Shown: positions 1 to 64,000 of the stretch, piece by piece
Layout: each line of letters begins with the position of its first letter
How positions within the stretch are numbered: the first letter of the stretch is position 1
Source: an uncultured Flavobacteriaceae bacterium
GTDB lineage: Bacteria; Bacteroidota; Bacteroidia; Flavobacteriales; Flavobacteriaceae
Assembly: GCA_947503005.1 (NCBI GenBank)
Contig: CANNCA010000001.1
Coordinates: 62,001-126,000 of the forward strand
DNA length: 64,000 nt
Reading direction: 5' to 3'
Position numbers and translations under genes: made by a program
The notes under the pieces: generated by a model
The model's database searches: none
What the model was told of the DNA's origin: nothing
Seen by the model: the letters and a program-made list of their open reading frames with translations, nothing else

Positions 1-1303
1 TTACGTTCAAGGTAGCTGCATCTAAATCAGAACCAAATTTTGCAAAGGCTTCCAATTCACGGAACTGCGCTTGATCCAGTTTCAATGTGCCTGCCACTTT
101 TTTCATGGACTTGATTTGTGCGTTACCACCAACACGTGATACCGAAATACCCACGTTAATCGCTGGGCGAACCCCTTGGTTGAATAAATCTTGCTCTAAG
201 AAAATTTGTCCATCGGTAATCGAAATTACGTTTGTTGGAATATATGCCGAAACGTCACCAGCCTGTGTTTCAATGATAGGCAATGCAGTTAACGAACCAC
301 CCCCTTTTACCATTGGTTTTAACAAATCAGGCAAATCATTCATTTCTTTAGCAATGGCATCATCATTTATGATTTTTGCGGAACGTTCTAGCAAACGAGA
401 GTGTAGATAGAAAACATCCCCAGGATATGCTTCACGTCCCGGTGGTCTTCTTAACAAAAGAGACACCTCGCGATAAGCCACAGCCTGTTTTGATAAATCA
501 TCATAGATAATCAAAGCCGGGCGACCCGTATCACGGAAGTACTCACCAATCGCCGCACCGGCCATAGGAGCATATACCTGCATTGGTGCAGGATCAGATG
601 CATTCGCAGCAACTATTGTAGTGTAAGCCAAAGCACCTTTGTCCTCTAACGTTTGGGCAATACCTGCAACAGTAGAAGCTTTTTGTCCGATAGCTACGTA
701 AATACAATATACAGGTTCCCCTGCATCGTAAAATTCTTTTTGGTTCAAGATTGTATCGATACATACAGTTGTCTTACCGGTTTGACGGTCACCAATTACA
801 AGCTCCCGTTGTCCTCTACCTACCGGAATCATCGCATCAATTGCCTTAATACCTGTCTGTAGCGGTTCGGTCACCGGCTCGCGGAAGATTACACCTGGTG
901 CTTTACGCTCCAATGGCATTTCATAGGTTTCTCCAGAAATTGGACCCTTACCGTCGATTGGAACTCCCAATGTATTTACTACACGGCCAACAATACCTTC
1001 TCCAACATTGATAGAAGCAATTGTTTGCGTACGTTTTACAACGGAACCTTCTTTTACATCTCTTGAAGGACTCAACAAAACCACACCTACATTATCTTCT
1101 TCCAAGTTCAGTACGATCCCTTTCAATCCGCCTTCGAACTCAACCAATTCACCATACTCGGCATTTGCTAGTCCGTAGACACGGGCAATACCATCACCTA
1201 CTTGCAATACGGTTCCTACCTCATCTAATGAAGCAGTTGCTTCGAATCCTGATAATTGTTTCTTTAAAATTGCTGATACTTCAGCGGCTTTTACTCCTGC
1301 CAT
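1..1303 (-). CDS. atpA: ATP synthase F1 subunit alpha (C-terminus cut by window edge)
   Basis: This is the regulatory, non-catalytic nucleotide-binding subunit of the F1 head of ATP synthase, on the cytoplasmic side of the inner membrane. About 434 of the usual ~525 residues are present; the C-terminal helical domain lies beyond the left edge. The translation starts [10 protein letters not shown] at 1303, and the P-loop GDRQTGKT falls at residues 171-178, as in alpha subunits. It follows atpH by 63 bp as the last visible gene of the minus-strand atpBEFHA run. Family identity is certain from the beta-barrel, P-loop and the conserved stretch around [18 protein letters not shown]. The gamma subunit would be expected next, outside the window. 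Confidence 0.97.
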
Positions 1304-1366
1304 TTTTCTAAGATGTAAGACTTAAGACATTAGGCGTAAGACGCCTTTCTATGTCCAAAGTAATTA

Positions 1367-1906
1367 TTATAGACTATTTGTAAATTCTCTTTTTAAATTA
1401 CTCAACTTGTTCGCGATACTGGCGTCATATTGTAAATCTCCAACTCGCAATACAAATCCTCCGATGATATTTTCATCAACCTTGTTCTCTATGGTAACCG
1501 TGTTGCCCGTTAATTTACCTACTTGCGCTAATACTTTCTTTTCTAAATCAGCTGTCAGAGGCACGGCGGTTGTGACAAAGGCAACATCTTTTCCTTTCAG
1601 TTGCTCATTAAGAATGATATATTTTAAGGCCACTTCATTCAACATACCAATCCTTTTGTTGTCTACCAACATTGAAATTGTGCCTTCGGTTATTTTGCTA
1701 CAACCTTTAAAAACGCTTAATAATGCATCCCTTTTGTCTGAACCCTTTACCACAGGGTTCGCCAAGAAATCTTGAAGTTCTTTGTTTTCAGAAATCGTAC
1801 TTGATACCAAACGCATGTCTTTTTCGACAACATCGGTCGCCTTCTTCTCGCCCGCAAGGTTAAGAATGGCTTTAGCGTAACGTAAGGCTGCTCTTGAATC
1901 GCTCAT
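1367..1906 (-). CDS. atpH: ATP synthase F1 subunit delta
   Basis: This 179-residue protein is the OSCP/delta subunit, which sits on top of F1 and clamps the alpha3beta3 head to the b-subunit stalk. The N-terminal helical domain begins SDSRAALRYAKAIL, typical of delta, and the C-terminal part carries the family signature around NIIGGFVLRVGDLQYDASI. Length is normal (about 175-185). It lies 6 bp downstream of atpF and 63 bp upstream of atpA in the same operon, the standard F-type order. No anomaly seen. Confidence 0.95.
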   Translation of the reverse strand: MSDSRAALRYAKAILNLAGEKKATDVVEKDMRLVSSTISENKELQDFLANPVVKGSDKRDALLSVFKGCSKITEGTISMLVDNKRIGMLNEVALKYIILNEQLKGKDVAFVTTAVPLTADLEKKVLAQVGKLTGNTVTIENKVDENIIGGFVLRVGDLQYDASIANKLSNLKREFTNSL

Positions 1907-1912
1907 GCTTAC

Positions 1913-2413
1913 TTAGTTCAATTTGATATCTCCCAACATATCTTCGACCAACTTCAATTGCTTGTCTTTGTTCGATAGTTGTTCTTTGATAACCTTCTCC
2001 GCAATTTCTACGGAAAGGTTCGCTACTTGACTTTTGATATCGGCAACGGCTGCTTTCTTTTCACTCTCGATAGCGGCTTGCGCCTGCTTAATCATTTTGT
2101 CTCCTTCAGCTTTAGCCTGCTCTTTTGAATCTGCAATTAGTTTGTCCTTGATTTCACGGGCTTCTTTTAACATTGCCTCACGTTCTGCTCGTGCCTCTTT
2201 CAATAATTTTTCACTATCCGCAGTTACGTTTTGCATTTCTTTTTTTGCATCTTCCGCAGCAGCTAGAGCATTCTTAATACCTTCTTCTCTTTCGCTTACC
2301 GAATTAAGAATAGGTTTCCACGCAAATTTGCGAAGTAGCAATACCAAGCAGATAAACAATAGGGACTGCCAAAAAAACAATCCTAACGAAAAATCTTCAA
2401 TTAACTGATCCAT
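1913..2413 (-). CDS. atpF: ATP synthase F0 subunit b
   Basis: This 166-residue protein has one N-terminal membrane segment (about residues 10-28, around LGLFFWQSLLFICLVLLL) followed by a long, charged Ala/Lys/Glu-rich helix that forms the peripheral stalk. It holds the stator together between the a-subunit and delta/alpha. Length and architecture match bacterial b subunits, with the short insertion-free helix expected for a homodimer. It lies between atpE (78 bp upstream) and atpH (6 bp downstream). Confidence 0.95.
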   Translation of the reverse strand: MDQLIEDFSLGLFFWQSLLFICLVLLLRKFAWKPILNSVSEREEGIKNALAAAEDAKKEMQNVTADSEKLLKEARAEREAMLKEAREIKDKLIADSKEQAKAEGDKMIKQAQAAIESEKKAAVADIKSQVANLSVEIAEKVIKEQLSNKDKQLKLVEDMLGDIKLN

Positions 2414-2491
2414 AGTTATATATTCTTATTCGTTTAATTTTTAATAGTAACAAACGGTCATAACCAACCGTTACGACCGTTTGTTAGAGTT

Positions 2492-2698
2492 TTAACCTTC
2501 GATTTCAGTAGTTGCAAACAACGCTGCAAAACCGATACCTTCAATAAGCGCCGCTGCAATCAACATCGCTGTTTGGATCTTTCCGTAAGCTTCAGGCTGA
2601 CGAGCAATCGCTTCCATAGCTTGGCCACCGATCTTTCCGATACCTACACCAACACCGATTACAATTAATCCTGCACCTACAATTCTTGGAATTGTCAT
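2492..2698 (-). CDS. atpE: ATP synthase F0 subunit c
   Basis: This 68-residue double-membrane hairpin forms the rotating c-ring. The polar loop contains Arg33-Gln34-Pro35, and the ion-carrying carboxylate is Glu53 in ALIEGIGF. The residues after Glu53 are Gly-Ile, not the Ser/Thr that supports sodium coordination in known Na+-type c subunits, so proton coupling is the better reading (an inference from family knowledge). It is separated from atpB by a 75-bp gap holding a GC-rich inverted repeat. Confidence 0.96.
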   Translation of the reverse strand: MTIPRIVGAGLIVIGVGVGIGKIGGQAMEAIARQPEAYGKIQTAMLIAAALIEGIGFAALFATTEIEG

Positions 2699-2735
2699 AA
2701 CATATATGTATTAAAAATTAAACATTCAAACTAGA

Positions 2736-2761
2736 GATTCCCGCCTTCGCGAGAATGACAC
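2736..2761. repeat. REP-like GC-rich inverted repeat inside the atp operon
   Basis: The stretch ATTCCCGCCTTCGCGAGAAT (2737-2756) is a near-perfect dyad in the atpB-atpE gap. A sister copy, ATTTCCGCCTCCGCGGGAAT, lies at 60877-60896 next to the OmpH gene. It is GC-rich against AT-rich surroundings, as expected for dispersed repetitive extragenic palindromes. As RNA it would form a stem between the atpB and atpE coding regions. Confidence 0.6.
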
Positions 2762-2773
2762 TAAAAAACTTTT

Positions 2774-3892
2774 TTAATGTGCTTCTGCATGGTCATGCTC
2801 TTCCGAGGCAAAACCGAAATACAATGCAGAAAGCATGGTAAATATATACGCCTGTAAAAGCGCAACTAATATCTCAATCAATGAAATGGCAAACGCCAAG
2901 CCGAAAGACAATGGACTACCTATCCAACTTTTAAAAATGAACATCAACCCGATCAAACTCATCACTACGATATGACCTGCTTGCATATTCGCATACAAAC
3001 GAATCAATAGCGAAAAAGGCTTAATGAAAATTCCCAATATTTCAATAGGGATTAATATAATGTATAAAGGAATCTTTCCGTACCAAGGCATCGAATCTCC
3101 TAATGGATCGAAAAGGTGTTTCCAGTAATCTTTTGTGCCTGTTAAATTGGTCAGCAAAAAAGTTACGATTGCCAAGGCAGTTGTAACAGCAATATTTCCT
3201 GTAACGTTTACACCCAATGGTGTCAAACCAAACATGTTCAAAAACCAAATAAAGAAAAACACGGTCAATAAGAAAGGCATGTATTTTTTATATCGTTTTT
3301 CGCCAATGTTCGCGATAGCAATATCATCTCTTATATAAAGTACAATAGGTTCAAAGAAACGACCGATTCCTTTTGGAATGCTTCCGTTCTTCGCATACGA
3401 CTTTGCCAAACTGCTGAATAACCAAAACATCAAAAGACCCACAATAAATATCATGACGACACCTTTGGTAATCGAAAGGTCTAGAGGTTTTTCGTTAGTC
3501 GCATGATGCTTTTCATCATAATTGATGGTTCCTGAAGCATCAGTTTTATAAATTTTACTGTGATACAATTTATAGTAGTTTCCGTCAACCTCAGCAACAG
3601 TTTCTCCATGATGAAATTTTGAAGAGGAGAATACTTTCAAACCGTTATCCCAAAGAATAACAGGAAGTGGAAAACCTATATGTTTTTTAGTCCCATCTTC
3701 TTGCTTAATAGAAAACAATGAAAAATCGTGAGAATCTTTAAGGTGATGACCAATATATTCGGTGATTTCTGTCTTGAGGTCTTTTTCTCCCTCTCCTTCA
3801 CTTTCCTTCATGCTCGCAAACGCAGTATTGCTAATAAAAAGTGATGTAACAAAAAGAAGTTTAATTAGAAGTGTACTTCGCATATCGCTCAA
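2774..3892 (-). CDS. atpB: ATP synthase F0 subunit a with long periplasmic N-terminal extension
   Basis: The C-terminal ~230 residues are a canonical a subunit: multiple membrane helices and the essential Arg in the helix containing LLIRLYANMQAGH, which works against the c-ring glutamate. The 372-residue length exceeds the ~230-270 usual in proteobacteria. The extra ~130 residues start with a signal-peptide-like segment (residues 1-27) and a His/Lys/Glu-rich soluble region, an arrangement known in Bacteroidota. A TACATTTG promoter box at 3918-3925 sits about 21 bp upstream of the start. ATG at 3892 was kept; an in-frame ATG three codons later is an alternative. Confidence 0.95.
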   Translation of the reverse strand: MSDMRSTLLIKLLFVTSLFISNTAFASMKESEGEGEKDLKTEITEYIGHHLKDSHDFSLFSIKQEDGTKKHIGFPLPVILWDNGLKVFSSSKFHHGETVAEVDGNYYKLYHSKIYKTDASGTINYDEKHHATNEKPLDLSITKGVVMIFIVGLLMFWLFSSLAKSYAKNGSIPKGIGRFFEPIVLYIRDDIAIANIGEKRYKKYMPFLLTVFFFIWFLNMFGLTPLGVNVTGNIAVTTALAIVTFLLTNLTGTKDYWKHLFDPLGDSMPWYGKIPLYIILIPIEILGIFIKPFSLLIRLYANMQAGHIVVMSLIGLMFIFKSWIGSPLSFGLAFAISLIEILVALLQAYIFTMLSALYFGFASEEHDHAEAH

Positions 3893-3917
3893 AAATATCG
3901 GTCCCTAAAAATCGCTG

Positions 3918-3925
3918 CAAATGTA
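3918..3925 (-). promoter_or_regulatory. -7 promoter box (TACATTTG) for atpB operon
   Basis: The minus strand reads TACATTTG, an exact match to the Bacteroidota sigma-A -7 consensus TAnnTTTG. It is placed to start transcription about 20 nt before atpB. No good -33 TTTG was seen at the expected distance, so strength is uncertain. Confidence 0.5.
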
Positions 3926-3999
3926 AGGTATAATCACAAAAGGAAAAAACCATTTCAGCTTTTATTTTTTAGGATTGACAAAGCCTGAAAAACCTGCCT

Positions 4000-4386
4000 T
4001 TAATCGATTTCGTTAAGCAGTTTAACGAGTGCCAGAGTCTCGAAAATCAAACAGGCAATATATGGAACGAAGAAGGTGAAGAATTCTATCTTTGAAAGAC
4101 CCCCGTCTTGCTCAAAAAGCGGATTGAAAATCAGAAAGTATATAACAAATTTCAGGGTGCTTCCGAACAAAAATACAAAGCCGAGATTTTTGTTTTGCTT
4201 TCTGGCGAGTGTTACCATCATATAATAAATGGCCACGGCCATGGCGACATTTATGATATACCCCATTAAAATCAAATCAATAGGAATATCAATATTTCTT
4301 GCGAATAAAAACCCACTATGCAAAAGGGCCAGAAACAGCAATGTGCCGCTTAATTGAAGTGTGAAGGAAATTATCTTTTTGTCCAA
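4000..4386 (-). CDS. Small four-helix membrane protein (DUF6168-like) upstream of atpB
   Basis: This 128-residue protein has about four hydrophobic segments (roughly residues 8-28, 36-60, 70-88 and 100-122) and ends in a short charged tail. It occupies the place where AtpI is found in other bacteria, directly after the AtpZ-like gene (1 bp gap) and before atpB. I recognise it as the DUF6168-type protein of flavobacteria from position and pattern; no function is established. An AtpI-like role in c-ring assembly or ion uptake is only an inference from context. Confidence 0.7.
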   Translation of the reverse strand: MDKKIISFTLQLSGTLLFLALLHSGFLFARNIDIPIDLILMGYIINVAMAVAIYYMMVTLARKQNKNLGFVFLFGSTLKFVIYFLIFNPLFEQDGGLSKIEFFTFFVPYIACLIFETLALVKLLNEID

Positions 4387-4387
4387 G

Positions 4388-4603
4388 TCAGGGATTTAAA
4401 TTTTTAGTTTGCTTAATCACCAAATACATTGAAACTACTACTGCAAAAAGGGTCAAGACAATCGTAAATGTGTTGTTGTCTTTTTGATACTTTTCATCCA
4501 ACCAACCACCGAACCATGAACCCAAATAAATTAGCACCCCCATTTGAACCGCAATTCCGGTCAAACTGAGCCAATACTTCGCTTTATTCTTAGGTTTAGT
4601 CAT
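4388..4603 (-). CDS. AtpZ/AtpI-family small membrane protein
   Basis: The 71-residue product starts MTKPKNKAKYWLSLTGIA at 4603 and has two membrane helices separated by GSWFGGWLDEKYQ, the Gly/Asp pattern of the AtpZ/AtpI family (c-ring assembly or Mg/Ca uptake accessory of ATP synthase). A longer in-frame reading to 4720 exists, but its extra 39 residues are aromatic, low-quality sequence in the intergenic gap, so the short start was chosen. It lies 1 bp from the next gene. Confidence 0.8.
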   Translation of the reverse strand: MTKPKNKAKYWLSLTGIAVQMGVLIYLGSWFGGWLDEKYQKDNNTFTIVLTLFAVVVSMYLVIKQTKNLNP

Positions 4604-4752
4604 CGATTCTTTTACGCTGTTTTGGTAAAAGTACCCAAAATAAAAATTGCCATACGACCTTATCGAATGACAATTATTAATAAATATTATATAATTACAG
4701 AGGTAACTATTTCTTTTCACCTCATATTAAGAGCAACAAACAAAATACTTAT

Positions 4753-5256
4753 TTAGGAAGCTTTTGCTGGTCCATTGCCGGAGCTAGAGCCCGAACTAGA
4801 GCTAGAACTACTACTTAAAGAGGACTTAAATCCACCTGAAGATGATGAACCTGTATTCGAACTTGCGCTTGAACTACTACCACTTAAAGAACCTCCTTTT
4901 CCTTTCATGGTACAAGAGGCATTGAAAGTAGCGCCTGGTTCCACCGCTAATTTGGTTACCGCAACAGTACCTTCTATTACCGCCGATGATTTTAACGAGA
5001 GTAAATCTGAAACCAAAAGTTCTCCGTTAAAACTACCTTCGATATCTGCATTTACGCACTCTACTTTTCCGTGGATGTAGCCATCTTTACCGATTACCAC
5101 TTTACCTGAAGTCTTTACGTTGCCGTCTAATTTTCCGTCTATTCGAAAATCAGCTTCAGAGACGATATCTCCCTTAATCTTAGTGTTTTTTTCTATTCTG
5201 TTAGGTTGTCCTCCGATTTCGTTCATAGTTCTAGGTTTTTTGTTGTCTGAAAACAT
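4753..5256 (-). CDS. Bactofilin (polymer-forming cytoskeletal protein)
   Basis: This 167-residue protein carries a bactofilin beta-helix core (about residues 18-118), seen as regular short repeats of the type G-x-I/V plus hydrophobic, for example the stretch containing DFRIDGKLDGNVKTSGKVVI. Bactofilins polymerise into membrane-associated filaments that position cell-wall or motility machinery. The last ~47 residues are almost only Ser and Gly, an unusually long low-complexity tail. It is 7 bp downstream of sprE, so the two are probably co-transcribed. Confidence 0.9.
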   Translation of the reverse strand: MFSDNKKPRTMNEIGGQPNRIEKNTKIKGDIVSEADFRIDGKLDGNVKTSGKVVIGKDGYIHGKVECVNADIEGSFNGELLVSDLLSLKSSAVIEGTVAVTKLAVEPGATFNASCTMKGKGGSLSGSSSSASSNTGSSSSGGFKSSLSSSSSSSSGSSSGNGPAKAS

Positions 5257-5263
5257 TATTCAT

Positions 5264-7819
5264 TTAGGGTTTTGGGGTTAAAACTGTATTCTTATATTCT
5301 GCTAAATTCTTATGTACTTGAATTATTTTATAGTTCGACGATAGAATCACAAATCGGGGATTTTTAATCCTATAGTCTTTATTTTTTTCTATCAATTCTG
5401 AGTAACCTAGCGCTCTATCTTTTGATTCAAAGCCATGTACGATTACAAATTGGTCTTCCAAGGTATAAATATCTTTTGAAACTACGTTCTTATATTTTAA
5501 ATCTTTTATCGATTTTTCTAAGGATTCTTTCAATTTTAACGCTTCATCGTTTTTAGACCGCTTAAAAGGAAAGACTACCTTCCAATTTCCTGATCCTGTG
5601 GAACCTACCTCGGCCGAAAATTCTTTGGGCTCTAGTTTTACCAGTTGTTCGGCAACCATTTCCTCAGCTTTCTTTCCTTCTGGATTATTGGGATAGGTCA
5701 AAGCCACATAATTCAATGCTTCCTTAAATTCCTCGAAACCATTCAACCTACCAATCGCATTTGCTTTTAGCATTTCGAATTTAGGAACGATAGGGTCACC
5801 GGTATATCTATTAATATTCTCCTCTGCCCCTGTTATTACTTGCAAGAATTCTTGATTACGGTACTTTTCAAATAGCTTATTGTATCGAGCATCAGGACTG
5901 TCTTCATTTTCTGCCAAAACAGCCTGTGGGTTCAGTAAAATCTCAGCATATCGTGATGAAGGATGATTTTGGATAATATCATTCTTCATGGTCTCCGCCA
6001 AAGTACTTTTTTCCTCTTCGTAAATCTTATACAGGTTGTATTTGGATGGAAGTATCAATCGCTCTTCAGGATTGGATGCCAAAACATCCTCCAACTTACC
6101 GGAAGCCAACATATTTTCTTTGAACTTTTCCTTATAAATTAGTCCCAATTGGTAATTGGCGAAGTTTCGACCTGTGTTCAAGCTGTCGATTATTGCAACA
6201 TCAGTAGGGATTTTATCGATATAAAAATCAACAGAATACTTTTCTTCATCCGTTGGGCCTGAACTTAAACTGTCATTGGCAGCAACTGCTTCATCATCGG
6301 TTTGTGACGGTAATGCCCTTGCCTTGTTGCTCCAGCGCCAATCATCGGCCAGTTCGCGATTTCCCCATCGATTCGTAAAATCATTTTTGCCAAAACCTAG
6401 GCTTTGAATGTTGTAGAAATAGAATTTACCTTTGTTTTCCTTACCACCTTTCGAATCTCCAAAAGCAGCAAAACTTGCCGTGATTTTTTCTTCAGCGGCT
6501 TTGGCAGCTTCTTCCTCAGCCTTTTTCATATCGTCAATAAAACTCTGAAAATACGTGACTTGTTCCTCTTTTGGCATGTTGTAAAGGGTAATCACACTAT
6601 CTGCATACTGCACGATATCCTCGTACTTAATCACATCCTCCAAGTTGTCGAGCTTCTTTTTAGTAGTTCTGTACTTTTTTGTATTCTCCTTCAGGTTGGT
6701 CAGCATACTGTCATAGTAAGCACCTGCTACCTTGTATTGGTTCTCGTCGAAGTTATATTCCGCTAGGTTTTCATAATTGAGCGCGTTCAGTTTTGGCTCG
6801 TTCTGTGTAGCACGCAGTGATTTGTTGAAATAAACCAGCGCAAGACTATCCGAAGTATTTTCCAAATGAAATTCGGCCACTTGTCTATAGATCTTATCCA
6901 AAAACGGGCGATTTTCACGGTTCTCTTCTAAATCGGTCAAGTATTCGAATACTTCTTCCTTGTTATCATCGGTAATTTCAATATTCCTAATTTTCTGAAT
7001 TTCGGAATTGATCATGTATACCCTTGGTGACTTTCGATTCAGGTCGATAACCTTGTCAAATGCGTAATTCGCACTGTCTTTGTATCCTAATTGATTGTAT
7101 AGTTGACCGATAATGTAGTAGTACCGTCCTTTTTCCGGGTTTTTTTTGGTGTAGTGCCCCGCAATCTTCAAATTCTGTATAGCGGTATCAGGAGCTTTCA
7201 GATTGATAAAGGCCTGTGCCATCATCGCCCTTGCATCAGCGTATTCCTGATCTTTTAAATCTTCATATTTCAGCAGGCGCTTTAAGTTTTTAAGGGCCAA
7301 TTCTTCATTTTCAAGTCGAATATTGACCTTTTCACGCCAAATATGGGCTTCATTGAGTTTGTCGCTGTAAGTATATTTTTTGATAATGTAGTTGAACGCT
7401 TCCAATGCTGGAATATAACGTTGGTCAAAATACCTTGCCTTACCCAATAACAGAAAAGCTTCATCGGTTTGTGGGTTGCGCTCTTCATCTTTGATGTCCA
7501 TACTGTGTTTCTGTATGGCCTTCGTAGCTTTTTCCTCTGCAATAATAAAGTTGGGGTTGTTGTCTTCGGAATCAAGTCTGATTTCTTCGGTTACTTCGAG
7601 ACGTTCTACAGGAAGTATCTCCCAATAGTCATCTTTGTATCCTGTATTAAGTTCTTCACGCCCTGTTTCAAACGCAATGTTGCCATTATACAACACATTG
7701 TATTTGGTGTTTAAGGCGTGCCAGTTACGGTTAATGAATTTATCTTTTTTTACCGAACAGGCATTAAAAAGAAGGACCCCAATAAAAGCTGTTATAAAAA
7801 GTTTGATTCGAAAGTTCAA
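5264..7819 (-). CDS. sprE: Type IX secretion/gliding TPR lipoprotein SprE (PorW)
   Basis: This 851-residue lipoprotein has a lipobox ending at Cys21 (LLFNAC), followed by the characteristic start KKDKFINRNWHALNTKYNVL. Multiple TPR-like helix pairs occupy about residues 100-400, and a second helical repeat region about 560-740. SprE/PorW is a periplasmic-side lipoprotein required for the type IX secretion system and gliding in Bacteroidota. Size, lipobox and N-terminal sequence fit that family well. It is the first gene of a run with bactofilin and the ATP synthase genes. No promoter was identified with confidence. Confidence 0.87.
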   Translation of the reverse strand: MNFRIKLFITAFIGVLLFNACSVKKDKFINRNWHALNTKYNVLYNGNIAFETGREELNTGYKDDYWEILPVERLEVTEEIRLDSEDNNPNFIIAEEKATKAIQKHSMDIKDEERNPQTDEAFLLLGKARYFDQRYIPALEAFNYIIKKYTYSDKLNEAHIWREKVNIRLENEELALKNLKRLLKYEDLKDQEYADARAMMAQAFINLKAPDTAIQNLKIAGHYTKKNPEKGRYYYIIGQLYNQLGYKDSANYAFDKVIDLNRKSPRVYMINSEIQKIRNIEITDDNKEEVFEYLTDLEENRENRPFLDKIYRQVAEFHLENTSDSLALVYFNKSLRATQNEPKLNALNYENLAEYNFDENQYKVAGAYYDSMLTNLKENTKKYRTTKKKLDNLEDVIKYEDIVQYADSVITLYNMPKEEQVTYFQSFIDDMKKAEEEAAKAAEEKITASFAAFGDSKGGKENKGKFYFYNIQSLGFGKNDFTNRWGNRELADDWRWSNKARALPSQTDDEAVAANDSLSSGPTDEEKYSVDFYIDKIPTDVAIIDSLNTGRNFANYQLGLIYKEKFKENMLASGKLEDVLASNPEERLILPSKYNLYKIYEEEKSTLAETMKNDIIQNHPSSRYAEILLNPQAVLAENEDSPDARYNKLFEKYRNQEFLQVITGAEENINRYTGDPIVPKFEMLKANAIGRLNGFEEFKEALNYVALTYPNNPEGKKAEEMVAEQLVKLEPKEFSAEVGSTGSGNWKVVFPFKRSKNDEALKLKESLEKSIKDLKYKNVVSKDIYTLEDQFVIVHGFESKDRALGYSELIEKNKDYRIKNPRFVILSSNYKIIQVHKNLAEYKNTVLTPKP

Positions 7820-7906
7820 AATTGCATGTATTCGTCTGTAAACTTAACTGAAAAAGAACGGGATTATTATGTGGTTCATCGATAAAATGCATTCTTTCAA
7901 CTTTGT

Positions 7907-8158
7907 TCAAAACCAAAAGCATTCCGCCTTTTTAAATTTAAAGTTCTCAGGGCTATTGAAGCGATAATTTATACGGTCTTTTAGAATGGTCCAAAAAAAA
8001 AGGAAAGAATTAAAGTCAAAAAACTCGCATCGATTGATCTTTATAACAAACCAGTGGGTCGGTTCAATGCTCATATCAGCGATTAAAGTGCTATCTATTT
8101 GTATTTCAAAGCTTTTTTTTGGCCTAAAATCGATACGTTTTGAATTATGCCCCTCCAT
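7907..8158 (-). CDS. Doubtful small ORF, 83 aa
   Basis: The frame starts MEGHNSKRIDFRPKKSFEI and is rich in Phe, Ile, Asn and Lys. I do not recognise it. The composition could be a real small protein or a decayed fragment, but the AT-rich gap also yields such frames by chance, and other frames overlap it. No promoter box precedes it; the dyad at 8170-8189 lies just upstream. Confidence 0.2.
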   Translation of the reverse strand: MEGHNSKRIDFRPKKSFEIQIDSTLIADMSIEPTHWFVIKINRCEFFDFNSFLFFWTILKDRINYRFNSPENFKFKKAECFWF

Positions 8159-8169
8159 TTACATGCAAA

Positions 8170-8189
8170 AACAAACCATGCGGTTTGTT
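8170..8189. promoter_or_regulatory. Perfect 8-bp dyad, possible operator
   Basis: AACAAACC and GGTTTGTT flank a 4-nt spacer. The right arm with flanks (CGGTTTGTTC) recurs exactly at 14609-14618, upstream of the TetR gene. No T-run follows, so a terminator is unlikely. Function unknown. Confidence 0.3.
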
Positions 8190-8258
8190 CCTTAAATTTA
8201 AAAAGAAAGTTTGCATAGGGGTTTTCAACGTACCAGAAAGGGAGTCAAAAAGAAAAAT

Positions 8259-9497
8259 TCAGGACTTTAACTGCGCTAATTTCTTCCTCAAATATTCCCT
8301 TTCAAGGCTATTAGATGTTTTTGAAATTGCTTTTTCGTAAAAGGATTGGGCTAAAGCTTTTTCTCCTCGCTTTAAGTAGTATTCTGCATAGCTTCCGAAA
8401 TACAAGTATTGGCGTTGTCCAAGATCTTTAATTTTAAGATTTTCCAACACCTTCTTAACAGTATTCAATTCATTCAGCTGTAAATTGACAATGGCAATGT
8501 TTAATGAGGTAAATGAAGTTGGCTGCAACTCATACAGTTTTGTGTACCACTTCAAAATTGACTTCCAATTGGTTTCTTCAAATGTTTTTGCCTTAACATG
8601 CTCAAATGCTATCGCGGCTTCATAATGGTAGATTGACAGGTCTTCATATTCCATGGATTTGTTCATTGCGCTATTTGCAATGTCAATAAGTGGAAAGTGC
8701 CACTGGCTACGGTCTTGTTCCCGAATACCTACAATTTCATTCGATTCATTAGTCTTACTTTTTAATCTGGAGGCGTGAAAACATAATAAGGCGAAAAGCG
8801 CGTAGAGGCTACCCGACCTAAATTCTTCCTTTTTAATAAGTAATTTACACAAACGTATGGCTTCACCGCATAAATCCTCTCGTATCAGTTCGGCATTGTT
8901 GGTAGAATGGAATCCTTCGTTAAAAGTCAAATAGACCACTTCCATGACCCTGTGCAATCGTTCTTGTATGGCATGCGGAGGAGGAAAATCAAATTGAATG
9001 TTGTTTTTAACAATAGTTTTCCTTGCCCTCTGTAATCTTTTTGCAATAGTATCTTCTTTGATCAGCAAAGCTGCAGCAATTTCCTTAGTACTGAACCCAG
9101 AAATCGTTTTTAACGCAAAAGCAATTTGTTCTTGAGGTTTTAAACTCGGGTGGCATGCCACGAAAATCATACGAAGTTGGCTATCCTCGATTTCATAATC
9201 TAAGAAAAGTTCGTTTAGGGCAATTGATGAAGGGCCGCTATTTATTCGTTCTATTCGATTCTTCTCCGCCTTAATACTTCGAAGTAAGTCTATGGTTCGG
9301 TTTTTGGCAACTTTGGTCAACCAAGCTTCCGGATTGTCAGGAAGTTGCTTTCGCCATTGAAGCGTAGCTTTGATAAAGGTGTCTTGAACGGCATCTTCAA
9401 TGGTCTCAATATAGGATAATCCAAAAAATCGGGTTAAAATAGCGACCATCTTCCCGTAATGGTGTCTGAAAAGATGGTCGACAATTTTTTTCTCCAT
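8259..9497 (-). CDS. ECF42-type RNA polymerase sigma factor with C-terminal TPR-like domain
   Basis: The N-terminus (about residues 10-75) is sigma region 2, with VQDTFIKATLQWRKQLPDNPEAW. Region 4 (about 115-165) has the helix-turn-helix around GFSTKEIAAALLIKEDTIAKRLQRA. The remaining ~230 residues are the DUF6596/TPR-like extension typical of ECF42 sigma factors. These are not controlled by a membrane anti-sigma but travel with a small DGPF protein, and exactly such a gene is found here, overlapping by 1 nt (TAATG). The 412-residue length is normal. Targets are unknown. Confidence 0.9.
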   Translation of the reverse strand: MEKKIVDHLFRHHYGKMVAILTRFFGLSYIETIEDAVQDTFIKATLQWRKQLPDNPEAWLTKVAKNRTIDLLRSIKAEKNRIERINSGPSSIALNELFLDYEIEDSQLRMIFVACHPSLKPQEQIAFALKTISGFSTKEIAAALLIKEDTIAKRLQRARKTIVKNNIQFDFPPPHAIQERLHRVMEVVYLTFNEGFHSTNNAELIREDLCGEAIRLCKLLIKKEEFRSGSLYALFALLCFHASRLKSKTNESNEIVGIREQDRSQWHFPLIDIANSAMNKSMEYEDLSIYHYEAAIAFEHVKAKTFEETNWKSILKWYTKLYELQPTSFTSLNIAIVNLQLNELNTVKKVLENLKIKDLGQRQYLYFGSYAEYYLKRGEKALAQSFYEKAISKTSNSLEREYLRKKLAQLKS

Positions 9498-9844
9498 TAT
9501 CTATCGAAAACCATTACTTCGCGAATTTCGACGGTACCCCCTAAATCATAATCTGGATAGTCTTGAGCAATTTCAACTACTTTATCAGCATCTTCAGCTG
9601 TGACAATATAGTAGCCTCCTACGATTTCTTTACTATCCGCAAAAGGGCCATCGCTAACTGTTCTGTCCTTTCCAATTATTCTTTTAATTTTTGGAACCAA
9701 AGCCTCACCACCTTTTAGAATGCCTTGGGCACCCATTTTTTCGCCCCATGCCATCCATTTGCCCATTCGACCTTGAAGTTCTTCAGGTGACAGGCCCAAC
9801 TCTTGATAGTCGGCGCCGATAAAAATCATCATAAAATCTTTCAT
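9497..9844 (-). CDS. DGPF-motif YciI-like protein (ECF42 partner)
   Basis: This 115-residue single-domain protein has the ferredoxin-like YCII/DGPF fold. The diagnostic DGPF is at residues 65-68, followed by EIVGGYYIV. Genes of this family almost always sit beside ECF42 sigma factors, and here the stop codon overlaps the sigma start, so the two are translationally coupled. The biochemical role is unknown. A TGTCGTC element on the minus strand at 9885-9891 is positioned like a -35 for an autoregulated ECF promoter (weak evidence). Confidence 0.88.
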   Translation of the reverse strand: MKDFMMIFIGADYQELGLSPEELQGRMGKWMAWGEKMGAQGILKGGEALVPKIKRIIGKDRTVSDGPFADSKEIVGGYYIVTAEDADKVVEIAQDYPDYDLGGTVEIREVMVFDR

Positions 9845-10024
9845 TTCTTTTTATTTAAAAGGTTATCAAATTATGTATGCCTATGACGACACCGGATTTA
9901 GGATTCAGGACGTTTTTTAAGAAATTTTTTAATTGAGTCTTAAAATCATGGTTAGAGTTAAAGCTAAAGTACAAGGAATGAATTATTTTCTTGCCATCCA
10001 ATTTTATATGGTCAGGTCAATGCT

Positions 10025-10032
10025 TATTTTTG
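10025..10032 (+). promoter_or_regulatory. -7 promoter box (TATTTTTG) for the ferredoxin reductase gene
   Basis: An exact TAnnTTTG match lies 15 bp before the ATG at 10048, implying a leader of about 11 nt. An AT-rich TTTTA occurs near the -33 position. This placement also rules out the longer reading starting at 9991. Confidence 0.5.
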
Positions 10033-10047
10033 CACCAAAATTTAAAC

Positions 10048-11097
10048 ATGGCCGATTTTTATTCGCTAACGGTAAAAAATATTAAGGCGTTGACCCCCAA
10101 TGCAGTGGCGGTAACCCTTAAAATCCCTAAAGAACACATCCAAACCTTTGCTTTTTCCGCAGGGCAGTATATCACGATTAAAAAGGAACTGAAAGGCAAA
10201 GAACTTCGTAGGGCTTACTCGATAAGTTCGGCTCCCAAATCCGATTCTATAACTATAGGCATTAAAAAAGTGGACAAAGGTGGCTTTTCTGACTATGCCA
10301 ATACCAAGTTGGCGGTTGGAGATATTTTGGAGGTAATGCCTCCCGAAGGGCGCTTTGTTTTCCATCCATCGGATAAACCAAAAAACATTGCTGCGTTTGC
10401 AGCGGGTAGCGGCATAACACCCATAATGAGTATCGCAAAAACGGTTTTGGGTAGTCATCCTAAAAATACTTTTGTGCTGGTTTATGGTAATAAATCGGAA
10501 AAAGAGACGATGTTCTATACTGATTTGGTTAAATTACAATTGGATCATGCCGATCGTTTCTTTGTGTACTTTACCAACACTGAAACGCGATCTAGCGATT
10601 CCCTTTTTGGCCGTATCGACGTATCTACAGTGAACTATGCTTTAAAAAACAAACATAAAAATGTCCGTTTTGATGGGTATTACCTCTGTGGCCCAGAATC
10701 TATGATTCATTTGGTGAGCGATACCCTCAAAGAGAATGAGGTTTCAGCCGACAAAATACACTTCGAGCTATTTACGACCACTGAAATCAAGGATGAACTA
10801 CCGGTTTCAGCTGAAGGTGAGGCCCAAATTGAGGTAACGGTAGATGATGAGACCTTTTCGTTCACTATGGACAAAAAAATGTTGGTTCTTGATGCTGTTC
10901 TGAAGGAAAATATCGATGCGCCCTACTCTTGTCAGGGTGGCGTATGTAGCAGTTGTATCGCCCGTGTGACGGAAGGAAAGGCTGAAATGGAGAAAAATCA
11001 AATCTTGACCGATGGTGAAATTGCCGAAGGTTTTATTTTGACATGTCAGGCACATCCCATAACACCAACTCTAAAGGTGGATTATGATGATGTATAG
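10048..11097 (+). CDS. PaaE-like ferredoxin-NADP reductase with C-terminal 2Fe-2S domain
   Basis: This 349-residue flavoprotein has an FAD-binding domain with RAYS at residues 55-58, an NAD(P)-binding domain with AAGSGITPIMS, and a plant-type ferredoxin domain at the C-terminus whose cluster cysteines are Cys295, Cys300, Cys303 and Cys333. The order FAD-NAD-2Fe2S is that of PaaE and related reductases, which pass electrons from NADPH to an oxygenase. No paaABCD-type oxygenase genes are nearby, so the partner is unknown and a role in phenylacetate metabolism is not supported here. The start at 10048 follows from the promoter box and homologous N-termini. Confidence 0.9.
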   Translation: MADFYSLTVKNIKALTPNAVAVTLKIPKEHIQTFAFSAGQYITIKKELKGKELRRAYSISSAPKSDSITIGIKKVDKGGFSDYANTKLAVGDILEVMPPEGRFVFHPSDKPKNIAAFAAGSGITPIMSIAKTVLGSHPKNTFVLVYGNKSEKETMFYTDLVKLQLDHADRFFVYFTNTETRSSDSLFGRIDVSTVNYALKNKHKNVRFDGYYLCGPESMIHLVSDTLKENEVSADKIHFELFTTTEIKDELPVSAEGEAQIEVTVDDETFSFTMDKKMLVLDAVLKENIDAPYSCQGGVCSSCIARVTEGKAEMEKNQILTDGEIAEGFILTCQAHPITPTLKVDYDDV

Positions 11098-11104
11098 AAG
11101 TTCC

Positions 11105-11893
11105 CTAGCCTTGTTCCATATCTAGTTTTTCAAGCAGTTTTGTGGCGTGCTCATAACCGATAACATAGGCTTTTTCAATACCTTTTTTGTCTAGAACCCC
11201 TATACTTTCCAATTCCAAAGGCTCAAAAATTAAATCGCATTGCCAGATTTTTTGTCGGTTAATGGCGTAGATCATTAGTGCTGTGGTGCGATTTGCTAAC
11301 TGCAAAGACGAACTGATGGCTTTTTTTTCAAGTTTTTTAATAACCGATACATTGCTCCCAATAACATAATTAACCTCCTGCGAGAGTGGTTCTATGGGGA
11401 AATTGTTCATGATTCCACCATCAGCATAAAGACAACCGTTGATTTCAACTGGACCAAAGACCGGTGGAAGGGCCGCCGAAGCGAGTAACGGTAGAATCAA
11501 TTCTCCGGTATGAAAAAACTCTTCACTTCCCTCTTGCAGATTCGTGGCAACCACATGCAATTTTCGTTCTAGTGCTTCAAAACTGTCTTCAGGAAAATAG
11601 GCCTTAAAAACATCAAAATACCGTTCGGTATCAACTAAACCTGGTTTTAAAATGGTGATAAAATTATACTTGAACAAGGGGGTTTCTTTAAAAAAGGTAA
11701 GCATATCTTGAACAGGTATCCCATTTGCATAAAGTGCCGCCACTAAGGCGCCGACGCTACTTCCCGAAACAACATTGGCAGAAATGCCATGCTCTTCCAT
11801 AGCACGCAATACGCCGATATGTGCCATACCACGAACACCGCCTCCCGAAAGGACCAAACCAATAGATTTTGCTTGTAATGTCTTTATCGTCAT
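11105..11893 (-). CDS. Patatin-like phospholipase (RssA type)
   Basis: This 262-residue cytoplasmic-type patatin has an oxyanion loop GGGVRG at residues 17-22, nucleophile Ser46 in GSSVG (44-48) and the dyad Asp in DGG (158-160). All catalytic elements are present, so it should be an active serine acyl hydrolase; the substrate is unknown. An upstream in-frame GTG at 11911 would fall inside the promoter box TACTTTTG, so ATG at 11893 is the better start. It is convergent with the ferredoxin reductase gene (7 bp apart). Confidence 0.88.
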   Translation of the reverse strand: MTIKTLQAKSIGLVLSGGGVRGMAHIGVLRAMEEHGISANVVSGSSVGALVAALYANGIPVQDMLTFFKETPLFKYNFITILKPGLVDTERYFDVFKAYFPEDSFEALERKLHVVATNLQEGSEEFFHTGELILPLLASAALPPVFGPVEINGCLYADGGIMNNFPIEPLSQEVNYVIGSNVSVIKKLEKKAISSSLQLANRTTALMIYAINRQKIWQCDLIFEPLELESIGVLDKKGIEKAYVIGYEHATKLLEKLDMEQG

Positions 11894-11910
11894 TGCCGAA
11901 TATATTCTCA

Positions 11911-11918
11911 CAAAAGTA
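11911..11918 (-). promoter_or_regulatory. -7 promoter box (TACTTTTG) for the patatin gene
   Basis: An exact TAnnTTTG match on the minus strand, about 18 bp before ATG 11893, with an A/T-rich -33 region (TTTT). It decides the start codon of the patatin gene. Confidence 0.5.
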
Positions 11919-12066
11919 TATGCTTTGTATGTTTAATAAAATATTCCAACTACAATTGTTTTCAATCGCATTCTATAAATACGATTATTGTAATAAATAA
12001 ACACTTTTAGCGACCAAGACAGACATACAGTAAAGTTTGTCGTAATTTTACCACAGTACGTTTTAC

Positions 12067-12762
12067 ATGAATCTTATTTCTAAAAATAGAACTGCCATTT
12101 TGGTCTTTGCACGCACTTCGCAAGAAGAAGTGAAGCATAAGAAAATCAGTAAAGGCAAATCGTTATTTGATGCTCTTACTAAACACACCCTAAAAACTGT
12201 TGGTGAAACCGGTTTTCCTTTTTTTCATTTTACGGAAAAAGAACAAGCTGGCCTTTCCTTCGGGCAACGATTTTCGAATGCTATTCAAAGCGTATTTGAC
12301 CAAGGCTATGAGCAAATAATTACTGTAGGTAATGACAGTCCGCACCTCACCAAGACACATATTGCAACCGCAATTTCAGCAGTAGACCGCGGTAATTTGG
12401 TACTAGGCCCATCTTCTAATGATGGTTTTTATCTAATGGGATTGCACAAAAAAGACTTTAATAAAGAAATATTTGAAAATCTGCCTTGGCAAACTTCGAA
12501 ATTACGTGGAGAAGTAATTGAATTGCTTTCAACAGATGAATTTGAGTATTTTCTATTACCTCAACTTTTTGATATCGATTCTTTTTGGGACGTTTTTAAA
12601 ATTGCCAAATCTACTTCAGGACTTTCACGACAAATACTAGAGGCAATCCAGCTGGTAATTAGCGCCCTTAATAATATTGAATTTTCATCAGCTGCTTTCT
12701 TTAACGAATTCTATTCTCGAGTTCCCTCAAATAGAGGGTCTCCCTTGTACTCCTTTTCTTAG
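12067..12762 (+). CDS. DUF2064/TIGR04282-type glycosyltransferase of arsenosugar-type loci
   Basis: This 231-residue protein has a nucleotide-diphospho-sugar transferase fold: AILVFARTSQEEVKHKK near the N-terminus, GNDSPHL at about residues 94-100 in place of a DxD motif, and LGPSSNDGFYLMGL. This pattern is that of the DUF2064 family linked to arsenosugar biosynthesis loci. It is the first gene of three co-oriented genes with the peroxidase-like protein and ArsS, which supports the assignment. The true substrate is not demonstrated for this family. Confidence 0.82.
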   Translation: MNLISKNRTAILVFARTSQEEVKHKKISKGKSLFDALTKHTLKTVGETGFPFFHFTEKEQAGLSFGQRFSNAIQSVFDQGYEQIITVGNDSPHLTKTHIATAISAVDRGNLVLGPSSNDGFYLMGLHKKDFNKEIFENLPWQTSKLRGEVIELLSTDEFEYFLLPQLFDIDSFWDVFKIAKSTSGLSRQILEAIQLVISALNNIEFSSAAFFNEFYSRVPSNRGSPLYSFS

Positions 12763-12847
12763 TTACCTCTCAATTATTTTTTTGGATTCCTTTAAAAAAA
12801 GACTTCGCTCTTCTTTTGGTTTCCTATTAACCCATATAAATCATATC

Positions 12848-13183
12848 ATGGCAAACCCATATTACGACGCTGCCGATTTGCGAAAATTCGGAAAGATTAC
12901 AGAATGGAGTGAAGAACTCGGCACAAAATTTTTCGATTACTACGGAAAAGTTTTTGAAGAAGGTGCGCTTTCCGCCCGTGAAAAATCATTAATCGCATTG
13001 GCAGTGGCCCATGTAGTCAAATGTCCATATTGTATCGACGCTTACACTAAAGATGGACTCGAAAAAGGCATTACCAAGGAAGAGATGATGGAAGCAGTGC
13101 ATGCAGGTGCTGCCATAGAAAGCGGAGCTACCTTGGTTCACGGGGTGCAGATGATGAACAAATACAATAAATTATCAATGTGA
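12848..13183 (+). CDS. Arsenosugar biosynthesis-associated peroxidase-like protein
   Basis: This 111-residue AhpD/carboxymuconolactone-decarboxylase fold protein has the redox pair CPYC in VVKCPYCIDAYTKDGL. The start MANPYYDAADLRKFG is typical of the subfamily that accompanies ArsS. The upstream in-frame extension to 12677 overlaps the previous gene and was rejected. The protein probably handles thiol/disulfide or peroxide chemistry next to the radical SAM enzyme; the exact role is unknown. Confidence 0.87.
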   Translation: MANPYYDAADLRKFGKITEWSEELGTKFFDYYGKVFEEGALSAREKSLIALAVAHVVKCPYCIDAYTKDGLEKGITKEEMMEAVHAGAAIESGATLVHGVQMMNKYNKLSM

Positions 13184-13349
13184 CCACCATTTTTTTTCCA
13201 TGGGAATGATTGGGGGTTCGAATTAAGATCGCGAAAAACTTTAAACACAATTTCGTACTTCGTATTACCAACTAATAAAAGGGCAAGAGGTTTTTCAAAA
13301 CCGATGTTGTATTTAGAAAGGATAAAGATTAATTCAAGACACAAGAAAA

Positions 13350-14408
13350 ATGGCTACAAAATCATTAAAAGCGAGACAAGATGAACTTGCTGTTACCAAT
13401 AAGCAATTAGAAATCTTAAATGGGGGCATTTTCGCAGCTGGCGAACTGCCCTTTTTCAAAGATAAGATCGCGAATATTGGAAAGTTTCCCTTACAGCCAA
13501 AGAAATTGGAAATTCTTCAGATAAATGTGGGCTATATGTGCAACCAAGTGTGTGAACATTGCCATGTGGACGCAGGCCCTGACCGGAAAGAAATCATGAC
13601 CCGAGAGACCATGTCACAGTGTTTGGATATCATTCGCAATACGGGTGCCAATACATTAGATTTAACGGGTGGCGCACCGGAAATGAACCCTGATTTTCGA
13701 TGGTTCGTGGAAGAAGCGGCTAAGGCGGGAATTCAGGATTTTATCGTTCGGTCGAACTTGACCATTATCAGAGCCAATAAAAAATACTATGATTTGCCAG
13801 AATTTTTCAAGAAGCACAACGTACATGTGATTTCATCCATGCCACATTATACAAGGGGTAAAACCGACAAGCAACGAGGTGATGGGGTTTTTGATAAATC
13901 AATTAAAGCATTGCAAGAGCTGAATGCGGTCGGTTATGGGTTGCCGGACAGCAATTTGCGATTGGATTTGGTTTATAATCCATCCGGGGCCTATCTACCT
14001 GGGGATCAAATGGCGCTTGAAAAAGACTTTAAAAAGGCCCTTGTTGAAGATTTTGGCATTCAGTTCCACAACCTTTTTGCCATAACCAATTTACCTATCG
14101 CCCGTTTCTTGGATTATTTGATTGCCTCAGAGAACTATGAAGACTATATGTATGCGCTAGTGGATGCCTATAACCCTGCTGCCGTGGAAAATGTAATGTG
14201 CACCAATACCATTTCCATTAGTTGGGATGGATGGTTGTACGATTGTGATTTCAATCAAATGTTAGATCTCAAAGTAGCGAGCAAGATAAAACACATCAAA
14301 GATTATAATGAAGAACTTCTAAACGATAGAAATATCATCATATCACAACATTGTTATGGCTGTACAGCCGGAGCGGGGAGTAGTTGTCAGGGGGTTGTAG
14401 CCCCCTAA
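13350..14408 (+). CDS. arsS: Arsenosugar biosynthesis radical SAM protein ArsS
   Basis: This 352-residue radical SAM enzyme has its 4Fe-4S cluster cysteines at 64, 68 and 71 (CNQVCEHC) and a C-terminal ArsS domain with further cysteines, ending in CYGCTAGAGSSCQG. In cyanobacteria ArsS acts after ArsM to build the deoxyadenosyl/ribosyl moiety of arsenosugars. No ArsM methyltransferase is adjacent here. The stop codon falls inside a GC-rich dyad (ggggg...ccccc) that may act as a terminator. Family assignment is firm; product identity is an inference. Confidence 0.9.
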   Translation: MATKSLKARQDELAVTNKQLEILNGGIFAAGELPFFKDKIANIGKFPLQPKKLEILQINVGYMCNQVCEHCHVDAGPDRKEIMTRETMSQCLDIIRNTGANTLDLTGGAPEMNPDFRWFVEEAAKAGIQDFIVRSNLTIIRANKKYYDLPEFFKKHNVHVISSMPHYTRGKTDKQRGDGVFDKSIKALQELNAVGYGLPDSNLRLDLVYNPSGAYLPGDQMALEKDFKKALVEDFGIQFHNLFAITNLPIARFLDYLIASENYEDYMYALVDAYNPAAVENVMCTNTISISWDGWLYDCDFNQMLDLKVASKIKHIKDYNEELLNDRNIIISQHCYGCTAGAGSSCQGVVAP

Positions 14409-14428
14409 TCCTCAAAAGGGAAACTCTT
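14388..14428. repeat. Dispersed G/C-run dyad overlapping the arsS stop
   Basis: GGGGG-ttgta-CCCCC is followed by TAATCCTCAAAAGGGAAAC. It resembles other pyrimidine/purine dyads at 19665-19695, 22622-22656 and 41359-41382 and may be a degenerate dispersed intergenic element. The arsS stop codon lies within it. Confidence 0.35.
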
Positions 14429-14595
14429 ACTCATCTGCAGAAACTGAAATTCGAGTTCACGCTACCAACCATTTGGTCTGTTTTTTAAGTTTTTAAAAGT
14501 GTTAAAGCTCCATTTTCACAACTTCTTTTCAGGCGTTCACAACATTGATGGTGCAAAACCCCTATAAAATAGGCATCTTCGAGAGTAAATAAAAT

Positions 14596-14612
14596 CCGAC
14601 GCAATAGTCGGT
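14596..14612. promoter_or_regulatory. Candidate TetR operator (CCGAC-N6-GTCGG)
   Basis: A perfect 5-bp dyad with 6-nt spacer, 30 bp upstream of the TetR start codon, as expected for autoregulation. The half-site GTCGGT recurs in two dyads between pgk and holB (58356-58370, 58472-58486). Confidence 0.45.
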
Positions 14613-14640
14613 TTGTTCAATTCATATAACACTAAGCCCT

Positions 14641-15276
14641 ATGGAAAAGACGCTCAAGCGCATGGCAACCATGCAACGGATGCAAACAACAGGTTTGAAT
14701 CTATTTTACAAAAAAGGATATTACAATACCAGTGTTGACGACATTCTCAAAGAGCTCTCACTTTCAAAAGGTGCTTTTTATTATCATTTCGATTCTAAGG
14801 AGGATTTCTTTATTCAAATCATAGAACAGCTTGTGGTTCGTAAAGTCTATAGCATGCTCATAGAGCCAATAGAAGGTCATGAGAATACCTTGGAATTGAT
14901 TACCAATTGTTTTGAAGATGCACTAGAAACAGCTGTTCATAATGAGCTTGACTACGGATTTCTATTGAACAATTTTATTAATGAGTTCAATGGTCGAAAT
15001 CCTGAAATAATGAAACACCTCAATGAAATCTTACGGATTTGGGAGGTAACACTAGTTTCTGCCATACAAAGAGGGAAATTTAATGGTCATATTGACAGAC
15101 ATGTAGATGCTGAGGGTGTTGCCGTTTATTTGATGAGTTCGTTCATTGGAATACGAACCTTGATGGTCGAAACGGCACCAAGTGCACGCAAGTATCGATT
15201 CATGTCACAATTGCGCCAGTATTTTAAATCTATAGAAGCGAAATCAGAAAATCAACCCAATAATACTAGTTACTAG
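14641..15276 (+). CDS. TetR/AcrR-family transcriptional regulator
   Basis: This 211-residue protein has an N-terminal TetR helix-turn-helix (about residues 12-58): GLNLFYKKGYYNTSVDDILK, then LSKGAFYYHFDSKEDFF, the strongly conserved recognition segment. The C-terminal ~150 residues form the ligand/dimer domain. The effector and targets are unknown. A CCGAC/GTCGG dyad just upstream suggests self-repression. The 3' end overlaps the convergent GT9 gene by 11 bp. Confidence 0.93.
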   Translation: MEKTLKRMATMQRMQTTGLNLFYKKGYYNTSVDDILKELSLSKGAFYYHFDSKEDFFIQIIEQLVVRKVYSMLIEPIEGHENTLELITNCFEDALETAVHNELDYGFLLNNFINEFNGRNPEIMKHLNEILRIWEVTLVSAIQRGKFNGHIDRHVDAEGVAVYLMSSFIGIRTLMVETAPSARKYRFMSQLRQYFKSIEAKSENQPNNTSY

Positions 15277-16306
15277 TAAGTTCGGCGATTTTTTCTAAAA
15301 TTTTCTGTGGATGAATAGTATCCATGGCTTTTTCATATCCTTTAGGCATCTTATTGCCATAAATGGATGTTGGAATTAGCGGAAACTCAGTCCTATCCGC
15401 TAAAATGGAGTTGCTGTCAGGCTGTCCAAAAGGCGCAAATCCTGAATGGGGGTGGGTAACTCCCCAAAGCGTAATTGTGGGCACACCGTATATAGCTGAT
15501 AAATGTCCGTTTCCACTGTCCATCGCTAACATAAGTTCCAAATTTGAAATAATTTGTAATTCCTCTTCAAAAGAGAGCTTTTGAGAAGCGTTGATCGTGT
15601 TTTTAAATTTTTTTTCCCAAAGGGAAAGTTGCCTCAATTCGGTTTCTCCTCCTCCAAAGAGGAAGATTTGGTAGCTGTTTGTTGCATCCAAAGCTGATAA
15701 GACTTTTTCCATGAGGTGCGGCGGATACATTTTACCTTCGAAGGCAGCAAAAGGGGCGATTCCCACATACTTTCTTTTTTTACTTCCCAATAGCTGAAGT
15801 ACGCTTTCTTGCATCGGCATTGGTTCCAATACCGAGGTATTATTTGGATTCAGGTCAAATCCCAATACGGCAAAAACCTCGCAATAGCGCTCATGTGTCG
15901 TTTTTAATGGTTTGAAAGTGCTTTTTTTAGCAGAAATCAATGCCTTCTTTTCTGCTCTTCCTTTGTCAATTTGAGCAAATTTATAGCCTGCGGATTTAAA
16001 AAACAGTTTGAGAATTTTGCTCCGCAACACATTGTGAAGGTCCGCTACGGCGTCTATTTTATTGGCTTTAAGCTCTTTGTATAATTTTCGAAGTCCGAAT
16101 ATACCCTTATGCTTTCCATTAACTTTTGCGATATGAACACTCACATTAGGTAATTGTGAAAATAATGGGGTGAAAAAACCTTTGGTCAATATAGTAATAC
16201 GAACTTCAGGATATTGATTGCAAAACGCCTTCAAAACAGGTACCGTCATGGCCACATCTCCCATGGCCGACAAACGTATGACCAAAAGATGTTTTATAGG
16301 TTTCAT
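15266..16306 (-). CDS. Glycosyltransferase family 9 (heptosyltransferase-like)
   Basis: This 346-residue GT-B enzyme has the N-terminal LLVIRLSAMGDVAMTVPVLK and C-terminal MDSGNGHLSAIYGVPTITLWG that define GT9. The family transfers ADP-heptose or related sugars in LPS core assembly on the cytoplasmic side. It follows a DUF4254 gene by 15 bp, a pairing common in Bacteroidota that suggests a joint role in LPS core synthesis. Donor and acceptor cannot be told from sequence. Confidence 0.9.
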   Translation of the reverse strand: MKPIKHLLVIRLSAMGDVAMTVPVLKAFCNQYPEVRITILTKGFFTPLFSQLPNVSVHIAKVNGKHKGIFGLRKLYKELKANKIDAVADLHNVLRSKILKLFFKSAGYKFAQIDKGRAEKKALISAKKSTFKPLKTTHERYCEVFAVLGFDLNPNNTSVLEPMPMQESVLQLLGSKKRKYVGIAPFAAFEGKMYPPHLMEKVLSALDATNSYQIFLFGGGETELRQLSLWEKKFKNTINASQKLSFEEELQIISNLELMLAMDSGNGHLSAIYGVPTITLWGVTHPHSGFAPFGQPDSNSILADRTEFPLIPTSIYGNKMPKGYEKAMDTIHPQKILEKIAELTSN

Positions 16307-16321
16307 AGGAATAGTTAGAAC

Positions 16322-16924
16322 TTATTTTTGACCACGAAGAACCGGATTTAGTTCATCATCATTGTACATTTTCATTTGCTTGTAGACTTTCATGTATTTC
16401 TTACCGGCTTCGATATCAGTTAGCAACTGATCAATGGCCGTTGAAAGATCCTCTTTTTGTTCCAATAGCACATTTAACTTGGCCCTGCACTTTTCTACGT
16501 GTTCAGAGGTTGCATCAGTTCGGGTAGCCTCTTCATGCATATGATATATTTTCAAAGCCAAAATCGATAGTCTGTCGATGGCCCAAGCCGGGCTTTCCGT
16601 GTTTATGGTAGCGTTCTCTTGGATTTGAACCGATTGGTATTTATTCAGGAAGTAGCTATCGATGTATTCCACCAAATCGGTACGGTCTTGATTGCTAGCA
16701 TCTATTTTACGCTTTAATGTCAATGCTGCGACTGGATCAATATTCGGATCTCGAATAATATCCTCATAATGCCATTGTACCGTATCTATCCAATTTTTTC
16801 GATACAGCAAATGTGCAATTCCATCTTTCGGATAAGGATTTTCAAATGATTGATTTACATCATCAACTATATGATATTTACTAATACTTTCTTCAAAAAT
16901 GCCAAAGGCCATATCACTGAACAT
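16322..16924 (-). CDS. DUF4254 family protein
   Basis: This 200-residue, mostly helical, soluble protein lacks a signal peptide. The conserved middle around PAWAIDRLSILALKIYHMHEEA matches the DUF4254 family. Function is unknown; the gene is regularly next to a GT9 transferase, as here, so a part in LPS assembly is a reasonable inference. An exact TAACTTTG promoter box (16941-16948) lies about 17 bp upstream. Confidence 0.85.
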   Translation of the reverse strand: MFSDMAFGIFEESISKYHIVDDVNQSFENPYPKDGIAHLLYRKNWIDTVQWHYEDIIRDPNIDPVAALTLKRKIDASNQDRTDLVEYIDSYFLNKYQSVQIQENATINTESPAWAIDRLSILALKIYHMHEEATRTDATSEHVEKCRAKLNVLLEQKEDLSTAIDQLLTDIEAGKKYMKVYKQMKMYNDDELNPVLRGQK

Positions 16925-16940
16925 ATGAATAGAATTTGCG

Positions 16941-16948
16941 CAAAGTTA
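16941..16948 (-). promoter_or_regulatory. -7 promoter box (TAACTTTG) for DUF4254-GT9
   Basis: An exact TAnnTTTG match on the minus strand in the 29-bp gap after the DUF6427 gene. It implies that DUF4254-GT9 has its own start site, with a leader of about 12 nt. Confidence 0.45.
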
Positions 16949-16953
16949 TTATA

Positions 16954-17892
16954 TTATCCTACCACAAGCCCTATGAAACGCACTAAAATAGGCACGGCAA
17001 TGGAAGCAATGAGTACTAACTCTTTGATATTTGCCTTTTTTATGGATTCCACATAGTTAGTTAAGAAAATCACTGCTGGAAAAAAAGTAATCATAATGGG
17101 ATAGTCATCCGCCGACTTTGTCAAAATTTTCACTACCAGTCCGATTACGAAAGAAAGAGCAATCAATCTCATGGTCACAATCTTGCCCAAACCAGCTTTT
17201 CCGAGTTTTAAGAAGGCATAGACACTCAATACAAAAATTGCCAGAATGTAGAGTACCAGCTTAGAACTATTCGCAAGATTTAGAAAATAAGAAGTGTCAA
17301 AATTGAAACTTAGTTGATAATGATCAGTAAGAAAATTGGTATTTCCCGTTAAGGTCAGGATGCCATAGCCAACCATAAAAACCGCAAAAATGCCAGCAAA
17401 CGGAACCAGCCAATTTCTCACGTTTTTTGGTTCATAGATGTAAATCGCCGCCAATACGAGCAGTAGATACAGTAACGCCCAATCATAAAAAATACTGGAT
17501 ACTACTACCCAAATGGTAGCATCGAATACTTTTAGCTTGATATTTTTCAGCGAACGTAAACTAATCAATCGCCTAGAGGCAAGCAATAAGAATAAACTAC
17601 AAAGAATAGCGTCATTATCCAGTAAGGTTTCGGGGAAAGCAGTAATCAAAATTGCGTAGAACAAAATCGCAAAAGAATTGGGCTCCGTCAATTTGTTTCT
17701 TTTTACGATAAAGTCGACCACAAAAACGCTGAATAGCAATAATGCCAATACAACTAGTTTTATGACGAGCTCTTCTGGAGTATTCTCCATATCGAACACC
17801 ACAAAATGCCAAAGCCAGTAAAAAAGAAACAAAAAAGTGAGTACAATGATGTAATTAATTGGCTTCGTCTTTCCAAAAATGCTTGAAATCAT
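16954..17892 (-). CDS. DUF6427 family multi-pass membrane protein
   Basis: This 312-residue protein has about eight to ten hydrophobic helices and few polar loops. N-terminus MISSIFGKTKPINYIIVLTF, conserved Lys/Pro in the first loop, and an adjacent DUF6341 gene read divergently match the flavobacterial DUF6427 family. Function is unknown; an envelope role is inferred from its place beside DUF4254 and GT9. Confidence 0.8.
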   Translation of the reverse strand: MISSIFGKTKPINYIIVLTFLFLFYWLWHFVVFDMENTPEELVIKLVVLALLLFSVFVVDFIVKRNKLTEPNSFAILFYAILITAFPETLLDNDAILCSLFLLLASRRLISLRSLKNIKLKVFDATIWVVVSSIFYDWALLYLLLVLAAIYIYEPKNVRNWLVPFAGIFAVFMVGYGILTLTGNTNFLTDHYQLSFNFDTSYFLNLANSSKLVLYILAIFVLSVYAFLKLGKAGLGKIVTMRLIALSFVIGLVVKILTKSADDYPIMITFFPAVIFLTNYVESIKKANIKELVLIASIAVPILVRFIGLVVG

Positions 17893-17911
17893 CGTATTGG
17901 TTATTCGGGAT

Positions 17912-17942
17912 TTTGCAAGTTGTTTATTATGCCCTATTTTTG
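17912..17942 (+). promoter_or_regulatory. Full consensus Bacteroidota promoter (TTTG-N19-TATTTTTG) for DUF6341 gene
   Basis: TTTG at 17912-17915, a 19-nt spacer, then TATTTTTG at 17935-17942: a complete match to the -33/-7 consensus of the Bacteroidota primary sigma factor. The start codon at 17964 gives a leader of about 17 nt. This is the best promoter in the window. Confidence 0.72.
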
Positions 17943-17963
17943 TGGGGTAAATATACTATTAAG

Positions 17964-18185
17964 ATGAAAGCATTCTTTGAAGGCATTGAGGATTTATTTG
18001 TAAACGTACTTTTTGCTCCATATGATATATTCCGTTTTATGGAAAGCTGGTGGGCCTCTAATGCGGTGAATTGGTTATTAGCAATTATCGGAATGGTCGC
18101 TTTCGTTTATTGGATGTTAGAGTTGAAAAAATACAACGACAATGGTGAAGAGGACAAGAGTATCACTTCCCATTCCTATTTGTAA
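17964..18185 (+). CDS. DUF6341 small membrane protein
   Basis: This 73-residue protein begins MKAFFEGIEDLFVNVLFAPY and has a single membrane helix (about residues 32-52, NWLLAIIGMVAFVYWMLEL) with an acidic C-terminal tail. It is a conserved flavobacterial mini-protein found between purD and DUF6427. The longer frame from 17859 overlaps the divergent neighbour and the promoter, so the start at 17964 was chosen. Function unknown. Confidence 0.82.
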   Translation: MKAFFEGIEDLFVNVLFAPYDIFRFMESWWASNAVNWLLAIIGMVAFVYWMLELKKYNDNGEEDKSITSHSYL

Positions 18186-18275
18186 AGTCCTCCCTCGGCA
18201 ACTTTTAATCTGGTACTTGGACTCGTCTTGAGTTGACAATACAACAACTGCGCTCAACAAAACATTGCTTCTGAT

Positions 18276-19547
18276 TTAAAGGTCAAAACCAATATCCTTA
18301 CGGTAGTTCATTTTATCAAATCTGATTTTTTCAATGTTTTGATAAGATTTTTCAAGGGCTTCCCTAAAATCTACTCCAAAGGATGTAATTGCCATTACCC
18401 TTCCGCCAGTCGTTACAACTTTTCCCTCTTTGAACTGGGTTCCTGCATGAAATACCAAGGAATCTTGAACTTCATTGAAGCCTTTAATTTCTTTACCTTT
18501 TTCATAAGCTTCGGGGTATCCGCCGGAAACCAACATCACCGTTGTAGCCGTGCGTTGGTCGATTTCAATTACCACCTCATCCAAGTTTTCATGGGCAACG
18601 GCTTGCAAGACCTCAAGAAAGTCATTTTTTATTCTGGGTATCACGACTTCCGTTTCAGGATCCCCCATACGAACGTTGTATTCAATCACCTTGGGTTCAT
18701 CGCCTACTTTAATCAAACCGATGAAGATAAAACCCTTGTATGGTAAATTATCCTTTTTAAGGCCCTCTACGGTCGGTTTGACCACTTCTGTGTGGATTTT
18801 GTCCATGAACACCTTATCCGCGAAAGGAACGGGTGAAATGGCGCCCATGCCGCCTGTATTGAGTCCTTTGTCACCCTCACCTATGCGTTTATAGTCTTTT
18901 GCAGTAGGCAATACTTTATAGCCGTTTCCATCGGTCAAAACAAAAACACTCAATTCAATACCATCCAAGAACTCTTCTATGACCACCGTTGCGCTCGCTC
19001 CCCCGAACTTCGCATCGACCAACATGGAGCGGAGTTCTGCTTTTGCGTCGTTTAAATCTTCTAGAATAACCACGCCCTTTCCAGCAGCCAAACCATCTGC
19101 TTTCAATACATAAGGTGGTTTTAAGGTTTCCAGAAAAGCATAACCCTCTTCCAAATTTGACGCGGTAAAGCTTTGATAGGCCGCGGTAGGAATCGCATGT
19201 CGCATCATAAACTCCTTTGCAAACTCTTTACTTCCTTCAAGCTGGGCGGCAGCCTTTTGTGGACCGATTACTGGAATATTTCGTAATTCAGTGTCGTTCA
19301 AGAAGAAATCGTGTATCCCATTTACCAAAGGGTCTTCTGGGCCAACCACTACTAAATCTATGTTTTCCGAAAGTGCTATTTTCTTTATGGCTTCAAAATC
19401 GTTGACACCAATTGGCATGTTTTTGGCAATGTTTGCGGTACCTGCGTTGCCAGGGGCTACAACAAGCTTCTTTAGTTTTGGGCTTTGGCTTAACTTCCAG
19501 GCCATTGTATGCTCGCGACCTCCCGAGCCAAGTATTAGAACGTTCAT
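18276..19547 (-). CDS. purD: Phosphoribosylamine-glycine ligase (GARS)
   Basis: This 423-residue ATP-grasp enzyme joins phosphoribosylamine and glycine in step two of de novo purine synthesis. It shows the N-terminal MNVLILGSGGREHTMAWKLS, the ATP-grasp loop PYVLKADGLAAGKGV and the metal-site segment EYNVRMGDPETEVV. Length is normal and all catalytic stretches are intact. It is convergent with the DUF6341 gene. A TATTTTTA element (one mismatch to the -7 box) lies close upstream. Confidence 0.97.
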   Translation of the reverse strand: MNVLILGSGGREHTMAWKLSQSPKLKKLVVAPGNAGTANIAKNMPIGVNDFEAIKKIALSENIDLVVVGPEDPLVNGIHDFFLNDTELRNIPVIGPQKAAAQLEGSKEFAKEFMMRHAIPTAAYQSFTASNLEEGYAFLETLKPPYVLKADGLAAGKGVVILEDLNDAKAELRSMLVDAKFGGASATVVIEEFLDGIELSVFVLTDGNGYKVLPTAKDYKRIGEGDKGLNTGGMGAISPVPFADKVFMDKIHTEVVKPTVEGLKKDNLPYKGFIFIGLIKVGDEPKVIEYNVRMGDPETEVVIPRIKNDFLEVLQAVAHENLDEVVIEIDQRTATTVMLVSGGYPEAYEKGKEIKGFNEVQDSLVFHAGTQFKEGKVVTTGGRVMAITSFGVDFREALEKSYQNIEKIRFDKMNYRKDIGFDL

Positions 19548-19865
19548 GCTATTGATTTGCCGTAAAAATAGAAATGTTTAAGCAATAGGCATGATGCCTT
19601 TTAGGAAAAGATAGGTTGCGAGGCTTGAAACTTTGTTTTTCCATATTTGAACTATCATACATGGCCTTCGCCCAGCTCCTTCCAAAGGAGAGAATAGAGA
19701 CTTAACATAAATCAAAATTCGAGTGAAACAGCCGCCTTTCTGCTTAACTTTCTTAAGCGAAGAAACCTAGAAATCGCCAATGTTAAATTTTTGTCATGAA
19801 ATGTTATTCGTCGATATTTTTTAACCCTTAACCGGCGCTCAATACGCCTATTTATTGAATATCGC

Positions 19866-19885
19866 AATAATCGTATACGATTATT
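19866..19885. repeat. Perfect 20-bp palindrome AATAATCGTA/TACGATTATT
   Basis: Both arms match perfectly with no spacer. The right arm recurs at 11980-11989 in the patatin/DUF2064 divergent region. It could bind a dimeric regulator or a recombinase; no T-run follows, so it is not a classic terminator. Confidence 0.5.
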
Positions 19886-19962
19886 TTAGTTTGTTGCACA
19901 GATTCAAGCAGCCCATTTAACGTATTCTTACTTCACTTCTTGTCGATATATTTATACTTCAT

Positions 19963-19993
19963 AAAAAACCCAGCCGATTTGGCTGGGTTTTTT
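19963..19993. terminator. Rho-independent terminator of the polysaccharide cluster
   Basis: A-run, CCCAGCC stem, 5-nt loop GATTT, GGCTGGG and T-run; the structure is symmetrical and works in both directions. It lies 23 bp after the stop of the UDP-xylose synthase gene, the last gene of the cluster. Confidence 0.85.
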
Positions 19994-20015
19994 AACTATT
20001 TGATGTCTTCGATAT

Positions 20016-21002
20016 TTACTTTTTGTTGCGTTTTGTAAAATCGCGATGTTCCGTTCGTTCCAATTCCTCTTTTGACAAGGTTTTGAAATACTCAAATGTT
20101 TTTCGCATACCTTCTTCGCGACCTACTTTTGGCTCCCAACCCAAAATTTCCTTTGCTTTGGAAATATCTGGTTGTCGTTGCATTGGATCATCCTGTGGTA
20201 AATCCTTATAGATTACTTTTTGAGTCGTTCCCGTCAATTTTATGATTTCCTCGGCAAAGTCGCGAATTGTAATTTCATGTGGATTACCAATATTTACTGG
20301 GAGCGTATAGTCACTCATCAACAAACGATAAATTCCTTCGATTTCATCATCCACATAACAGAAGGAACGTGTTTGCGAACCATCACCGAAAACAGTCAGG
20401 TCTTCTCCACGTAGTGCTTGACCCATAAAAGCCGGTATTACCCGTCCATCGTTGAGTCGCATCCTAGGCCCATAGGTATTAAAAATACGTACAATACGTG
20501 TTTCAACCCCGTGAAAACGGTGATACGCCATTGTTATGGACTCCTGAAAACGTTTTGCCTCGTCATACACCCCTCTAGGGCCAATGGTATTCACATTTCC
20601 ATAATATTCTTCGGTTTGTGGGTGTACCAAAGGATCTCCATAAATTTCCGAGGTCGATGCGATTAAGATTCGAGCGTTCTTTTCTTTGGCTAAACCTAAA
20701 AGGTTGTGTGTACCTAAAGCCCCTACTTTCAACGTTTGAATGGGTATTTTCAAATAGTCGATAGGACTCGCCGGTGAAGCGAAATGTAGAATATAATCCA
20801 ACTCCCCGGGAACATGCACAAACTTGGTCACATCATGATGGTAGTACTCAAAATTCTCTAATTTGAACAGGTGTTCAATGTTCTTTAGGTCCCCCGTGAT
20901 AAGATTATCCATCGCGATAACGTGGAAACCTTCTTTGATAAATCGGTCACAGAGGTGGGAGCCTAAGAATCCCGCTGCGCCTGTAATTAAGATTCGCTTC
21001 AT
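20016..21002 (-). CDS. UDP-glucuronate decarboxylase (UDP-xylose synthase)
   Basis: This 328-residue short-chain dehydrogenase oxidises and decarboxylates UDP-glucuronate to UDP-xylose. It has GAAGFLG at 8-14 (NAD binding), Tyr146 and Lys150 (YxxxK), STSEIYGDP at about 116-124 and the UXS-type stretch [20 protein letters not shown]. These features separate it from UDP-glucose epimerases. It is the last gene of the polysaccharide cluster, followed by a terminator. It has its own promoter box, so it may be expressed separately. Confidence 0.88.
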
Positions 21003-21150
21003 GAAATAGGTGGTATTTGACTCGATAATCGAGATTTAAAATGCTCCGATGCTTGCGTCGAAATCAATATTAATCTTCATTCTAATGCCTCGTGATATCG
21101 CCTCAAGGTTATTTACTATGTAACGCAAGAATATTCTAAAAATTGAAAGG

Positions 21151-21158
21151 CAAAAGTA
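21151..21158 (-). promoter_or_regulatory. -7 promoter box (TACTTTTG) upstream of UDP-xylose synthase
   Basis: An exact TAnnTTTG match on the minus strand with a partial -33 (TTGT) at the right distance. It predicts a leader of about 144 nt, longer than at other genes here. The 222-bp gap holds no other recognisable feature. Confidence 0.45.
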
Positions 21159-21224
21159 GTTTCAGGTAAAAGAATGTACAATTATACTAGGCAAACGACC
21201 AAATACCTTGTCAAAACCTCGTTT

Positions 21225-22592
21225 TTAGACTCCCCTAGAGAACAAAACCGTTGTTATTGTCTTTAATATAATCCTTAAATCTAAAGTAATCGACCTGTTC
21301 TTGATGTAATAGAAGTCATATTCAAGTTTCTTTATGGAATCTTCCAAATTCTCCCCGTACTTGTACTTTACCTGTGCCCAGCCTGTGATGCCTGGTCGAA
21401 TTAAATGGCGTACGTTGTAGAAAGGGGTCAGCTTATTCAGCTCATCGACAAAGACCCTGCGTTCGGGTCTTGGACCTATGAACTGCATGTCTCCTTTAAT
21501 CACTGAAATGATTTGTGGCAGTTCATCCACGCGAAACAAACGGAGAATCTTACCAAAAGGAGTAATCCGTGCGTCATTCTTGGTCGCCATCTTGGCCCCT
21601 TGGCTTTCTGCATTGACGACCATTGAGCGAAACTTATAAATCTTAAACTCCTCCGCATGTAATCCCACTCTACGCTGGGTATAAAATAGTGGCCCTCGAT
21701 TGAAGAATAGATTCAATAACCAAACAAAGGGGATGCTCAGTACAAAAACAATTCCGACGATAAGTGATAGAAAAAAATTAATCAAAAAACCAAAGATGCG
21801 CTGTAAATACCTGATTTTTTTATTGCGCAACTGTAATATTTCATAGAAACTATCATTATGTGATTTAATGGGTAGCGCCTCATAGGTGTTTTCGTAAAAA
21901 GTGGTGAATGAGATAACTTCCTTACCGTTTAGAATAGACTTGAGTACCATTTTCTCCAGACTCTTGGGCAATTCATTGTATGATTTGATATTAACGATTA
22001 CCGCGTCAATTTTGTCCGTTGCCGTCAGAAAGAATTTCTTGTTAATGGCGGAGTCCTTCTGCAAGGAATAGGTCAATTTCACCTTATAGAAGGTTTTCTT
22101 TTCGTCACCATCGATAACTTTTATATCGTCTTGTAGACTACCATAAGTATTCTCATCATAGAGGTACAAAACGTTCTTGGTATCGGGAATGATGTCAAAT
22201 ACATTACGAAACAATAAACGCCACCCTGCAATCTGAATAGGCGTTAGTAATAGGAAGTACAATAATTTGATTCGCCAAAAACTGACATCGTAAACAATAA
22301 CCGCAAATAGGAATACCAAGAATACAAAAATACCACTGATATAGAGCGATTGGGAAACGATGTACCTGCGTTTCGTGATTTTTTCCAAATTGTAGAACTC
22401 CAAAACATAGGCTAGAAGTAAATATGTAAGAATTCCGAAAGTAAAAACACCAACTTTTAAACGTAACGAAATAAACTCGGCATCGATGGCATAATTGACC
22501 AGAACATTTATGGCCGCCACAATAATAGCCACATCTACCACCAGTAGAATAAACTTGCGTTCAACAGAATTTAAGATGGACGGTCGGGCCAT
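21225..22592 (-). CDS. Undecaprenyl-phosphate sugar phosphotransferase (WcaJ/WbaP type)
   Basis: This 455-residue enzyme starts the repeat unit by moving a sugar-1-phosphate onto undecaprenyl phosphate at the inner membrane. About four N-terminal helices (residues 10-125) and a middle soluble domain precede a fifth membrane segment (about 270-300). The catalytic bacterial sugar transferase domain carries KIYKFRSM, VDELPQIISVIKGDM and IGPRPERRVF. All signature elements are intact. The first sugar cannot be told from sequence. Confidence 0.92.
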   Translation of the reverse strand: MARPSILNSVERKFILLVVDVAIIVAAINVLVNYAIDAEFISLRLKVGVFTFGILTYLLLAYVLEFYNLEKITKRRYIVSQSLYISGIFVFLVFLFAVIVYDVSFWRIKLLYFLLLTPIQIAGWRLLFRNVFDIIPDTKNVLYLYDENTYGSLQDDIKVIDGDEKKTFYKVKLTYSLQKDSAINKKFFLTATDKIDAVIVNIKSYNELPKSLEKMVLKSILNGKEVISFTTFYENTYEALPIKSHNDSFYEILQLRNKKIRYLQRIFGFLINFFLSLIVGIVFVLSIPFVWLLNLFFNRGPLFYTQRRVGLHAEEFKIYKFRSMVVNAESQGAKMATKNDARITPFGKILRLFRVDELPQIISVIKGDMQFIGPRPERRVFVDELNKLTPFYNVRHLIRPGITGWAQVKYKYGENLEDSIKKLEYDFYYIKNRSITLDLRIILKTITTVLFSRGV

Positions 22593-22621
22593 GGTCAGCT
22601 AGTAATTTGACTTTGCAAAAA

Positions 22622-22656
22622 AAATCCTCTCCTTAGCCCTCTCTCCCAAGGAGAAA
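22622..22656. repeat. Degenerate pyrimidine/purine dyad in the GT2-WcaJ gap
   Basis: CTCTCCTT and AAGGAGAA flank a C-rich centre. It is similar in type to elements at 19665-19695 and 41359-41382. It may be a remnant of a dispersed extragenic repeat or a weak hairpin. Confidence 0.3.
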
Positions 22657-22728
22657 GAACAAATTCTGGCAGCTTCAAAAACATTGCCTTGAGAATCGAT
22701 TCATTTAACATGAAAAATCATTGTAAAC

Positions 22729-23472
22729 TCAAAAGTAACTTTTCAATTTCAAAATAATGGCGGAAAGGAGATAAAATGAAGATTTGAACCATGAGAGCCC
22801 CTCGACTTCTCTGTAGATTTTCCATTCGTATTTGAGGAGATCCATTTTATTGGCTGATATCGAAGCATTACCGGTGCGATAACTGGCCAAACATTCATTC
22901 AAACCATACCCATCGGTTTTTTTTAGCAAGTTCAGCCAAAGCCCGTAATCTTGACGCTTACGAATAGATGGCATATACTGTTTTCCGAAAAAATCAACAC
23001 TATAGATTACGGTTAAACAGCCAATTGGGTTTTTGTATAAAGCACTCTTGTAAGTTACAATAGGATTACACTTCACATACTTTGAAAGTTTTTGACCCTT
23101 TTCATCCATCATGTCGTAATCTGTAAAACTAAAATGATAGTCATTCTTCTGCATAAAGAGCAATTGCTTCTCCAATTTTTGGGGATACCACTGATCATCA
23201 CTATCCAAAAAAGCAATATAATTTCCTTGAGCCAATTCAATAGCCTTGTTTCGAGCGATGCCGGCACCACTATTTTCTTCAAGACGGTGGTATTTGATTC
23301 TGTGGTCTTTTGATTGATACGATTTAATGATGCTTTCACTATCATCGGAAGAGCAATCGTCGACAAGAATGTGCTCCCAGTCCGTATATGTCTGAGCTTG
23401 GACAGATTTTATGTTCTCCGAAATATACCTTTTGGAGTTGTAGACTGGAGTGATAATAGAGATTAAGCTCAT
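22729..23472 (-). CDS. Glycosyltransferase family 2
   Basis: This 247-residue GT-A enzyme starts SLISIITPVYNSKRYI, has the acidic metal site DSDD in GNYIAFLDSDDQWYP (about residues 86-100) and a C-terminal hydrophobic end. It probably adds one sugar to the lipid-linked repeat unit in the cytoplasm. Donor and linkage are unknown. It is within the minus-strand cluster, 49 bp after the GT-C gene. Confidence 0.88.
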   Translation of the reverse strand: MSLISIITPVYNSKRYISENIKSVQAQTYTDWEHILVDDCSSDDSESIIKSYQSKDHRIKYHRLEENSGAGIARNKAIELAQGNYIAFLDSDDQWYPQKLEKQLLFMQKNDYHFSFTDYDMMDEKGQKLSKYVKCNPIVTYKSALYKNPIGCLTVIYSVDFFGKQYMPSIRKRQDYGLWLNLLKKTDGYGLNECLASYRTGNASISANKMDLLKYEWKIYREVEGLSWFKSSFYLLSAIILKLKSYF

Positions 23473-23521
23473 TTGCTAGGTCTGTGTCAACTAAATAGAA
23501 AGATTTTCGGTTAATCGAATC

Positions 23522-25576
23522 TTATTCAGATAGAATGACATTTTTCACTTTGAATTCTTCACTTTTTGTGCATCCTCTAAAAATTCCAAAGGAGAACTCT
23601 TCATACTTCTTTAAGTTGGGACTGAATTCATGCGACACATACATAGTATTACCATACCTTACTGTATTTTCTTTGGAAATCGTGAAATCCCATCCCTCGA
23701 AACCAGCTTCCATTCTATCATCAGGAAGCTTATCCATATCCTCGTCAAATGGTTTGCCATGGAAATAGAATCGGCAACCGTTCCAATCTTTGGTCTTAGC
23801 TGCTAAAAAGTCGAATTTAAAATATAGCCTGTTCCCCTTTTCAATTTTAATCTCCCGTAAAACCAAATCTTCACGAATGGCTACTGAATCTTTGAATAAG
23901 GATGTTGCGTTTTTATTATCGAACGCAGTTTCCATTCTTCGAAACTCCGCATTTTTCTCTGTGTCATTATAGAAAATAAAATACTTGCCGTATTGTTTGT
24001 TAGAATTGAATATGCCGGGTAAAACATAGGTCGTCAGTTGTCTATTATTGTTGACTTCCGAAACCAGAACTACATCATTTGATTGAAAACTGCGAATACT
24101 ATTGCGAATGAAGCTCTTGAAATTTTCACCATTTGTGGGTATCGCCGAAGGCAGTTCTTTTTTTGATAAAAATGCCTTGAAATCTTGATTGATTGGATAG
24201 TCAATTGTTACCAATCTCCGATTTTCCCTGTCATCGATTTCTTGAACTGCCTTGGTTATATTGTTTTTCGCACTTGGAAATACTGTTTTCAAGTAGTTCT
24301 TTGAATAACCCCAAATGGGCAGAAAAATAATCGCAGCTATTATACCATATAAATAGATTGGTTTTCCCTTTTTCTTAAAATCACTGTTCTTCAGAATACG
24401 CCCAATAATTTGGTCCAACATAACGCCTGTGATGAGTATCAATGCAACAAGAAATGGAAGTATATTCCTATCGCTATATAACTGTTGCTTTAGAATAAGC
24501 GCTATAGACAAGAGAATTATACCAATAAACCCTACCCAGGGCAATACCGCCTTTCTGGGCATCCATTTTATTCCAAAAAACAGTATAACAGGGAATAAGA
24601 AAACCAAGCCTCCCAATGAATAATAAACCTCGCCTATCATTTCCCTTAAATTGTAAAGCTTGAAGTGCTCAACTACTTGTCCTTTATTGCCCGTTGCATA
24701 ATGCCAAAAGTTTGAGAAATAGTCATGAACTACTGCGTTGAAAACTTCTTTGCTATAAAAAATATTCCAGTTGATCAGACAAAAGAAAAATAAGGTAAAT
24801 AGAATCAATAGCGCACTTGCCGTCAGTCGTTTTTCCAAAGTCTTGAACTTTAAGACTAACAAAGTAGCAAGTAAGATGATAATGAACAGGACCGAAAATT
24901 TAAGCGATATGGTTATAGCGAATAAAAAGGAGGAAAAAATAATCCAAAACCAACTTATTCGCTTTTTTCCTGCTATAAAGAAATAGAGCCATATCAGTAG
25001 GTTCATCATTGAAACCAACAATGGCTCAATATAAAAGAGGCTTCGTTCTTCCAAAGCCAAAAGGTTAATCCCAACCAAGGTGGCCACCATGAACATTCCC
25101 ATGTAGTACTTGTTTTTCCATAATAAAAAGACCAAGGGAATAAAGGAAAGAAACATAAAAACAATGGCCTGTAACTTCAGGTAATAATGAAAATAGCGAA
25201 GATTGGGATCTTCCATATTGTCTTTCAATCTGGAACTTGAAGTTTTATAATTGTTTACGAAATAATTATGCCCTGGGTATTTCCAACCATCTTCGTAAAT
25301 ATTACCCCCCATATGATCAATCATACCTACCATTGCCCCGGGATAAAATAAATAGGTAAACATTCTTGGTCCGTTTAATGCCCTATGAACCGTATTATCA
25401 GGTGTAAGCTTAGGATGTATAGTAGCAATGGTATAATACTCATCTACATGAAAATCATGCATATGGTTTTTATTATAGTTCACTTGAAGCACAACCACTG
25501 TAAAAAACAACAAGAGTAAAGCTGCAAGCAATAGCTTATATTTTGTAAAAAATAAGTACAGGTCGTTGTTTTTCAT
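23522..25576 (-). CDS. GT-C-fold membrane glycosyltransferase-like protein
   Basis: This 684-residue protein has about eleven to thirteen membrane helices (residues 14 to ~450). The first periplasmic loop contains FHVDEYY (Asp45-Glu46), the acidic site position of GT39/GT83-type enzymes that use lipid-linked donors. The C-terminal ~220 residues are soluble, presumably periplasmic, with a beta-rich end. It abuts the kinase-fusion gene without a gap, so they are co-translated. It may add a residue or substituent to the polymer in the periplasm; this is an inference. Confidence 0.65.
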   Translation of the reverse strand: MKNNDLYLFFTKYKLLLAALLLLFFTVVVLQVNYNKNHMHDFHVDEYYTIATIHPKLTPDNTVHRALNGPRMFTYLFYPGAMVGMIDHMGGNIYEDGWKYPGHNYFVNNYKTSSSRLKDNMEDPNLRYFHYYLKLQAIVFMFLSFIPLVFLLWKNKYYMGMFMVATLVGINLLALEERSLFYIEPLLVSMMNLLIWLYFFIAGKKRISWFWIIFSSFLFAITISLKFSVLFIIILLATLLVLKFKTLEKRLTASALLILFTLFFFCLINWNIFYSKEVFNAVVHDYFSNFWHYATGNKGQVVEHFKLYNLREMIGEVYYSLGGLVFLFPVILFFGIKWMPRKAVLPWVGFIGIILLSIALILKQQLYSDRNILPFLVALILITGVMLDQIIGRILKNSDFKKKGKPIYLYGIIAAIIFLPIWGYSKNYLKTVFPSAKNNITKAVQEIDDRENRRLVTIDYPINQDFKAFLSKKELPSAIPTNGENFKSFIRNSIRSFQSNDVVLVSEVNNNRQLTTYVLPGIFNSNKQYGKYFIFYNDTEKNAEFRRMETAFDNKNATSLFKDSVAIREDLVLREIKIEKGNRLYFKFDFLAAKTKDWNGCRFYFHGKPFDEDMDKLPDDRMEAGFEGWDFTISKENTVRYGNTMYVSHEFSPNLKKYEEFSFGIFRGCTKSEEFKVKNVILSE

Positions 25577-27676
25577 TTAGGAACTGTTTTTGGCCTTGAA
25601 AACGATACAATAGGTAAGAAATAATTGTAAAAACCCTTTGAGGTTTTCTTCAAAAACCGCATCTTCAATAAATTCGTCATAGTCTCCGATAAACCGATTC
25701 ATTTCTTCTTTTATCTCATTACTGGAAATGGTGCCTTTGATATCCAAAATTTGGTTGCTCACACCGTAGTCATGTACAATTTCCAAAGTCGGATGCATAT
25801 GTAATTTAACCAATAAATCACTAACGTCAATATTCGTTTCCAACTCTATACGGAGCGCTAATTTCAGTTCTTGTCCATTGCCAACATCGGCAATATCATC
25901 AATGGCGTAATACGCTATCTTAACATCGGCGAAGGGTGCCTGCGAACTAATGTACTTGGCACTATCTTCTTCCCTTAGTTTAAGCTGATTCAAGACTTTT
26001 TCCTTGGTATAGTCACGCTTCGCCACATCACGACTTATTTTCCAATGCAGGCGTAAGTTTTGCTCGGGTTCTACAAATATTTTCAAATCGAAAAGATTTC
26101 GCTTTGCGGAAATGTAAAAAGGATGCAATCCTTCAAATACGAGAATCTTATTGGGATATACCTTAGCAGGCGCGGTAAACTTACCTGTACCATGATCATA
26201 AAACCTTCGTAAAACCTTCTTGCCGTCCTTCAGGGTTTTTAATTGCCGTATATCTTCGTGTAAATGGTTTGCCTTTGGTGACAAATGCGTGACTTCTTCC
26301 CATTTATCGTGGCCCCGCTCCCATCTGTGCATATCATCACCTCTTATGATGGTCATGTTGTGCCCTCCAAAGAGATCTGTGAGTAATCCGGTCAATGTAG
26401 ATTTGCCCACTCCTGAATCTCCGCCAATACCCACTAAAAATGGTTTGTTTTTTATTTTTTTAACCAAGTTCTTTTTGATGCCCCATTTGTAGATCCAATA
26501 CACATTGAGAAGCAAGCAAGTTTGCAAAAAAGTCAAGGCCAAACTCGCTGCAACATCGGGCGATACCCACTGATTTTCTTCTAAAAAGCTATAAAAAGTG
26601 AAGTTACTTTCACTGAAAAGGAATACTGAAAAATAATCCGAATCTACCGTAAGAGCGAAATAAATAAAGAATGCCAACTGCAAAATCAGTATAGGTAGCA
26701 ATGAGAATTTATTTTCACGAATAGCGAAATAGACGAAAAACGGAAGGATCCAAAAATACCAACCGGGTTGTGGCGGAATAAAAATCAAGAGTACAGAAAA
26801 CGAAAAGCCAATGAATATCAGAAACAAGTCTTTGCTTATCCGCTTAAACCGTGTAGCCGTTGCCAATAAAATAAGATAGATTGCGGGAATGATATAGTAA
26901 TTTAATGACCCTATCATGGAAAAACTGGCATTCCAAATTTTCGGTTGTTCTCTATTGGCATATACCATTTTAAGAAATGAATCACTATCTAAATACGGCA
27001 GGTTCATTGCAAGAAAAACGAGTAACGTCATGAATGCCGGCACTGCCAGCTTTGCCAATTTATTTTCGTTGTTGTTTTTCCATACAAAAAGAATGTAGAA
27101 CGGAATCACCAATAAAAGATTGGTCTTGGCGGCAATGCCCAGGCCCAAAATCAATGCTGAAAGAATATACTTTTTCTTGAAAAGAAAATAGGAAGAGGCC
27201 AAAAGAAAAGCAATGGGAACAACGTCAAGCTGCCCGTGGATATAAGTGATATAAATCAAGACGGGCGACAACCAATAAAATCTTAACAACATGGCCGACT
27301 TGCCTTGGAGCAATCTACTTAAAACAAGTAAAATGCCAATGTCAGCTAAAAGCAGCGGTATTCTTATCAAAAATGGAGTCAAGTTTGCCGCAAAGCCTCC
27401 TAGAAACCCCAAAAAATAGAGCATGAACGGAGGGTAGGGAAATGCATCTGCAGCCCCCGCATTATAAAAGAACTCATAAGGATTATCAAAGCCCGATTTG
27501 AAAAAATAAGTCACAAAAGGTATAAAGGCCTCTTTCAAAAATTTACCCGCAAAAAGAAAGGACAGGATTACTTTTATGACAAGTCCAATCCAGAAGACAC
27601 GATTTCTTAATATCTCAAGTTTAAAGACTCCCTTTTTGTCTTTTAGTAAAAAGTAAGAACTATTATTTAAAGCCAT
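25577..27676 (-). CDS. Fusion: GT-C membrane transferase plus uridine-kinase-like domain
   Basis: This 699-residue protein has two parts. Residues ~25-400 hold ten or more membrane helices with FPYPPFMLYFLG and YIHGQLDVVPIAFLLAS, patterns of GT87/PIG-M-like GT-C transferases. Residues ~410-640 form a P-loop kinase of the uridine kinase/phosphoribulokinase family: GDSGVGKS at 419-426, RGDDMHRWERG, FEGLHPF, and a lid RDVAKRDYTKEKV. The kinase would face the cytoplasm. No break or frameshift is visible at the junction. It overlaps the GDPD-like gene by 10 bp and abuts the GT-C gene. The substrate is unknown; a polyol or sugar is as likely as uridine. Confidence 0.78.
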   Translation of the reverse strand: MALNNSSYFLLKDKKGVFKLEILRNRVFWIGLVIKVILSFLFAGKFLKEAFIPFVTYFFKSGFDNPYEFFYNAGAADAFPYPPFMLYFLGFLGGFAANLTPFLIRIPLLLADIGILLVLSRLLQGKSAMLLRFYWLSPVLIYITYIHGQLDVVPIAFLLASSYFLFKKKYILSALILGLGIAAKTNLLLVIPFYILFVWKNNNENKLAKLAVPAFMTLLVFLAMNLPYLDSDSFLKMVYANREQPKIWNASFSMIGSLNYYIIPAIYLILLATATRFKRISKDLFLIFIGFSFSVLLIFIPPQPGWYFWILPFFVYFAIRENKFSLLPILILQLAFFIYFALTVDSDYFSVFLFSESNFTFYSFLEENQWVSPDVAASLALTFLQTCLLLNVYWIYKWGIKKNLVKKIKNKPFLVGIGGDSGVGKSTLTGLLTDLFGGHNMTIIRGDDMHRWERGHDKWEEVTHLSPKANHLHEDIRQLKTLKDGKKVLRRFYDHGTGKFTAPAKVYPNKILVFEGLHPFYISAKRNLFDLKIFVEPEQNLRLHWKISRDVAKRDYTKEKVLNQLKLREEDSAKYISSQAPFADVKIAYYAIDDIADVGNGQELKLALRIELETNIDVSDLLVKLHMHPTLEIVHDYGVSNQILDIKGTISSNEIKEEMNRFIGDYDEFIEDAVFEENLKGFLQLFLTYCIVFKAKNSS

Positions 27677-28257
27677 CTCGAAACATTATAGTGTTTGGTG
27701 CATATGGCGTCGAATACAATCTCTTGCGCTGCTAAATAGGTTTTGTAGTTTTCGATATCTTCGTCACGGCCTTGTAATTCAGGTGAAACCAGACATAGCT
27801 TGTAGTCCATTTTCTTCAATTGCAAAAACAATTCTCGATCAATGGGCAACTTGGTAAAACAATCGACCCACACCCATTCTACCCGACCTTGCATGATTTT
27901 CAAGGTGTCTAAGCCTTCAAACTCTGAGTAACGCAATGCCACTTTACGCTCCCCACCTTTGACCAAAGTATGAATCATTGGGAAGGAGGAGTCTAAAAAG
28001 AAATAGTTGTTAATACCATACTTCTTTATCAGTTCCAATACTTTGAATTCAATGCGCTCACTTTTGATATTCAAAATCATTGTGCCGTGCCTATACTGTT
28101 TTAGATATGCTTCGAAGTCTTCGCCGGGGATAAAGGGGTCATGTGCAATATATACCGTGCCATCAAGAGCGTCTCTAAGGTCGATTTCCACACCATATTC
28201 CTTGGGTAGGCCTTCGAGCCCTGCAACCGTATTGATGCGATGTGCGATAAATTCCAT
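27667..28257 (-). CDS. GDPD-like (glycerophosphodiester phosphodiesterase fold) protein
   Basis: This 196-residue protein is shorter than full GDPDs (~250). It keeps the metal/catalytic pattern: His6-Arg7 (IAHR), Glu24 and Asp26 (VEIDLRD), His39-Asp40 (YIAHD) and Lys65 (NIKSE). No signal peptide is present, so it acts in the cytoplasm. Its position between a GT2 gene (1 bp) and the kinase fusion (10-bp overlap) points to a role with a phosphodiester- or phosphate-linked intermediate of the polysaccharide, not general lipid breakdown. That is an inference. Confidence 0.75.
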   Translation of the reverse strand: MEFIAHRINTVAGLEGLPKEYGVEIDLRDALDGTVYIAHDPFIPGEDFEAYLKQYRHGTMILNIKSERIEFKVLELIKKYGINNYFFLDSSFPMIHTLVKGGERKVALRYSEFEGLDTLKIMQGRVEWVWVDCFTKLPIDRELFLQLKKMDYKLCLVSPELQGRDEDIENYKTYLAAQEIVFDAICTKHYNVSRWL

Positions 28258-28258
28258 A

Positions 28259-28960
28259 TTATTTTAAGTTCTTCTTCAGTTTTGCGCTAAAGTCCAGCGT
28301 TCTTTTGATGAATTTCTTCTTTGCTGCAAAACCCGTATTCCAACTTGAGGTACCGTGAATGCGTTCCGGGAACAATACATCGAACCGAATCACCTTCAGT
28401 TTTTGCTTCTTTGCCATATAGAGCGCATACAGGTCTAAAGCAAAATCATGAGGGGGATTCTTCCAACTAGCAAAGAAGTCGCGATGGAAAATATTCGGTT
28501 GTGCATTGATGTCATGCAATTTCACCCCCATGTAAATGGTTTCGAAAAAACTCATTCCCGAAGTAAAAAACTGATCAAAAAATGGTCTGCCCTTGCGGTC
28601 ACCCTTGACATATATATTTTGTTCATCAGGTTCTTTTTCGATAATTTCAAGTGCCTTGATCACATCACTTGGATCTGTTTGCATATCTGCATGTGTCCAT
28701 CCGATAAACTTGCCTTTCGCATCTTCAAGACCGGATAAAATTCCAAAACCATAACCTTTGTTCTCAGGAACATCAACCAAGCGGGCAAAGGTATATTTGG
28801 GCACTAAATCTCCGAAAACGGCCTTGGAATCATCAGTCGAGCCATTATTTACCAATACCACCTCAACATCATCTCGATGGATTACCTTTTCAAAACTCGA
28901 AAGAATTAGTGGTATGTTCTTCGCTTCATTGTAACAAGGAACCACTATGGACAATTTCAT
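28259..28960 (-). CDS. Glycosyltransferase family 2 (dolichyl-phosphate-mannose-synthase-like)
   Basis: This 233-residue protein begins KLSIVVPCYNEAKNIPLIL and has the nucleotide-binding NNGSTDDS and the acidic HADMQTDP in place of the usual DxDxQ. The pattern is close to DPM1-type enzymes, which charge a polyprenyl phosphate with a single sugar for GT-C transferases. That fits the two GT-C proteins encoded downstream and supports a lipid-linked donor route (inference). Confidence 0.85.
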   Translation of the reverse strand: MKLSIVVPCYNEAKNIPLILSSFEKVIHRDDVEVVLVNNGSTDDSKAVFGDLVPKYTFARLVDVPENKGYGFGILSGLEDAKGKFIGWTHADMQTDPSDVIKALEIIEKEPDEQNIYVKGDRKGRPFFDQFFTSGMSFFETIYMGVKLHDINAQPNIFHRDFFASWKNPPHDFALDLYALYMAKKQKLKVIRFDVLFPERIHGTSSWNTGFAAKKKFIKRTLDFSAKLKKNLK

Positions 28961-29024
28961 TTGTTTATCATCTTGATTTATACCTTTAAAAACAATCTCT
29001 TCATATTACAACTTCTACTATTGA

Positions 29025-29738
29025 CTATCGGTGCAGCACGACTACAATACCACCCATACCGTAATCAAGAATTTTTCTGTATTTAAATTCCGTTTCGCTT
29101 AAAAACTCATTGAATGCCAAGGTGACGCCCTTTTTTGGGTCGCCATTGTAGCTGTAAAAATCATCTAAGATAATATGGGTGCCACTTTTGACATTGTTCT
29201 TGATAAATTCAAAAGCACATTTTGAAGAGGAATACGTATCCGAATCAATGAATGCTATTCGTATATTTTCAATGCCGTATTTTGATGGGCCTTCCTTTAA
29301 GCTTTCCTCGAAATAACCCTTAACCAGTTGACATCCTGCTCCCCAATTTTTTAAAGTTCTTTCCGCTCTTTTCTTAACTTTTTCATAACTCGTAGCAAAA
29401 TTTTGATCCACGTAAAAAGGGTGTTTATCGTCCTCATCCAATTCGCCAAAACCTTCAAAAGAATCAAAACCTAAGAATTTTGTCTCCTTTTGAAAGGGAT
29501 TGAATTTTTCCATTTTCTTGAAACACTTGATGGAATGACAAAATGAAGACCCCGTATAAACGCCAAACTCCAAATAATCTCCTTTTTGATGTTCCAAAGA
29601 GTTTAAATACACCGTTTTCTTTATAGCGACATATTTTTCAATGTTGTGAATCACGGCAGGGTTGACGGAACTTATAAAACTTGATGCCCAGTTTTGTAAA
29701 AATTCCATTTTCCCGAGTATTCCGAATTTTGATGCCAT
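29025..29738 (-). CDS. TylF/MycF-type methyltransferase
   Basis: This 237-residue SAM-dependent O-methyltransferase-like protein has the SAM-binding YLEFGVYTGSS, FLGFDSFEGFGEL, the metal-site-like IAFIDSDTYSS and ILDDFYSY. TylF-family enzymes methylate sugar hydroxyls in natural products; in capsule clusters they modify sugars or substituents. It is 82 bp downstream of the double nucleotidyltransferase gene. Substrate unknown. Confidence 0.82.
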   Translation of the reverse strand: MASKFGILGKMEFLQNWASSFISSVNPAVIHNIEKYVAIKKTVYLNSLEHQKGDYLEFGVYTGSSFCHSIKCFKKMEKFNPFQKETKFLGFDSFEGFGELDEDDKHPFYVDQNFATSYEKVKKRAERTLKNWGAGCQLVKGYFEESLKEGPSKYGIENIRIAFIDSDTYSSSKCAFEFIKNNVKSGTHIILDDFYSYNGDPKKGVTLAFNEFLSETEFKYRKILDYGMGGIVVVLHR

Positions 29739-29820
29739 GTTTGTATCGCCTTTTAGTCTAGTTAGTATTTGTTCTTATGCTGTCTTGGTTAGAATCCTTT
29801 TATAGCTTTCTCTTAAGTTT

Positions 29821-31470
29821 TTACCGCCATTCTTGTTGAAACGAGCCATACTTTTTATCAAGTTCATCTAATTCATCACGATTTACAGTGATGTCTTTTT
29901 CTAAAAGGTATGGATGCCATTCCGCTTTATGAAAAAAGCTTTGCCAATAGGTAAAGGTTCGATGGTCATTAGGTGTGCCCCACCCTATATAATGATCGAT
30001 TTCGAACACTTTTACATTCAGGTTCATTTCGACCAATTCATTCAGGCAACTATCTACATAGAATTCTCCGTTTACCCTTATATTTTTCTTGTACAGTCTA
30101 CTCAAAGCCTCTAAAAAATAGCTGGTCTTCCTAAAATAGAAAGTGCCCACTATAGCATGGTCTTTTCGGGGAGTATCACTAATGGCTTTTTTTACGCTTA
30201 CCCCTGTCACCGTATTTTTGTCATCTGTTTTGATCCATCCGTACATTTCAGGATTTCGTTCACTGCTCGGGTGGTTTCTAAAAGACCAAGCGATGGCATC
30301 TACATTGGTGTCATTTAGCAAGGCTTCGTACTTTTCTTTGCTGTACAACATACCATTATCACAAGCGGCTATCAATAAAGGGCTGTCGGTGTTTTCACCT
30401 TCTAGACCAACCTCACAAGTACAGGCTTGGCCTTCGGTGGTTTTGTTCAACGACACTATTTTACTTTCAGGATACTCGCTTTTTATGGATTTTTCAAGAG
30501 GATACTCCGAAAGGTGCTCCTCCAAACAAACAAAAATATTTCTGGGTGCTTTTGGTAAATAATTCGCTGCTTGAACGATCATTGGTTTCCCCGAGACCGA
30601 AATCAAAGGTTTAGGGTCAACATAGCCCTCTTTGGAAAAACGACTGCCAAGTCCTGCCAGTGGGATCAGGTTGATGCCATTGGACTTATGGATATCGGTA
30701 TTTGGCACCTCTTTACAGACTGCCTTGAAATATGCTGAAAATCCATTGTATTCTTCAACATCTTGTGGCGTACCCCATTGCAGCATGTGTTGTACTTCAT
30801 AGATGGAAACTTTGAGTCCGTCATTGACCAAAAGATTATAAATCAAGCTGACATAAAACTCCCCGTTGAGATTAATGTCATGGTCCATTAATTCTTTGAA
30901 ATACTTCTTTACATAAGCTCCTTTTTTGAAATAATAGGTGCCTATGGAAGCATACTCTTGCATTCGATTATTTGTAAAAGGTTCTTTCTCTTTGATTTCG
31001 AGCATCCACTGCTTTTCATCTCTCATAAAAGCATAATTGGTCGTACCCAGCATGTGCGGATGAAAACCTTTATAGGCAGGTACGGCACCATCGGCATCTC
31101 GCGAGCGCGTATGGGCCAAAAAATCGGCATAATCCCAATAGCACGAAAAATCACAATAGTTTATAATGACCTCCTCATCGTTTTCAATAAGATTTTCCAC
31201 ATAATGCACTGCATAAACAGGCCCTTTCTTGTGAGGTGGAATCTCGACGATTTTACCTTTGGGGGCAATTTTTTGCAACATAGCCTTCATATTAGTCTCT
31301 TTGAGATGCTTGCTGTTGCATATAAAAATAAAATCTTCCTCCGTCGGAAACATTTTTACCACATGTTCGATGATAGGTATACCGTCTATTTCTATCAGCG
31401 GTTTCGGAGTTTGGTAACCGGCCTGTATAAAACGGTTGCCCATACCTGACATTGGTATTACTATCTTCAT
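29821..31470 (-). CDS. Tandem double nucleotidyltransferase
   Basis: This 549-residue protein consists of two homologous NTP-transferase domains. Domain 1 (about 1-250): GMGNRF at 9-14, PKP at 22-24, catalytic-type Asp107, GEFYV at 203-207, WGTP at 232-235. Domain 2 (about 266-515): GLGSRF at 273-278, PKP at 286-288, Asp371, GEFYV at 468-472, WGTP at 497-500. Both keep the NTP-binding glycine loop and Lys-Pro motif, so both may be active. The family activates sugar or polyol phosphates as NDP derivatives. It lies 3 bp downstream of the next membrane-protein gene. Substrates unknown. Confidence 0.82.
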   Translation of the reverse strand: MKIVIPMSGMGNRFIQAGYQTPKPLIEIDGIPIIEHVVKMFPTEEDFIFICNSKHLKETNMKAMLQKIAPKGKIVEIPPHKKGPVYAVHYVENLIENDEEVIINYCDFSCYWDYADFLAHTRSRDADGAVPAYKGFHPHMLGTTNYAFMRDEKQWMLEIKEKEPFTNNRMQEYASIGTYYFKKGAYVKKYFKELMDHDINLNGEFYVSLIYNLLVNDGLKVSIYEVQHMLQWGTPQDVEEYNGFSAYFKAVCKEVPNTDIHKSNGINLIPLAGLGSRFSKEGYVDPKPLISVSGKPMIVQAANYLPKAPRNIFVCLEEHLSEYPLEKSIKSEYPESKIVSLNKTTEGQACTCEVGLEGENTDSPLLIAACDNGMLYSKEKYEALLNDTNVDAIAWSFRNHPSSERNPEMYGWIKTDDKNTVTGVSVKKAISDTPRKDHAIVGTFYFRKTSYFLEALSRLYKKNIRVNGEFYVDSCLNELVEMNLNVKVFEIDHYIGWGTPNDHRTFTYWQSFFHKAEWHPYLLEKDITVNRDELDELDKKYGSFQQEWR

Positions 31471-31473
31471 ATC

Positions 31474-33048
31474 TTATTCGCTAAGGCTTTTTATACTGTA
31501 CAAACTGTGTCTGTTATTCTTCCAAACAGGAGTGTTATTGGCAAATTCGGAATCAAACCCATTTTCAATCAAAATATAATCCAATTGGTATTTTTTTGAT
31601 ATTTCGATGAAGTCCTTTGGTTGTAACTCCCTGTAAAAGTCTATTCCGTTGGTATCATTTTGAAATGACCCATATATTGATTTGCGCCGTTCAGCATATT
31701 CAACGCTAAACTTTTCGGTAAATGGAAACTCATCACTTATAAATACCCCTCTTCGGCCAATAATTCGCATATCGGTATTCAAAGTTCGTGAATAGGTGCT
31801 AAAAATAGCTTCTTTTGGGGTGCGCTGCACAAAATCATAATAGTCCTTTCGATTGTTGTAATGGACTTCCCTTGGGTTATCCATAAATACAATTCCTACA
31901 AAAATTAGATTTATTATTAGAATAGCGAAATTTTTCACAGGAAGACTTGGAAAAACCAGCGCCTGCTCCTTTTTAATATGGTCTGCCAATAAAAGGGCCC
32001 ACAAAACCACCAACATCCAGTAACCGAAAGTCGTAAATCTAGAAACCCCCAAATAGGCAATTAGCTTAACCGGAATCACATCAATGAAAACGTACTGAAC
32101 TGCAATGGCACCGGAATAAGAAACCCAAGTGCAGAGTGCTAAAAGCCACAATATTTTTCTTTTACGCCGTAAACCGTAAAGGAACGGTATAATAAATAGC
32201 AGGTTCATCAGCACAAAAAATATCTCCCAATCCCCCTTAAGATTTCTAAAGTCAGGTACGCTATAATGCCAGGGGTGCCTTTCTTTCACATAAATATCGA
32301 TAAATTCCGATGTCGGTAGGGACTGTTCTGAAGCGAATACCAACTTTACAAGCACTACCGCCAAAAGCGTGCTTACCAGTATGGGTAGGAATGCCTTAAC
32401 CTCTTTTTTGAACTCCGGTATTAAAAAAAGGGCATAAAATAGCATACCGAACAATCCCATGGCCGGATGTACCACGGCCGCCAGAAAGAAAAAGGGCAGA
32501 TACCTTATTTTATTCCGTTTGGCCTCCTTTAGAAGTATGCCCACAAGACACAACGTAATAGAAACATTGTGGGCACTTAAGCCCAGATAATACGCCAACC
32601 ATGATGCGACCGAAAAATACGGCCTGTATTCTTTTAGAAAGACCATCAGCACCAGACAAATCAATACGAATGGTGCTAACCTGTTTAGGGCCTTTACACT
32701 GACATATCTACGCAATAGCACCACCAGTACCTTAAAATATAAGATGGGCATCAAGATTACCCATAGTAGTTTCAAAATATAGAGTATCGTGTACCAATGC
32801 AATGTCGTAATCCGGGAAAGTGCTACGACAAAATACCCATAAACCCATCTCGGGTTCTTTGCTACGGTGGTATTGGTAAAGAAATCATTGGTTAAAAAAT
32901 TCGCATCGAAAACCCTTTCAAAAAAGGGCATCATATCTTGCTCGCCCCATGTATACGCCGTAGGCTCCATCATAAACCCTAAGAACCCAAAAAGGGCCGC
33001 AATGGCCAGATAGGAATAGTTTCTTGAAGGATCCAGCTTGGTAGTCAT
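31474..33048 (-). CDS. Multi-pass membrane protein, GT-C/DUF6798-like
   Basis: This 524-residue protein has about ten to twelve membrane helices and a soluble C-terminal domain of ~100 residues. The N-terminal loop contains TYTWGEQDMMPFFERVF and NDFFTN, which resembles DUF6798-type proteins. It may be another periplasmic transferase or a polymer-modifying enzyme. Assignment beyond membrane protein of a polysaccharide locus is uncertain. Confidence 0.6.
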   Translation of the reverse strand: MTTKLDPSRNYSYLAIAALFGFLGFMMEPTAYTWGEQDMMPFFERVFDANFLTNDFFTNTTVAKNPRWVYGYFVVALSRITTLHWYTILYILKLLWVILMPILYFKVLVVLLRRYVSVKALNRLAPFVLICLVLMVFLKEYRPYFSVASWLAYYLGLSAHNVSITLCLVGILLKEAKRNKIRYLPFFFLAAVVHPAMGLFGMLFYALFLIPEFKKEVKAFLPILVSTLLAVVLVKLVFASEQSLPTSEFIDIYVKERHPWHYSVPDFRNLKGDWEIFFVLMNLLFIIPFLYGLRRKRKILWLLALCTWVSYSGAIAVQYVFIDVIPVKLIAYLGVSRFTTFGYWMLVVLWALLLADHIKKEQALVFPSLPVKNFAILIINLIFVGIVFMDNPREVHYNNRKDYYDFVQRTPKEAIFSTYSRTLNTDMRIIGRRGVFISDEFPFTEKFSVEYAERRKSIYGSFQNDTNGIDFYRELQPKDFIEISKKYQLDYILIENGFDSEFANNTPVWKNNRHSLYSIKSLSE

Positions 33049-33100
33049 TGTTTCGTCAAGTTCTTTTGTTACGCAATCAACAAAAGATTTGGGCTTGATA

Positions 33101-34177
33101 TTATAGTTTTTGCCTGTATTTTTCGGCTTCCCAGTTACCTAAGTAGCTGATTTCACTATCTTCCAAAAATTGTAAATCAGATTCAAGGGTATTTGCAATC
33201 AGAAGATTATTTTTAAATACATCTTCTATCATTTTGGCTTTCTTCAAATCTGCCGCCATGATGTATATCAACCCATTATATCGTATAACCTTGGGAGCAT
33301 CAAAATAGTGTTCTTGATACTTGCGAAAAACTTCGGACTTTAATTCGTCTGCATTGCATATAGTATACCCGCAGAATACATACCCATCAGGAGAAAAGGG
33401 TTTTTTCAACTGATCCGCATTTATCTGATTCAAAAGTTTAGTAATCGTTGCATCTTCGGATAGGTAGGCGATATCATCTCGATTGAAAGTTTTGTTATAA
33501 CAATTTGAAATATTGGTCGTATCGCGATATCGCGAAAAATCCACCCCCGCTTTTTTCTCGGCAGCCACAACCACTTTTTCATTAAACGCCTCAATATCAT
33601 CATAGTTATTAGAGCTAATAATCAACCCATGGTTCTGCAGAAAAATTACATTTGGGAGACGACCAAAGGTACTTTCGTAGTGCTCCATTTGCTTTTTCAA
33701 TTCTAGGGCAAGCTCAATGCCTGGGGTTTCGTATTTCACGCAGAGGGCTTTATCATCCAGCTCCTCCATTTTTTGCAACCAGTTTTTATGCGAAGTGAAC
33801 ATATTCACTGAAATGGAATGCACATGCAGCGTATACTTGTACAGCAAGGCATGTAAATACGTTTCTATCGACGGCCGTGGGCCATCGGATATCTTTGCCA
33901 ATTGTAGTTTTTTTGATGCGGTAGCATCCTTGTCTTTTTTATCTGATATGTTCAGCACCTCATCATCATCTAGAATCGCCGTTACTTTAGCTGTTTCTAC
34001 AATTGTATGTCCCGTATTTTGGGTTAATTCGGAGAGGAGATAACCCGATGCTTTGATATACATCTGGTTTCCAAATTTTACGGAAGTATTGCCTCCACCA
34101 GCTTGAACCAGGTCAAAACGCTGTCCGGCATATTTTGACATTTTTATCAAAGCATCAAGGGCTTCTTTATTTTCCAT
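33101..34177 (-). CDS. Class II aldolase/adducin family protein with C-terminal extension
   Basis: The first ~230 residues form a class II aldolase fold: GGGNTS at 27-32 (phosphate loop), Glu105 in SIETYLHALLY, zinc ligands His118 and His120 (HVHS) and His183 (QNHGL). Family members cleave or form aldol bonds of phosphorylated sugars, epimerise pentulose phosphates or decarboxylate tetronate phosphates. The remaining ~125 residues are an extension not found in short FucA-type enzymes. The start overlaps the HAD gene by 11 bp, indicating coupled translation and a shared pathway. The exact reaction is unknown. Confidence 0.82.
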   Translation of the reverse strand: MENKEALDALIKMSKYAGQRFDLVQAGGGNTSVKFGNQMYIKASGYLLSELTQNTGHTIVETAKVTAILDDDEVLNISDKKDKDATASKKLQLAKISDGPRPSIETYLHALLYKYTLHVHSISVNMFTSHKNWLQKMEELDDKALCVKYETPGIELALELKKQMEHYESTFGRLPNVIFLQNHGLIISSNNYDDIEAFNEKVVVAAEKKAGVDFSRYRDTTNISNCYNKTFNRDDIAYLSEDATITKLLNQINADQLKKPFSPDGYVFCGYTICNADELKSEVFRKYQEHYFDAPKVIRYNGLIYIMAADLKKAKMIEDVFKNNLLIANTLESDLQFLEDSEISYLGNWEAEKYRQKL

Positions 34178-34856
34178 CGCTTAGGATATTTTCGAATCGG
34201 GAAACCTCCCGTATATTTTCTGTGAGCAACTGCGCTTCCTTTTTATGATTGATCCAAATACTCGGTATGCCCATGGCATTTGCTCCGACAATATCCTTGC
34301 ACCAGCTATCGCCTATCATGAGTGCCTCGGAAGCCTCACAATCGAGTTTTTGAAGTGCTTTGGTAAACATCGCAGCATCCGGTTTTTCAATCCCTACCTC
34401 TTCACTGGTCACTAAAAAATCTACATATTTAGCAAGGCCTAGTTCTTCGATTTTTCGAAATTGTATATGGGCCGTTAAATCGGTGAGGATGCATATTTTG
34501 CCCTCTTTCGTTCTATGCTTTTCCAAATAGTCAATAACCCCTTCAAAAAGTGTCATGTTTTTCAAAAACGTACCCCAATACAGTTCGTAGAACTCCAAAG
34601 CATAGTGCATGCTATTTATAGCATTGTATTCCAACATTTTCTGTAAATACAAAAGCCTATTGTGCGATGCGGCCCTTTTTGGTAAATCTAGGTGGGTGTT
34701 TTTTCTGGCCTTGTCAAAACTCTGCTGCGCACGTTCTGCGGAGATATTGAACGTAACAGAAAAGCGTTCCAACATTGTTGACAAGGCTATTTTATGCGGG
34801 GTGTCATAGCCGTACAGCGTATTATCAAGGTCAAGGATAAGGTTTTTTGCGGTCAT
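34167..34856 (-). CDS. HAD-family hydrolase (probable sugar-phosphate phosphatase)
   Basis: This 229-residue protein has motif I DLDNT with Asp9 and Asp11, a helical cap (about 20-95), motif II ILTDLT, a Lys in VGIEKPD and motif IV IGDSWCKDIVGA. All catalytic residues of a HAD phosphatase are present. It precedes the class II aldolase and overlaps it by 11 bp. It probably removes a phosphate from an intermediate of the same route. A promoter box lies just upstream, so it may head a sub-operon. Confidence 0.85.
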   Translation of the reverse strand: MTAKNLILDLDNTLYGYDTPHKIALSTMLERFSVTFNISAERAQQSFDKARKNTHLDLPKRAASHNRLLYLQKMLEYNAINSMHYALEFYELYWGTFLKNMTLFEGVIDYLEKHRTKEGKICILTDLTAHIQFRKIEELGLAKYVDFLVTSEEVGIEKPDAAMFTKALQKLDCEASEALMIGDSWCKDIVGANAMGIPSIWINHKKEAQLLTENIREVSRFENILSDGK

Positions 34857-34876
34857 TGCTATCAGTTGGACTGTAC

Positions 34877-34884
34877 CAAAGATA
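34877..34884 (-). promoter_or_regulatory. -7 promoter box (TATCTTTG) for the HAD-aldolase sub-operon
   Basis: An exact TAnnTTTG match on the minus strand, about 20 bp before the HAD start, in the 96-bp gap after the GT4 gene. The -33 element is weak. It suggests an internal promoter for the substituent cassette. Confidence 0.45.
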
Positions 34885-34952
34885 AGATCTTAAGGGTATT
34901 AGTATGTACTCTTAATACTAAAAATGGTCTCAAGCTCACACAACTAAAATTG

Positions 34953-36065
34953 TCAGTTTAGTAACTCATGATACAAATTAATTAAGTTTTCCTTTTCAGA
35001 ATGCCAGCTAAACTCCTCCTTTACAGCCTTTTTGCCATTTGAACCCATTTGATTGGCCAAATCTGGGTTTAAAATCAATTCTTCTATGCTATCGGCCAAC
35101 TCTTTTGAGGAATAGGGTTCTACACAATACCCACAATGGTATCGTTCGACCACATTTTGGTATAAGGGAAAGTTTGAAGTGATAACAGGTAAACCAATGG
35201 CCATATATTCAAATATTTTTGTGGAATATGATCCGACATAATTCTTGATCGGTTTTAAGACAGAAAGACCGACCACACATTTTTTTGAAATCTCAAAGCC
35301 TTCTTTCGAGTCCATTCTACCATAAAACTTGATACTTTCCTTAATCTCTCCTAAAGGCAGTGCAACTATTTTCTCCTTCGAAATAGGGCCGATATAGTGC
35401 ATAAAGAAATTGGTCTCCCTAGATTTTAAAATCTTTAGTGCCTCAAGGGTGACATCAAGGCCTCGCTCATTTGAAATGCCGCCTATATAGAAGATTTCAT
35501 TTCCTACTCGATTATTGTTAATATAGGGTTCGAAATGGCTCAAATCAGGCATATTCAAAACCGTAGTTAACGATTTCCCTTTATTGGTATATACATGCTG
35601 ATACGAATGTTCAGCGATGATTAAATGAAAATATTTTAAATAATATTGCTCCACTTTTTTGTAAACGATTGAAACCAAACCCCTTAGAGCTTTTGGAATG
35701 TAGGTTTTGTCTAATATCTGAACTGCTATATTTTCGTGTATATCAAATACAATAGGAATCTGAAACTTTGACCTTAATTGCTTTCCGACAAACATAAGTT
35801 CGGGATCGTGAAAATGCACTAAGCTTGGCCCTAATTCTTCTGCTATCTTTTTAATCTTTGAGCCGCTTTTAAAGAAGTTCTTTATTCTTGAACTTTCTAA
35901 ACCAATATCTAAAACTTGTACCCCTTCAACAAATTCGTCTCCTTTGCCATCTGCCACCAAAAGATAAACTTCGAAGCCATTTTTAGATAAACTTACACAC
36001 TCCCGATAAAATATTCGAGTATCTCTTCTCGGGTGTACTGTCGATATGTGAAGTATTTTATGAAT
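34953..36065 (-). CDS. Glycosyltransferase family 4 with apparent ATT start codon
   Basis: This is a GT-B enzyme of 370 residues if read from the ATT codon at 36063-36065. The first residues then read HKILHISTVHPRRDTRIFY, the normal N-terminal strand and loop of GT4 enzymes. No ATG, GTG or TTG occurs between the upstream in-frame stop and this segment. The first conventional start is a TTG at 35960, which would delete 35 residues including the first Rossmann strand. The C-terminal half has the donor-site EYMAIGLPVITSNFP. The ATT overlaps the stop of the polymerase gene by 8 bp, a usual coupling geometry. It is either a rare start codon or an ATG-to-ATT change or error. Confidence 0.8.
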   Translation of the reverse strand: MHKILHISTVHPRRDTRIFYRECVSLSKNGFEVYLLVADGKGDEFVEGVQVLDIGLESSRIKNFFKSGSKIKKIAEELGPSLVHFHDPELMFVGKQLRSKFQIPIVFDIHENIAVQILDKTYIPKALRGLVSIVYKKVEQYYLKYFHLIIAEHSYQHVYTNKGKSLTTVLNMPDLSHFEPYINNNRVGNEIFYIGGISNERGLDVTLEALKILKSRETNFFMHYIGPISKEKIVALPLGEIKESIKFYGRMDSKEGFEISKKCVVGLSVLKPIKNYVGSYSTKIFEYMAIGLPVITSNFPLYQNVVERYHCGYCVEPYSSKELADSIEELILNPDLANQMGSNGKKAVKEEFSWHSEKENLINLYHELLN

Positions 36066-37320
36066 AATCTGTGCTGTTTTTTCGTCTTAGTACAAGAAGG
36101 GTCAAAAGTATCAAGATAATTCCACCATGAGTCACCAAAACGGTAGAAAATGTAGTGGTAAATATGTTATAAATAAAGAAAAAGAAAATCCCATAGAACC
36201 GGTTATCCACATTGCTATTTTTCACAACACTAAAAAAGGTGCTTAATAAGAAAATATTTAGAATCACCCCTATGAAGCCAGCGTTAGTAAATCCATCTGA
36301 AATTATTCCGTTATTAGCTGCCATATCCGGTCTGTCGAAGTAAATTTCACCTATTAATCGCGCTGGTGTTTCGTCATACGGATATTCGATAAATCCCTTT
36401 AAAAATCCGCTGGACCAATACAAATGATTCCCATCAAAAAAATCATAATAGGCATAATCAAGAAGACTAGGAATGAACATTAACCTTCTGAATATAATTA
36501 CAGCAACTATATTATTATCTGCATCAAAGAAAGGTATCGAAATTATAGCTATGAGCGCTAACCCTATTAATCCGCCAACTATATAATTCATCAGTTTTTT
36601 TGATGGTAAAAAGTAAAATAATACTACCAACAAGCTCCCAAGAAGTACCGACTTAACCGCTCCCATTAGATAGAGCATTAACAACACCAAAAAATTGAAG
36701 AACGCAAGTAATCTAAGACGGAATTTTAGTGCAAAAACAAAAATCACAGGTATGATTACCCGCGTAAACCATGAATGTGAATAGCTCGAATATGTATCAA
36801 ACAATGCTCTAAACTTAAATCTGGTTGAATAGATATCAATCAAGAACAAGTTCTTGATATTTATGTGATGGATGTATCTTAAAAATGGAAGGACTCCTAT
36901 TATCGTAATTGCAACTAATAAAAACAGTGATTGTTTTTTACTTAGAATGGGCCAACTGATATCATATCTGATTTTCAATGCGAAAAATAGTGTGAAAAAC
37001 AGCGCAATATGAGCTAGGTAAATAATCGGGCTGGCATTTGTACTTGAAAAAAAGATGGAACTAGGTATAAAATATACCGCTAAAATAATACCAATAGTAT
37101 TTTTGCTGAAAATATCAAAATTCGCTCTCTTGTATAATCGAATTGTGATAAAAACGAAGATACTTACTACAAGATATTTAAGTAAATTGAAGTTATATTC
37201 GATTTCGATTTTTTGATTTAATTTACGAAAGAACCAAGTAAACCGTACCACTAAAAAAAATAGTATGGAAATAAGTAAGTAATATGTCTCGAAGAGGTAT
37301 TTGCCTAGTTTAATCTTCAT
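36058..37320 (-). CDS. Oligosaccharide repeat-unit polymerase (Wzy-like)
   Basis: This 420-residue protein has about eleven to twelve membrane helices and a large periplasmic loop between about 260 and 345 containing DETPARLIGEIYF, the layout of Wzy polymerases. It lies between the flippase (11-bp overlap) and the GT4 gene. It would join lipid-linked repeat units in the periplasm. Sequence conservation in this class is low, so the call rests on topology and context. Confidence 0.75.
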   Translation of the reverse strand: MKIKLGKYLFETYYLLISILFFLVVRFTWFFRKLNQKIEIEYNFNLLKYLVVSIFVFITIRLYKRANFDIFSKNTIGIILAVYFIPSSIFFSSTNASPIIYLAHIALFFTLFFALKIRYDISWPILSKKQSLFLLVAITIIGVLPFLRYIHHINIKNLFLIDIYSTRFKFRALFDTYSSYSHSWFTRVIIPVIFVFALKFRLRLLAFFNFLVLLMLYLMGAVKSVLLGSLLVVLFYFLPSKKLMNYIVGGLIGLALIAIISIPFFDADNNIVAVIIFRRLMFIPSLLDYAYYDFFDGNHLYWSSGFLKGFIEYPYDETPARLIGEIYFDRPDMAANNGIISDGFTNAGFIGVILNIFLLSTFFSVVKNSNVDNRFYGIFFFFIYNIFTTTFSTVLVTHGGIILILLTLLVLRRKNSTDYS

Positions 37321-38569
37321 CTTTCAATACTCTTACTTCATTAATAATTATTATAAGATATATTGTATACAAAGCAGCAGCGCCATAAGCATACCACTTT
37401 ACAAAGGAGAGAAAATCCAAATTAAAAAAATAGACAAGACAGAGCATGTATAACAACATTATGACAAATCTACCGTACTGCCAATAAGCATTAAGTTTGA
37501 TTTTTTTCAGAGAGATAAGAACGATACTAATAGGACCCACAATTATTTGAGATAAAAAAACAACGGCCAGTAACTTTGCAATAATTCCAGTATTCTCCCA
37601 ATCGAATCCAAAAACAAATGGGAAGAGATACACACTACCGAAATATAAAACCAAAAAGGCAGGGATGCCAATTGCGGCTAACATCCCTAATGTTTGCTTA
37701 AAAGTTTTCTTTGCTAGTTTTCCTTTCCCGTTGTTTATATACTCGCTCATTTTTTGAAAGAAAATAGTGCCCACACTTTGTGTAATAAAAGAAATAGGCA
37801 ATAAAACGACCATATTTGCCAATCCAAAATATCCAAGTTGTTCTTTCGAATAATATATTCCAATAAAAAGTATGAGCATTTGAAGGCTCATTACGTTTAC
37901 AAAACTCGAAGGCATGTAATGAAGCGGAAATTCTTTATAGTCTAATAAAAGATCTTTGTATGTTTTCCATTTATTTCTTTGGAATTTTAACTTGGAAAAA
38001 GCAAATAACAATGCCAAAGCCACACATACTCCTACAAACTTGCCTAAGGCTAGGCCCAATTCATTCTGTCCTTTTAAGTAATAAAACGAGCACGCAAAAG
38101 CAACATAACTACCATTTTCTATGATTTTAGAATATGCTTTTAGCTTAAATTTTTTAATTCTGACAAACCAGAAATTTATGATATTAAGTGCTGACAAGAA
38201 CAAAACATAAAAAGGCACAAAATTAATTACGTTCTGGATTTTAAAACTATTTCCTAGTCTCTCACTAAAAAAAATCACCAATAAAATAGTCACAATCGAA
38301 AATAATAACGCAATTCCAATACCTAGTACCATCAGTTGGTTTGCACGATTATCATCTTTCTCCGTAACCACTGCGTTTTCCAACTTAAAAGTGGAAAAGA
38401 CCAAAAGAATACTACTAAGCGCCATTAGACCAGTGATTTCAGCCATGGCGTTCTGGTCATATATTCTCGACAATAATGGGCTAAAGACCACTGGAATCAA
38501 CTGGGCCGCTATAACTAAGCCGGCTTGACTGAATATATCTTTAAAGTATCTAGATGTGAAGAAACTCAA
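37310..38569 (-). CDS. Polysaccharide flippase (Wzx/MOP family)
   Basis: This 419-residue protein has about twelve membrane helices. The N-terminus FSQAGLVIAAQLIPVVFSPLL matches the typical first helix of Wzx-type flippases, followed by LSRIYDQNAMAEIT. It moves undecaprenyl-linked repeat units to the periplasmic face. It overlaps the polymerase start by 11 bp and follows the ligase gene by 13 bp. Confidence 0.88.
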   Translation of the reverse strand: MSFFTSRYFKDIFSQAGLVIAAQLIPVVFSPLLSRIYDQNAMAEITGLMALSSILLVFSTFKLENAVVTEKDDNRANQLMVLGIGIALLFSIVTILLVIFFSERLGNSFKIQNVINFVPFYVLFLSALNIINFWFVRIKKFKLKAYSKIIENGSYVAFACSFYYLKGQNELGLALGKFVGVCVALALLFAFSKLKFQRNKWKTYKDLLLDYKEFPLHYMPSSFVNVMSLQMLILFIGIYYSKEQLGYFGLANMVVLLPISFITQSVGTIFFQKMSEYINNGKGKLAKKTFKQTLGMLAAIGIPAFLVLYFGSVYLFPFVFGFDWENTGIIAKLLAVVFLSQIIVGPISIVLISLKKIKLNAYWQYGRFVIMLLYMLCLVYFFNLDFLSFVKWYAYGAAALYTIYLIIIINEVRVLKDED

Positions 38570-38582
38570 TAAATTTATGGTT

Positions 38583-39923
38583 TTAGTTGCCTTTATTTGT
38601 TTTAAGTATTAGTCGATTGAAGTCGGTCTGCAAGTAAATGAAAGTAAAGAAAACGAAAATAAAGCATCCCCACAGTCTAGATAGATAATTTTCAAAAATC
38701 GTATTCGCAAAAATTACTAACAGTAAGATTAATAACCGACTACGATTTTGCCTAGATGCTAAAGAAAATAACTTTGCCCACAGGCCAATGAATAAAAATA
38801 GGCCTACTATGCCTCCAGAGATAAGATAGTTCAATAGTTGGGAATGCGTGTTATATTCTCTCCTTACTTCGCTTAAACCAGGCCATTCATCACTTGGCAG
38901 ACAAGAATTTAGATACGATTGAACATCTCCCTTACCCATCCCAAATAAATAGTTATCTGGAATTTTATTGACACTGCAACTATAAACATGATATCTATAA
39001 AAATCAATTATTGCCAGTTCCTTCGAAATTAAATTCTCTTTTTCAATAAGTTTTATAGTTGATACTTTTTCTCGTTTTTTATAAAGCAAAAAACAGGATG
39101 CACCTAATCCAATAATCATTAAGTATATCGCTGTTTTTTTTCCAAAGAAATGGTAGATAAAAATCGGTATAGCGGCCAATAATATAAGCTGATTCATTTT
39201 AGAGGGCAAATAAAATACAAACCCTAGGAATATTAAGGCCGGAACAAACATTAAAAACTTCAAGATTACATTTTTAGCATAAATAATAATGTTGAGTGCC
39301 GCATAAAAAGCCACTACGAAGTAGGAAGCCACATAATTGTGATGTACAAATAACTTAACTTCCTCGTTAGCCAAACGATAGCCTCGTATCGAAGAGCCCG
39401 AAATCCAGTAAAATCCTTTTGATATGAAATAATCAATTTGCTCAAACAAAGAATATTCCATGATTGGCAATTCCTCTAACTTCAAAATTTGATAATGACT
39501 TACTCCAAAAAGGTACGACCGATACCAAAGAATTAAATAGATTAGCATTGCAAACACAAAAACCAACTGAACGCGTTCAGTTATATTCTTGGTTAAAGGA
39601 GGGTGAAAAAAAAGAAAAATGAATGGAAAAAGAAAAAGAATAATGTTTGATTGAGCATCTGTAATTGAGGCAACTACATCCTCTGACCAAAATGACGTAA
39701 GTAGATACCAAATATAGTATCCCGTGAGGAGAAAGAATGTAAAAACTAAGTTTCTGTTTTTAATCCTTTTAGAGAAGTTATTCCAATATAATAATGCTGA
39801 AGCCAGACAAAAACCAATAATTAGAATTGATTGAAATGCAGGTCGAAGTATGGGGAACAATGACAGGGAAGCTAAAAATAGTCCTGTAATATTTATTTTT
39901 TTTTCTTCGCTTAGTGCTATCAT
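38583..39923 (-). CDS. O-antigen ligase family protein (WaaL/Wzy_C-like)
   Basis: This 446-residue protein has about eleven membrane helices and a long periplasmic loop (about 275-360) with EYNTHSQLLNYLISGGIVGL, the His-containing Wzy_C/ligase signature. The end ANTIFENYLSRLWG is typical of Bacteroidota members. It either ligates polymer to lipid A-core or polymerises. Having both this and the Wzy-like gene at 36058 suggests that one polymerises and the other ligates. Confidence 0.82.
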   Translation of the reverse strand: MIALSEEKKINITGLFLASLSLFPILRPAFQSILIIGFCLASALLYWNNFSKRIKNRNLVFTFFLLTGYYIWYLLTSFWSEDVVASITDAQSNIILFLFPFIFLFFHPPLTKNITERVQLVFVFAMLIYLILWYRSYLFGVSHYQILKLEELPIMEYSLFEQIDYFISKGFYWISGSSIRGYRLANEEVKLFVHHNYVASYFVVAFYAALNIIIYAKNVILKFLMFVPALIFLGFVFYLPSKMNQLILLAAIPIFIYHFFGKKTAIYLMIIGLGASCFLLYKKREKVSTIKLIEKENLISKELAIIDFYRYHVYSCSVNKIPDNYLFGMGKGDVQSYLNSCLPSDEWPGLSEVRREYNTHSQLLNYLISGGIVGLFLFIGLWAKLFSLASRQNRSRLLILLLVIFANTIFENYLSRLWGCFIFVFFTFIYLQTDFNRLILKTNKGN

Positions 39924-39978
39924 TGAAATTATCGTTATTGAAGCTAAGCCTGGAAATTTTTTTACGAATTAGACCATA

Positions 39979-40752
39979 CTATTCAAGGCAACTATTCTTC
40001 GGCCTCCTCGCAAAAGTACGATAATTCTTAGCCTTGTCAAGTTTGACTTTGCTTGCCAAGTTATGTTCTTTTAGGATTTTTTGCGCGAAACCGAACCACG
40101 TCATGGCTTCCCCATCTGTAAAATGATGAACGCCATAATCTTTACTCTTGCTAGCTATCAAACTCAAGATAAACTTTGCTAGATGATTTGCATTTGTGGG
40201 GCAGCCTGTTTGGTCGTCGGTTATTTGCAAATCTTCACCGGCTTGCGCCTTTTTCAAAATGGTTTTATAGAAGTTATTTCCAAATTCTGAATAGAGCCAA
40301 GAGGTTCTCACAATAAAATGGTGCTTCAGTATCTCTGGGATATACTCTTCGCCCTTTAACTTGGACTTCCCATATTCGTTGATTGGATTCGTTTGGTCAC
40401 TTGGCAGGTAAGGCGTTGCTTTTTCCCCATCGAAAACATAATCCGTGGAAATATGGATGAGCGTCACCTTATTGTTAGCACAGGCATTGGCTATGTTTTT
40501 AACCGCTTCTGCATTGACCTTAAAAGCTGGTTCCGGAGTCTTTTCTGCCAGTTCTACATTGGTGTAGGCGGCGCAATTGATGCAATAGTTAAAATTTCCT
40601 TCGGAAAAAATTGATGAAATTTTTTGAGTATTGGTAATATCCAATGTTTTAGAAGTATGGAATTCAAACTCCAAATCAGTAAAGTCGTTCGAGATTTTTT
40701 GAATACAATTTCCCAGTTGGCCATCGGCACCTGTAACCAAAACACGTGTCAT
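39979..40752 (-). CDS. rfbD: dTDP-4-dehydrorhamnose reductase
   Basis: This 257-residue short-chain reductase makes dTDP-L-rhamnose, the last step of that pathway. It has the NADPH-binding GADGQLG near the N-terminus, STDYVFDGE and the YGKSK catalytic segment. The start at 40752 gives the ATGA overlap with the rfbC stop; a longer reading to 40761 was rejected for this reason. The gene is a little short at the C-terminus compared with ~285-residue homologues, but all core motifs are present. Confidence 0.93.
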   Translation of the reverse strand: MTRVLVTGADGQLGNCIQKISNDFTDLEFEFHTSKTLDITNTQKISSIFSEGNFNYCINCAAYTNVELAEKTPEPAFKVNAEAVKNIANACANNKVTLIHISTDYVFDGEKATPYLPSDQTNPINEYGKSKLKGEEYIPEILKHHFIVRTSWLYSEFGNNFYKTILKKAQAGEDLQITDDQTGCPTNANHLAKFILSLIASKSKDYGVHHFTDGEAMTWFGFAQKILKEHNLASKVKLDKAKNYRTFARRPKNSCLE

Positions 40753-41294
40753 AAACACCATTCTTTAAAAGTGGGAAGTTTGGCGTCTTTTTCAGAGAGC
40801 ACAATTTTATCTTTGGGATATTCCCAATCAATATTTAAGGTATCATCACTGTAAATTATCCCGCTTTCCGACGCCTGATGGTAGTATGCATCACACTTAT
40901 AGGCAAAAATGGCCTCGGCACTTCGTACTAGAAATCCGTGCGCCATACCTTTTGGTATATAAATTGATTTTCTGTTGGTATCGGAGAGCTCGATCGAAAT
41001 ATGTTGGCCAAAAGTCGGACTATCAGGCCGCAAATCGACGACCACATCCAAGACTTCGCCTTTGATGACCTGAACCAACTTTGCTTGGGCATGCTCCCCT
41101 TCTTGAAAGTGTAATCCTCTTAAAACCCCTTGCTTTGAAATCGATTGGTTGTCTTGTACGAAATTCAAGGTAAGCCCTAAAGCTTCCTCCAGTTTTTTCT
41201 TATGAAAAGATTCAAAGAACACCCCTCTTTCATCTAAGAAGACCTTGGGTTCAATGATAAAACAACCTTTTAGCTGCGTTTCGGTTACTTTCAT
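40749..41294 (-). CDS. rfbC: dTDP-4-dehydrorhamnose 3,5-epimerase
   Basis: This 181-residue cupin-fold epimerase has the catalytic-site segments GVLRGLHFQ, VDLRPDSPTFG and YIPKGMAHGF. Length and motifs are standard. It overlaps rfbD by 4 bp and is separated from rfbA by a 99-bp gap that carries a hairpin. It supplies the third step of dTDP-L-rhamnose synthesis. Confidence 0.96.
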   Translation of the reverse strand: MKVTETQLKGCFIIEPKVFLDERGVFFESFHKKKLEEALGLTLNFVQDNQSISKQGVLRGLHFQEGEHAQAKLVQVIKGEVLDVVVDLRPDSPTFGQHISIELSDTNRKSIYIPKGMAHGFLVRSAEAIFAYKCDAYYHQASESGIIYSDDTLNIDWEYPKDKIVLSEKDAKLPTFKEWCL

Positions 41295-41358
41295 TCACTA
41301 TCTGTAATTAAAGCTGAGAGTAGTTGAATTCAAAATGAACCCCTCCGCCTATCGGCAC

Positions 41359-41382
41359 CTCCCCTCGAAAATGAGGGGAGGA
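41359..41382. repeat. Perfect 9-bp hairpin (CCTCCCCTC/GAGGGGAGG) between rfbA and rfbC
   Basis: The stem is perfect with loop GAAAAT, followed on the plus strand by ACCTTTTT. On the transcribed minus strand no T-run follows, so it should not stop the operon. It resembles the dispersed pyrimidine/purine dyads elsewhere in the window. Confidence 0.45.
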
Positions 41383-41393
41383 CCTTTTTAAAT

Positions 41394-42251
41394 CTATTTT
41401 AGAAGCATTAAATATTCTCCATAACCACTCTTTAGCAAGGGTTTTGCCAAACGGTGTAGTTGTTCTTTGTCAATGTAGCCCATGGTATAGGCGACTTCCT
41501 CTATAGCGCCCACTTTAAGTCCCTGACGTTCCTGAATAACCTCAACCAATTGGGAGGCTTGCATTAAGGAGCCAAAGGTACCTGTATCTAACCAAGCCGT
41601 GCCGCGATCTAGAATGCTCACTTTTAATGCACCTTTTTCTAGGTAGGCCTTGTTGACATCGGTAATTTCGAGCTCACCTCTTTTACTAGGTTTTATATTC
41701 TTAGCAATTTCAATGACTTCGTTGTCATAAAAATAAATACCAGGAACAGCATAATTCGATTTTGGGTTTTCTGGTTTCTCTTCTATGGAAATGGCTTTCC
41801 CTGAATGGTCAAATTCGACGACGCCATATCGTTCGGGATCCTGAACATGATAACCATATATGACTCCGCCTACAGGATCATTGTTGGATTGCAATAATTT
41901 GGCGAGTCCTGAACCGTAAAAGATATTGTCTCCTAAAATCAATGCAACTTTGTCTTGCCCGATGAATTTTTCTCCAATGATAAAAGCCTCGGCCAATCCA
42001 TTTGGATTTTCTTGAATTGTAAATTGAAAATTACAGCCCAACTGAGCGCCATCACCTAGTAATTTGTGGAACAAAGGTGCATCTTGGGGTGTGGTAATAA
42101 ACAGGATTTCTCGAATACCAGCAGACATCAAGGTAGCCAACGGGTAGTAAATCATTGGCTTGTCATAAATAGGCATCAATTGTTTGCTCACCGCTAAAGT
42201 AATAGGATGCAAACGTGTACCGAAGCCTCCTGCCAAGATGATTCCTTTCAT
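41394..42251 (-). CDS. rfbA: Glucose-1-phosphate thymidylyltransferase
   Basis: This 285-residue enzyme makes dTDP-glucose, the first step to dTDP-rhamnose. It begins [18 protein letters not shown] and has [15 protein letters not shown] and the acceptor-site EKPENP. An upstream extension to 42320 overlaps rfbB and precedes the universal MKGIILAGG start, so the start at 42251 was chosen, 1 bp after the rfbB stop. Confidence 0.97.
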
Positions 42252-42252
42252 T

Positions 42253-43287
42253 TTAAACTTTTTGATATTTGGTTGTATACCATGCGATGGTCTTCTCAAG
42301 TCCTGAATCAAAATCTTCATCTGGAGACCAGCCTAATTCAGTCTTAATTTTCGTAGCATCTATGGCATAGCGTTGGTCATGACCAGGCCGGTCCTTTACG
42401 AAACTAATCTGCTCATGGTAGCTTCCCGCTGTTTTTGGGAGTTTTTTATCTAACAAACTGCAAATGCGTTCTGCAATGTAAAGGTTGTTATGCTCATTGT
42501 TGCCACCGATAACATACGTTTCGCCTGATTTCCCTTCTTTAAAAACCAGTTCAATTCCCTTGCAATGATCTACTACAAACAGCCAATCACGTACGTTAGT
42601 TCCATCGCCATAAATAGGAATGTTTTCACCATTCAGAGCCTTACGAATAATCGTAGGAATCAATTTTTCGTCGTGCTGTTTGGGGCCGTAATTGTTCGAG
42701 CAATTACTAGTGACCACATTTAAGCCATACGTATGAAAGTAGCTTCGCACCAAAAAATCGGAGGAAGCCTTTGAGGCACTATATGGACTGTTGGGCGCAT
42801 AAGCCGTATCTTCTGTAAAAAAGCCTTCTGTGCCCAAGCTCCCGTAGACCTCATCTGTCGAAATATGGTGAAATCGGGCATGTTCAAATCCAGTTTTTAC
42901 TATGTTAGGTCCGTCCATCCAATATTTCCTGGATGCCTCCAGCAATATAAAAGTGCCTTCTATATTCGTTTTTATAAAACTGTCGGGGCTTTCAATCGAG
43001 TTGTCAACATGAGATTCGGCCGCAAAATGGATGACTCCATCAATTTTTAATTCCTTAAAAAGCTTGTCGACCAGTTTTTTATCACAAATATCACCTTCAA
43101 CAAAATGATAACGCTCATTTTCAACTACGTCGATCAAATTGGCTAGATTGCCGGCATAGGTCAATTTATCAAGGTTGACTATTTGATGAAATGGATTTTT
43201 ATTTAAATAGAACGGAATAAAATTACTGCCTATGAAGCCCGCGCCCCCGGTAACCAAAAGTGTTCTTTTATTCGATTCAATGCCCAT
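42253..43287 (-). CDS. rfbB: dTDP-glucose 4,6-dehydratase
   Basis: This 344-residue short-chain dehydratase has GGAGFIGSN for NAD binding, [22 protein letters not shown] and the YSASKASSD catalytic Tyr/Lys. It converts dTDP-glucose to the 4-keto-6-deoxy sugar. It follows the Wzz-like gene directly (adjacent bases) and leads into rfbA. Confidence 0.97.
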
Positions 43288-44298
43288 TTATTCGATTTCT
43301 TTTGCCTTACGCTCTAAGTATTTAAAGAAGGATAACAGTATGAAACCAACAACGAGGATAGTCGGAATAAGAAAATAGGTTTGATTAAAAAAAGACTTGC
43401 TTACTTCTTGGGTCTTTCCGAAATTCAAGACACTTAAAACACCCGTCTGTTGGGCAACCTCTAACCGCTTAACCTCAATTTCCTTTAACAGTCTTTCTTT
43501 AAGGCTTAACAAAGAAGGGACATTCAACGTATTCTCTTTTTCCATATACACTACCCCTGTGCCAGATTTTTGTTTTTCTGCCAATAATCCCTTAGAGTAG
43601 TTCTCGACCAATTCATCAATTTGATTTATCAAGAGTGTGTTTTTCTCTATTCTAGATTTGGCATTCTCTGTATATACAGCCTTTAAATCATTGAAATACG
43701 TATTTGTGTTGATGTAAGCCATCAGCTTTTCCACAATAGCAGGGCCACCAATTGGGTCTTTATAAGTGAATGTAATTTTATGGTCAATGACACTTTTTTC
43801 CGATAGTTCTGAACGCAAAATATCGATGACAAAACTCTCATCTTTAAAATTTTGAAGCACTTCTAAATACTTCATTTCATTAAGTACTACCTCTTCGGTT
43901 TTTACTTCCTCCTCTTCTATGGCCTCAACTTCTATCTTGAAGCCTTCCAAATCCGTAGCCGAGACACCCATTTCTTGAATAAAGCTTTCATTCCTCGATT
44001 TGATATTAGCTGCCAGTTCATCAACTACATCATACAAATAGTTTTTACTTTCGAAATTCGGTCTGACGATTACATCGGTCTTTAGCTTTTTTGAAATAAT
44101 CTGACTAAGCCCAAAACTTATGGCTACACCAAGTAGCACGAGGCCAGCTAATTTTAGGGCGTTCCTTCTTAAATAGATGAAAATGCGTAAGAAGAAATTC
44201 CCGAAACTCTTAATTCCTTTTTTAATCAATTCCAATAATTGCCCCAGGTCTATTTCGTCTGAAGCACTAGGGTTTTTAGGTGGTATCTGGTCTGCCAT
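43288..44298 (-). CDS. Wzz-like chain-length determinant protein
   Basis: This 336-residue inner-membrane protein has two membrane helices (about residues 48-68 and 312-330) flanking a large coiled-coil-rich periplasmic domain, the layout of Wzz/PCP proteins that set polymer length. The N-terminus is acidic and Pro-rich. No kinase or export domain is fused. It sits between the DUF6909 gene (3 bp) and rfbB (adjacent), tying length control to the rhamnose genes. Confidence 0.83.
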   Translation of the reverse strand: MADQIPPKNPSASDEIDLGQLLELIKKGIKSFGNFFLRIFIYLRRNALKLAGLVLLGVAISFGLSQIISKKLKTDVIVRPNFESKNYLYDVVDELAANIKSRNESFIQEMGVSATDLEGFKIEVEAIEEEEVKTEEVVLNEMKYLEVLQNFKDESFVIDILRSELSEKSVIDHKITFTYKDPIGGPAIVEKLMAYINTNTYFNDLKAVYTENAKSRIEKNTLLINQIDELVENYSKGLLAEKQKSGTGVVYMEKENTLNVPSLLSLKERLLKEIEVKRLEVAQQTGVLSVLNFGKTQEVSKSFFNQTYFLIPTILVVGFILLSFFKYLERKAKEIE

Positions 44299-44301
44299 CT
44301 T

Positions 44302-45987
44302 TTATGAATTGAATACTTGTGTTAAAATCTTATCGGTTATCAAATAGGTCGGTTTTACTCCGGTCGTGCCGAGGCCCCCAGAGGCCAAAGTGCTCCCTGT
44401 TTTCAAGGGGTTATCAGAAGCATAGTACGCATAACGTACCTTGACATCTTCTCGAATGCTCTTTCTTATCTTAGAGGCCGATTGAATGGCTTTCTGATAA
44501 TGAACTCCTTCCATCTCCAAGCCAATCACGTTCCAAGTAGATTGATGAAAGAATTTCAAAATGTCTTTGTTCTGCAAGGATGTACCCAGTACGGTTACCA
44601 TGGTTCCTTCAAATACTTTTAGTCCATGCCCTTCAAAATCTTCTGCACACAATTCATTTTCAAAAGGATAATTATCCGCTGTGCCTTCAAAAATATGTGC
44701 GGACGGAATCATCAAATCTCCTTTGCCTCCCTCCAAAATTCCGGCTTTTCCCATTATCGAAATGGAAGCGATATTCAAATAAACCGCTTCTTCTTTCTTT
44801 TGGCCGAAAGGTTTTAACAATTCATCAATGGTCTCATAGGCCTGTTCGCCGAACGCATAGTCCATCACAAAGATAACAGGTTTTTCATCATCGGGTATAG
44901 CAGCAGAAAGTTCGTAACAGCATGCATCATTCCCCAACTTTGCCAAATCAAAGATTTGGACATCTATGTTGGTGCCGGAGACGTCGTCAATGGAAACCAT
45001 TCCGTTTTTCTTAGCGACAACTTCTACCTTATTCCGTAATTCTATACTTCCCGAAGCACTTAACGCCTCATAAATTTCTAAAGACTTTCCTTTCGGAAAT
45101 TCTTTTGTCAAAGCCTTTTTCGCAAAAAGCGAATTCATAACACTGTGCATATTAGCACTAATAATGTGAATTGGGCGATGCAATAATTTTTTTTCCTTAA
45201 AAACATTTTTTATAGCGTTGGCCCAGCGTTCTCCGTGAATATGATGCCCCAAACGCTCTCGTAATAAAACACTAAATGTAATCACCCTTTTCTCATCGGT
45301 GACTTCCTCTTCAATAGCCAATTTGCCCAACCAATAAATGATTTCAAGAAAACGTTCCGGATTGTCTTTCGTAGCAAATTTTTCGTAGTAGACTATCGTT
45401 TCCTCAAAACTTCGGCCTAAAATGTTCGCCGTATGAATGAGCGTCGTTTCACGTTGTGCTTGAGAAAGTTCGTCGGATTTTATGGCGGCCTCCAATTTTT
45501 GCCAATCTCGAATAGTTTTATCGGTCTCCTCAATCAATACACGACTACTTATTTTCTGGGATTCAATAAAAAGAAATGTAAGATGTGTCAGAATATCATA
45601 AATATCGGAACGGCCTCGCGTAATTTCGATATTCATTTGTTCATCGTCTATACGATAGCAATTTCTTCTTCTCTTAGGAGGAACAATAGGATCGATATGA
45701 GATTTACTGTAACCTTCATCTGATGTCAGATTGATATATTTACATTGCTCAATTCCTTCAGGTAGTCGTTCTAAAACATAAACAAGCCCATTGAGCTCGG
45801 TTTTACCTTCGGCAATGGTGCCGTATATTTCAGGCCTCAACTCTAAAAGTGCATTTTTTAATGATTCGCCGGAAACGCCTGTAGGTTTGTAAAAACCCCT
45901 ATTAAACAAATGGCGCATGGTAATATACAATCGCTCGATAGCGTTGGTCGATTCTTGAGCTCGTGTAGTTGTTGTGTTTTTGCTCAT
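44302..45987 (-). CDS. DUF6909-like protein with nucleosidase-like C-terminus
   Basis: This 561-residue soluble protein has no signal peptide. The N-terminal half is helical. The C-terminal part ends with GLEMEGVHYQKAI (MEG at 492-494) and YYASDNPL (SDNP at 524-527), the two active-site strings of the nucleoside phosphorylase/MTA-AMP nucleosidase superfamily. I recognise the whole as the Bacteroidota DUF6909 family; its function is unknown. It is the first gene of the polysaccharide cluster, with its own promoter box, so it may be an unrelated housekeeping gene read through into wzz. Confidence 0.72.
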   Translation of the reverse strand: MSKNTTTTRAQESTNAIERLYITMRHLFNRGFYKPTGVSGESLKNALLELRPEIYGTIAEGKTELNGLVYVLERLPEGIEQCKYINLTSDEGYSKSHIDPIVPPKRRRNCYRIDDEQMNIEITRGRSDIYDILTHLTFLFIESQKISSRVLIEETDKTIRDWQKLEAAIKSDELSQAQRETTLIHTANILGRSFEETIVYYEKFATKDNPERFLEIIYWLGKLAIEEEVTDEKRVITFSVLLRERLGHHIHGERWANAIKNVFKEKKLLHRPIHIISANMHSVMNSLFAKKALTKEFPKGKSLEIYEALSASGSIELRNKVEVVAKKNGMVSIDDVSGTNIDVQIFDLAKLGNDACCYELSAAIPDDEKPVIFVMDYAFGEQAYETIDELLKPFGQKKEEAVYLNIASISIMGKAGILEGGKGDLMIPSAHIFEGTADNYPFENELCAEDFEGHGLKVFEGTMVTVLGTSLQNKDILKFFHQSTWNVIGLEMEGVHYQKAIQSASKIRKSIREDVKVRYAYYASDNPLKTGSTLASGGLGTTGVKPTYLITDKILTQVFNS

Positions 45988-46001
45988 TGAAGAATTTCGA
46001 G

Positions 46002-46009
46002 CAAAATTA
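46002..46009 (-). promoter_or_regulatory. -7 promoter box (TAATTTTG) heading the polysaccharide cluster
   Basis: An exact TAnnTTTG match on the minus strand, 14 bp before the DUF6909 start, giving a leader of about 10 nt. It is probably the main promoter for DUF6909-wzz-rfb and possibly beyond. Confidence 0.5.
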
Positions 46010-46215
46010 CAAATAAAAATCAGGTTTGAACCCTCAAAAAGGTTTGTCCAGACAATCCCAATCTTTACTATTGCCTAATTTCGCTCATCTTCAACAAGAT
46101 GGTTTTAATACAGCAAATATTAAAAGAACAATAACACAAGCCCAAACACGTTGTGTATCAATAGCCGCGGCGGAATTCTTTTAATTCAAAAAGCCATGCG
46201 GTAGCACAAAATCGT

Positions 46216-47508
46216 ATGAAAAAAATGTCCCATTTCAATCTCAAATTTCTGTTTTTGGGTCTGTTGGTATTGGCTCTTAGCAACATTCAGATAGCTGCAG
46301 CATCAATCCCAGCAAACAAAACCAAATCAGAGCATATTTCAATGCTTCTTGAAAGCAATAGTTTCAACGCTAAAAAAAGAAGCCATTTCTCTATTGCTGG
46401 TCAAAGTGAGCAAGTAGAACGTGGACTAACCCTAATTCACTTCCATACGCCGGAGAAATACGAATTTCGAACTTTTGACACGCATTCCGATCCGCAACAA
46501 GCAGCAAAAATGGTGGAAATTTTATGGGCAATGCAAAAAAACAACGCGTACTATGCCATTCTAGCCCACGACTCCGCTGCTAAAAGTTTAGTTTCAGAAA
46601 GCGAGAAGCTTCAAAAAATGGGATTTGTTCAACTAAGCGAAATTAAAAGTAGACAGGCCTTCATTGCCCATAATTTTAATGGAGGGCTTGTTGAAAAAGT
46701 TGATGACATGTCGGTTTCGGTCGAGATTACCGTTCCTCAGAATATTACGGACAATCAAATTTACTTTCCTAAAATCAAATATGAGTTTGAGCCGAGCAAC
46801 GACCGATATATCGCTCATGCCGGAGGGGAAATCAACGGGGTAAAGTCTACAAATTCAAAAGAAGCTTTAGATGCCAACTACAAAAAAGGATTTCGTCTTT
46901 TCGAATTGGATATCATTGAAACTTCTGATGGCAAATTGGTAGCAGCGCACGACTGGAAGATGTGGGCAAGGTTCACGGATTACGAAGGAGCGCTTCCGCC
47001 AAGTCATGCCGAATTCAAAAAACACAAAATTTATGGGGATTATTCGACACTTGACATGAAAGACATCAATGAATGGTTTACTGCCCATCCGGATGCCACT
47101 TTGGTAACGGATAAGGTAAATGACCCCCTTGCTTTTGCAAATGCTTTCGTGGATAAGAACCGCCTTTTGATGGAACTGTTTAGTCTTATGGCCGTAGAGG
47201 AAGCCTCAAAAAACGGAATCAATGTTGTGATTTCGCAAGACCCCTTGATGGCTATCAAAGGAGATAAAATCGACTATCTCGTCGTGAACAACGTCAAATA
47301 TGTTGCTCTTTCGCGACGAATACTTAAAAGCAACACGGATTTGATGCTTCAATTGAAAGAAAAAGGGATTCGTGTCTATGTCTATAATGTAAATTTCGAT
47401 CCAGGTAAGGACGAAAAGTACGTTCAAGAAAACGAAATTGGACTCGTATATGGCATGTACGCCGATAAGTGGGTTTTTGATTCTAAAAAGAGCAGCCTTT
47501 CCAAGTAA
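46216..47508 (+). CDS. Secreted ILEI/FAM3-like domain plus GDPD-like domain protein
   Basis: This 430-residue protein has a signal peptide (about 1-29). Residues ~69-160 resemble the ILEI/FAM3 domain: FDTH at 87-90, AILAHDSA at 114-121 and ending FIAHNFNGG. Residues ~198-425 are GDPD-like: His201 (in HAGG where GDPDs have HRG), Glu230 and Asp232 (FELDI), His245-Asp246. The usual Arg after the first His is replaced by Ala, so activity may be altered. It stands on the opposite strand just outside the polysaccharide cluster and is probably periplasmic. A role in modifying surface glycans is an inference. ATG at 46216 is used; an ATG three codons later is an alternative. Confidence 0.8.
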   Translation: MKKMSHFNLKFLFLGLLVLALSNIQIAAASIPANKTKSEHISMLLESNSFNAKKRSHFSIAGQSEQVERGLTLIHFHTPEKYEFRTFDTHSDPQQAAKMVEILWAMQKNNAYYAILAHDSAAKSLVSESEKLQKMGFVQLSEIKSRQAFIAHNFNGGLVEKVDDMSVSVEITVPQNITDNQIYFPKIKYEFEPSNDRYIAHAGGEINGVKSTNSKEALDANYKKGFRLFELDIIETSDGKLVAAHDWKMWARFTDYEGALPPSHAEFKKHKIYGDYSTLDMKDINEWFTAHPDATLVTDKVNDPLAFANAFVDKNRLLMELFSLMAVEEASKNGINVVISQDPLMAIKGDKIDYLVVNNVKYVALSRRILKSNTDLMLQLKEKGIRVYVYNVNFDPGKDEKYVQENEIGLVYGMYADKWVFDSKKSSLSK

Positions 47509-47525
47509 TGCTAAACCTGTAAAAA

Positions 47526-49022
47526 CTACACCTTGAACGCTAACAAGGCATCCGCAAGCTTACGGTCGTTGGCTAAGCGCTGAACCTTATTTTGACCGCC
47601 TAACTTTCCTATTGATTTCATATAAGACTGAAATCCGTCTTTCCTGATGGAAGTGACTTTTAATGTTTGAAGTACTTTTCCATCTATCAAATCAAAATAA
47701 TAACTATTCTGTTTTTGAAGCGAGGAATCCAATATTTGTATGAATTTCACTTTATCGGATGGTTCTTTTTCAAATTCTACCAACCATTCGTGATAAGGTA
47801 ACGCATCGTTTTCTGCAGCAATTTGAGGGGCTACCGTAAACTCGTTTACTTGTGCATCTGTTTGTGAAATTGCTTCTTGCATGGCCTCCTCTACCTCTTT
47901 TGCAATAACATGCTCACCAAACGCGGATATAAAATGCTTAATGCGACCTGAAACCAAGACTTTATAAGGGTTTAAGGAAATAAACTGAACGGTATCTCCT
48001 AGATTATAAGCCCATAATCCGGCATCGGTGGAGATGATCATAACGTAGTTTACGTGCAGTTCAACATCTTTTATCGTGATTCTTTTAGCATTTGGCTCAA
48101 AAAAGTCATCAGATTTTACGAACTCATAAAAAATACCTGAATTTAAAAGCAACAACATTCCCTTTTCCTTTTGGGAATCTTGATAGGCAAAAAAACCTTC
48201 ACTTGCGGGGAACAATTCTATACTATCCACTTTTCTGCCAATCAGATTCTCGAATTTTGCACGATACGGTTCATAATTAACTCCTCCATAAATGAACAAT
48301 TGAAAATTCTGAAAAAGCTCGCCAACCTTTTTTCCACTCCTGGTGTTCAATTTCTCAAAGTACATCTGTACCCATGAAGGAATGCCAGCAATAACGGTCA
48401 TATCTTCATTGATCGTTTCTTCGACGATAGCATTTACCTTGGTTTCCCAATCATCTATACAATTGGTCTTCCAACTTGGCAGCCGGTTCTTTTGCAAATA
48501 ATTGGGCACATAGTGAGCTGAGATACCCGAAAGCCTTCCCAGTTGAATACCGTTCTTCTTCTGCATTTCAGGACTTCCTTGCAGAAAAATCATTTTTCCA
48601 TTAACAAAGGCGGTATTCCCGGTTTCATGAATATAATTCAAAATAGCATTTCGTGATGCCTCCACCTGATGTTTGATAGATTCTTTGGTTATGGGGATGT
48701 ATTTTGCCCCGGAAGTGGTACCCGAGGTTTTTGCAAAATAGAGTGGTTTTCCAGGCCAAAGAATATCTTCTTTACCTTCTACTACCTCATCTACATATTC
48801 TTTAAGCGCCTCATAATCGCGAATAGGAACGCTTTTTTCAAAGTCGGAGTGAGATTGAATCTTTGAAAAACCGTGGTCTTTACCAAATTTAGTGTTGGAC
48901 GCTTTTTGAAGAATTTCCCTGAACACACGATTTTGGGTCTCGATTGGATTATCGACCCATTTTGCGGTTTTATTTGCAACCTTTTTGGCAAACAGTTTGG
49001 CGCCAAGTGCTTTTAGGAACAT
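47526..49022 (-). CDS. GH3 auxin-responsive-promoter family acyl-adenylate enzyme
   Basis: This 498-residue ANL-like enzyme has the ATP-loop TSGTTSG at residues 99-105, YGGVNYEPY, ELFPASEGFF and the Tyr/Asp stretch YNLGDTVQF. GH3 enzymes join amino acids to carboxylic acids through an acyl adenylate. The bacterial role is unknown. It lies 5 bp downstream of the M23 peptidase gene, a frequent arrangement in flavobacteria. Confidence 0.88.
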   Translation of the reverse strand: MFLKALGAKLFAKKVANKTAKWVDNPIETQNRVFREILQKASNTKFGKDHGFSKIQSHSDFEKSVPIRDYEALKEYVDEVVEGKEDILWPGKPLYFAKTSGTTSGAKYIPITKESIKHQVEASRNAILNYIHETGNTAFVNGKMIFLQGSPEMQKKNGIQLGRLSGISAHYVPNYLQKNRLPSWKTNCIDDWETKVNAIVEETINEDMTVIAGIPSWVQMYFEKLNTRSGKKVGELFQNFQLFIYGGVNYEPYRAKFENLIGRKVDSIELFPASEGFFAYQDSQKEKGMLLLLNSGIFYEFVKSDDFFEPNAKRITIKDVELHVNYVMIISTDAGLWAYNLGDTVQFISLNPYKVLVSGRIKHFISAFGEHVIAKEVEEAMQEAISQTDAQVNEFTVAPQIAAENDALPYHEWLVEFEKEPSDKVKFIQILDSSLQKQNSYYFDLIDGKVLQTLKVTSIRKDGFQSYMKSIGKLGGQNKVQRLANDRKLADALLAFKV

Positions 49023-49027
49023 ATTTC

Positions 49028-49897
49028 TTATTTGAAGTCAATAAAGTCCAGCGGGTTTATGGGCGTTCCGTTTTGCCAAATTTCAAAATGAAGGTGTGGC
49101 CCTGTTGTAAGTTCACCAGTATTACCAACCGCAGCTATAACTTCACCGGCACGAACTATATCGCCTTGTGATTTATTTAAAGAACCATTGTGTTTGTATA
49201 CACTGATCAATCCATTTTCGTGCTCAAGAATGATTACATGTCCTGTATCTGCAGTCCATTCGGCAAAGATGACCATCCCATTTGCTGTAGCTTTTACCGG
49301 TGTTTCTCGTGGAGCCACCACGTCAACGGCAAAATGACGTTTTTCCAAATCAAACTTCTGTGTTAAAGTGCCACTTACCGGAGGAAAAAGCACGAAATCG
49401 GTTTTCACAACACTTCTTTCAAAAAGATTGTATTTGTCTTCCAAGGCTACCTCTGCTCGTAACAAAGAATCTTGTTTAATCGGTGTTAAATCTACACTTG
49501 TAGGATCTAACTTAAACTGCGCACGCAAAGAGTCACGATTGATTACATTGTTTTCGATATCACCTTTTAAAACCATTCTGATATTGTCCAAGTAGCGATT
49601 AGTATTGTTCAAAACACGTACCAATGAATCTGTTTCATAGGTTAAATCAGTGGCCTGTTTTTTCAATCTTGTGGAGGAATAACCAGGAATATATTCCCTT
49701 AAAGGGGTAAAAGCAATCAGTAGTGTTGTGAGACCAATCAGTCCGATTATACAGAGGGATCCCGTAACAAAAACATTCAGTCTACTAAGCTTAAAAGAAA
49801 TCTTTTCCTCGAAGGTGCTTTCATTGAGTATGACCAAGCGGTACTTATGAAGCAGCTTTTTTTTGATTTCCCTCCTCTTTTTGAGCTTTTTGGCCAT
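49028..49897 (-). CDS. M23 family metallopeptidase, membrane-anchored
   Basis: This 289-residue protein has a Lys/Arg-rich N-terminus, one membrane helix (about 43-63), a coiled coil (about 78-110) and a C-terminal LytM domain. Zinc ligands are seen in KRHFAVDV and HLHFE (His268, His270). It should cleave peptidoglycan peptide bridges or activate such enzymes in the periplasm. A TATCTTTG box at 49904-49911 gives a nearly leaderless mRNA. Confidence 0.9.
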   Translation of the reverse strand: MAKKLKKRREIKKKLLHKYRLVILNESTFEEKISFKLSRLNVFVTGSLCIIGLIGLTTLLIAFTPLREYIPGYSSTRLKKQATDLTYETDSLVRVLNNTNRYLDNIRMVLKGDIENNVINRDSLRAQFKLDPTSVDLTPIKQDSLLRAEVALEDKYNLFERSVVKTDFVLFPPVSGTLTQKFDLEKRHFAVDVVAPRETPVKATANGMVIFAEWTADTGHVIILEHENGLISVYKHNGSLNKSQGDIVRAGEVIAAVGNTGELTTGPHLHFEIWQNGTPINPLDFIDFK

Positions 49898-49903
49898 AGT
49901 TTA

Positions 49904-49911
49904 CAAAGATA
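49904..49911 (-). promoter_or_regulatory. -7 promoter box (TATCTTTG) for M23-GH3
   Basis: An exact TAnnTTTG match on the minus strand only 7 bp before the ATG of the M23 gene. Transcription would begin within a few bases of the start codon. The -33 match is weak. Confidence 0.5.
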
Positions 49912-50069
49912 AGGCAAGCATTTAATTTTGATATGCTCCCTTAAAGTTAATCGATTATAAAACACGAATAAAATATGAAGATATTTACGAAAGAAATACC
50001 TTCTTGGTCGAATAAAAATAAAATATAAGCGTTATATTTCTAATTAGGGTCGGCTAACGACTTTTTTAG

Positions 50070-50077
50070 TACATTTG
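50070..50077 (+). promoter_or_regulatory. -7 promoter box (TACATTTG) for tatA
   Basis: An exact TAnnTTTG match, 21 bp before the ATG at 50099. The -33 element is poor. Confidence 0.48.
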
Positions 50078-50098
50078 TTATCCATTAAATTTCAAAAT

Positions 50099-50281
50099 AT
50101 GACAGCTATGCATACTTTCTTGGCCATTGGGGCACCTCAAATTATTTTGGTGGTAGTCGTAGTACTTCTTCTGTTTGGAGGTAAAAAAATTCCTGAATTG
50201 ATGCGTGGATTAGGCAGCGGAATAAAAGAATTTAAAGATGCTTCTAAAGATGATGAGAAGCTTGAAGAAAATAAGGAATAG
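50099..50281 (+). CDS. tatA: Twin-arginine translocase subunit TatA/TatE
   Basis: This 60-residue protein has an N-terminal membrane helix, the Phe-Gly hinge ([20 protein letters not shown]) and an amphipathic helix followed by an acidic tail. TatA oligomers form the pore for folded proteins across the inner membrane. Starts at 50099 (MTAMHTF) or 50108 (MHTF) are both possible; the reading from 50075 overlaps the promoter and was rejected. A strong terminator follows. Confidence 0.93.
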
Positions 50282-50303
50282 AAAACTATTAAAATAATCC
50301 TAC

Positions 50304-50336
50304 AAAAAAGCCTTCGCAACTGCGAAGGCTTTTTTT
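50304..50336. terminator. Rho-independent terminator after tatA
   Basis: A-run, GCCTTCGCA stem against TGCGAAGGC, then a T-run. Symmetrical and strong, 22 bp after the tatA stop. Confidence 0.88.
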
Positions 50337-50525
50337 ATTGCAAACATCTTGTAATTCAATATATACTTTTTGGTATTATATTAATTTCTTACACCACCTA
50401 CAAGACTTTAAGTTACCTACTTAATTCCCCAAACAGACCTCTGATATAAGGCATTTCACAACAAATTGGACATATTTCATATTAATAGTCCTAAACTTTG
50501 CGTTAAGAATATAATAAATTAAGGT

Positions 50526-50666
50526 ATGGTTTTGACCCCACTTGTTACTAGAAAGGCTTTTGACTGTGCGCGCTCAGCCGACAAATTGGTCAATTTCGAG
50601 GTATACGAAACGTCAAATTTAAGCGTTATCCACAGATGGGGCAATTCCAAAACACATATTTAGATT
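50526..50666 (+). CDS. Doubtful small ORF, 46 aa
   Basis: The frame starts MVLTPLVTRKAFDCARSADK and follows an AT-rich stretch with AATTAAGGT before the ATG. I do not recognise the product. It has no membrane helix. Only its position downstream of a promoter-like element argues for it. Confidence 0.15.
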
Positions 50667-50822
50667 TACCGGATGCCTCAAAACATCATTTGGACGTAAG
50701 CTTAAATCTTAATTCAAAACTTAAAAAAAATTACTCAAGAACCTGCGAGATCTTTAATGCACACTTACAGATAGATCGCAAAAATGGGCATGAAACTCCC
50801 TGATTTTTCTAATTACCCAATC

Positions 50823-53348
50823 ATGAAAAGACTAATAACCACCTACATCCTTTTAGCTTCCATTTTCCTTGTGGCGCAGACTGCACCCGAAAATGGAATA
50901 TCCAACACTGCGGGAGAAATTACATTGAATACCTCAAATGAGAATAGTGATCTGACTGAAATCATCCCCGTTAACGAATCTTTTTTGGAAGCGGCGAACA
51001 AAAACAATGTTCCCTTTAGAACTATGAATAATCTTGAGGGTATTGCTGATGGGTACTACGCCATCGTTGGAGTTTTTAGTGAGGGTAAAAATTTAAAAAA
51101 GATACTAAAGAAATTAAAGCGAAAAGGATTTGATGCAGGTTCTATCGCAAACCCCCAGAATAATTTAAACTATGTTCATATTCAATACTTTCCTTTTGGG
51201 TTGGAAGCTATAGATTCCTATTTATCCGAATTCGATGGTAGATATACTGAAGATGTGTGGATTCTAGAAGTAGAAAATAGTACTCCGCTTCAAGAAGTCA
51301 TAGCTGAAGAAGATCTAATATTCCAAAATGACCTAAAAGAAGGTACTAGGCCGGTTGAAGTAACTGATGTCAGTTATGATATTTTGAACGAATCAGAAGA
51401 AACCCGTACTGAAGGAATAAAAATTGGCGACACACCAAATAAAAGTAAACTTATTCAAAAGGCAGATTTTTATTTTGATAAAATGTGGTATGCCGAAGCA
51501 GCCCAACTTTACGAGCAGGCCCTGGCCAAGGGTGAGAAAAATTACTCCTTCGATGTAATTCAAAAAGCGGCTGACTCTCACTATTTCAACACTAATATGG
51601 AAAAAGCCTATGAGTGGTATAACATTCTCTACGGTAATTATGGTGATGAAATGTCAGCAGACAATGTTTTCAAATATGCCCATTCGTTAAAAGGTACAGG
51701 CAAATATGCCAGGTCGAAACGCCTAATGCGCCTGTATAACAAGAAAATGAAAAAAGGAGATGTAGCTTCCTTAAATGATGTTTTGAATCCAACTGCCAAC
51801 GAAATGGTTCTGGATAAAATTTTGAGCGCTGAACAGAACTTTGAACTAAAGAACTTGGCAATTAATACTGAGTATTCAGAATTCTCGCCGATGTTCTTAG
51901 ATTCTAATCAAGTTGTATATGCGTCTGCAAAGGATTCATCCTTTTTAAATACCAGACGGTATAAATGGAACAATCAACCCTATTTGGATTTATACGTCGC
52001 TAAAATTAACGAAGAGTCGCAAGACCTAAAGGATGCGATCAAGTTTTCAAAAAATATAAACACCAAATATCATGAGGCTTCAGTTACATTTTCGCCTGAC
52101 AATTCAACCATGTATTTCACACGTAACAACTATGGAAAAAAATTGAAGCGCGACAAAAATGGGGTCAATCACCTGAAAATTTATATTTCTCAAAAAGTAG
52201 ATGGCGAATGGACTGATGCAGAAGAAGTTCCTTTTAATAGTGATGAATATTCTACAGGGCATCCCGCCTTGAGCCCTGATGGTAAAAAACTCTACTTTGT
52301 ATCAGATATGCCTGGAACTATAGGCGAGACTGATATTTTTGTAGTGGACGTTCTGAATGGAAACACCTTCTCAGAACCAAGGAATCTAGGGCCGGAAATC
52401 AATACGGAGCGTAAGGAAATGTTTCCTTTTATAAATGACAAAAAGCTATACTTTTCTTCTAATGGGCACGTCGGGCTCGGCGGTCTAGATGTATACGAGG
52501 TTGCCTATAATGAGGAGGAAGGTTTTCAAGAGGTCAAAAATGTAGGTCAACCCGTGAACAGCAATTTGGATGATTTCTCATATATCGTTAATGAGGAAAA
52601 CCAACAAGGTTATTTTGCATCCAACAGAGCTAACGGAAAAGGTGATGACGATATCTATTCTTTTAAAAGACTGGTTGTAGAAGAAGTGCCAGAAATCTCA
52701 AATGCAATCGCCGGAGTAGTTACTGAGCTCGTTACAGGAGATATTATGCCACAAGCTCTGGTAGAATTACTTGATGAAAATGGTATTAAATTAAAGGAAA
52801 TGGTTTCCGACGATGATGGCAATTTCATTTTCGAAGATCTTGAAGCTGATACCAAATACACAATAAAGGCCACAAAGGACGAATACTTCGAGAATATTCA
52901 AGATGTTACCTCAATAGAAAACGATACGGTCAGTGTTGATTTGAAGATGAAGAAATTGGTAGAAATGATTGCAATAGAAGACGGTATCAGAAAGCTGAAA
53001 ACAGAAATGATTTTCTTTGATTTTGATAAATCTTACATTCGCAAAGATGCTTCAGAGGAATTGGACAAATTGGTTGAGGTGATGACCGAATATCCGAATA
53101 TGGTCATCAAGATCGAATCACATACGGATTCAAGAGGTAAAAGAGCCTATAACAAATACCTGTCGGATAAACGAGCCAAGTCTACAAGTGAATATCTTAT
53201 TTCACGAGGTATATCATCGGAAAGAATTGAAAGTGCAATTGGTTATGGCGAGGAAAGACTCCTAAATGAGTGTGATGGCACCGTGAGATGCACCGAAGAA
53301 GCACACTTCAGAAACCGACGTTCAGAGTTTATCATCGTAAATATGTAG
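50823..53348 (+). CDS. OmpA-family protein with TPR, PD40 propeller and CarboxypepD-like domains (PorE-like)
   Basis: This 841-residue secreted protein has a signal peptide MKRLITTYILLASIFLVAQ. A SPOR-like segment lies near residues 75-155 (GYYAIVGVFSEGKNLKKIL), TPR-like helices at about 185-320, PD40/WD-type beta-propeller repeats (HPALSPDGKKLYFVSD) at about 350-620, a carboxypeptidase-regulatory-like domain at about 640-715, and a C-terminal OmpA domain (IFFDFDKSYI, ESHTDSRG, NRRSEF). TPR-propeller-CRD-OmpA is the architecture of PorE of the type IX secretion system; the SPOR-like N-terminus is extra. No adjacent PorP/SprF gene was found. ATG 50823 precedes the signal peptide directly. Confidence 0.85.
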   Translation: MKRLITTYILLASIFLVAQTAPENGISNTAGEITLNTSNENSDLTEIIPVNESFLEAANKNNVPFRTMNNLEGIADGYYAIVGVFSEGKNLKKILKKLKRKGFDAGSIANPQNNLNYVHIQYFPFGLEAIDSYLSEFDGRYTEDVWILEVENSTPLQEVIAEEDLIFQNDLKEGTRPVEVTDVSYDILNESEETRTEGIKIGDTPNKSKLIQKADFYFDKMWYAEAAQLYEQALAKGEKNYSFDVIQKAADSHYFNTNMEKAYEWYNILYGNYGDEMSADNVFKYAHSLKGTGKYARSKRLMRLYNKKMKKGDVASLNDVLNPTANEMVLDKILSAEQNFELKNLAINTEYSEFSPMFLDSNQVVYASAKDSSFLNTRRYKWNNQPYLDLYVAKINEESQDLKDAIKFSKNINTKYHEASVTFSPDNSTMYFTRNNYGKKLKRDKNGVNHLKIYISQKVDGEWTDAEEVPFNSDEYSTGHPALSPDGKKLYFVSDMPGTIGETDIFVVDVLNGNTFSEPRNLGPEINTERKEMFPFINDKKLYFSSNGHVGLGGLDVYEVAYNEEEGFQEVKNVGQPVNSNLDDFSYIVNEENQQGYFASNRANGKGDDDIYSFKRLVVEEVPEISNAIAGVVTELVTGDIMPQALVELLDENGIKLKEMVSDDDGNFIFEDLEADTKYTIKATKDEYFENIQDVTSIENDTVSVDLKMKKLVEMIAIEDGIRKLKTEMIFFDFDKSYIRKDASEELDKLVEVMTEYPNMVIKIESHTDSRGKRAYNKYLSDKRAKSTSEYLISRGISSERIESAIGYGEERLLNECDGTVRCTEEAHFRNRRSEFIIVNM

Positions 53349-53372
53349 TGTTTTTCAGAATTAAATTATTTT

Positions 53373-53407
53373 AAAAAGCCGTGTTTTGAATAAGAACACG
53401 GCTTTTT
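53373..53407. terminator. Rho-independent terminator after the OmpA-family gene
   Basis: AAAAAGCCGTGTT and AACACGGCTTTTT form a long stem with a ~9-nt loop, starting 25 bp after the stop codon. Confidence 0.87.
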
Positions 53408-53587
53408 GGTATGGAATCAGCTTTCATTTTCTGGAACATTTTTTACTTACGGAAAAGACTAACAGGCAGTTTCACCACATTACCTTGCCAGTTGACAACA
53501 AAAGTAGTTCGATGAAATACTGATTTTAACGATTTTGAGTTATATATAAACGTTTACTAGACTGTTTAATCCCAAATCCCAAATACT

Positions 53588-53758
53588 ATGAAAAACGTAC
53601 TACTTATAAAAGAGATTTATCTCGAAGCTTTTAGAAATCTTGGCCACAAATTCGTAAAGTCTTATTTTAAAATATTCTCATGGTTCTGCTTTGCCAGTTT
53701 CTTGATTGTATTGTATGCATTCGTTTTTAGACTTATCACTGGCTTCGCTTTTGACTAA
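53588..53758 (+). CDS. Small membrane protein, 56 aa (DUF6747-like), copy 1
   Basis: This complete small ORF starts MKNVLLIKEIYLEAFRNLGH and has one hydrophobic segment (about residues 30-50) ending TGFAFD. About 30 of 55 positions are identical to the ORF at 54058-54225, which shows that both are real, selected genes. I associate it with the DUF6747-type flavobacterial mini-proteins; function unknown. TTTG (53534-53537) and TAGACTGT 20 bp later form a loose promoter. A terminator follows (53784-53814), so it is a single-gene unit. Confidence 0.82.
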   Translation: MKNVLLIKEIYLEAFRNLGHKFVKSYFKIFSWFCFASFLIVLYAFVFRLITGFAFD

Positions 53759-53783
53759 AAATTTATAACCAACCTAACCAATT

Positions 53784-53814
53784 AAAGCACCCGCCTTCTG
53801 TCGGGTGCTTTTTT
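53784..53814. terminator. Rho-independent terminator after small membrane protein 1
   Basis: AAGCACCCG and CGGGTGCTT form the stem around an 8-nt loop, followed by a T-run; 26 bp after the stop codon. Confidence 0.88.
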
Positions 53815-54057
53815 CAATTTTATACAATACCGATGCTCTAGTAGTGTGTTGCTTTTCTTACGGCACATATTCCTCTGAAAAGCCGATGTAGGTTGATTCT
53901 TTCTTCTACGGTTTTTTTGGCTAAAAAATGCGTCATTTATCGGCTAATAGCAATGTTTCGCCTAGTTGGCGAGTTTTCCTTACCCCCTGCCTAATTAATT
54001 AATTTGGCTGGTATTATATTCTAACCTTTGTAGTTGTCTAATTAAAAACTATAAGGT

Positions 54058-54225
54058 ATGAGGAAATTTTTACTGTTACAAGAGATTTATTTTGAAGCAT
54101 TTCGAGATTGGACTCAAAAACTGCTTAATAAGTATTTTAAGTTGTTTTCCATATTTTGCTTCTTCCTGTTAATCGTAGTGCTCTATGCGTTCATTTTCAG
54201 AGTGTCTACGGGGTTTTTCTTTTAA
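54058..54225 (+). CDS. Small membrane protein, 55 aa (DUF6747-like), copy 2
   Basis: The product starts MRKFLLLQEIYFEAFRDWTQ, has one membrane helix (about 31-49, FSIFCFFLLIVVLYAFIF) and ends TGFFF. It is a paralogue of the ORF at 53588-53758, with the same length, the EIYxEAFR start and VLYAFxFR centre. The upstream region also resembles that of copy 1 (TTTG at 54003-54006, TAACCTTTGTAG, GTCTAAT), so the duplication included the promoter. Its own terminator follows at 54248-54278. Function unknown. Confidence 0.82.
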   Translation: MRKFLLLQEIYFEAFRDWTQKLLNKYFKLFSIFCFFLLIVVLYAFIFRVSTGFFF

Positions 54226-54247
54226 AATCAACTAGTTGCCAAGGAAT

Positions 54248-54278
54248 AAAAAAAACGCCCTTAGAGGGCGTTTTTTTT
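54248..54278. terminator. Bidirectional terminator between small protein 2 and DUF4837
   Basis: A-run, CGCCCT stem, loop TAG, AGGGCG, T-run of eight. It serves the plus-strand small gene and the convergent DUF4837 gene ending at 54301. Confidence 0.88.
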
Positions 54279-54300
54279 ATGTCATTAAGTAAATATAAAA

Positions 54301-55281
54301 TTATAAAAACCGAACAGTCTTTAAAATAGCTTCTAACTGAAACATATCGTCTCGTTTGTTGGTAGCCGGAGCATAGGTAAATCCTTCAAGAACCATCTTT
54401 CTGCCATTGACCTCATCATCAATGATATAGGTTAGAAAAGGGCCTGCCATAAAATCATTTTTCACATCCCAAATACCACGAACTTCAAAAGCCTTTCTTC
54501 CGGCAATTTCGGTCTCAAAAACAGAGGGTGCAAAAGCTGGCTCCGTGCGCATATGGGTGACCTTACCCGGAACGTCATCTCCCGGAATATATTTTGCACC
54601 TATAGAATCTCGCATTCTGATAATGTCATTGACCAATGTAGAATCATTTGAAAAGCTATTTCCTGGCATGGTATAAGCAATAATATTTGCATGCCCTTTG
54701 GGAATTTGACGGTCTATCCATACAAAATTGTCAACCTGCATACCTACCTTATAAATCGATGGAACATTCAATTTTACATTGAACTTTTCCGTTAAGGCCT
54801 TTTCTTTATTCAGTGATTTAAGAAAACGAGTTTGTGATTCACTTAACTCTAATTCTTGAAAAACTTCAATTATTCCTTTAGCTTTTTCCGAAATGTTCTC
54901 GATAATTTCCTGTTCCGTAGTTCCTTTTAATACCGCCACTCTTTGGGGAGTTGCATAGAAATCGGATTTTATTCCAGCTTCATTAACCGAATCCAATTCC
55001 ACATATATTACCGAACGTGTGTTTCTAATTGCCCCGGTAAAAGCCTTTTTTGGTACTTGGTTCAATGTGAAAATAGGTTCATCCCAAGTAAGACCTATAG
55101 CTGGTGACGCAAAATGTTCTCTGATTTTGTCTCCCACCGTTCCCTTCCATAAATCGTTTTCGATTACAACGGTCACTGAATTTATGGCCCCTATCGAACC
55201 TGGTAAGTATTTCTGGTTACTGTCTTTGCAACTTAAAAAAGATAGAATAAGAAGTAGTAAGAGTGCTCTAAATCGTATCAT
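54301..55281 (-). CDS. DUF4837 lipoprotein
   Basis: This 326-residue lipoprotein starts MIRFRALLLLLILSFLSC, with lipobox Cys18. The body shows GAINSVTVVIENDLWKG, VVIENDLWKG being typical of DUF4837. Function is unknown. The upstream in-frame ATG at 55308 would overlap the preceding gene and spoil the signal peptide, so 55281 was chosen. It lies 14 bp after the lytic transglycosylase gene. Confidence 0.85.
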   Translation of the reverse strand: MIRFRALLLLLILSFLSCKDSNQKYLPGSIGAINSVTVVIENDLWKGTVGDKIREHFASPAIGLTWDEPIFTLNQVPKKAFTGAIRNTRSVIYVELDSVNEAGIKSDFYATPQRVAVLKGTTEQEIIENISEKAKGIIEVFQELELSESQTRFLKSLNKEKALTEKFNVKLNVPSIYKVGMQVDNFVWIDRQIPKGHANIIAYTMPGNSFSNDSTLVNDIIRMRDSIGAKYIPGDDVPGKVTHMRTEPAFAPSVFETEIAGRKAFEVRGIWDVKNDFMAGPFLTYIIDDEVNGRKMVLEGFTYAPATNKRDDMFQLEAILKTVRFL

Positions 55282-55295
55282 AATTGTACTCTGGT

Positions 55296-56960
55296 TTAGG
55301 AGGGGCATTCACATAATTTTAGTTTCATTCCTGGTTTCAGACTATTACCACTAATACCGTTCCATTTTCGTAAATCTTCGATGGTAATTCCAGGATATTT
55401 TCTTGAGATGGTCCAGAGCGAGTCTCCACTTTTAACAGTGTGAACTTTTCCATCACCCAATGCAACTGATGTTGTGGCCTTTTTAGTGGTGCTTTTACGG
55501 GCTGTATTAGCTACACCTTTTGAACCCCTTGGATAAATAGTCAACCGCTGACCTATTCGCAAATTGTTGCTTCGTAATCCGTTCCAATTTTTGATTTGAC
55601 TGACACGAACTCCATATCGATTCGCAATTTTTCCAAGATAATCTCCGCTACGCACCCTATATCTTATGCGATGAGCCTCCGCAGCTTTAACTAAAGCCGG
55701 TAAAGGACTCTCTTTACTCTTCAACTCTTTCTCGACATGGGCGTAAATAGCAATTTCGTTTGCCACGAATTTACCCATAGCCTTTTTGGGAAGTCGCAAA
55801 GAATAATTCTTTCCTTTAATATAGGGAATGACTTTTAGTTTATACGAAGGGTTCAAGACCTCAAGCTCTTCCTTAGTCACCCCAATCAATTCTGAGATTT
55901 GATCAAAGGTTATCATGCTCTTTACATGTATTGTATCGGTCTCGAAATAAGGGCGTTCTACCTTTTTCCCCTGCAAACCATGCTCTTCAGCATATTCAAA
56001 AAGGTACATCGTAGCTAAAAACGCTGGCACATAGCCAGCAGTTTCACGGGGCAAATTTCGGCGTAGGTTCCAATAATTCTTATAACCACCCGATCTTCTT
56101 ATGGCTTTGTTCACGTTACCGGGGCCAGAGTTGTACGCGGCAAGCGCTAAATCCCAATCATCAAAAATTTTATAGACCCTGTTTAAATATTCGCATGCCG
56201 CTATTGTCGATTTAATCGGGTCACTACGTTCATCAACATAACTGTTCACGTCTAGGCCATGTTCCTTGCCGGTACCGTACATGAATTGCCAAAGTCCCGT
56301 TGCGCCTACTCTAGATCGAGCTTTCGGGTTCAGGGCAGATTCAACAATGGCGAGATATTTCATCTCCAACGGAATGTTGTGATTGTCGAATTCTTGCTCG
56401 AACATGGGAAAATAAAACTGACTGACCGTAAGCATGCGGTTCATCAAATCACGCTTTCTGGTCAAAAACGATTTAATCACATTTTCCAAGGATGGGTTGT
56501 AAACTACATTGAACGGCGTTTTTTCATTTAATCTTGCCAGGCGTACCTTCAATGTATCAGTAGGCAAATCATATTCGAACGGTTTTTCAGTTTCAAGCTT
56601 GGAAACCTCGTCGTACATTTCGTCTGAAAGAGCGGCGATTTCATAGAGCTCCTTCATCCATAAACTATCATACTTAGCGGCGAGAGGGTTATCCTTTAGA
56701 TTGTAAGCGCCTTTATCGCCTTCTTTTACCAGTACTAAAGGGTTGTCTTTTAATTCGGTTTCCGAATCCATGAGTTCCATCTGTTCGACGGCTTTCATAT
56801 CCATGGCCATGGTGTCCAGTGGGATATCCTTTGCTTCGGTAGTTTTCAAACTGTCTTTACTGGTAAGAACACTGTCTTTTTCCTGTTCCTGTGCAAACAA
56901 TGGGAAGGTAATCAGAAGGAATGAAACAAGGGTCACGAAATTTTTTAGGTGTGCAGTCAT
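55296..56960 (-). CDS. Lytic transglycosylase with three LysM-type repeats (MltD-like)
   Basis: This 554-residue secreted enzyme has a signal peptide (1-23), an acidic linker, an SLT domain (about 190-310) with catalytic Glu207 in AIVESALNP and GLWQFM, YNSGPGNVNKAI, and three LysM-type peptidoglycan-binding repeats at about 347-395, 433-478 and 508-552. The first repeat is degenerate. It cleaves the glycan strand of peptidoglycan with 1,6-anhydro product formation. It is transcribed with DUF4837. Confidence 0.92.
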   Translation of the reverse strand: MTAHLKNFVTLVSFLLITFPLFAQEQEKDSVLTSKDSLKTTEAKDIPLDTMAMDMKAVEQMELMDSETELKDNPLVLVKEGDKGAYNLKDNPLAAKYDSLWMKELYEIAALSDEMYDEVSKLETEKPFEYDLPTDTLKVRLARLNEKTPFNVVYNPSLENVIKSFLTRKRDLMNRMLTVSQFYFPMFEQEFDNHNIPLEMKYLAIVESALNPKARSRVGATGLWQFMYGTGKEHGLDVNSYVDERSDPIKSTIAACEYLNRVYKIFDDWDLALAAYNSGPGNVNKAIRRSGGYKNYWNLRRNLPRETAGYVPAFLATMYLFEYAEEHGLQGKKVERPYFETDTIHVKSMITFDQISELIGVTKEELEVLNPSYKLKVIPYIKGKNYSLRLPKKAMGKFVANEIAIYAHVEKELKSKESPLPALVKAAEAHRIRYRVRSGDYLGKIANRYGVRVSQIKNWNGLRSNNLRIGQRLTIYPRGSKGVANTARKSTTKKATTSVALGDGKVHTVKSGDSLWTISRKYPGITIEDLRKWNGISGNSLKPGMKLKLCECPS

Positions 56961-57068
56961 AAGAAATTTATAGTTAAGGAAAGGTCAACTAAAATCGCAT
57001 ATTTTACTGAAAGAATAAAATTTTCAAGCAATAAAAACACAAACCCCCTTTTATCGATAACGCCTTTA

Positions 57069-58259
57069 TCAGCCTATTATTGCTGCGATTCCTGGTAGTG
57101 TTTTTCCTTCCAAACTCTCCAGCATAGCGCCTCCTCCCGTAGAAACATAACTCACTTTGTTTTCGAAGCCAAATTGCTTCACCGCTGCCACTGAATCACC
57201 TCCACCAACTAATGAAAAAGAACCGTTTTGTGTTGCTTTGTCAATGAAGTTGCCTACCGCGATGGTGCCTTTGGCAAAATTTTCCATTTCGAACACGCCG
57301 ATAGGGCCATTCCATAAAATGGTTTTACATTGAAGAATAACCTCTTTAAAAATTTCTAGGGTTTTTGGGCCTGCATCTAAGCCTTGCCAGCCGTCAGGAA
57401 TATTATCCGAACTTGTTACTTGCGTATTGGCGTCATTGGCAAAATCGTCTGCAGCGATAACATCAACAGGAATATGGATCTGAACTCCTTTTTCCTCGGC
57501 TTTTTTGAGAATTTCCAAAGCCAACTCCATTTTATCATCTTCACAAATAGAATCGCCAACTTTTCCTCCCTTTGCCTTTACAAAGGTATACGTCATTCCT
57601 CCACCGATAATCAGATGGTCGACCTTATCGAGAATATTCTCTATTATGGTGATTTTAGAAGACACTTTAGCGCCTCCTAAAATGGCAAGTACCGGTTTCT
57701 CACCTGTTCTCATGACCTTCTCAATAGCATCGATTTCCTTGGCCAACAAATAACCAAAACACTTGTTCTCTGGAAAAAATTGGGCAACCACGGTGGTAGA
57801 AGCATGTGCCCTATGTGCGGTTCCAAAAGCATCATTGACATAAATATCTCCTAATTTTGAAAGTTGTTCTGCGAAATTCTGGTCTCCACTAGTCTCTTCA
57901 GAATGAAAACGAAGATTCTCCAAAAGCAACACCTCTCCCATGCCCATTTCGGCAACAGCGGTTTCGGCTACTTCGCCACTGCATTCTGGAACAAATCTTA
58001 CCTGCACCCCAAGTACTTCAGAAACTGTTTTACAAATATGCTCTAACGATAAATCAGGATTTCTTTCACCTTTTGGCCTTCCCAAGTGACTCATTAAAAC
58101 AGCACTTCCACCATCTTCCAAAACCTTAATTATGGTTGGTTTTGCTGCCTCGATTCGGTTCGAATCGGTTACGTTGAAATCTTCATCCAATGGAACGTTG
58201 AAATCAACTCTGATCAATGCTTTTTTGTTTTCAAAATTGAAATCTTCGATAGTCTTCAT
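57069..58259 (-). CDS. pgk: Phosphoglycerate kinase
   Basis: This 396-residue glycolytic enzyme makes ATP from 1,3-bisphosphoglycerate. It has [29 protein letters not shown], the hinge stretch [13 protein letters not shown] and the nucleotide-site [13 protein letters not shown]. Length and motifs are standard. TACATTTG at 58283-58290 with TTTA 19 bp further upstream is a good promoter. Confidence 0.98.
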
Positions 58260-58282
58260 AAGATGTTTTTTTGATTGAGTCG

Positions 58283-58313
58283 CAAATGTAAAGATTTCTA
58301 TGGTTCAGGTAAA
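58283..58313 (-). promoter_or_regulatory. Promoter (TTTA-N19-TACATTTG) for pgk
   Basis: The -7 box TACATTTG is at 58283-58290 on the minus strand, with TTTA at 58310-58313, 19 nt upstream. This is one mismatch to the Bacteroidota consensus. The leader is about 19 nt. Confidence 0.62.
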
Positions 58314-58355
58314 GTAGGTTGTTCTATAATTCAGTAATACATTACAGATTTTTCA

Positions 58356-58370
58356 GACCCGCCGGTCGGT
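58356..58370. promoter_or_regulatory. TetR-type operator-like site 1 (GACC-N4-GGTCGGT)
   Basis: ACCCGCCGGTCGGT matches the symmetrical ideal ACCGACCGGTCGGT at 12 of 14 positions. It is preceded by TTTTTCA, as is site 2. It lies about 70 bp upstream of the pgk -7 box. Confidence 0.45.
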
Positions 58371-58471
58371 TTTGGGTTTTATCGAGATTTAGAATTTATG
58401 TTTTTTTCAGAATTTGTCTCTACCTCAGGGCAATGTTTGTAGTGCATCTGACAAAAAGAGAAGTTTTTACA

Positions 58472-58486
58472 GACCGCTTGGTCGGT
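58472..58486. promoter_or_regulatory. TetR-type operator-like site 2 (GACC-N4-GGTCGGT)
   Basis: ACCGCTTGGTCGGT matches ACCGACCGGTCGGT at 11 of 14 positions and repeats the GACC-N4-GGTCGGT pattern of site 1, 116 bp away. It lies about 80 bp before the holB -7 box. Confidence 0.45.
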
Positions 58487-58555
58487 ACAGCTATCGCTTA
58501 TTATAAATAACGCCGTATAGAAATCACAATGCCGCCAACAAAGTTTGGAATACAC

Positions 58556-58563
58556 TATATTTG
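58556..58563 (+). promoter_or_regulatory. -7 promoter box (TATATTTG) for holB
   Basis: An exact TAnnTTTG match that ends 4 bp before the holB ATG, so the mRNA may be leaderless. No good -33 element was found. Confidence 0.45.
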
Positions 58564-58567
58564 AGGT

Positions 58568-59731
58568 ATGCTTTTTAAAGATATTTTAGGGCTAGACCAC
58601 ATTAAAAACCATCTTTCTTCTAGTGCGGATAAAGGGCGTATTGCACATGCGCAACTCTTTGTTGGGCCTGAAGGTTCCGGCACACTACCCATGGCGTTAG
58701 CATACGTACAATATCTAGTTTGTGGAAATGTCGAAGGAGAAAATTTAGGCGGGGATCACGCCTGTAATTTGAAGTTCGATTCGCTTTCACATCCCGATGT
58801 TCATTTTGCTTTTCCAACTTCCAATTCTGATAAGGTGAAGAGCCATGCAGTCAGCAATCACTATATGGAAGAATGGCGTCAATTCTTCAAAGAACAACCC
58901 TATGGAAATCTTTTCGATTGGTACCGGCTTATTGGAATAGAGAAAAAGCAGGGCCAAATTGGGGTTGATGAGGCGATGGAAGTCTTAAAAAAGCTGGCTT
59001 TAAAGTCTTACGAAGGTGGGTACAAGGTCATGTTAATTTGGATGGCCGAAAAAATGAACACGGCGGCGTCCAATAAACTGTTGAAATTGATTGAAGAGCC
59101 ACCGGAAAAGACCATTTTTCTTCTGGTTACCGAAGATGAAGAGCAAATTTTGCAAACTATCCGTTCTCGATGTCAAATAATTCATTTTCCGCCACTAGCA
59201 GAAGCTGTTATTGCCGACGCCCTGGTCGAAAGAGGTGTTGTTCGCGAAGAAGCACTACGAATAGCTCATGAGGCAAATGGTAATTTTAATAAGGCCATTG
59301 ACCTAATGAACAATGATTCTGAGGACCTTGTTTTTGAAAAGTGGTTTGTACAATGGATTCGAAGTGCTTTTAAGGCCAAAGGTAACAAGGCCGCGATACA
59401 TGAATTGATTCTGTGGGGCGAAGAGGTTGCTAAAACCGGTCGCGAAACGCAGAAAAAATTCTTGAGCTATTGCTTGGCGATAATGCGACAAGCACTATTA
59501 CTGAACTATGGAACCGACGAACTGGCCTACATGCAAATTCATGTGGATAATTTTCAACTGGAAAAATTTGCGCCTTTTGTACATGAAAACAATATATTGA
59601 GCATTGTTGAAGAACTTGAAAAGGCGATGTACCATATTGAGCGAAACGGAAATTCAAAGATTATTTTGACCGACCTATCGATTAAACTGACCAGGCTTTT
59701 GCATCGCAAGGCAAGTATGCCCGCCACTTAA
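58568..59731 (+). CDS. holB: DNA polymerase III delta-prime subunit
   Basis: This 387-residue clamp-loader subunit starts MLFKDILGLDHIKNHLSSSA. The P-loop position reads GPEGSGTL (33-40) without the Lys-Thr of an active ATPase, as expected of delta-prime. LIWMAEKMNTAASNKLLKLIEEPP and TIRSRCQIIHFPPL are the sensor and arginine-finger segments. Length is normal for Bacteroidota. A 9-bp DnaA-box-like string inside (59542-59550) is likely chance. Confidence 0.93.
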   Translation: MLFKDILGLDHIKNHLSSSADKGRIAHAQLFVGPEGSGTLPMALAYVQYLVCGNVEGENLGGDHACNLKFDSLSHPDVHFAFPTSNSDKVKSHAVSNHYMEEWRQFFKEQPYGNLFDWYRLIGIEKKQGQIGVDEAMEVLKKLALKSYEGGYKVMLIWMAEKMNTAASNKLLKLIEEPPEKTIFLLVTEDEEQILQTIRSRCQIIHFPPLAEAVIADALVERGVVREEALRIAHEANGNFNKAIDLMNNDSEDLVFEKWFVQWIRSAFKAKGNKAAIHELILWGEEVAKTGRETQKKFLSYCLAIMRQALLLNYGTDELAYMQIHVDNFQLEKFAPFVHENNILSIVEELEKAMYHIERNGNSKIILTDLSIKLTRLLHRKASMPAT

Positions 59732-59877
59732 CAAAGGTGCGTATACGGTCAAGCTTTGTCGCTACCCGAACCCGCTTAAAAGGCTTTTATTTGCGGCTGT
59801 GCTAAACCGGATTTTCGAAAGATTGTCAATTTTGATAACTAAATCTATGAGAAGGCTTCAATTTTAATAAATAACCC

Positions 59878-60276
59878 ATGGAAAATATACTCGACTTCGC
59901 CGCAGAAATATTACTCTTGATCTTTATGGTCATTACCTTCTTACAAAGTGGCATCGATAAAATAATCGATTGGAAAGGAAACTTGGATTGGCTAAAAGGG
60001 CATTTTGAAAAGACTTCTTTAAAAAATATGGTGCCCCTATTATTAGGCACAGTGCTTTTCGTGGAAATGGTGGCTGGTATTTTGTGTCTCGTTGGGGCTT
60101 ATCAGATTATTACTTCGGCCAAGACCGAAATGGCTCTTTACGGTGCTGTCGCGTCCTGTGCAGCGTTGCTGATGTTGTTGTTCGGCCAACGTTTGGCAAA
60201 GGACTATGAAGGTGCGAGAACTATTGCTGTATATTTTATTCCTGCTATATTCTTGGTTTTTTTACTTCAACCCTAA
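59878..60276 (+). CDS. DoxX-family membrane protein
   Basis: This 132-residue protein has four membrane helices; the first helix is followed by FLQSGIDKIIDWKGNLDWLK, the typical DoxX start. DoxX-family proteins are linked to redox or thiosulfate metabolism in some organisms, but function is unclear here. It is convergent with the OmpH-like gene, with a perfect 30-bp palindrome between them. Confidence 0.82.
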   Translation: MENILDFAAEILLLIFMVITFLQSGIDKIIDWKGNLDWLKGHFEKTSLKNMVPLLLGTVLFVEMVAGILCLVGAYQIITSAKTEMALYGAVASCAALLMLLFGQRLAKDYEGARTIAVYFIPAIFLVFLLQP

Positions 60277-60281
60277 AATTA

Positions 60282-60311
60282 GTAAAGCCACGACTTAAGT
60301 CGTGGCTTTAC
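60282..60311. terminator. Perfect 30-bp palindrome, probable bidirectional terminator
   Basis: GTAAAGCCACGACTT is followed directly by its exact reverse complement. It starts 5 bp after the DoxX stop and lies 37 bp beyond the end of the OmpH-like gene. The flanking A/T runs are short, so it could also be a repeated extragenic element. Confidence 0.65.
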
Positions 60312-60348
60312 AATCTCTCAAACTAGTTTGTCGTTTATCTGGTAACAA

Positions 60349-60858
60349 CTAGTTTTTGTATTTCTCATTCAAAATTTTCACGATTTCATCGGTAAGGTCA
60401 TTGGCATCCGTTCCGTATAAAACACTGCCTCCATCACCACCGCCTAAGACGTACGTGTAGCCGTTCGCTTTACCATAAGCTTCAATTTCTTTTTTCACCT
60501 TACTGACCATGCTATCCATCTCAACTTGTCCGGACGCTTGTAATGCTTGATCTTCTTGCTGTAATTGCTGACCAATAAATTGAGCACGTTGTTGTATCAC
60601 ACCATATTCTTCCTGTGCTTTCTTCTGTGACATTTTCTGTGCCTTCAGTTGAAAAGCTTGCGCTTCTATTTGATAGGCCTGGGTAATACTATCTCTTTTT
60701 TTACCCAATGTTTCCGCTTTGGTTTTAAATTTTGCTTCGATATCAATTTTTTCTTGGTACTCATCCATCAACTTGACGTTATCAACATAACCGATTTTTT
60801 GCTGTTCTTGGCAAGACATTACAATCAATGCGGCCAAAACGTATACTAATTTTTTCAT
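60349..60858 (-). CDS. OmpH/Skp-like periplasmic chaperone, lipoprotein form
   Basis: This 169-residue protein starts MKKLVYVLAALIVMSC with lipobox Cys16, unlike soluble Skp. The rest is a long charged coiled coil (about 40-125) and the end GGDGGSVLYGTDANDLTDEI typical of OmpH proteins. It probably helps outer-membrane proteins cross the periplasm, tethered to a membrane. The upstream in-frame ATG at 60921 was rejected because the extension runs through a GC-rich repeat. Confidence 0.88.
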   Translation of the reverse strand: MKKLVYVLAALIVMSCQEQQKIGYVDNVKLMDEYQEKIDIEAKFKTKAETLGKKRDSITQAYQIEAQAFQLKAQKMSQKKAQEEYGVIQQRAQFIGQQLQQEDQALQASGQVEMDSMVSKVKKEIEAYGKANGYTYVLGGGDGGSVLYGTDANDLTDEIVKILNEKYKN

Positions 60859-60876
60859 CTTACTGGTTTTGTTTTC

Positions 60877-60896
60877 ATTTCCGCCTCCGCGGGAAT
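60877..60896. repeat. REP-like GC-rich inverted repeat (second copy)
   Basis: ATTTCCGCCTCCGCGGGAAT is the sister of the copy in the atpB-atpE gap (2737-2756); 17 of 20 positions agree. It lies 19 bp upstream of the OmpH-like start codon. Confidence 0.55.
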
Positions 60897-60998
60897 CTTG
60901 TTTTTTCATTTCGAAAAACAAATGCTTCTTTGTTTTTCAAGCTGGGCAAAAATAGGAAAGGTTTTTGAAACTATTCTATTATTCATGCCAATAACTAA

Positions 60999-61028
60999 AC
61001 AAGTGCAAATATTTGCACTTGTACAAGT
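60999..61028. promoter_or_regulatory. 24-bp perfect palindrome with third half-site (ACAAGT/ACTTGT)
   Basis: ACAAGTGCAAAT is followed by its exact reverse complement (61011-61022), then by a further ACAAGT (61023-61028), giving a second 12-bp palindrome. It is 141 bp upstream of the OmpH-like gene. It may be a cooperative operator; no known regulator is assigned. Confidence 0.45.
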
Positions 61029-61212
61029 TTGAATGATGGTAAAATTCATTTTGTCAGATAATAAACAAAATCAATCATGTTAATGCAAAACGATTGTCGT
61101 GGACTATTAAAAAACACTTCTTAAAATACATCTGTTTTCAAAGATTTTTCGTGTTTTGAGGTATAAATCGACTATGCTTGAGAAATATCAGGAAATCGTC
61201 TTAAAATCGAAA

Positions 61213-62049
61213 TTAGCCCTTTTTTAGGATGTAAATGATCGAGGAGTATTCTTTGGAGCGCCAAGCGGACATGTTCGACCAAAGTCCCCTAAAAAAAGCT
61301 TTGGGGAAATTCAGAAATCCAGATTTTCCAGATTTATACTTTTCGGATAAAAGGGAAACGTAGAATGAATCGAAAATCATGGGTTTGGTTTTCACCAACT
61401 GCAATCCGTGTTTGCCAAAAAGTTTTTCAATAGAACATCTCGAAAAATGCCATAAGTGTCTTGGTACGTCATAAGCTGCCCATGCTGTTTTGTAATATTT
61501 AGCATCGTGTGATTTGAAGTTAGGAACTGCGATAATGAGCGTACCTTCCTTTTCCAAATGCCAGACCAATTTCAAGATTTTATTTTCAAGATCGGGCAAA
61601 TGCTCCAAAACATGCCACAGAGTAATTACTTCGAATTTCTTACCTGGCAAAGATTCCATATTCGGTATTAAGGCAATCTGCTTTTCTTGAGCGCGCATAC
61701 GAGCATCATAATTTGGTTCTACTCCAGCAATCGACCATCCTTTATTTTTCGCAGCAACCAGAAAATCACCTGTGCCTGCTCCTACATCCAAAAGTGTCTT
61801 TTCAGAACGAAGGTATTTTTCGACCAAAGAACATTTGCTCCGTAAACTGTATTTCTTGACCGTTTGATAAAGCTTATCGACCAAAGTTTTATTGGAATCG
61901 GTATGGGAAATATAAGTATCACTTTTATAGTACTTCTCTAAAACTTCTGGTTGCGGTTTTGTGATAAGCATGTCTAATTCCTCATCATGAAGCAATTCAA
62001 ACTCTTCTTGGGAAACTGAATAATCCTTAGTTTTTAAAAACGGTTTCAT
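61213..62049 (-). CDS. Class I SAM-dependent methyltransferase
   Basis: This 278-residue protein has the SAM loop LLDVGAGTGDFLVAAKNKGW, VEPNYDAR and the post-loop LWHVLEHLPD. The N-terminal ~80 residues are helical, with a lone conserved DTYISHTDSN typical of methyltransferases in surface-glycan or quinone-like pathways. Substrate unknown. It overlaps the upstream lipoprotein gene by 23 bp. Confidence 0.85.
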   Translation of the reverse strand: MKPFLKTKDYSVSQEEFELLHDEELDMLITKPQPEVLEKYYKSDTYISHTDSNKTLVDKLYQTVKKYSLRSKCSLVEKYLRSEKTLLDVGAGTGDFLVAAKNKGWSIAGVEPNYDARMRAQEKQIALIPNMESLPGKKFEVITLWHVLEHLPDLENKILKLVWHLEKEGTLIIAVPNFKSHDAKYYKTAWAAYDVPRHLWHFSRCSIEKLFGKHGLQLVKTKPMIFDSFYVSLLSEKYKSGKSGFLNFPKAFFRGLWSNMSAWRSKEYSSIIYILKKG

Positions 62050-62587
62050 TATAGTTGTACGTAGCCAGATATTCGTTCTTCAAAGCGCGAAGATACTTTA
62101 AAACAGCTTCCTTTGAAAGGGAGTTTTTACTGAGGCAGTCTTTTTCTAAATCACTATAGACTTCAATCGCGATATACCAATTTTCCTTCCTATCGATATC
62201 TCTGGATTCATCGGCTAAATAAAGTTCCGGTTCTTCATTCTGTAGCGCCAAATTAAGAGCCATATCAACCAACAGAGGTCCTAGGCTTAATGTTTTGTCC
62301 GGAATTTCAACCTCGTAAAAGGAAAAGAAGAACTGCTCATAATCTATTTTAAACGGAACATCATCGTACACATTTTCATCATCCAGTTGATATTTTGTAT
62401 TTACGTAGTCATAAAAATGACCCGCCTCCTTATGGTCTTCGAAAATGAACATTACACGTTTTGATAAAGTGCGTTTAAATTTTTTACCGCGTGCTATTTT
62501 GTAATCATCGATGGTTGGGGCAATTCTTAACGGGATGCATGATTGAAAGATAAGAACTGAAAAACCTAGAAGTATAATTCTTTTCAT
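62027..62587 (-). CDS. Hypothetical lipoprotein, 186 aa
   Basis: MKRIILLGFSVLIFQSC gives a lipobox with Cys17. The rest is soluble, acidic, mixed alpha/beta, without motifs that I recognise. The 23-bp overlap with the methyltransferase gene suggests co-translation. It has no terminator upstream; the 233-bp gap to mnmG holds a small hairpin (62741-62755) and the parS site. Confidence 0.75.
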   Translation of the reverse strand: MKRIILLGFSVLIFQSCIPLRIAPTIDDYKIARGKKFKRTLSKRVMFIFEDHKEAGHFYDYVNTKYQLDDENVYDDVPFKIDYEQFFFSFYEVEIPDKTLSLGPLLVDMALNLALQNEEPELYLADESRDIDRKENWYIAIEVYSDLEKDCLSKNSLSKEAVLKYLRALKNEYLATYNYNETVFKN

Positions 62588-62740
62588 ATGTTGACCCGTT
62601 TGTACTTGATGGTATAACCCATCAAGAATTGAGCCATAGTTTGGGTTTTAAGGTGTAGGGCAAGAGTATAAATGTTTTGAAAATTGTGACATATGAAAAT
62701 AAGTTTTGGTATGGTATTTTAAACCGTCTGTTGGGGAGTT

Positions 62741-62755
62741 TGCGGGGACCGCAAG
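62741..62755. terminator. Weak hairpin downstream of mnmG
   Basis: TTGCGG-GGA-CCGCAA. There is no clear T-run in the minus direction, so it is at best a weak terminator for mnmG. Confidence 0.25.
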
Positions 62756-62795
62756 TCTTCCAAGGCAGTGCCCAAAATATTCTGGACAAACAACT

Positions 62796-62815
62796 AATGT
62801 TCCACGTGGAACATT
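62796..62815. promoter_or_regulatory. parS site (ParB-binding palindrome)
   Basis: TGTTCCACGTGGAACA (62798-62813) is a perfect palindrome, extended to 20 bp by flanking AAT/ATT bases. It fits the bacterial chromosomal parS consensus TGTTnCACGTGnAACA. It lies 5 bp beyond the mnmG stop; mnmG is often close to oriC and parAB. It is the only such site found in the window. Confidence 0.78.
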
Positions 62816-62820
62816 GTTGG

Positions 62821-64000
62821 TTATCTCCCCATAAATACCAGCAATACACTGATGTCTGAAGGAGTAACGCCACTGATTCTAGACGCCTGAGCAATAGTCG
62901 CAGGGCGAATAACACTTAATTTTTCCCGGGCTTCGAAGGAGAGTGATTTTAGTTTTGTATAGTCAAAATTCTCTGGAATTTTGACATTCTCTAACCGGTG
63001 AAGCTTGTCCGCATTAACTTTTTCTTTGGCGATATAACCTGCATATTTAACCTGTACCTCTGCTTGTTCGAGCACCTCTCTATCTAAATTATGCTCTTCA
63101 ACAAAGGCAGAAACGGACTCCAATTGGAGCATATGTTCCATTGTAACTTTTGGTCTGGAAAAGGATTTATACATCTTATCGGATTGCTTTACCAAAGCCG
63201 AATCAACACTTTCCAGAATAGGATTTATATCCTCGGGAAGAACACTGGTTTCTTTAAAAAATCTCACAAATGCGTCCGATTTTCGAAGCTTTTCTTCCAT
63301 CCTTACCAGCCTATTCTCCTTTGCTAAACCGATTTTATAACCCTTGGGAGTCAGTCGTAAATCAGCATTATCCTGCCGTAATAAAGTTCTATATTCAGCT
63401 CTAGAAGTAAACATGCGGTAAGGCTCTTCAGTTCCTTTGGTTATCAAATCATCTATTAAAACACCAATGTAAGCTTCGTCTCTTTTCAGAATAAATGGTT
63501 CCTTATTATTGATTTTAAGGTGTGCATTTATCCCAGCCATCAGTCCTTGAGAAGCAGCTTCTTCATAACCTGTTGTACCATTAATTTGACCTGCAAAATA
63601 AAGGTTTTGAATCAGTTTAGTTTCCAGTGTATGCTTTAATTGTGTTGGTGGAAAATAGTCATACTCGATTGCATAACCTGGCCTAAAGAACTTGACATTT
63701 TCAAAACCTACTACAGACCGTAAAGCTTTGAATTGAACGTCTTCAGGCAAAGAGGTAGAAAACCCATTTACATAAACCTCCACGGTATTCCAGCCCTCAG
63801 GCTCCACAAACAACTGGTGACTATCTTTGTCTGCAAAACGATTTATCTTATCCTCAATAGATGGGCAATACCTCGGGCCTATACTTTTGATTCTGCCATT
63901 GAACATTGGTGATCTGTCAAAACCTTCCTTGAGCAATTCATGAACCAATTTGCTAGTGTGGGACATATGACAATCCCGTTGAATATCTAAAATTGGAGTT
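62821..64000 (-). CDS. mnmG: tRNA uridine-5-carboxymethylaminomethyl enzyme MnmG (N-terminus beyond edge)
   Basis: The C-terminal ~392 residues of the FAD-dependent MnmG are present and open to the right edge. MnmG works with MnmE to modify the wobble uridine of several tRNAs. Seen are [36 protein letters not shown] and [18 protein letters not shown], all highly conserved, and the C-terminal helical domain that binds MnmE. The N-terminal FAD loop lies outside. The apparent start at 63966 is internal; the frame runs on to the edge. Confidence 0.96.

What the first reader, a model, noticed from the sequence alone, without database searches (positions are those of the whole stretch)
25577..34856. 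Cassette for an undescribed nucleotide-activated substituent of the surface polysaccharide
In one minus-strand block lie a HAD phosphatase and class II aldolase (11-bp overlap), a membrane protein, a double nucleotidyltransferase, a TylF-type methyltransferase, a DPM1-like GT2, a GDPD-like protein and a GT-C/kinase fusion. These families in combination can make a carbon skeleton by aldol chemistry, phosphorylate it, activate it as an NDP derivative, methylate it and transfer it in the periplasm. No standard sugar pathway that I know uses this set. The motifs are seen; the pathway is inferred.
Basis: partly seen in the sequence, partly recalled or inferred. Interest (0 to 1): 0.72.

Follow-up and report, generated by a model that had tools for sequence, protein, structure and literature searches.

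The report
Sugar-making cassette shared with phages
A block of genes in this bacterium looks like a dedicated production line for an unknown activated sugar-like building block plus the machinery to attach it to the cell surface, and the same production line turns up in distant bacteria, on plasmids and in bacterial viruses.

Summary
In detail: nine adjacent minus-strand genes (23522-34856) with the named families. So do three plasmids, from E. coli, Hirschia and Azospirillum. Phage contigs hold the biosynthetic half in other wirings: kinase-aldolase fusions (24 of 27 loci), a HAD-kinase fusion (L130), and in L131 six biosynthetic genes followed by a DNA-glycosyltransferase-like gene. Core: PRK-like kinase, HAD, class II aldolase, two nucleotidyltransferase domains, GDPD-like protein. 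Of 61 distinct kinase stretches, 58 keep the ribulose-5-phosphate-site residues; three are fragments. Bacteria add GT2, GT-C and usually GtrA, as gtr systems do. TylF is optional. Best reading: a dedicated nucleotide-activated donor, probably pentose- or pentulose-derived, loaded on a polyprenyl carrier and transferred in the periplasm. Product, step order and GDPD role are unknown. Ten searches of a partial library found no paper describing this set.

The parts
34167..34856 (-). A: HAD phosphatase, 229 aa; best NCBIfam model is haloarchaeal RuBP 5-phosphatase NF053830 (185.6 bits, below its 330 cut-off)
33101..34177 (-). B: class II (FucA/RhaD-type) aldolase, 358 aa; E105, H118, H120, H183 invariant in 17 relatives
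31474..33048 (-). C: membrane protein, 524 aa, 8 TM-like segments; weak EpsG hit below cut-off; found by BLAST in 8 of the 10 Flavobacteriaceae-type loci (not L016, L017) and in none of the other 8
29821..31470 (-). D: tandem nucleotidyltransferase (NTP-a + NTP-b), 549 aa; domain 1 has Ser208 where domain 2 has Asp473
   Evidence: two separate genes in phage L060, L067, L083, L131
29025..29738 (-). E: TylF-type O-methyltransferase, 237 aa, in the slot that holds GtrA in most other loci
28259..28960 (-). F: GT2 glycosyltransferase, taken as polyprenyl-phosphate sugar synthase (DPM1/GtrB type) from gene context
   Evidence: directly next to GtrA or TylF in the window and in 13 of the 18 loci
27667..28257 (-). 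G: GDPD-fold protein, 196 aa, with H6, R7, E24, D26, H39, K65 invariant in 15 relatives
25577..27676 (-). H: GT-C (GT87) membrane domain fused to a phosphoribulokinase-like kinase (residues about 409-660), 699 aa
23522..25576 (-). I: second membrane protein, GT-C-like by eye, 684 aa, 11 TM-like segments, next to H in 9 of the 10 Flavobacteriaceae-type loci (L029 is cut)
20016..23472 (-). context: nucleotide-sugar decarboxylase-like (20016-21002, named by eye), WcaJ-like priming enzyme (21225-22592, named by eye) and a GT2 nearest to TuaG (22729-23472)
34953..43287 (-). context: GT4-like, polymerase-like and flippase-like genes and a dTDP-rhamnose gene set (39979-43287), all named by eye from translations

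Best explanation
A gtr-type periplasmic glycan-modification cassette that brings its own donor pathway. Six activities (PRK-like kinase, HAD phosphatase, class II aldolase, two nucleotidyltransferase domains, GDPD-like protein) make a nucleotide-activated, probably pentose/pentulose-derived building block. Proposed logic, as for GDP-heptose: sugar monophosphate -> 1,5-type bisphosphate (kinase) -> isomeric monophosphate (HAD) -> NDP derivative (nucleotidyltransferase), with the aldolase making or remodelling the carbon chain and the GDPD-like enzyme acting on a phosphodiester intermediate. The GT2 loads it on polyprenyl phosphate, GtrA (absent here; TylF sits in its slot) flips it, and GT-C-type proteins C, H and I transfer it to the polysaccharide. 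Shown: gene set, co-occurrence, fusions, conserved catalytic residues. Inferred: every reaction, their order, and the acceptor.
For: Co-occurrence: of 18 aldolase-bait loci, HAD, NTP2 and kinase/GT-C in 18 (L021 in broken frames, L027 NTP2 cut), GT2 in 17, GDPD in 16, the misses L024 and L027 being contig ends. NTP2 as bait in plasmids: 26 records; the 3 above 40% identity carry the full set, the 22 others listed are below 35% and one is not listed. Fusions: KIN-ALD in 24 of 27 KIN-ALD-bait loci and 24 of 63 NTP-bait loci (7 contigs shared by name); HAD-KIN in L130; KIN-GT-C in the bacteria; NTP-a/NTP-b fused or split. Kinase: 58 of 61 distinct stretches keep P-loop K, first D, H55, R59, Y98, H100, K151, R154 (MhPRK numbers); the 3 departures are fragments. 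GtrA by Pfam in L009 and L015. Phages pair the same enzymes with a GT61 or TAGT-like glycosyltransferase, so the product behaves like a glycosyl donor.
Against: The window genome has no GtrA, so flipping is unexplained here. A ketose 1-phosphate, the expected product of a PRK-like kinase plus a 5-phosphatase, is not phosphorylated at its anomeric carbon, which sits badly with a glycosyl donor. The Glu of the PRK motif EGLH is Ser or Ala in 12 of 23 bacterial and something else in 3 of 37 phage stretches, though Glu in the window. Cyanophage versions show no kinase matching our profile (L041, L048, L102, L103), although S-SM2 and Bellamy have other annotated kinases nearby. HAD and kinase score below the NCBIfam cut-offs of the enzymes they resemble. 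I know of no precedent for a GDPD in such a route. 22 of 63 phage NTP-bait loci show no aldolase. Within Flavobacteriaceae the distance correlation of GT2 with HAD, aldolase and NTP2 is only 0.41-0.50.
Confidence: 0.68

Rival explanations
1. Phospho-ketose or phospho-polyol route: the nucleotidyltransferases make a CDP-ketose (like CDP-6-fructose in Campylobacter HS:5) and the substituent is linked through a phosphodiester, which would explain the GDPD-like protein.
For: Precedent for a cytidylyltransferase acting on fructose 6-phosphate (PMC10918830); conserved GDPD catalytic set; a PRK-like kinase plus phosphatase would give a non-anomeric ketose phosphate.
Against: No reductase in the cassette; the transfer genes are GT2, GT61, GT-C and TAGT-like, none of the polymerase type known for CDP-polyols (from recall).
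Confidence: 0.2
2. Pentose bisphosphate salvage: kinase, HAD and aldolase split ribulose 5-phosphate through RuBP and ribulose 1-phosphate to DHAP and glycolaldehyde, as the HAD and aldolase do in haloarchaea, and the nucleotidyltransferases serve something else.
For: Same HAD and aldolase types in PMC9700705; Ru5P-site residues kept in 58 of 61 kinase stretches.
Against: No clear reason for such salvage genes to sit with nucleotidyltransferases: of the 26 KIN-ALD-bait loci with an aldolase, 25 also have NTP and GDPD.
Confidence: 0.1
3. Separate roles: the genes are neighbours only because polysaccharide loci collect sugar genes.
For: The cassette lies in a large polysaccharide locus (by eye); 22 of 63 phage NTP-bait loci show no aldolase, some of them cut by contig ends.
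Against: Conserved sets across phyla, a phage operon with no other polysaccharide gene recognised beside it (L131), and four kinds of gene fusion.
Confidence: 0.04

Closest known systems
gtr serotype-conversion systems (GtrA flippase, GtrB Und-P-sugar synthase, GT-C Gtr)
   Same: GtrA-type gene (in most relatives), small soluble GT2 and GT-C-type proteins in one cassette
   Different: gtr systems draw UDP-glucose from the host (recalled); this cassette carries its own donor pathway, and the window variant has no GtrA
Three-component extracytoplasmic pentofuranose systems (PMC11127046; abstract and five passages seen)
   Same: Lipid-linked donor, flippase and GT-C transferase adding a side-chain sugar outside the cytoplasm
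   Different: They use PRPP, a polyprenyl-phosphoribose synthase, a MATE flippase and GT136; none of the ten proteins scanned gave a prenyltransferase or MATE hit (GT136 was not searched as such)
Non-carboxylating pentose bisphosphate pathway of haloarchaea (PMC9700705; passages seen)
   Same: HAD RuBP phosphatase and FucA-type ribulose-1-phosphate aldolase work in sequence
   Different: Catabolic, starts from guanosine; its abstract lists no PRK-like kinase, nucleotidyltransferase or glycosyltransferase
CDP-6-D-glucitol route of Campylobacter HS:5 (PMC10918830; abstract and passages seen)
   Same: Nucleotidyltransferase acting on a ketose phosphate for a capsule
   Different: Two enzymes, the second a reductase; no aldolase or phosphatase in that route
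Arabinosylated-cytosine phages (RB69, PMC6024577; NP, PMC13390438; passages seen)
   Same: [quoted passage not shown] full pathway not characterised
   Different: Isomerase rather than aldolase; the word aldolase occurs 0 times in the NP paper, and no GDPD-like protein appears in the passages seen

Membership tests
gtr-type periplasmic modification system | GtrA (PF04138) flippase | tested here: not met
   Absent from the window genome (0 matches; the search rings in 7 of 14 control genomes); a GtrA-type gene in 11 of the 18 aldolase-bait loci by BLAST, confirmed by Pfam in the two scanned, L009 and L015
gtr-type periplasmic modification system | GtrB-like GT2 making Und-P-sugar | tested here: inconclusive
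   GT2 family confirmed; NCBIfam hits include PgfS and an ArnC-type transferase, far below their cut-offs; activity unknown
gtr-type periplasmic modification system | GT-C acceptor-specific transferase | tested here: met
   GT87 28.5 bits over cut-off 25 in H; C and I only by TM-like segments
Phosphoribulokinase | Ru5P and ATP site residues (MhPRK H55, R59, Y98, H100, K151, R154) | tested here: met
   20 of 20 chosen kinases and 58 of 61 distinct stretches, the other three being fragments, one with R for H55 at its cut end; list from PMC5241800 (passages). MhPRK R62, said not to be conserved in all PRKs, is lost in all that cover it
Phosphoribulokinase | Glu of the EGLH motif (present in the three PRKs aligned) | tested here: inconclusive
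   Kept in the window and in 11 of 23 bacterial and 34 of 37 phage stretches; Ser or Ala in 12 of 23 bacterial
Phosphoribulokinase | Family model score (PRK07429 subfamily, 236 bits) | tested here: not met
   209.8 bits
Phosphoribulokinase | Cassette kinases form a clade apart from, or inside, true PRKs | tested here: inconclusive
   Four true PRKs group together (95/94) but among the cassette kinases, with weak support at key forks and one long-branched outgroup
RuBP 5-phosphatase (NF053830) | Equivalog cut-off 330 bits | tested here: not met
   185.6 bits, the best of 48 models hit
Class II aldolase (FucA type) | Catalytic Glu and three Zn-binding His | tested here: met
   E105 in 26 of 26 pathway aldolases aligned (Asp in the host's separate aldolase), H118, H120, H183 in 27 of 27. 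Roles of the residues recalled from FucA. Fold search does not decide: best are 3m4r (uncharacterised) and FucA 2opi, with AraD epimerases, decarboxylases and others close behind
Glycerophosphodiester phosphodiesterase | Fold | tested here: met
   Model pLDDT 90.9; ten of the first eleven Foldseek hits are GDPD entries, the very first is a multidomain glucanase entry
Glycerophosphodiester phosphodiesterase | Pfam GDPD (PF03009) | tested here: not met
   1 of 15 members at E 0.19
Three-component pentofuranose system | Polyprenyl phosphoribose synthase and GT136 | tested here: inconclusive
   No prenyltransferase hit in the ten proteins scanned; GT136 has no model that I searched

The most novel reading that the evidence does not exclude
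A six-activity nucleotide-sugar pathway not yet described, with an unknown product, is shared as a portable module by bacterial surface-glycan cassettes, an E. coli plasmid, cyanophages and T4-like phages, and in the last group supplies a donor for DNA hypermodification through a TAGT-like glycosyltransferase encoded next door.
Probability: 0.45. Interest if true: 0.85.

Novelty: new variant of a known kind. Interest (0 to 1): 0.74.

Why it matters
It points to a nucleotide-activated building block that standard sugar pathways do not account for, made by a module found in several bacterial phyla, on plasmids and in phages. It gives testable candidates for every step, would explain unassigned LPS-type genes in cyanophage S-SM2 and its kin, and may link surface glycan diversity to phage DNA modification chemistry. 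The GDPD-like family, usually found beside these nucleotidyltransferases (52 of 63 NTP-bait phage loci), would gain a function.

Tried and rejected
Considered and rejected: chance clustering (same set across phyla); kinase as uridine salvage (the genome has a separate 204-aa PRK-family protein on contig 7); aldolase as rhamnose catabolism (a separate 701-aa protein with an aldolase domain exists on contig 5, with Asp in place of E105); aldolase as AraD-type 4-epimerase (Glu, not Asp, at the key position; residue roles recalled; the fold search does not separate the two). Looked for and not found: the KIN-ALD fusion and the E. coli plasmid aldolase in the INPHARED phage records by tblastn (no match), so the fused form rests on metagenome contigs only; relatives of L130 and L131 with single-sequence queries (searches found only themselves); more Bacteroidota carriers (3 of 395, own included). 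Papers: ten searches listed none that I could recognise as describing the set; two returned nothing. PMC12826051, PMC10072801, PMC3037559 and PMC11404850 were opened for passages only. Xylulofuranose as product was a recalled idea that no result supports or excludes. Nucleotide specificity could not be read from sequence.

Weak points kept in view: the kinase tree does not separate cassette kinases from true PRKs; the aldolase tree has long branches and weak forks; L130's TAGT match is below the Pfam cut-off (22.4 v 27.5 bits), L131's is above (41.2). The aldolase scan used patterns specific to this family, so 18 of 18 speaks of this aldolase family, not of all class II aldolases. Distance correlations were not corrected for species relatedness. 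Phage counts include near copies of contigs and depend on profiles made here.

Rows dropped: GDPD alignment A2 leaves out L021, L024, L027, L029; aldolase A3 leaves out L027, L029; NTP2 A4 leaves out L021, L027, L029; the 20 kinases were a choice, so one search repeated the count on 76 stretches (61 distinct) from the cassette loci, the plasmids and the viral loci; the script skipped L094; one search used 17 taxa.
Full report
OBSERVATION. The region holds nine tightly packed minus-strand genes, A to I, from 34856 down to 23522. The GDPD-like protein has no Pfam match, and of 15 relatives scanned one hits PF03009 at E 0.19. Its AlphaFold model (pLDDT 90.9) matches solved GDPDs with TMq 0.61-0.71, and H6, R7, E24, D26, H39 and K65 are invariant in 15 of 15. 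That these are the GDPD catalytic residues is recalled. Gene I belongs to the block too.

CO-OCCURRENCE IN BACTERIA. The aldolase was found in 2 of 148 related genomes, the window's own included, and NTP2 in 3 of 395 sampled Bacteroidota genomes, own included, so the cassette is rare and patchy. A scan of 84,980 species genomes with the aldolase alignment gave 18 loci. Reading their neighbours: HAD 18 of 18; NTP2 18 of 18 (L021 in three frames, L027 cut); kinase/GT-C 18 of 18 (L021 as two frames); GT2 17 of 18; GDPD 16 of 18 (L021 partial). The missing cases, L024 and L027, are contig ends. GtrA sits in 11 of 18, TylF in its place in 5 of 18, neither in L026 and in the cut L027. Taxa: Flavobacteriaceae, Cohnella, Gastranaerophilales MAGs and one MAG labelled proteobacterium. 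An independent bait, NTP2 against 72,556 plasmids, gave 26 records: the three above 40% identity (E. coli p5-S1-CAM-01-A, Hirschia baltica pHbal01, Azospirillum brasilense p5) all carry the whole set, in Hirschia on both strands. The 22 other listed records are below 35% and one is not listed; the two that I opened, L034 and L035, show no aldolase or kinase in the stretch fetched. The E. coli version is in 2 of 5,426 complete genomes, on plasmids both times.

PHAGES. NTP2 against IMG/VR gave 63 loci. Scanned with profiles made here: 41 of 63 have the aldolase, 52 of 63 a GDPD-like gene, 33 of 63 a HAD-type gene, 24 of 63 a single protein with PRK-like kinase and aldolase (in L060 Pfam PRK 1e-34 and Aldolase_II 6e-21). 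Of the 22 without aldolase, some end at the NTP gene (L039, L043, L047, L056), others do not. Seven contigs occur in both sets by name. In L060, L067 and L083 the two nucleotidyltransferase domains are separate genes, followed by a GT61 gene (Pfam checked in L060 and L041). The isolated Synechococcus phages S-SM2 and Bellamy carry NTP2, GT61, aldolase, small HAD and GDPD-like genes in a row; no kinase there matches our profile, though other kinases are annotated nearby. The 2010 genome paper (passages) speaks of LPS gene clusters in S-SM2, apparently this region, and says it is not known whether they are functional. Isolated phage records showed no KIN-ALD fusion. L130 has a HAD-kinase fusion (Pfam HAD_2 4e-15, PRK 5e-24), and L131 has GDPD, aldolase, NTP-a, NTP-b, kinase and HAD in a row. 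In both the next gene resembles a DNA glycosyltransferase (TAGT: L131 41.2 bits over cut-off 27.5, L130 22.4, below; phrog_842). Two examples are few, and PF20691 was not found in the five other records searched. The L130 record also has a second, short thymidylate-synthase relative, which by eye could be a hydroxymethylase-type enzyme or the related 5-hydroxy-dCMP synthase; the L131 record shows none, but may be a fragment. L052 and L055 carry the bacterial set. Phage-type DnaB-like helicases (phrog_19) beside the fusion in L062 and L114 fit a viral origin.

WHAT THE ENZYMES LOOK LIKE. The kinase aligns along its length with phosphoribulokinases. Kono et al. (PMC5241800, passages) name H55, R59, Y98, H100, K151 and R154 as Ru5P or ATP ligands. 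A chosen set of 20 cassette and phage kinases keeps them in 20 of 20; of all 61 distinct stretches 58 do, and the three departures are fragments, one with R for H55 at its cut end. R62, said not to be conserved in all PRKs, is lost in all that cover it. Against full PRK identity, the Glu of EGLH is Ser or Ala in 12 of 23 bacterial kinases, though not in the window. The HAD's best NCBIfam model is RuBP 5-phosphatase, below cut-off. In haloarchaea that phosphatase acts with a FucA-type ribulose-1-phosphate aldolase (PMC9700705, passages). The aldolase here has the FucA-type Glu and three His. Its best solved relatives are 3m4r, uncharacterised, and FucA, with AraD epimerases and other class II members close behind. 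NTP domain 2 has the full motif set; domain 1 has Ser208 instead of the last Asp (motif roles recalled).

HOW IT LIKELY WORKS. Fusions place the kinase next to both HAD and aldolase. The simplest scheme is the heptose one (recalled; the kinase and guanosyltransferase are listed in PMC10918830): phosphorylate a sugar phosphate to a bisphosphate, remove the other phosphate, nucleotidylate. The aldolase supplies or rearranges the carbon chain. The product is then handed to whichever transferase the carrier has: GT2 with GtrA and GT-C in bacteria, GT61 in cyanophages and some fusion phages, TAGT-like in L130 and L131. The GDPD-like enzyme usually lies beside the nucleotidyltransferase, also in shorter sets without kinase and aldolase (L011, L012, L034), so it probably acts close to that step; what it cleaves or forms is unknown. 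The main difficulty is that a PRK-like kinase should yield a ketose 1-phosphate, which is not anomeric; either the substrate is an aldose, or the donor is a phospho-ketose (rival 1), or the order differs.

KNOWN OR NEW. The transfer half works like gtr systems and like the three-component pentofuranose systems (PMC11127046, abstract and passages), but the window fails the GtrA feature, and the donor half matches no route that I know. Ten literature searches showed no description; the library lacks most subscription journals. Distances between the cassette proteins correlate at 0.70-0.97 over 17 taxa, uncorrected for species relatedness. Within Flavobacteriaceae GT2 correlates at 0.41-0.50 with HAD, aldolase and NTP2 but 0.85 with the kinase, and GtrA from -0.01 to 0.69 on 10 pairs, which suggests that the A-B-D and E-to-H halves have at times been exchanged.

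CHANGES MADE ON CHECKING. Counts for plasmids, gene C, gene F neighbours and GDPD neighbours were corrected, and the kinase count was widened.

Noticed in passing
L031 (NZ_CP145712.1, 6022-14984): The complete cassette sits on a 33-kb plasmid of E. coli (replicon typed IncR) about 1.6 kb from an IS26 transposase gene; it is in 2 of 5,426 E. coli genomes.
   Followed up: partly
L011, L012, L034: GDPD-like, HAD and single nucleotidyltransferase genes occur in polysaccharide loci without kinase and aldolase in the stretch read (adjacent in L011 and L012), so this trio may be a more general module.
   Followed up: partly
window 29025-29738; L119 8209-8937; L083 4400-5041: TylF-type methyltransferases recur beside the pathway in Flavobacteriaceae, between NTP and GDPD in phage locus L119, and about 1.5 kb upstream of the fusion in L083.
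   Followed up: partly
L102 10306-10617 (phage S-SM2): A gene annotated as phosphoheptose isomerase may be a small polynucleotide-kinase-type HAD phosphatase: its L041 homologue hits HAD_PNKP below cut-off (21.7 v 27.6 bits). Its best PHROG bears the isomerase name (9e-30), the second is polynucleotide kinase (1e-9).
   Followed up: partly
L021 7356-14412 (Cohnella ginsengisoli): Several cassette genes are broken into two or three frames, either decay or assembly error.
   Followed up: no
L022 4257-6140 and L023 3189-6082: Gastranaerophilales loci carry a further nucleotidyltransferase-like and a small HAD-like gene upstream of the cassette, plus in L023 a protein that looks SIS-like, all by eye.
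   Followed up: no
window 39979-43287: A dTDP-rhamnose gene set (by eye) lies in the same polysaccharide locus.
   Followed up: no
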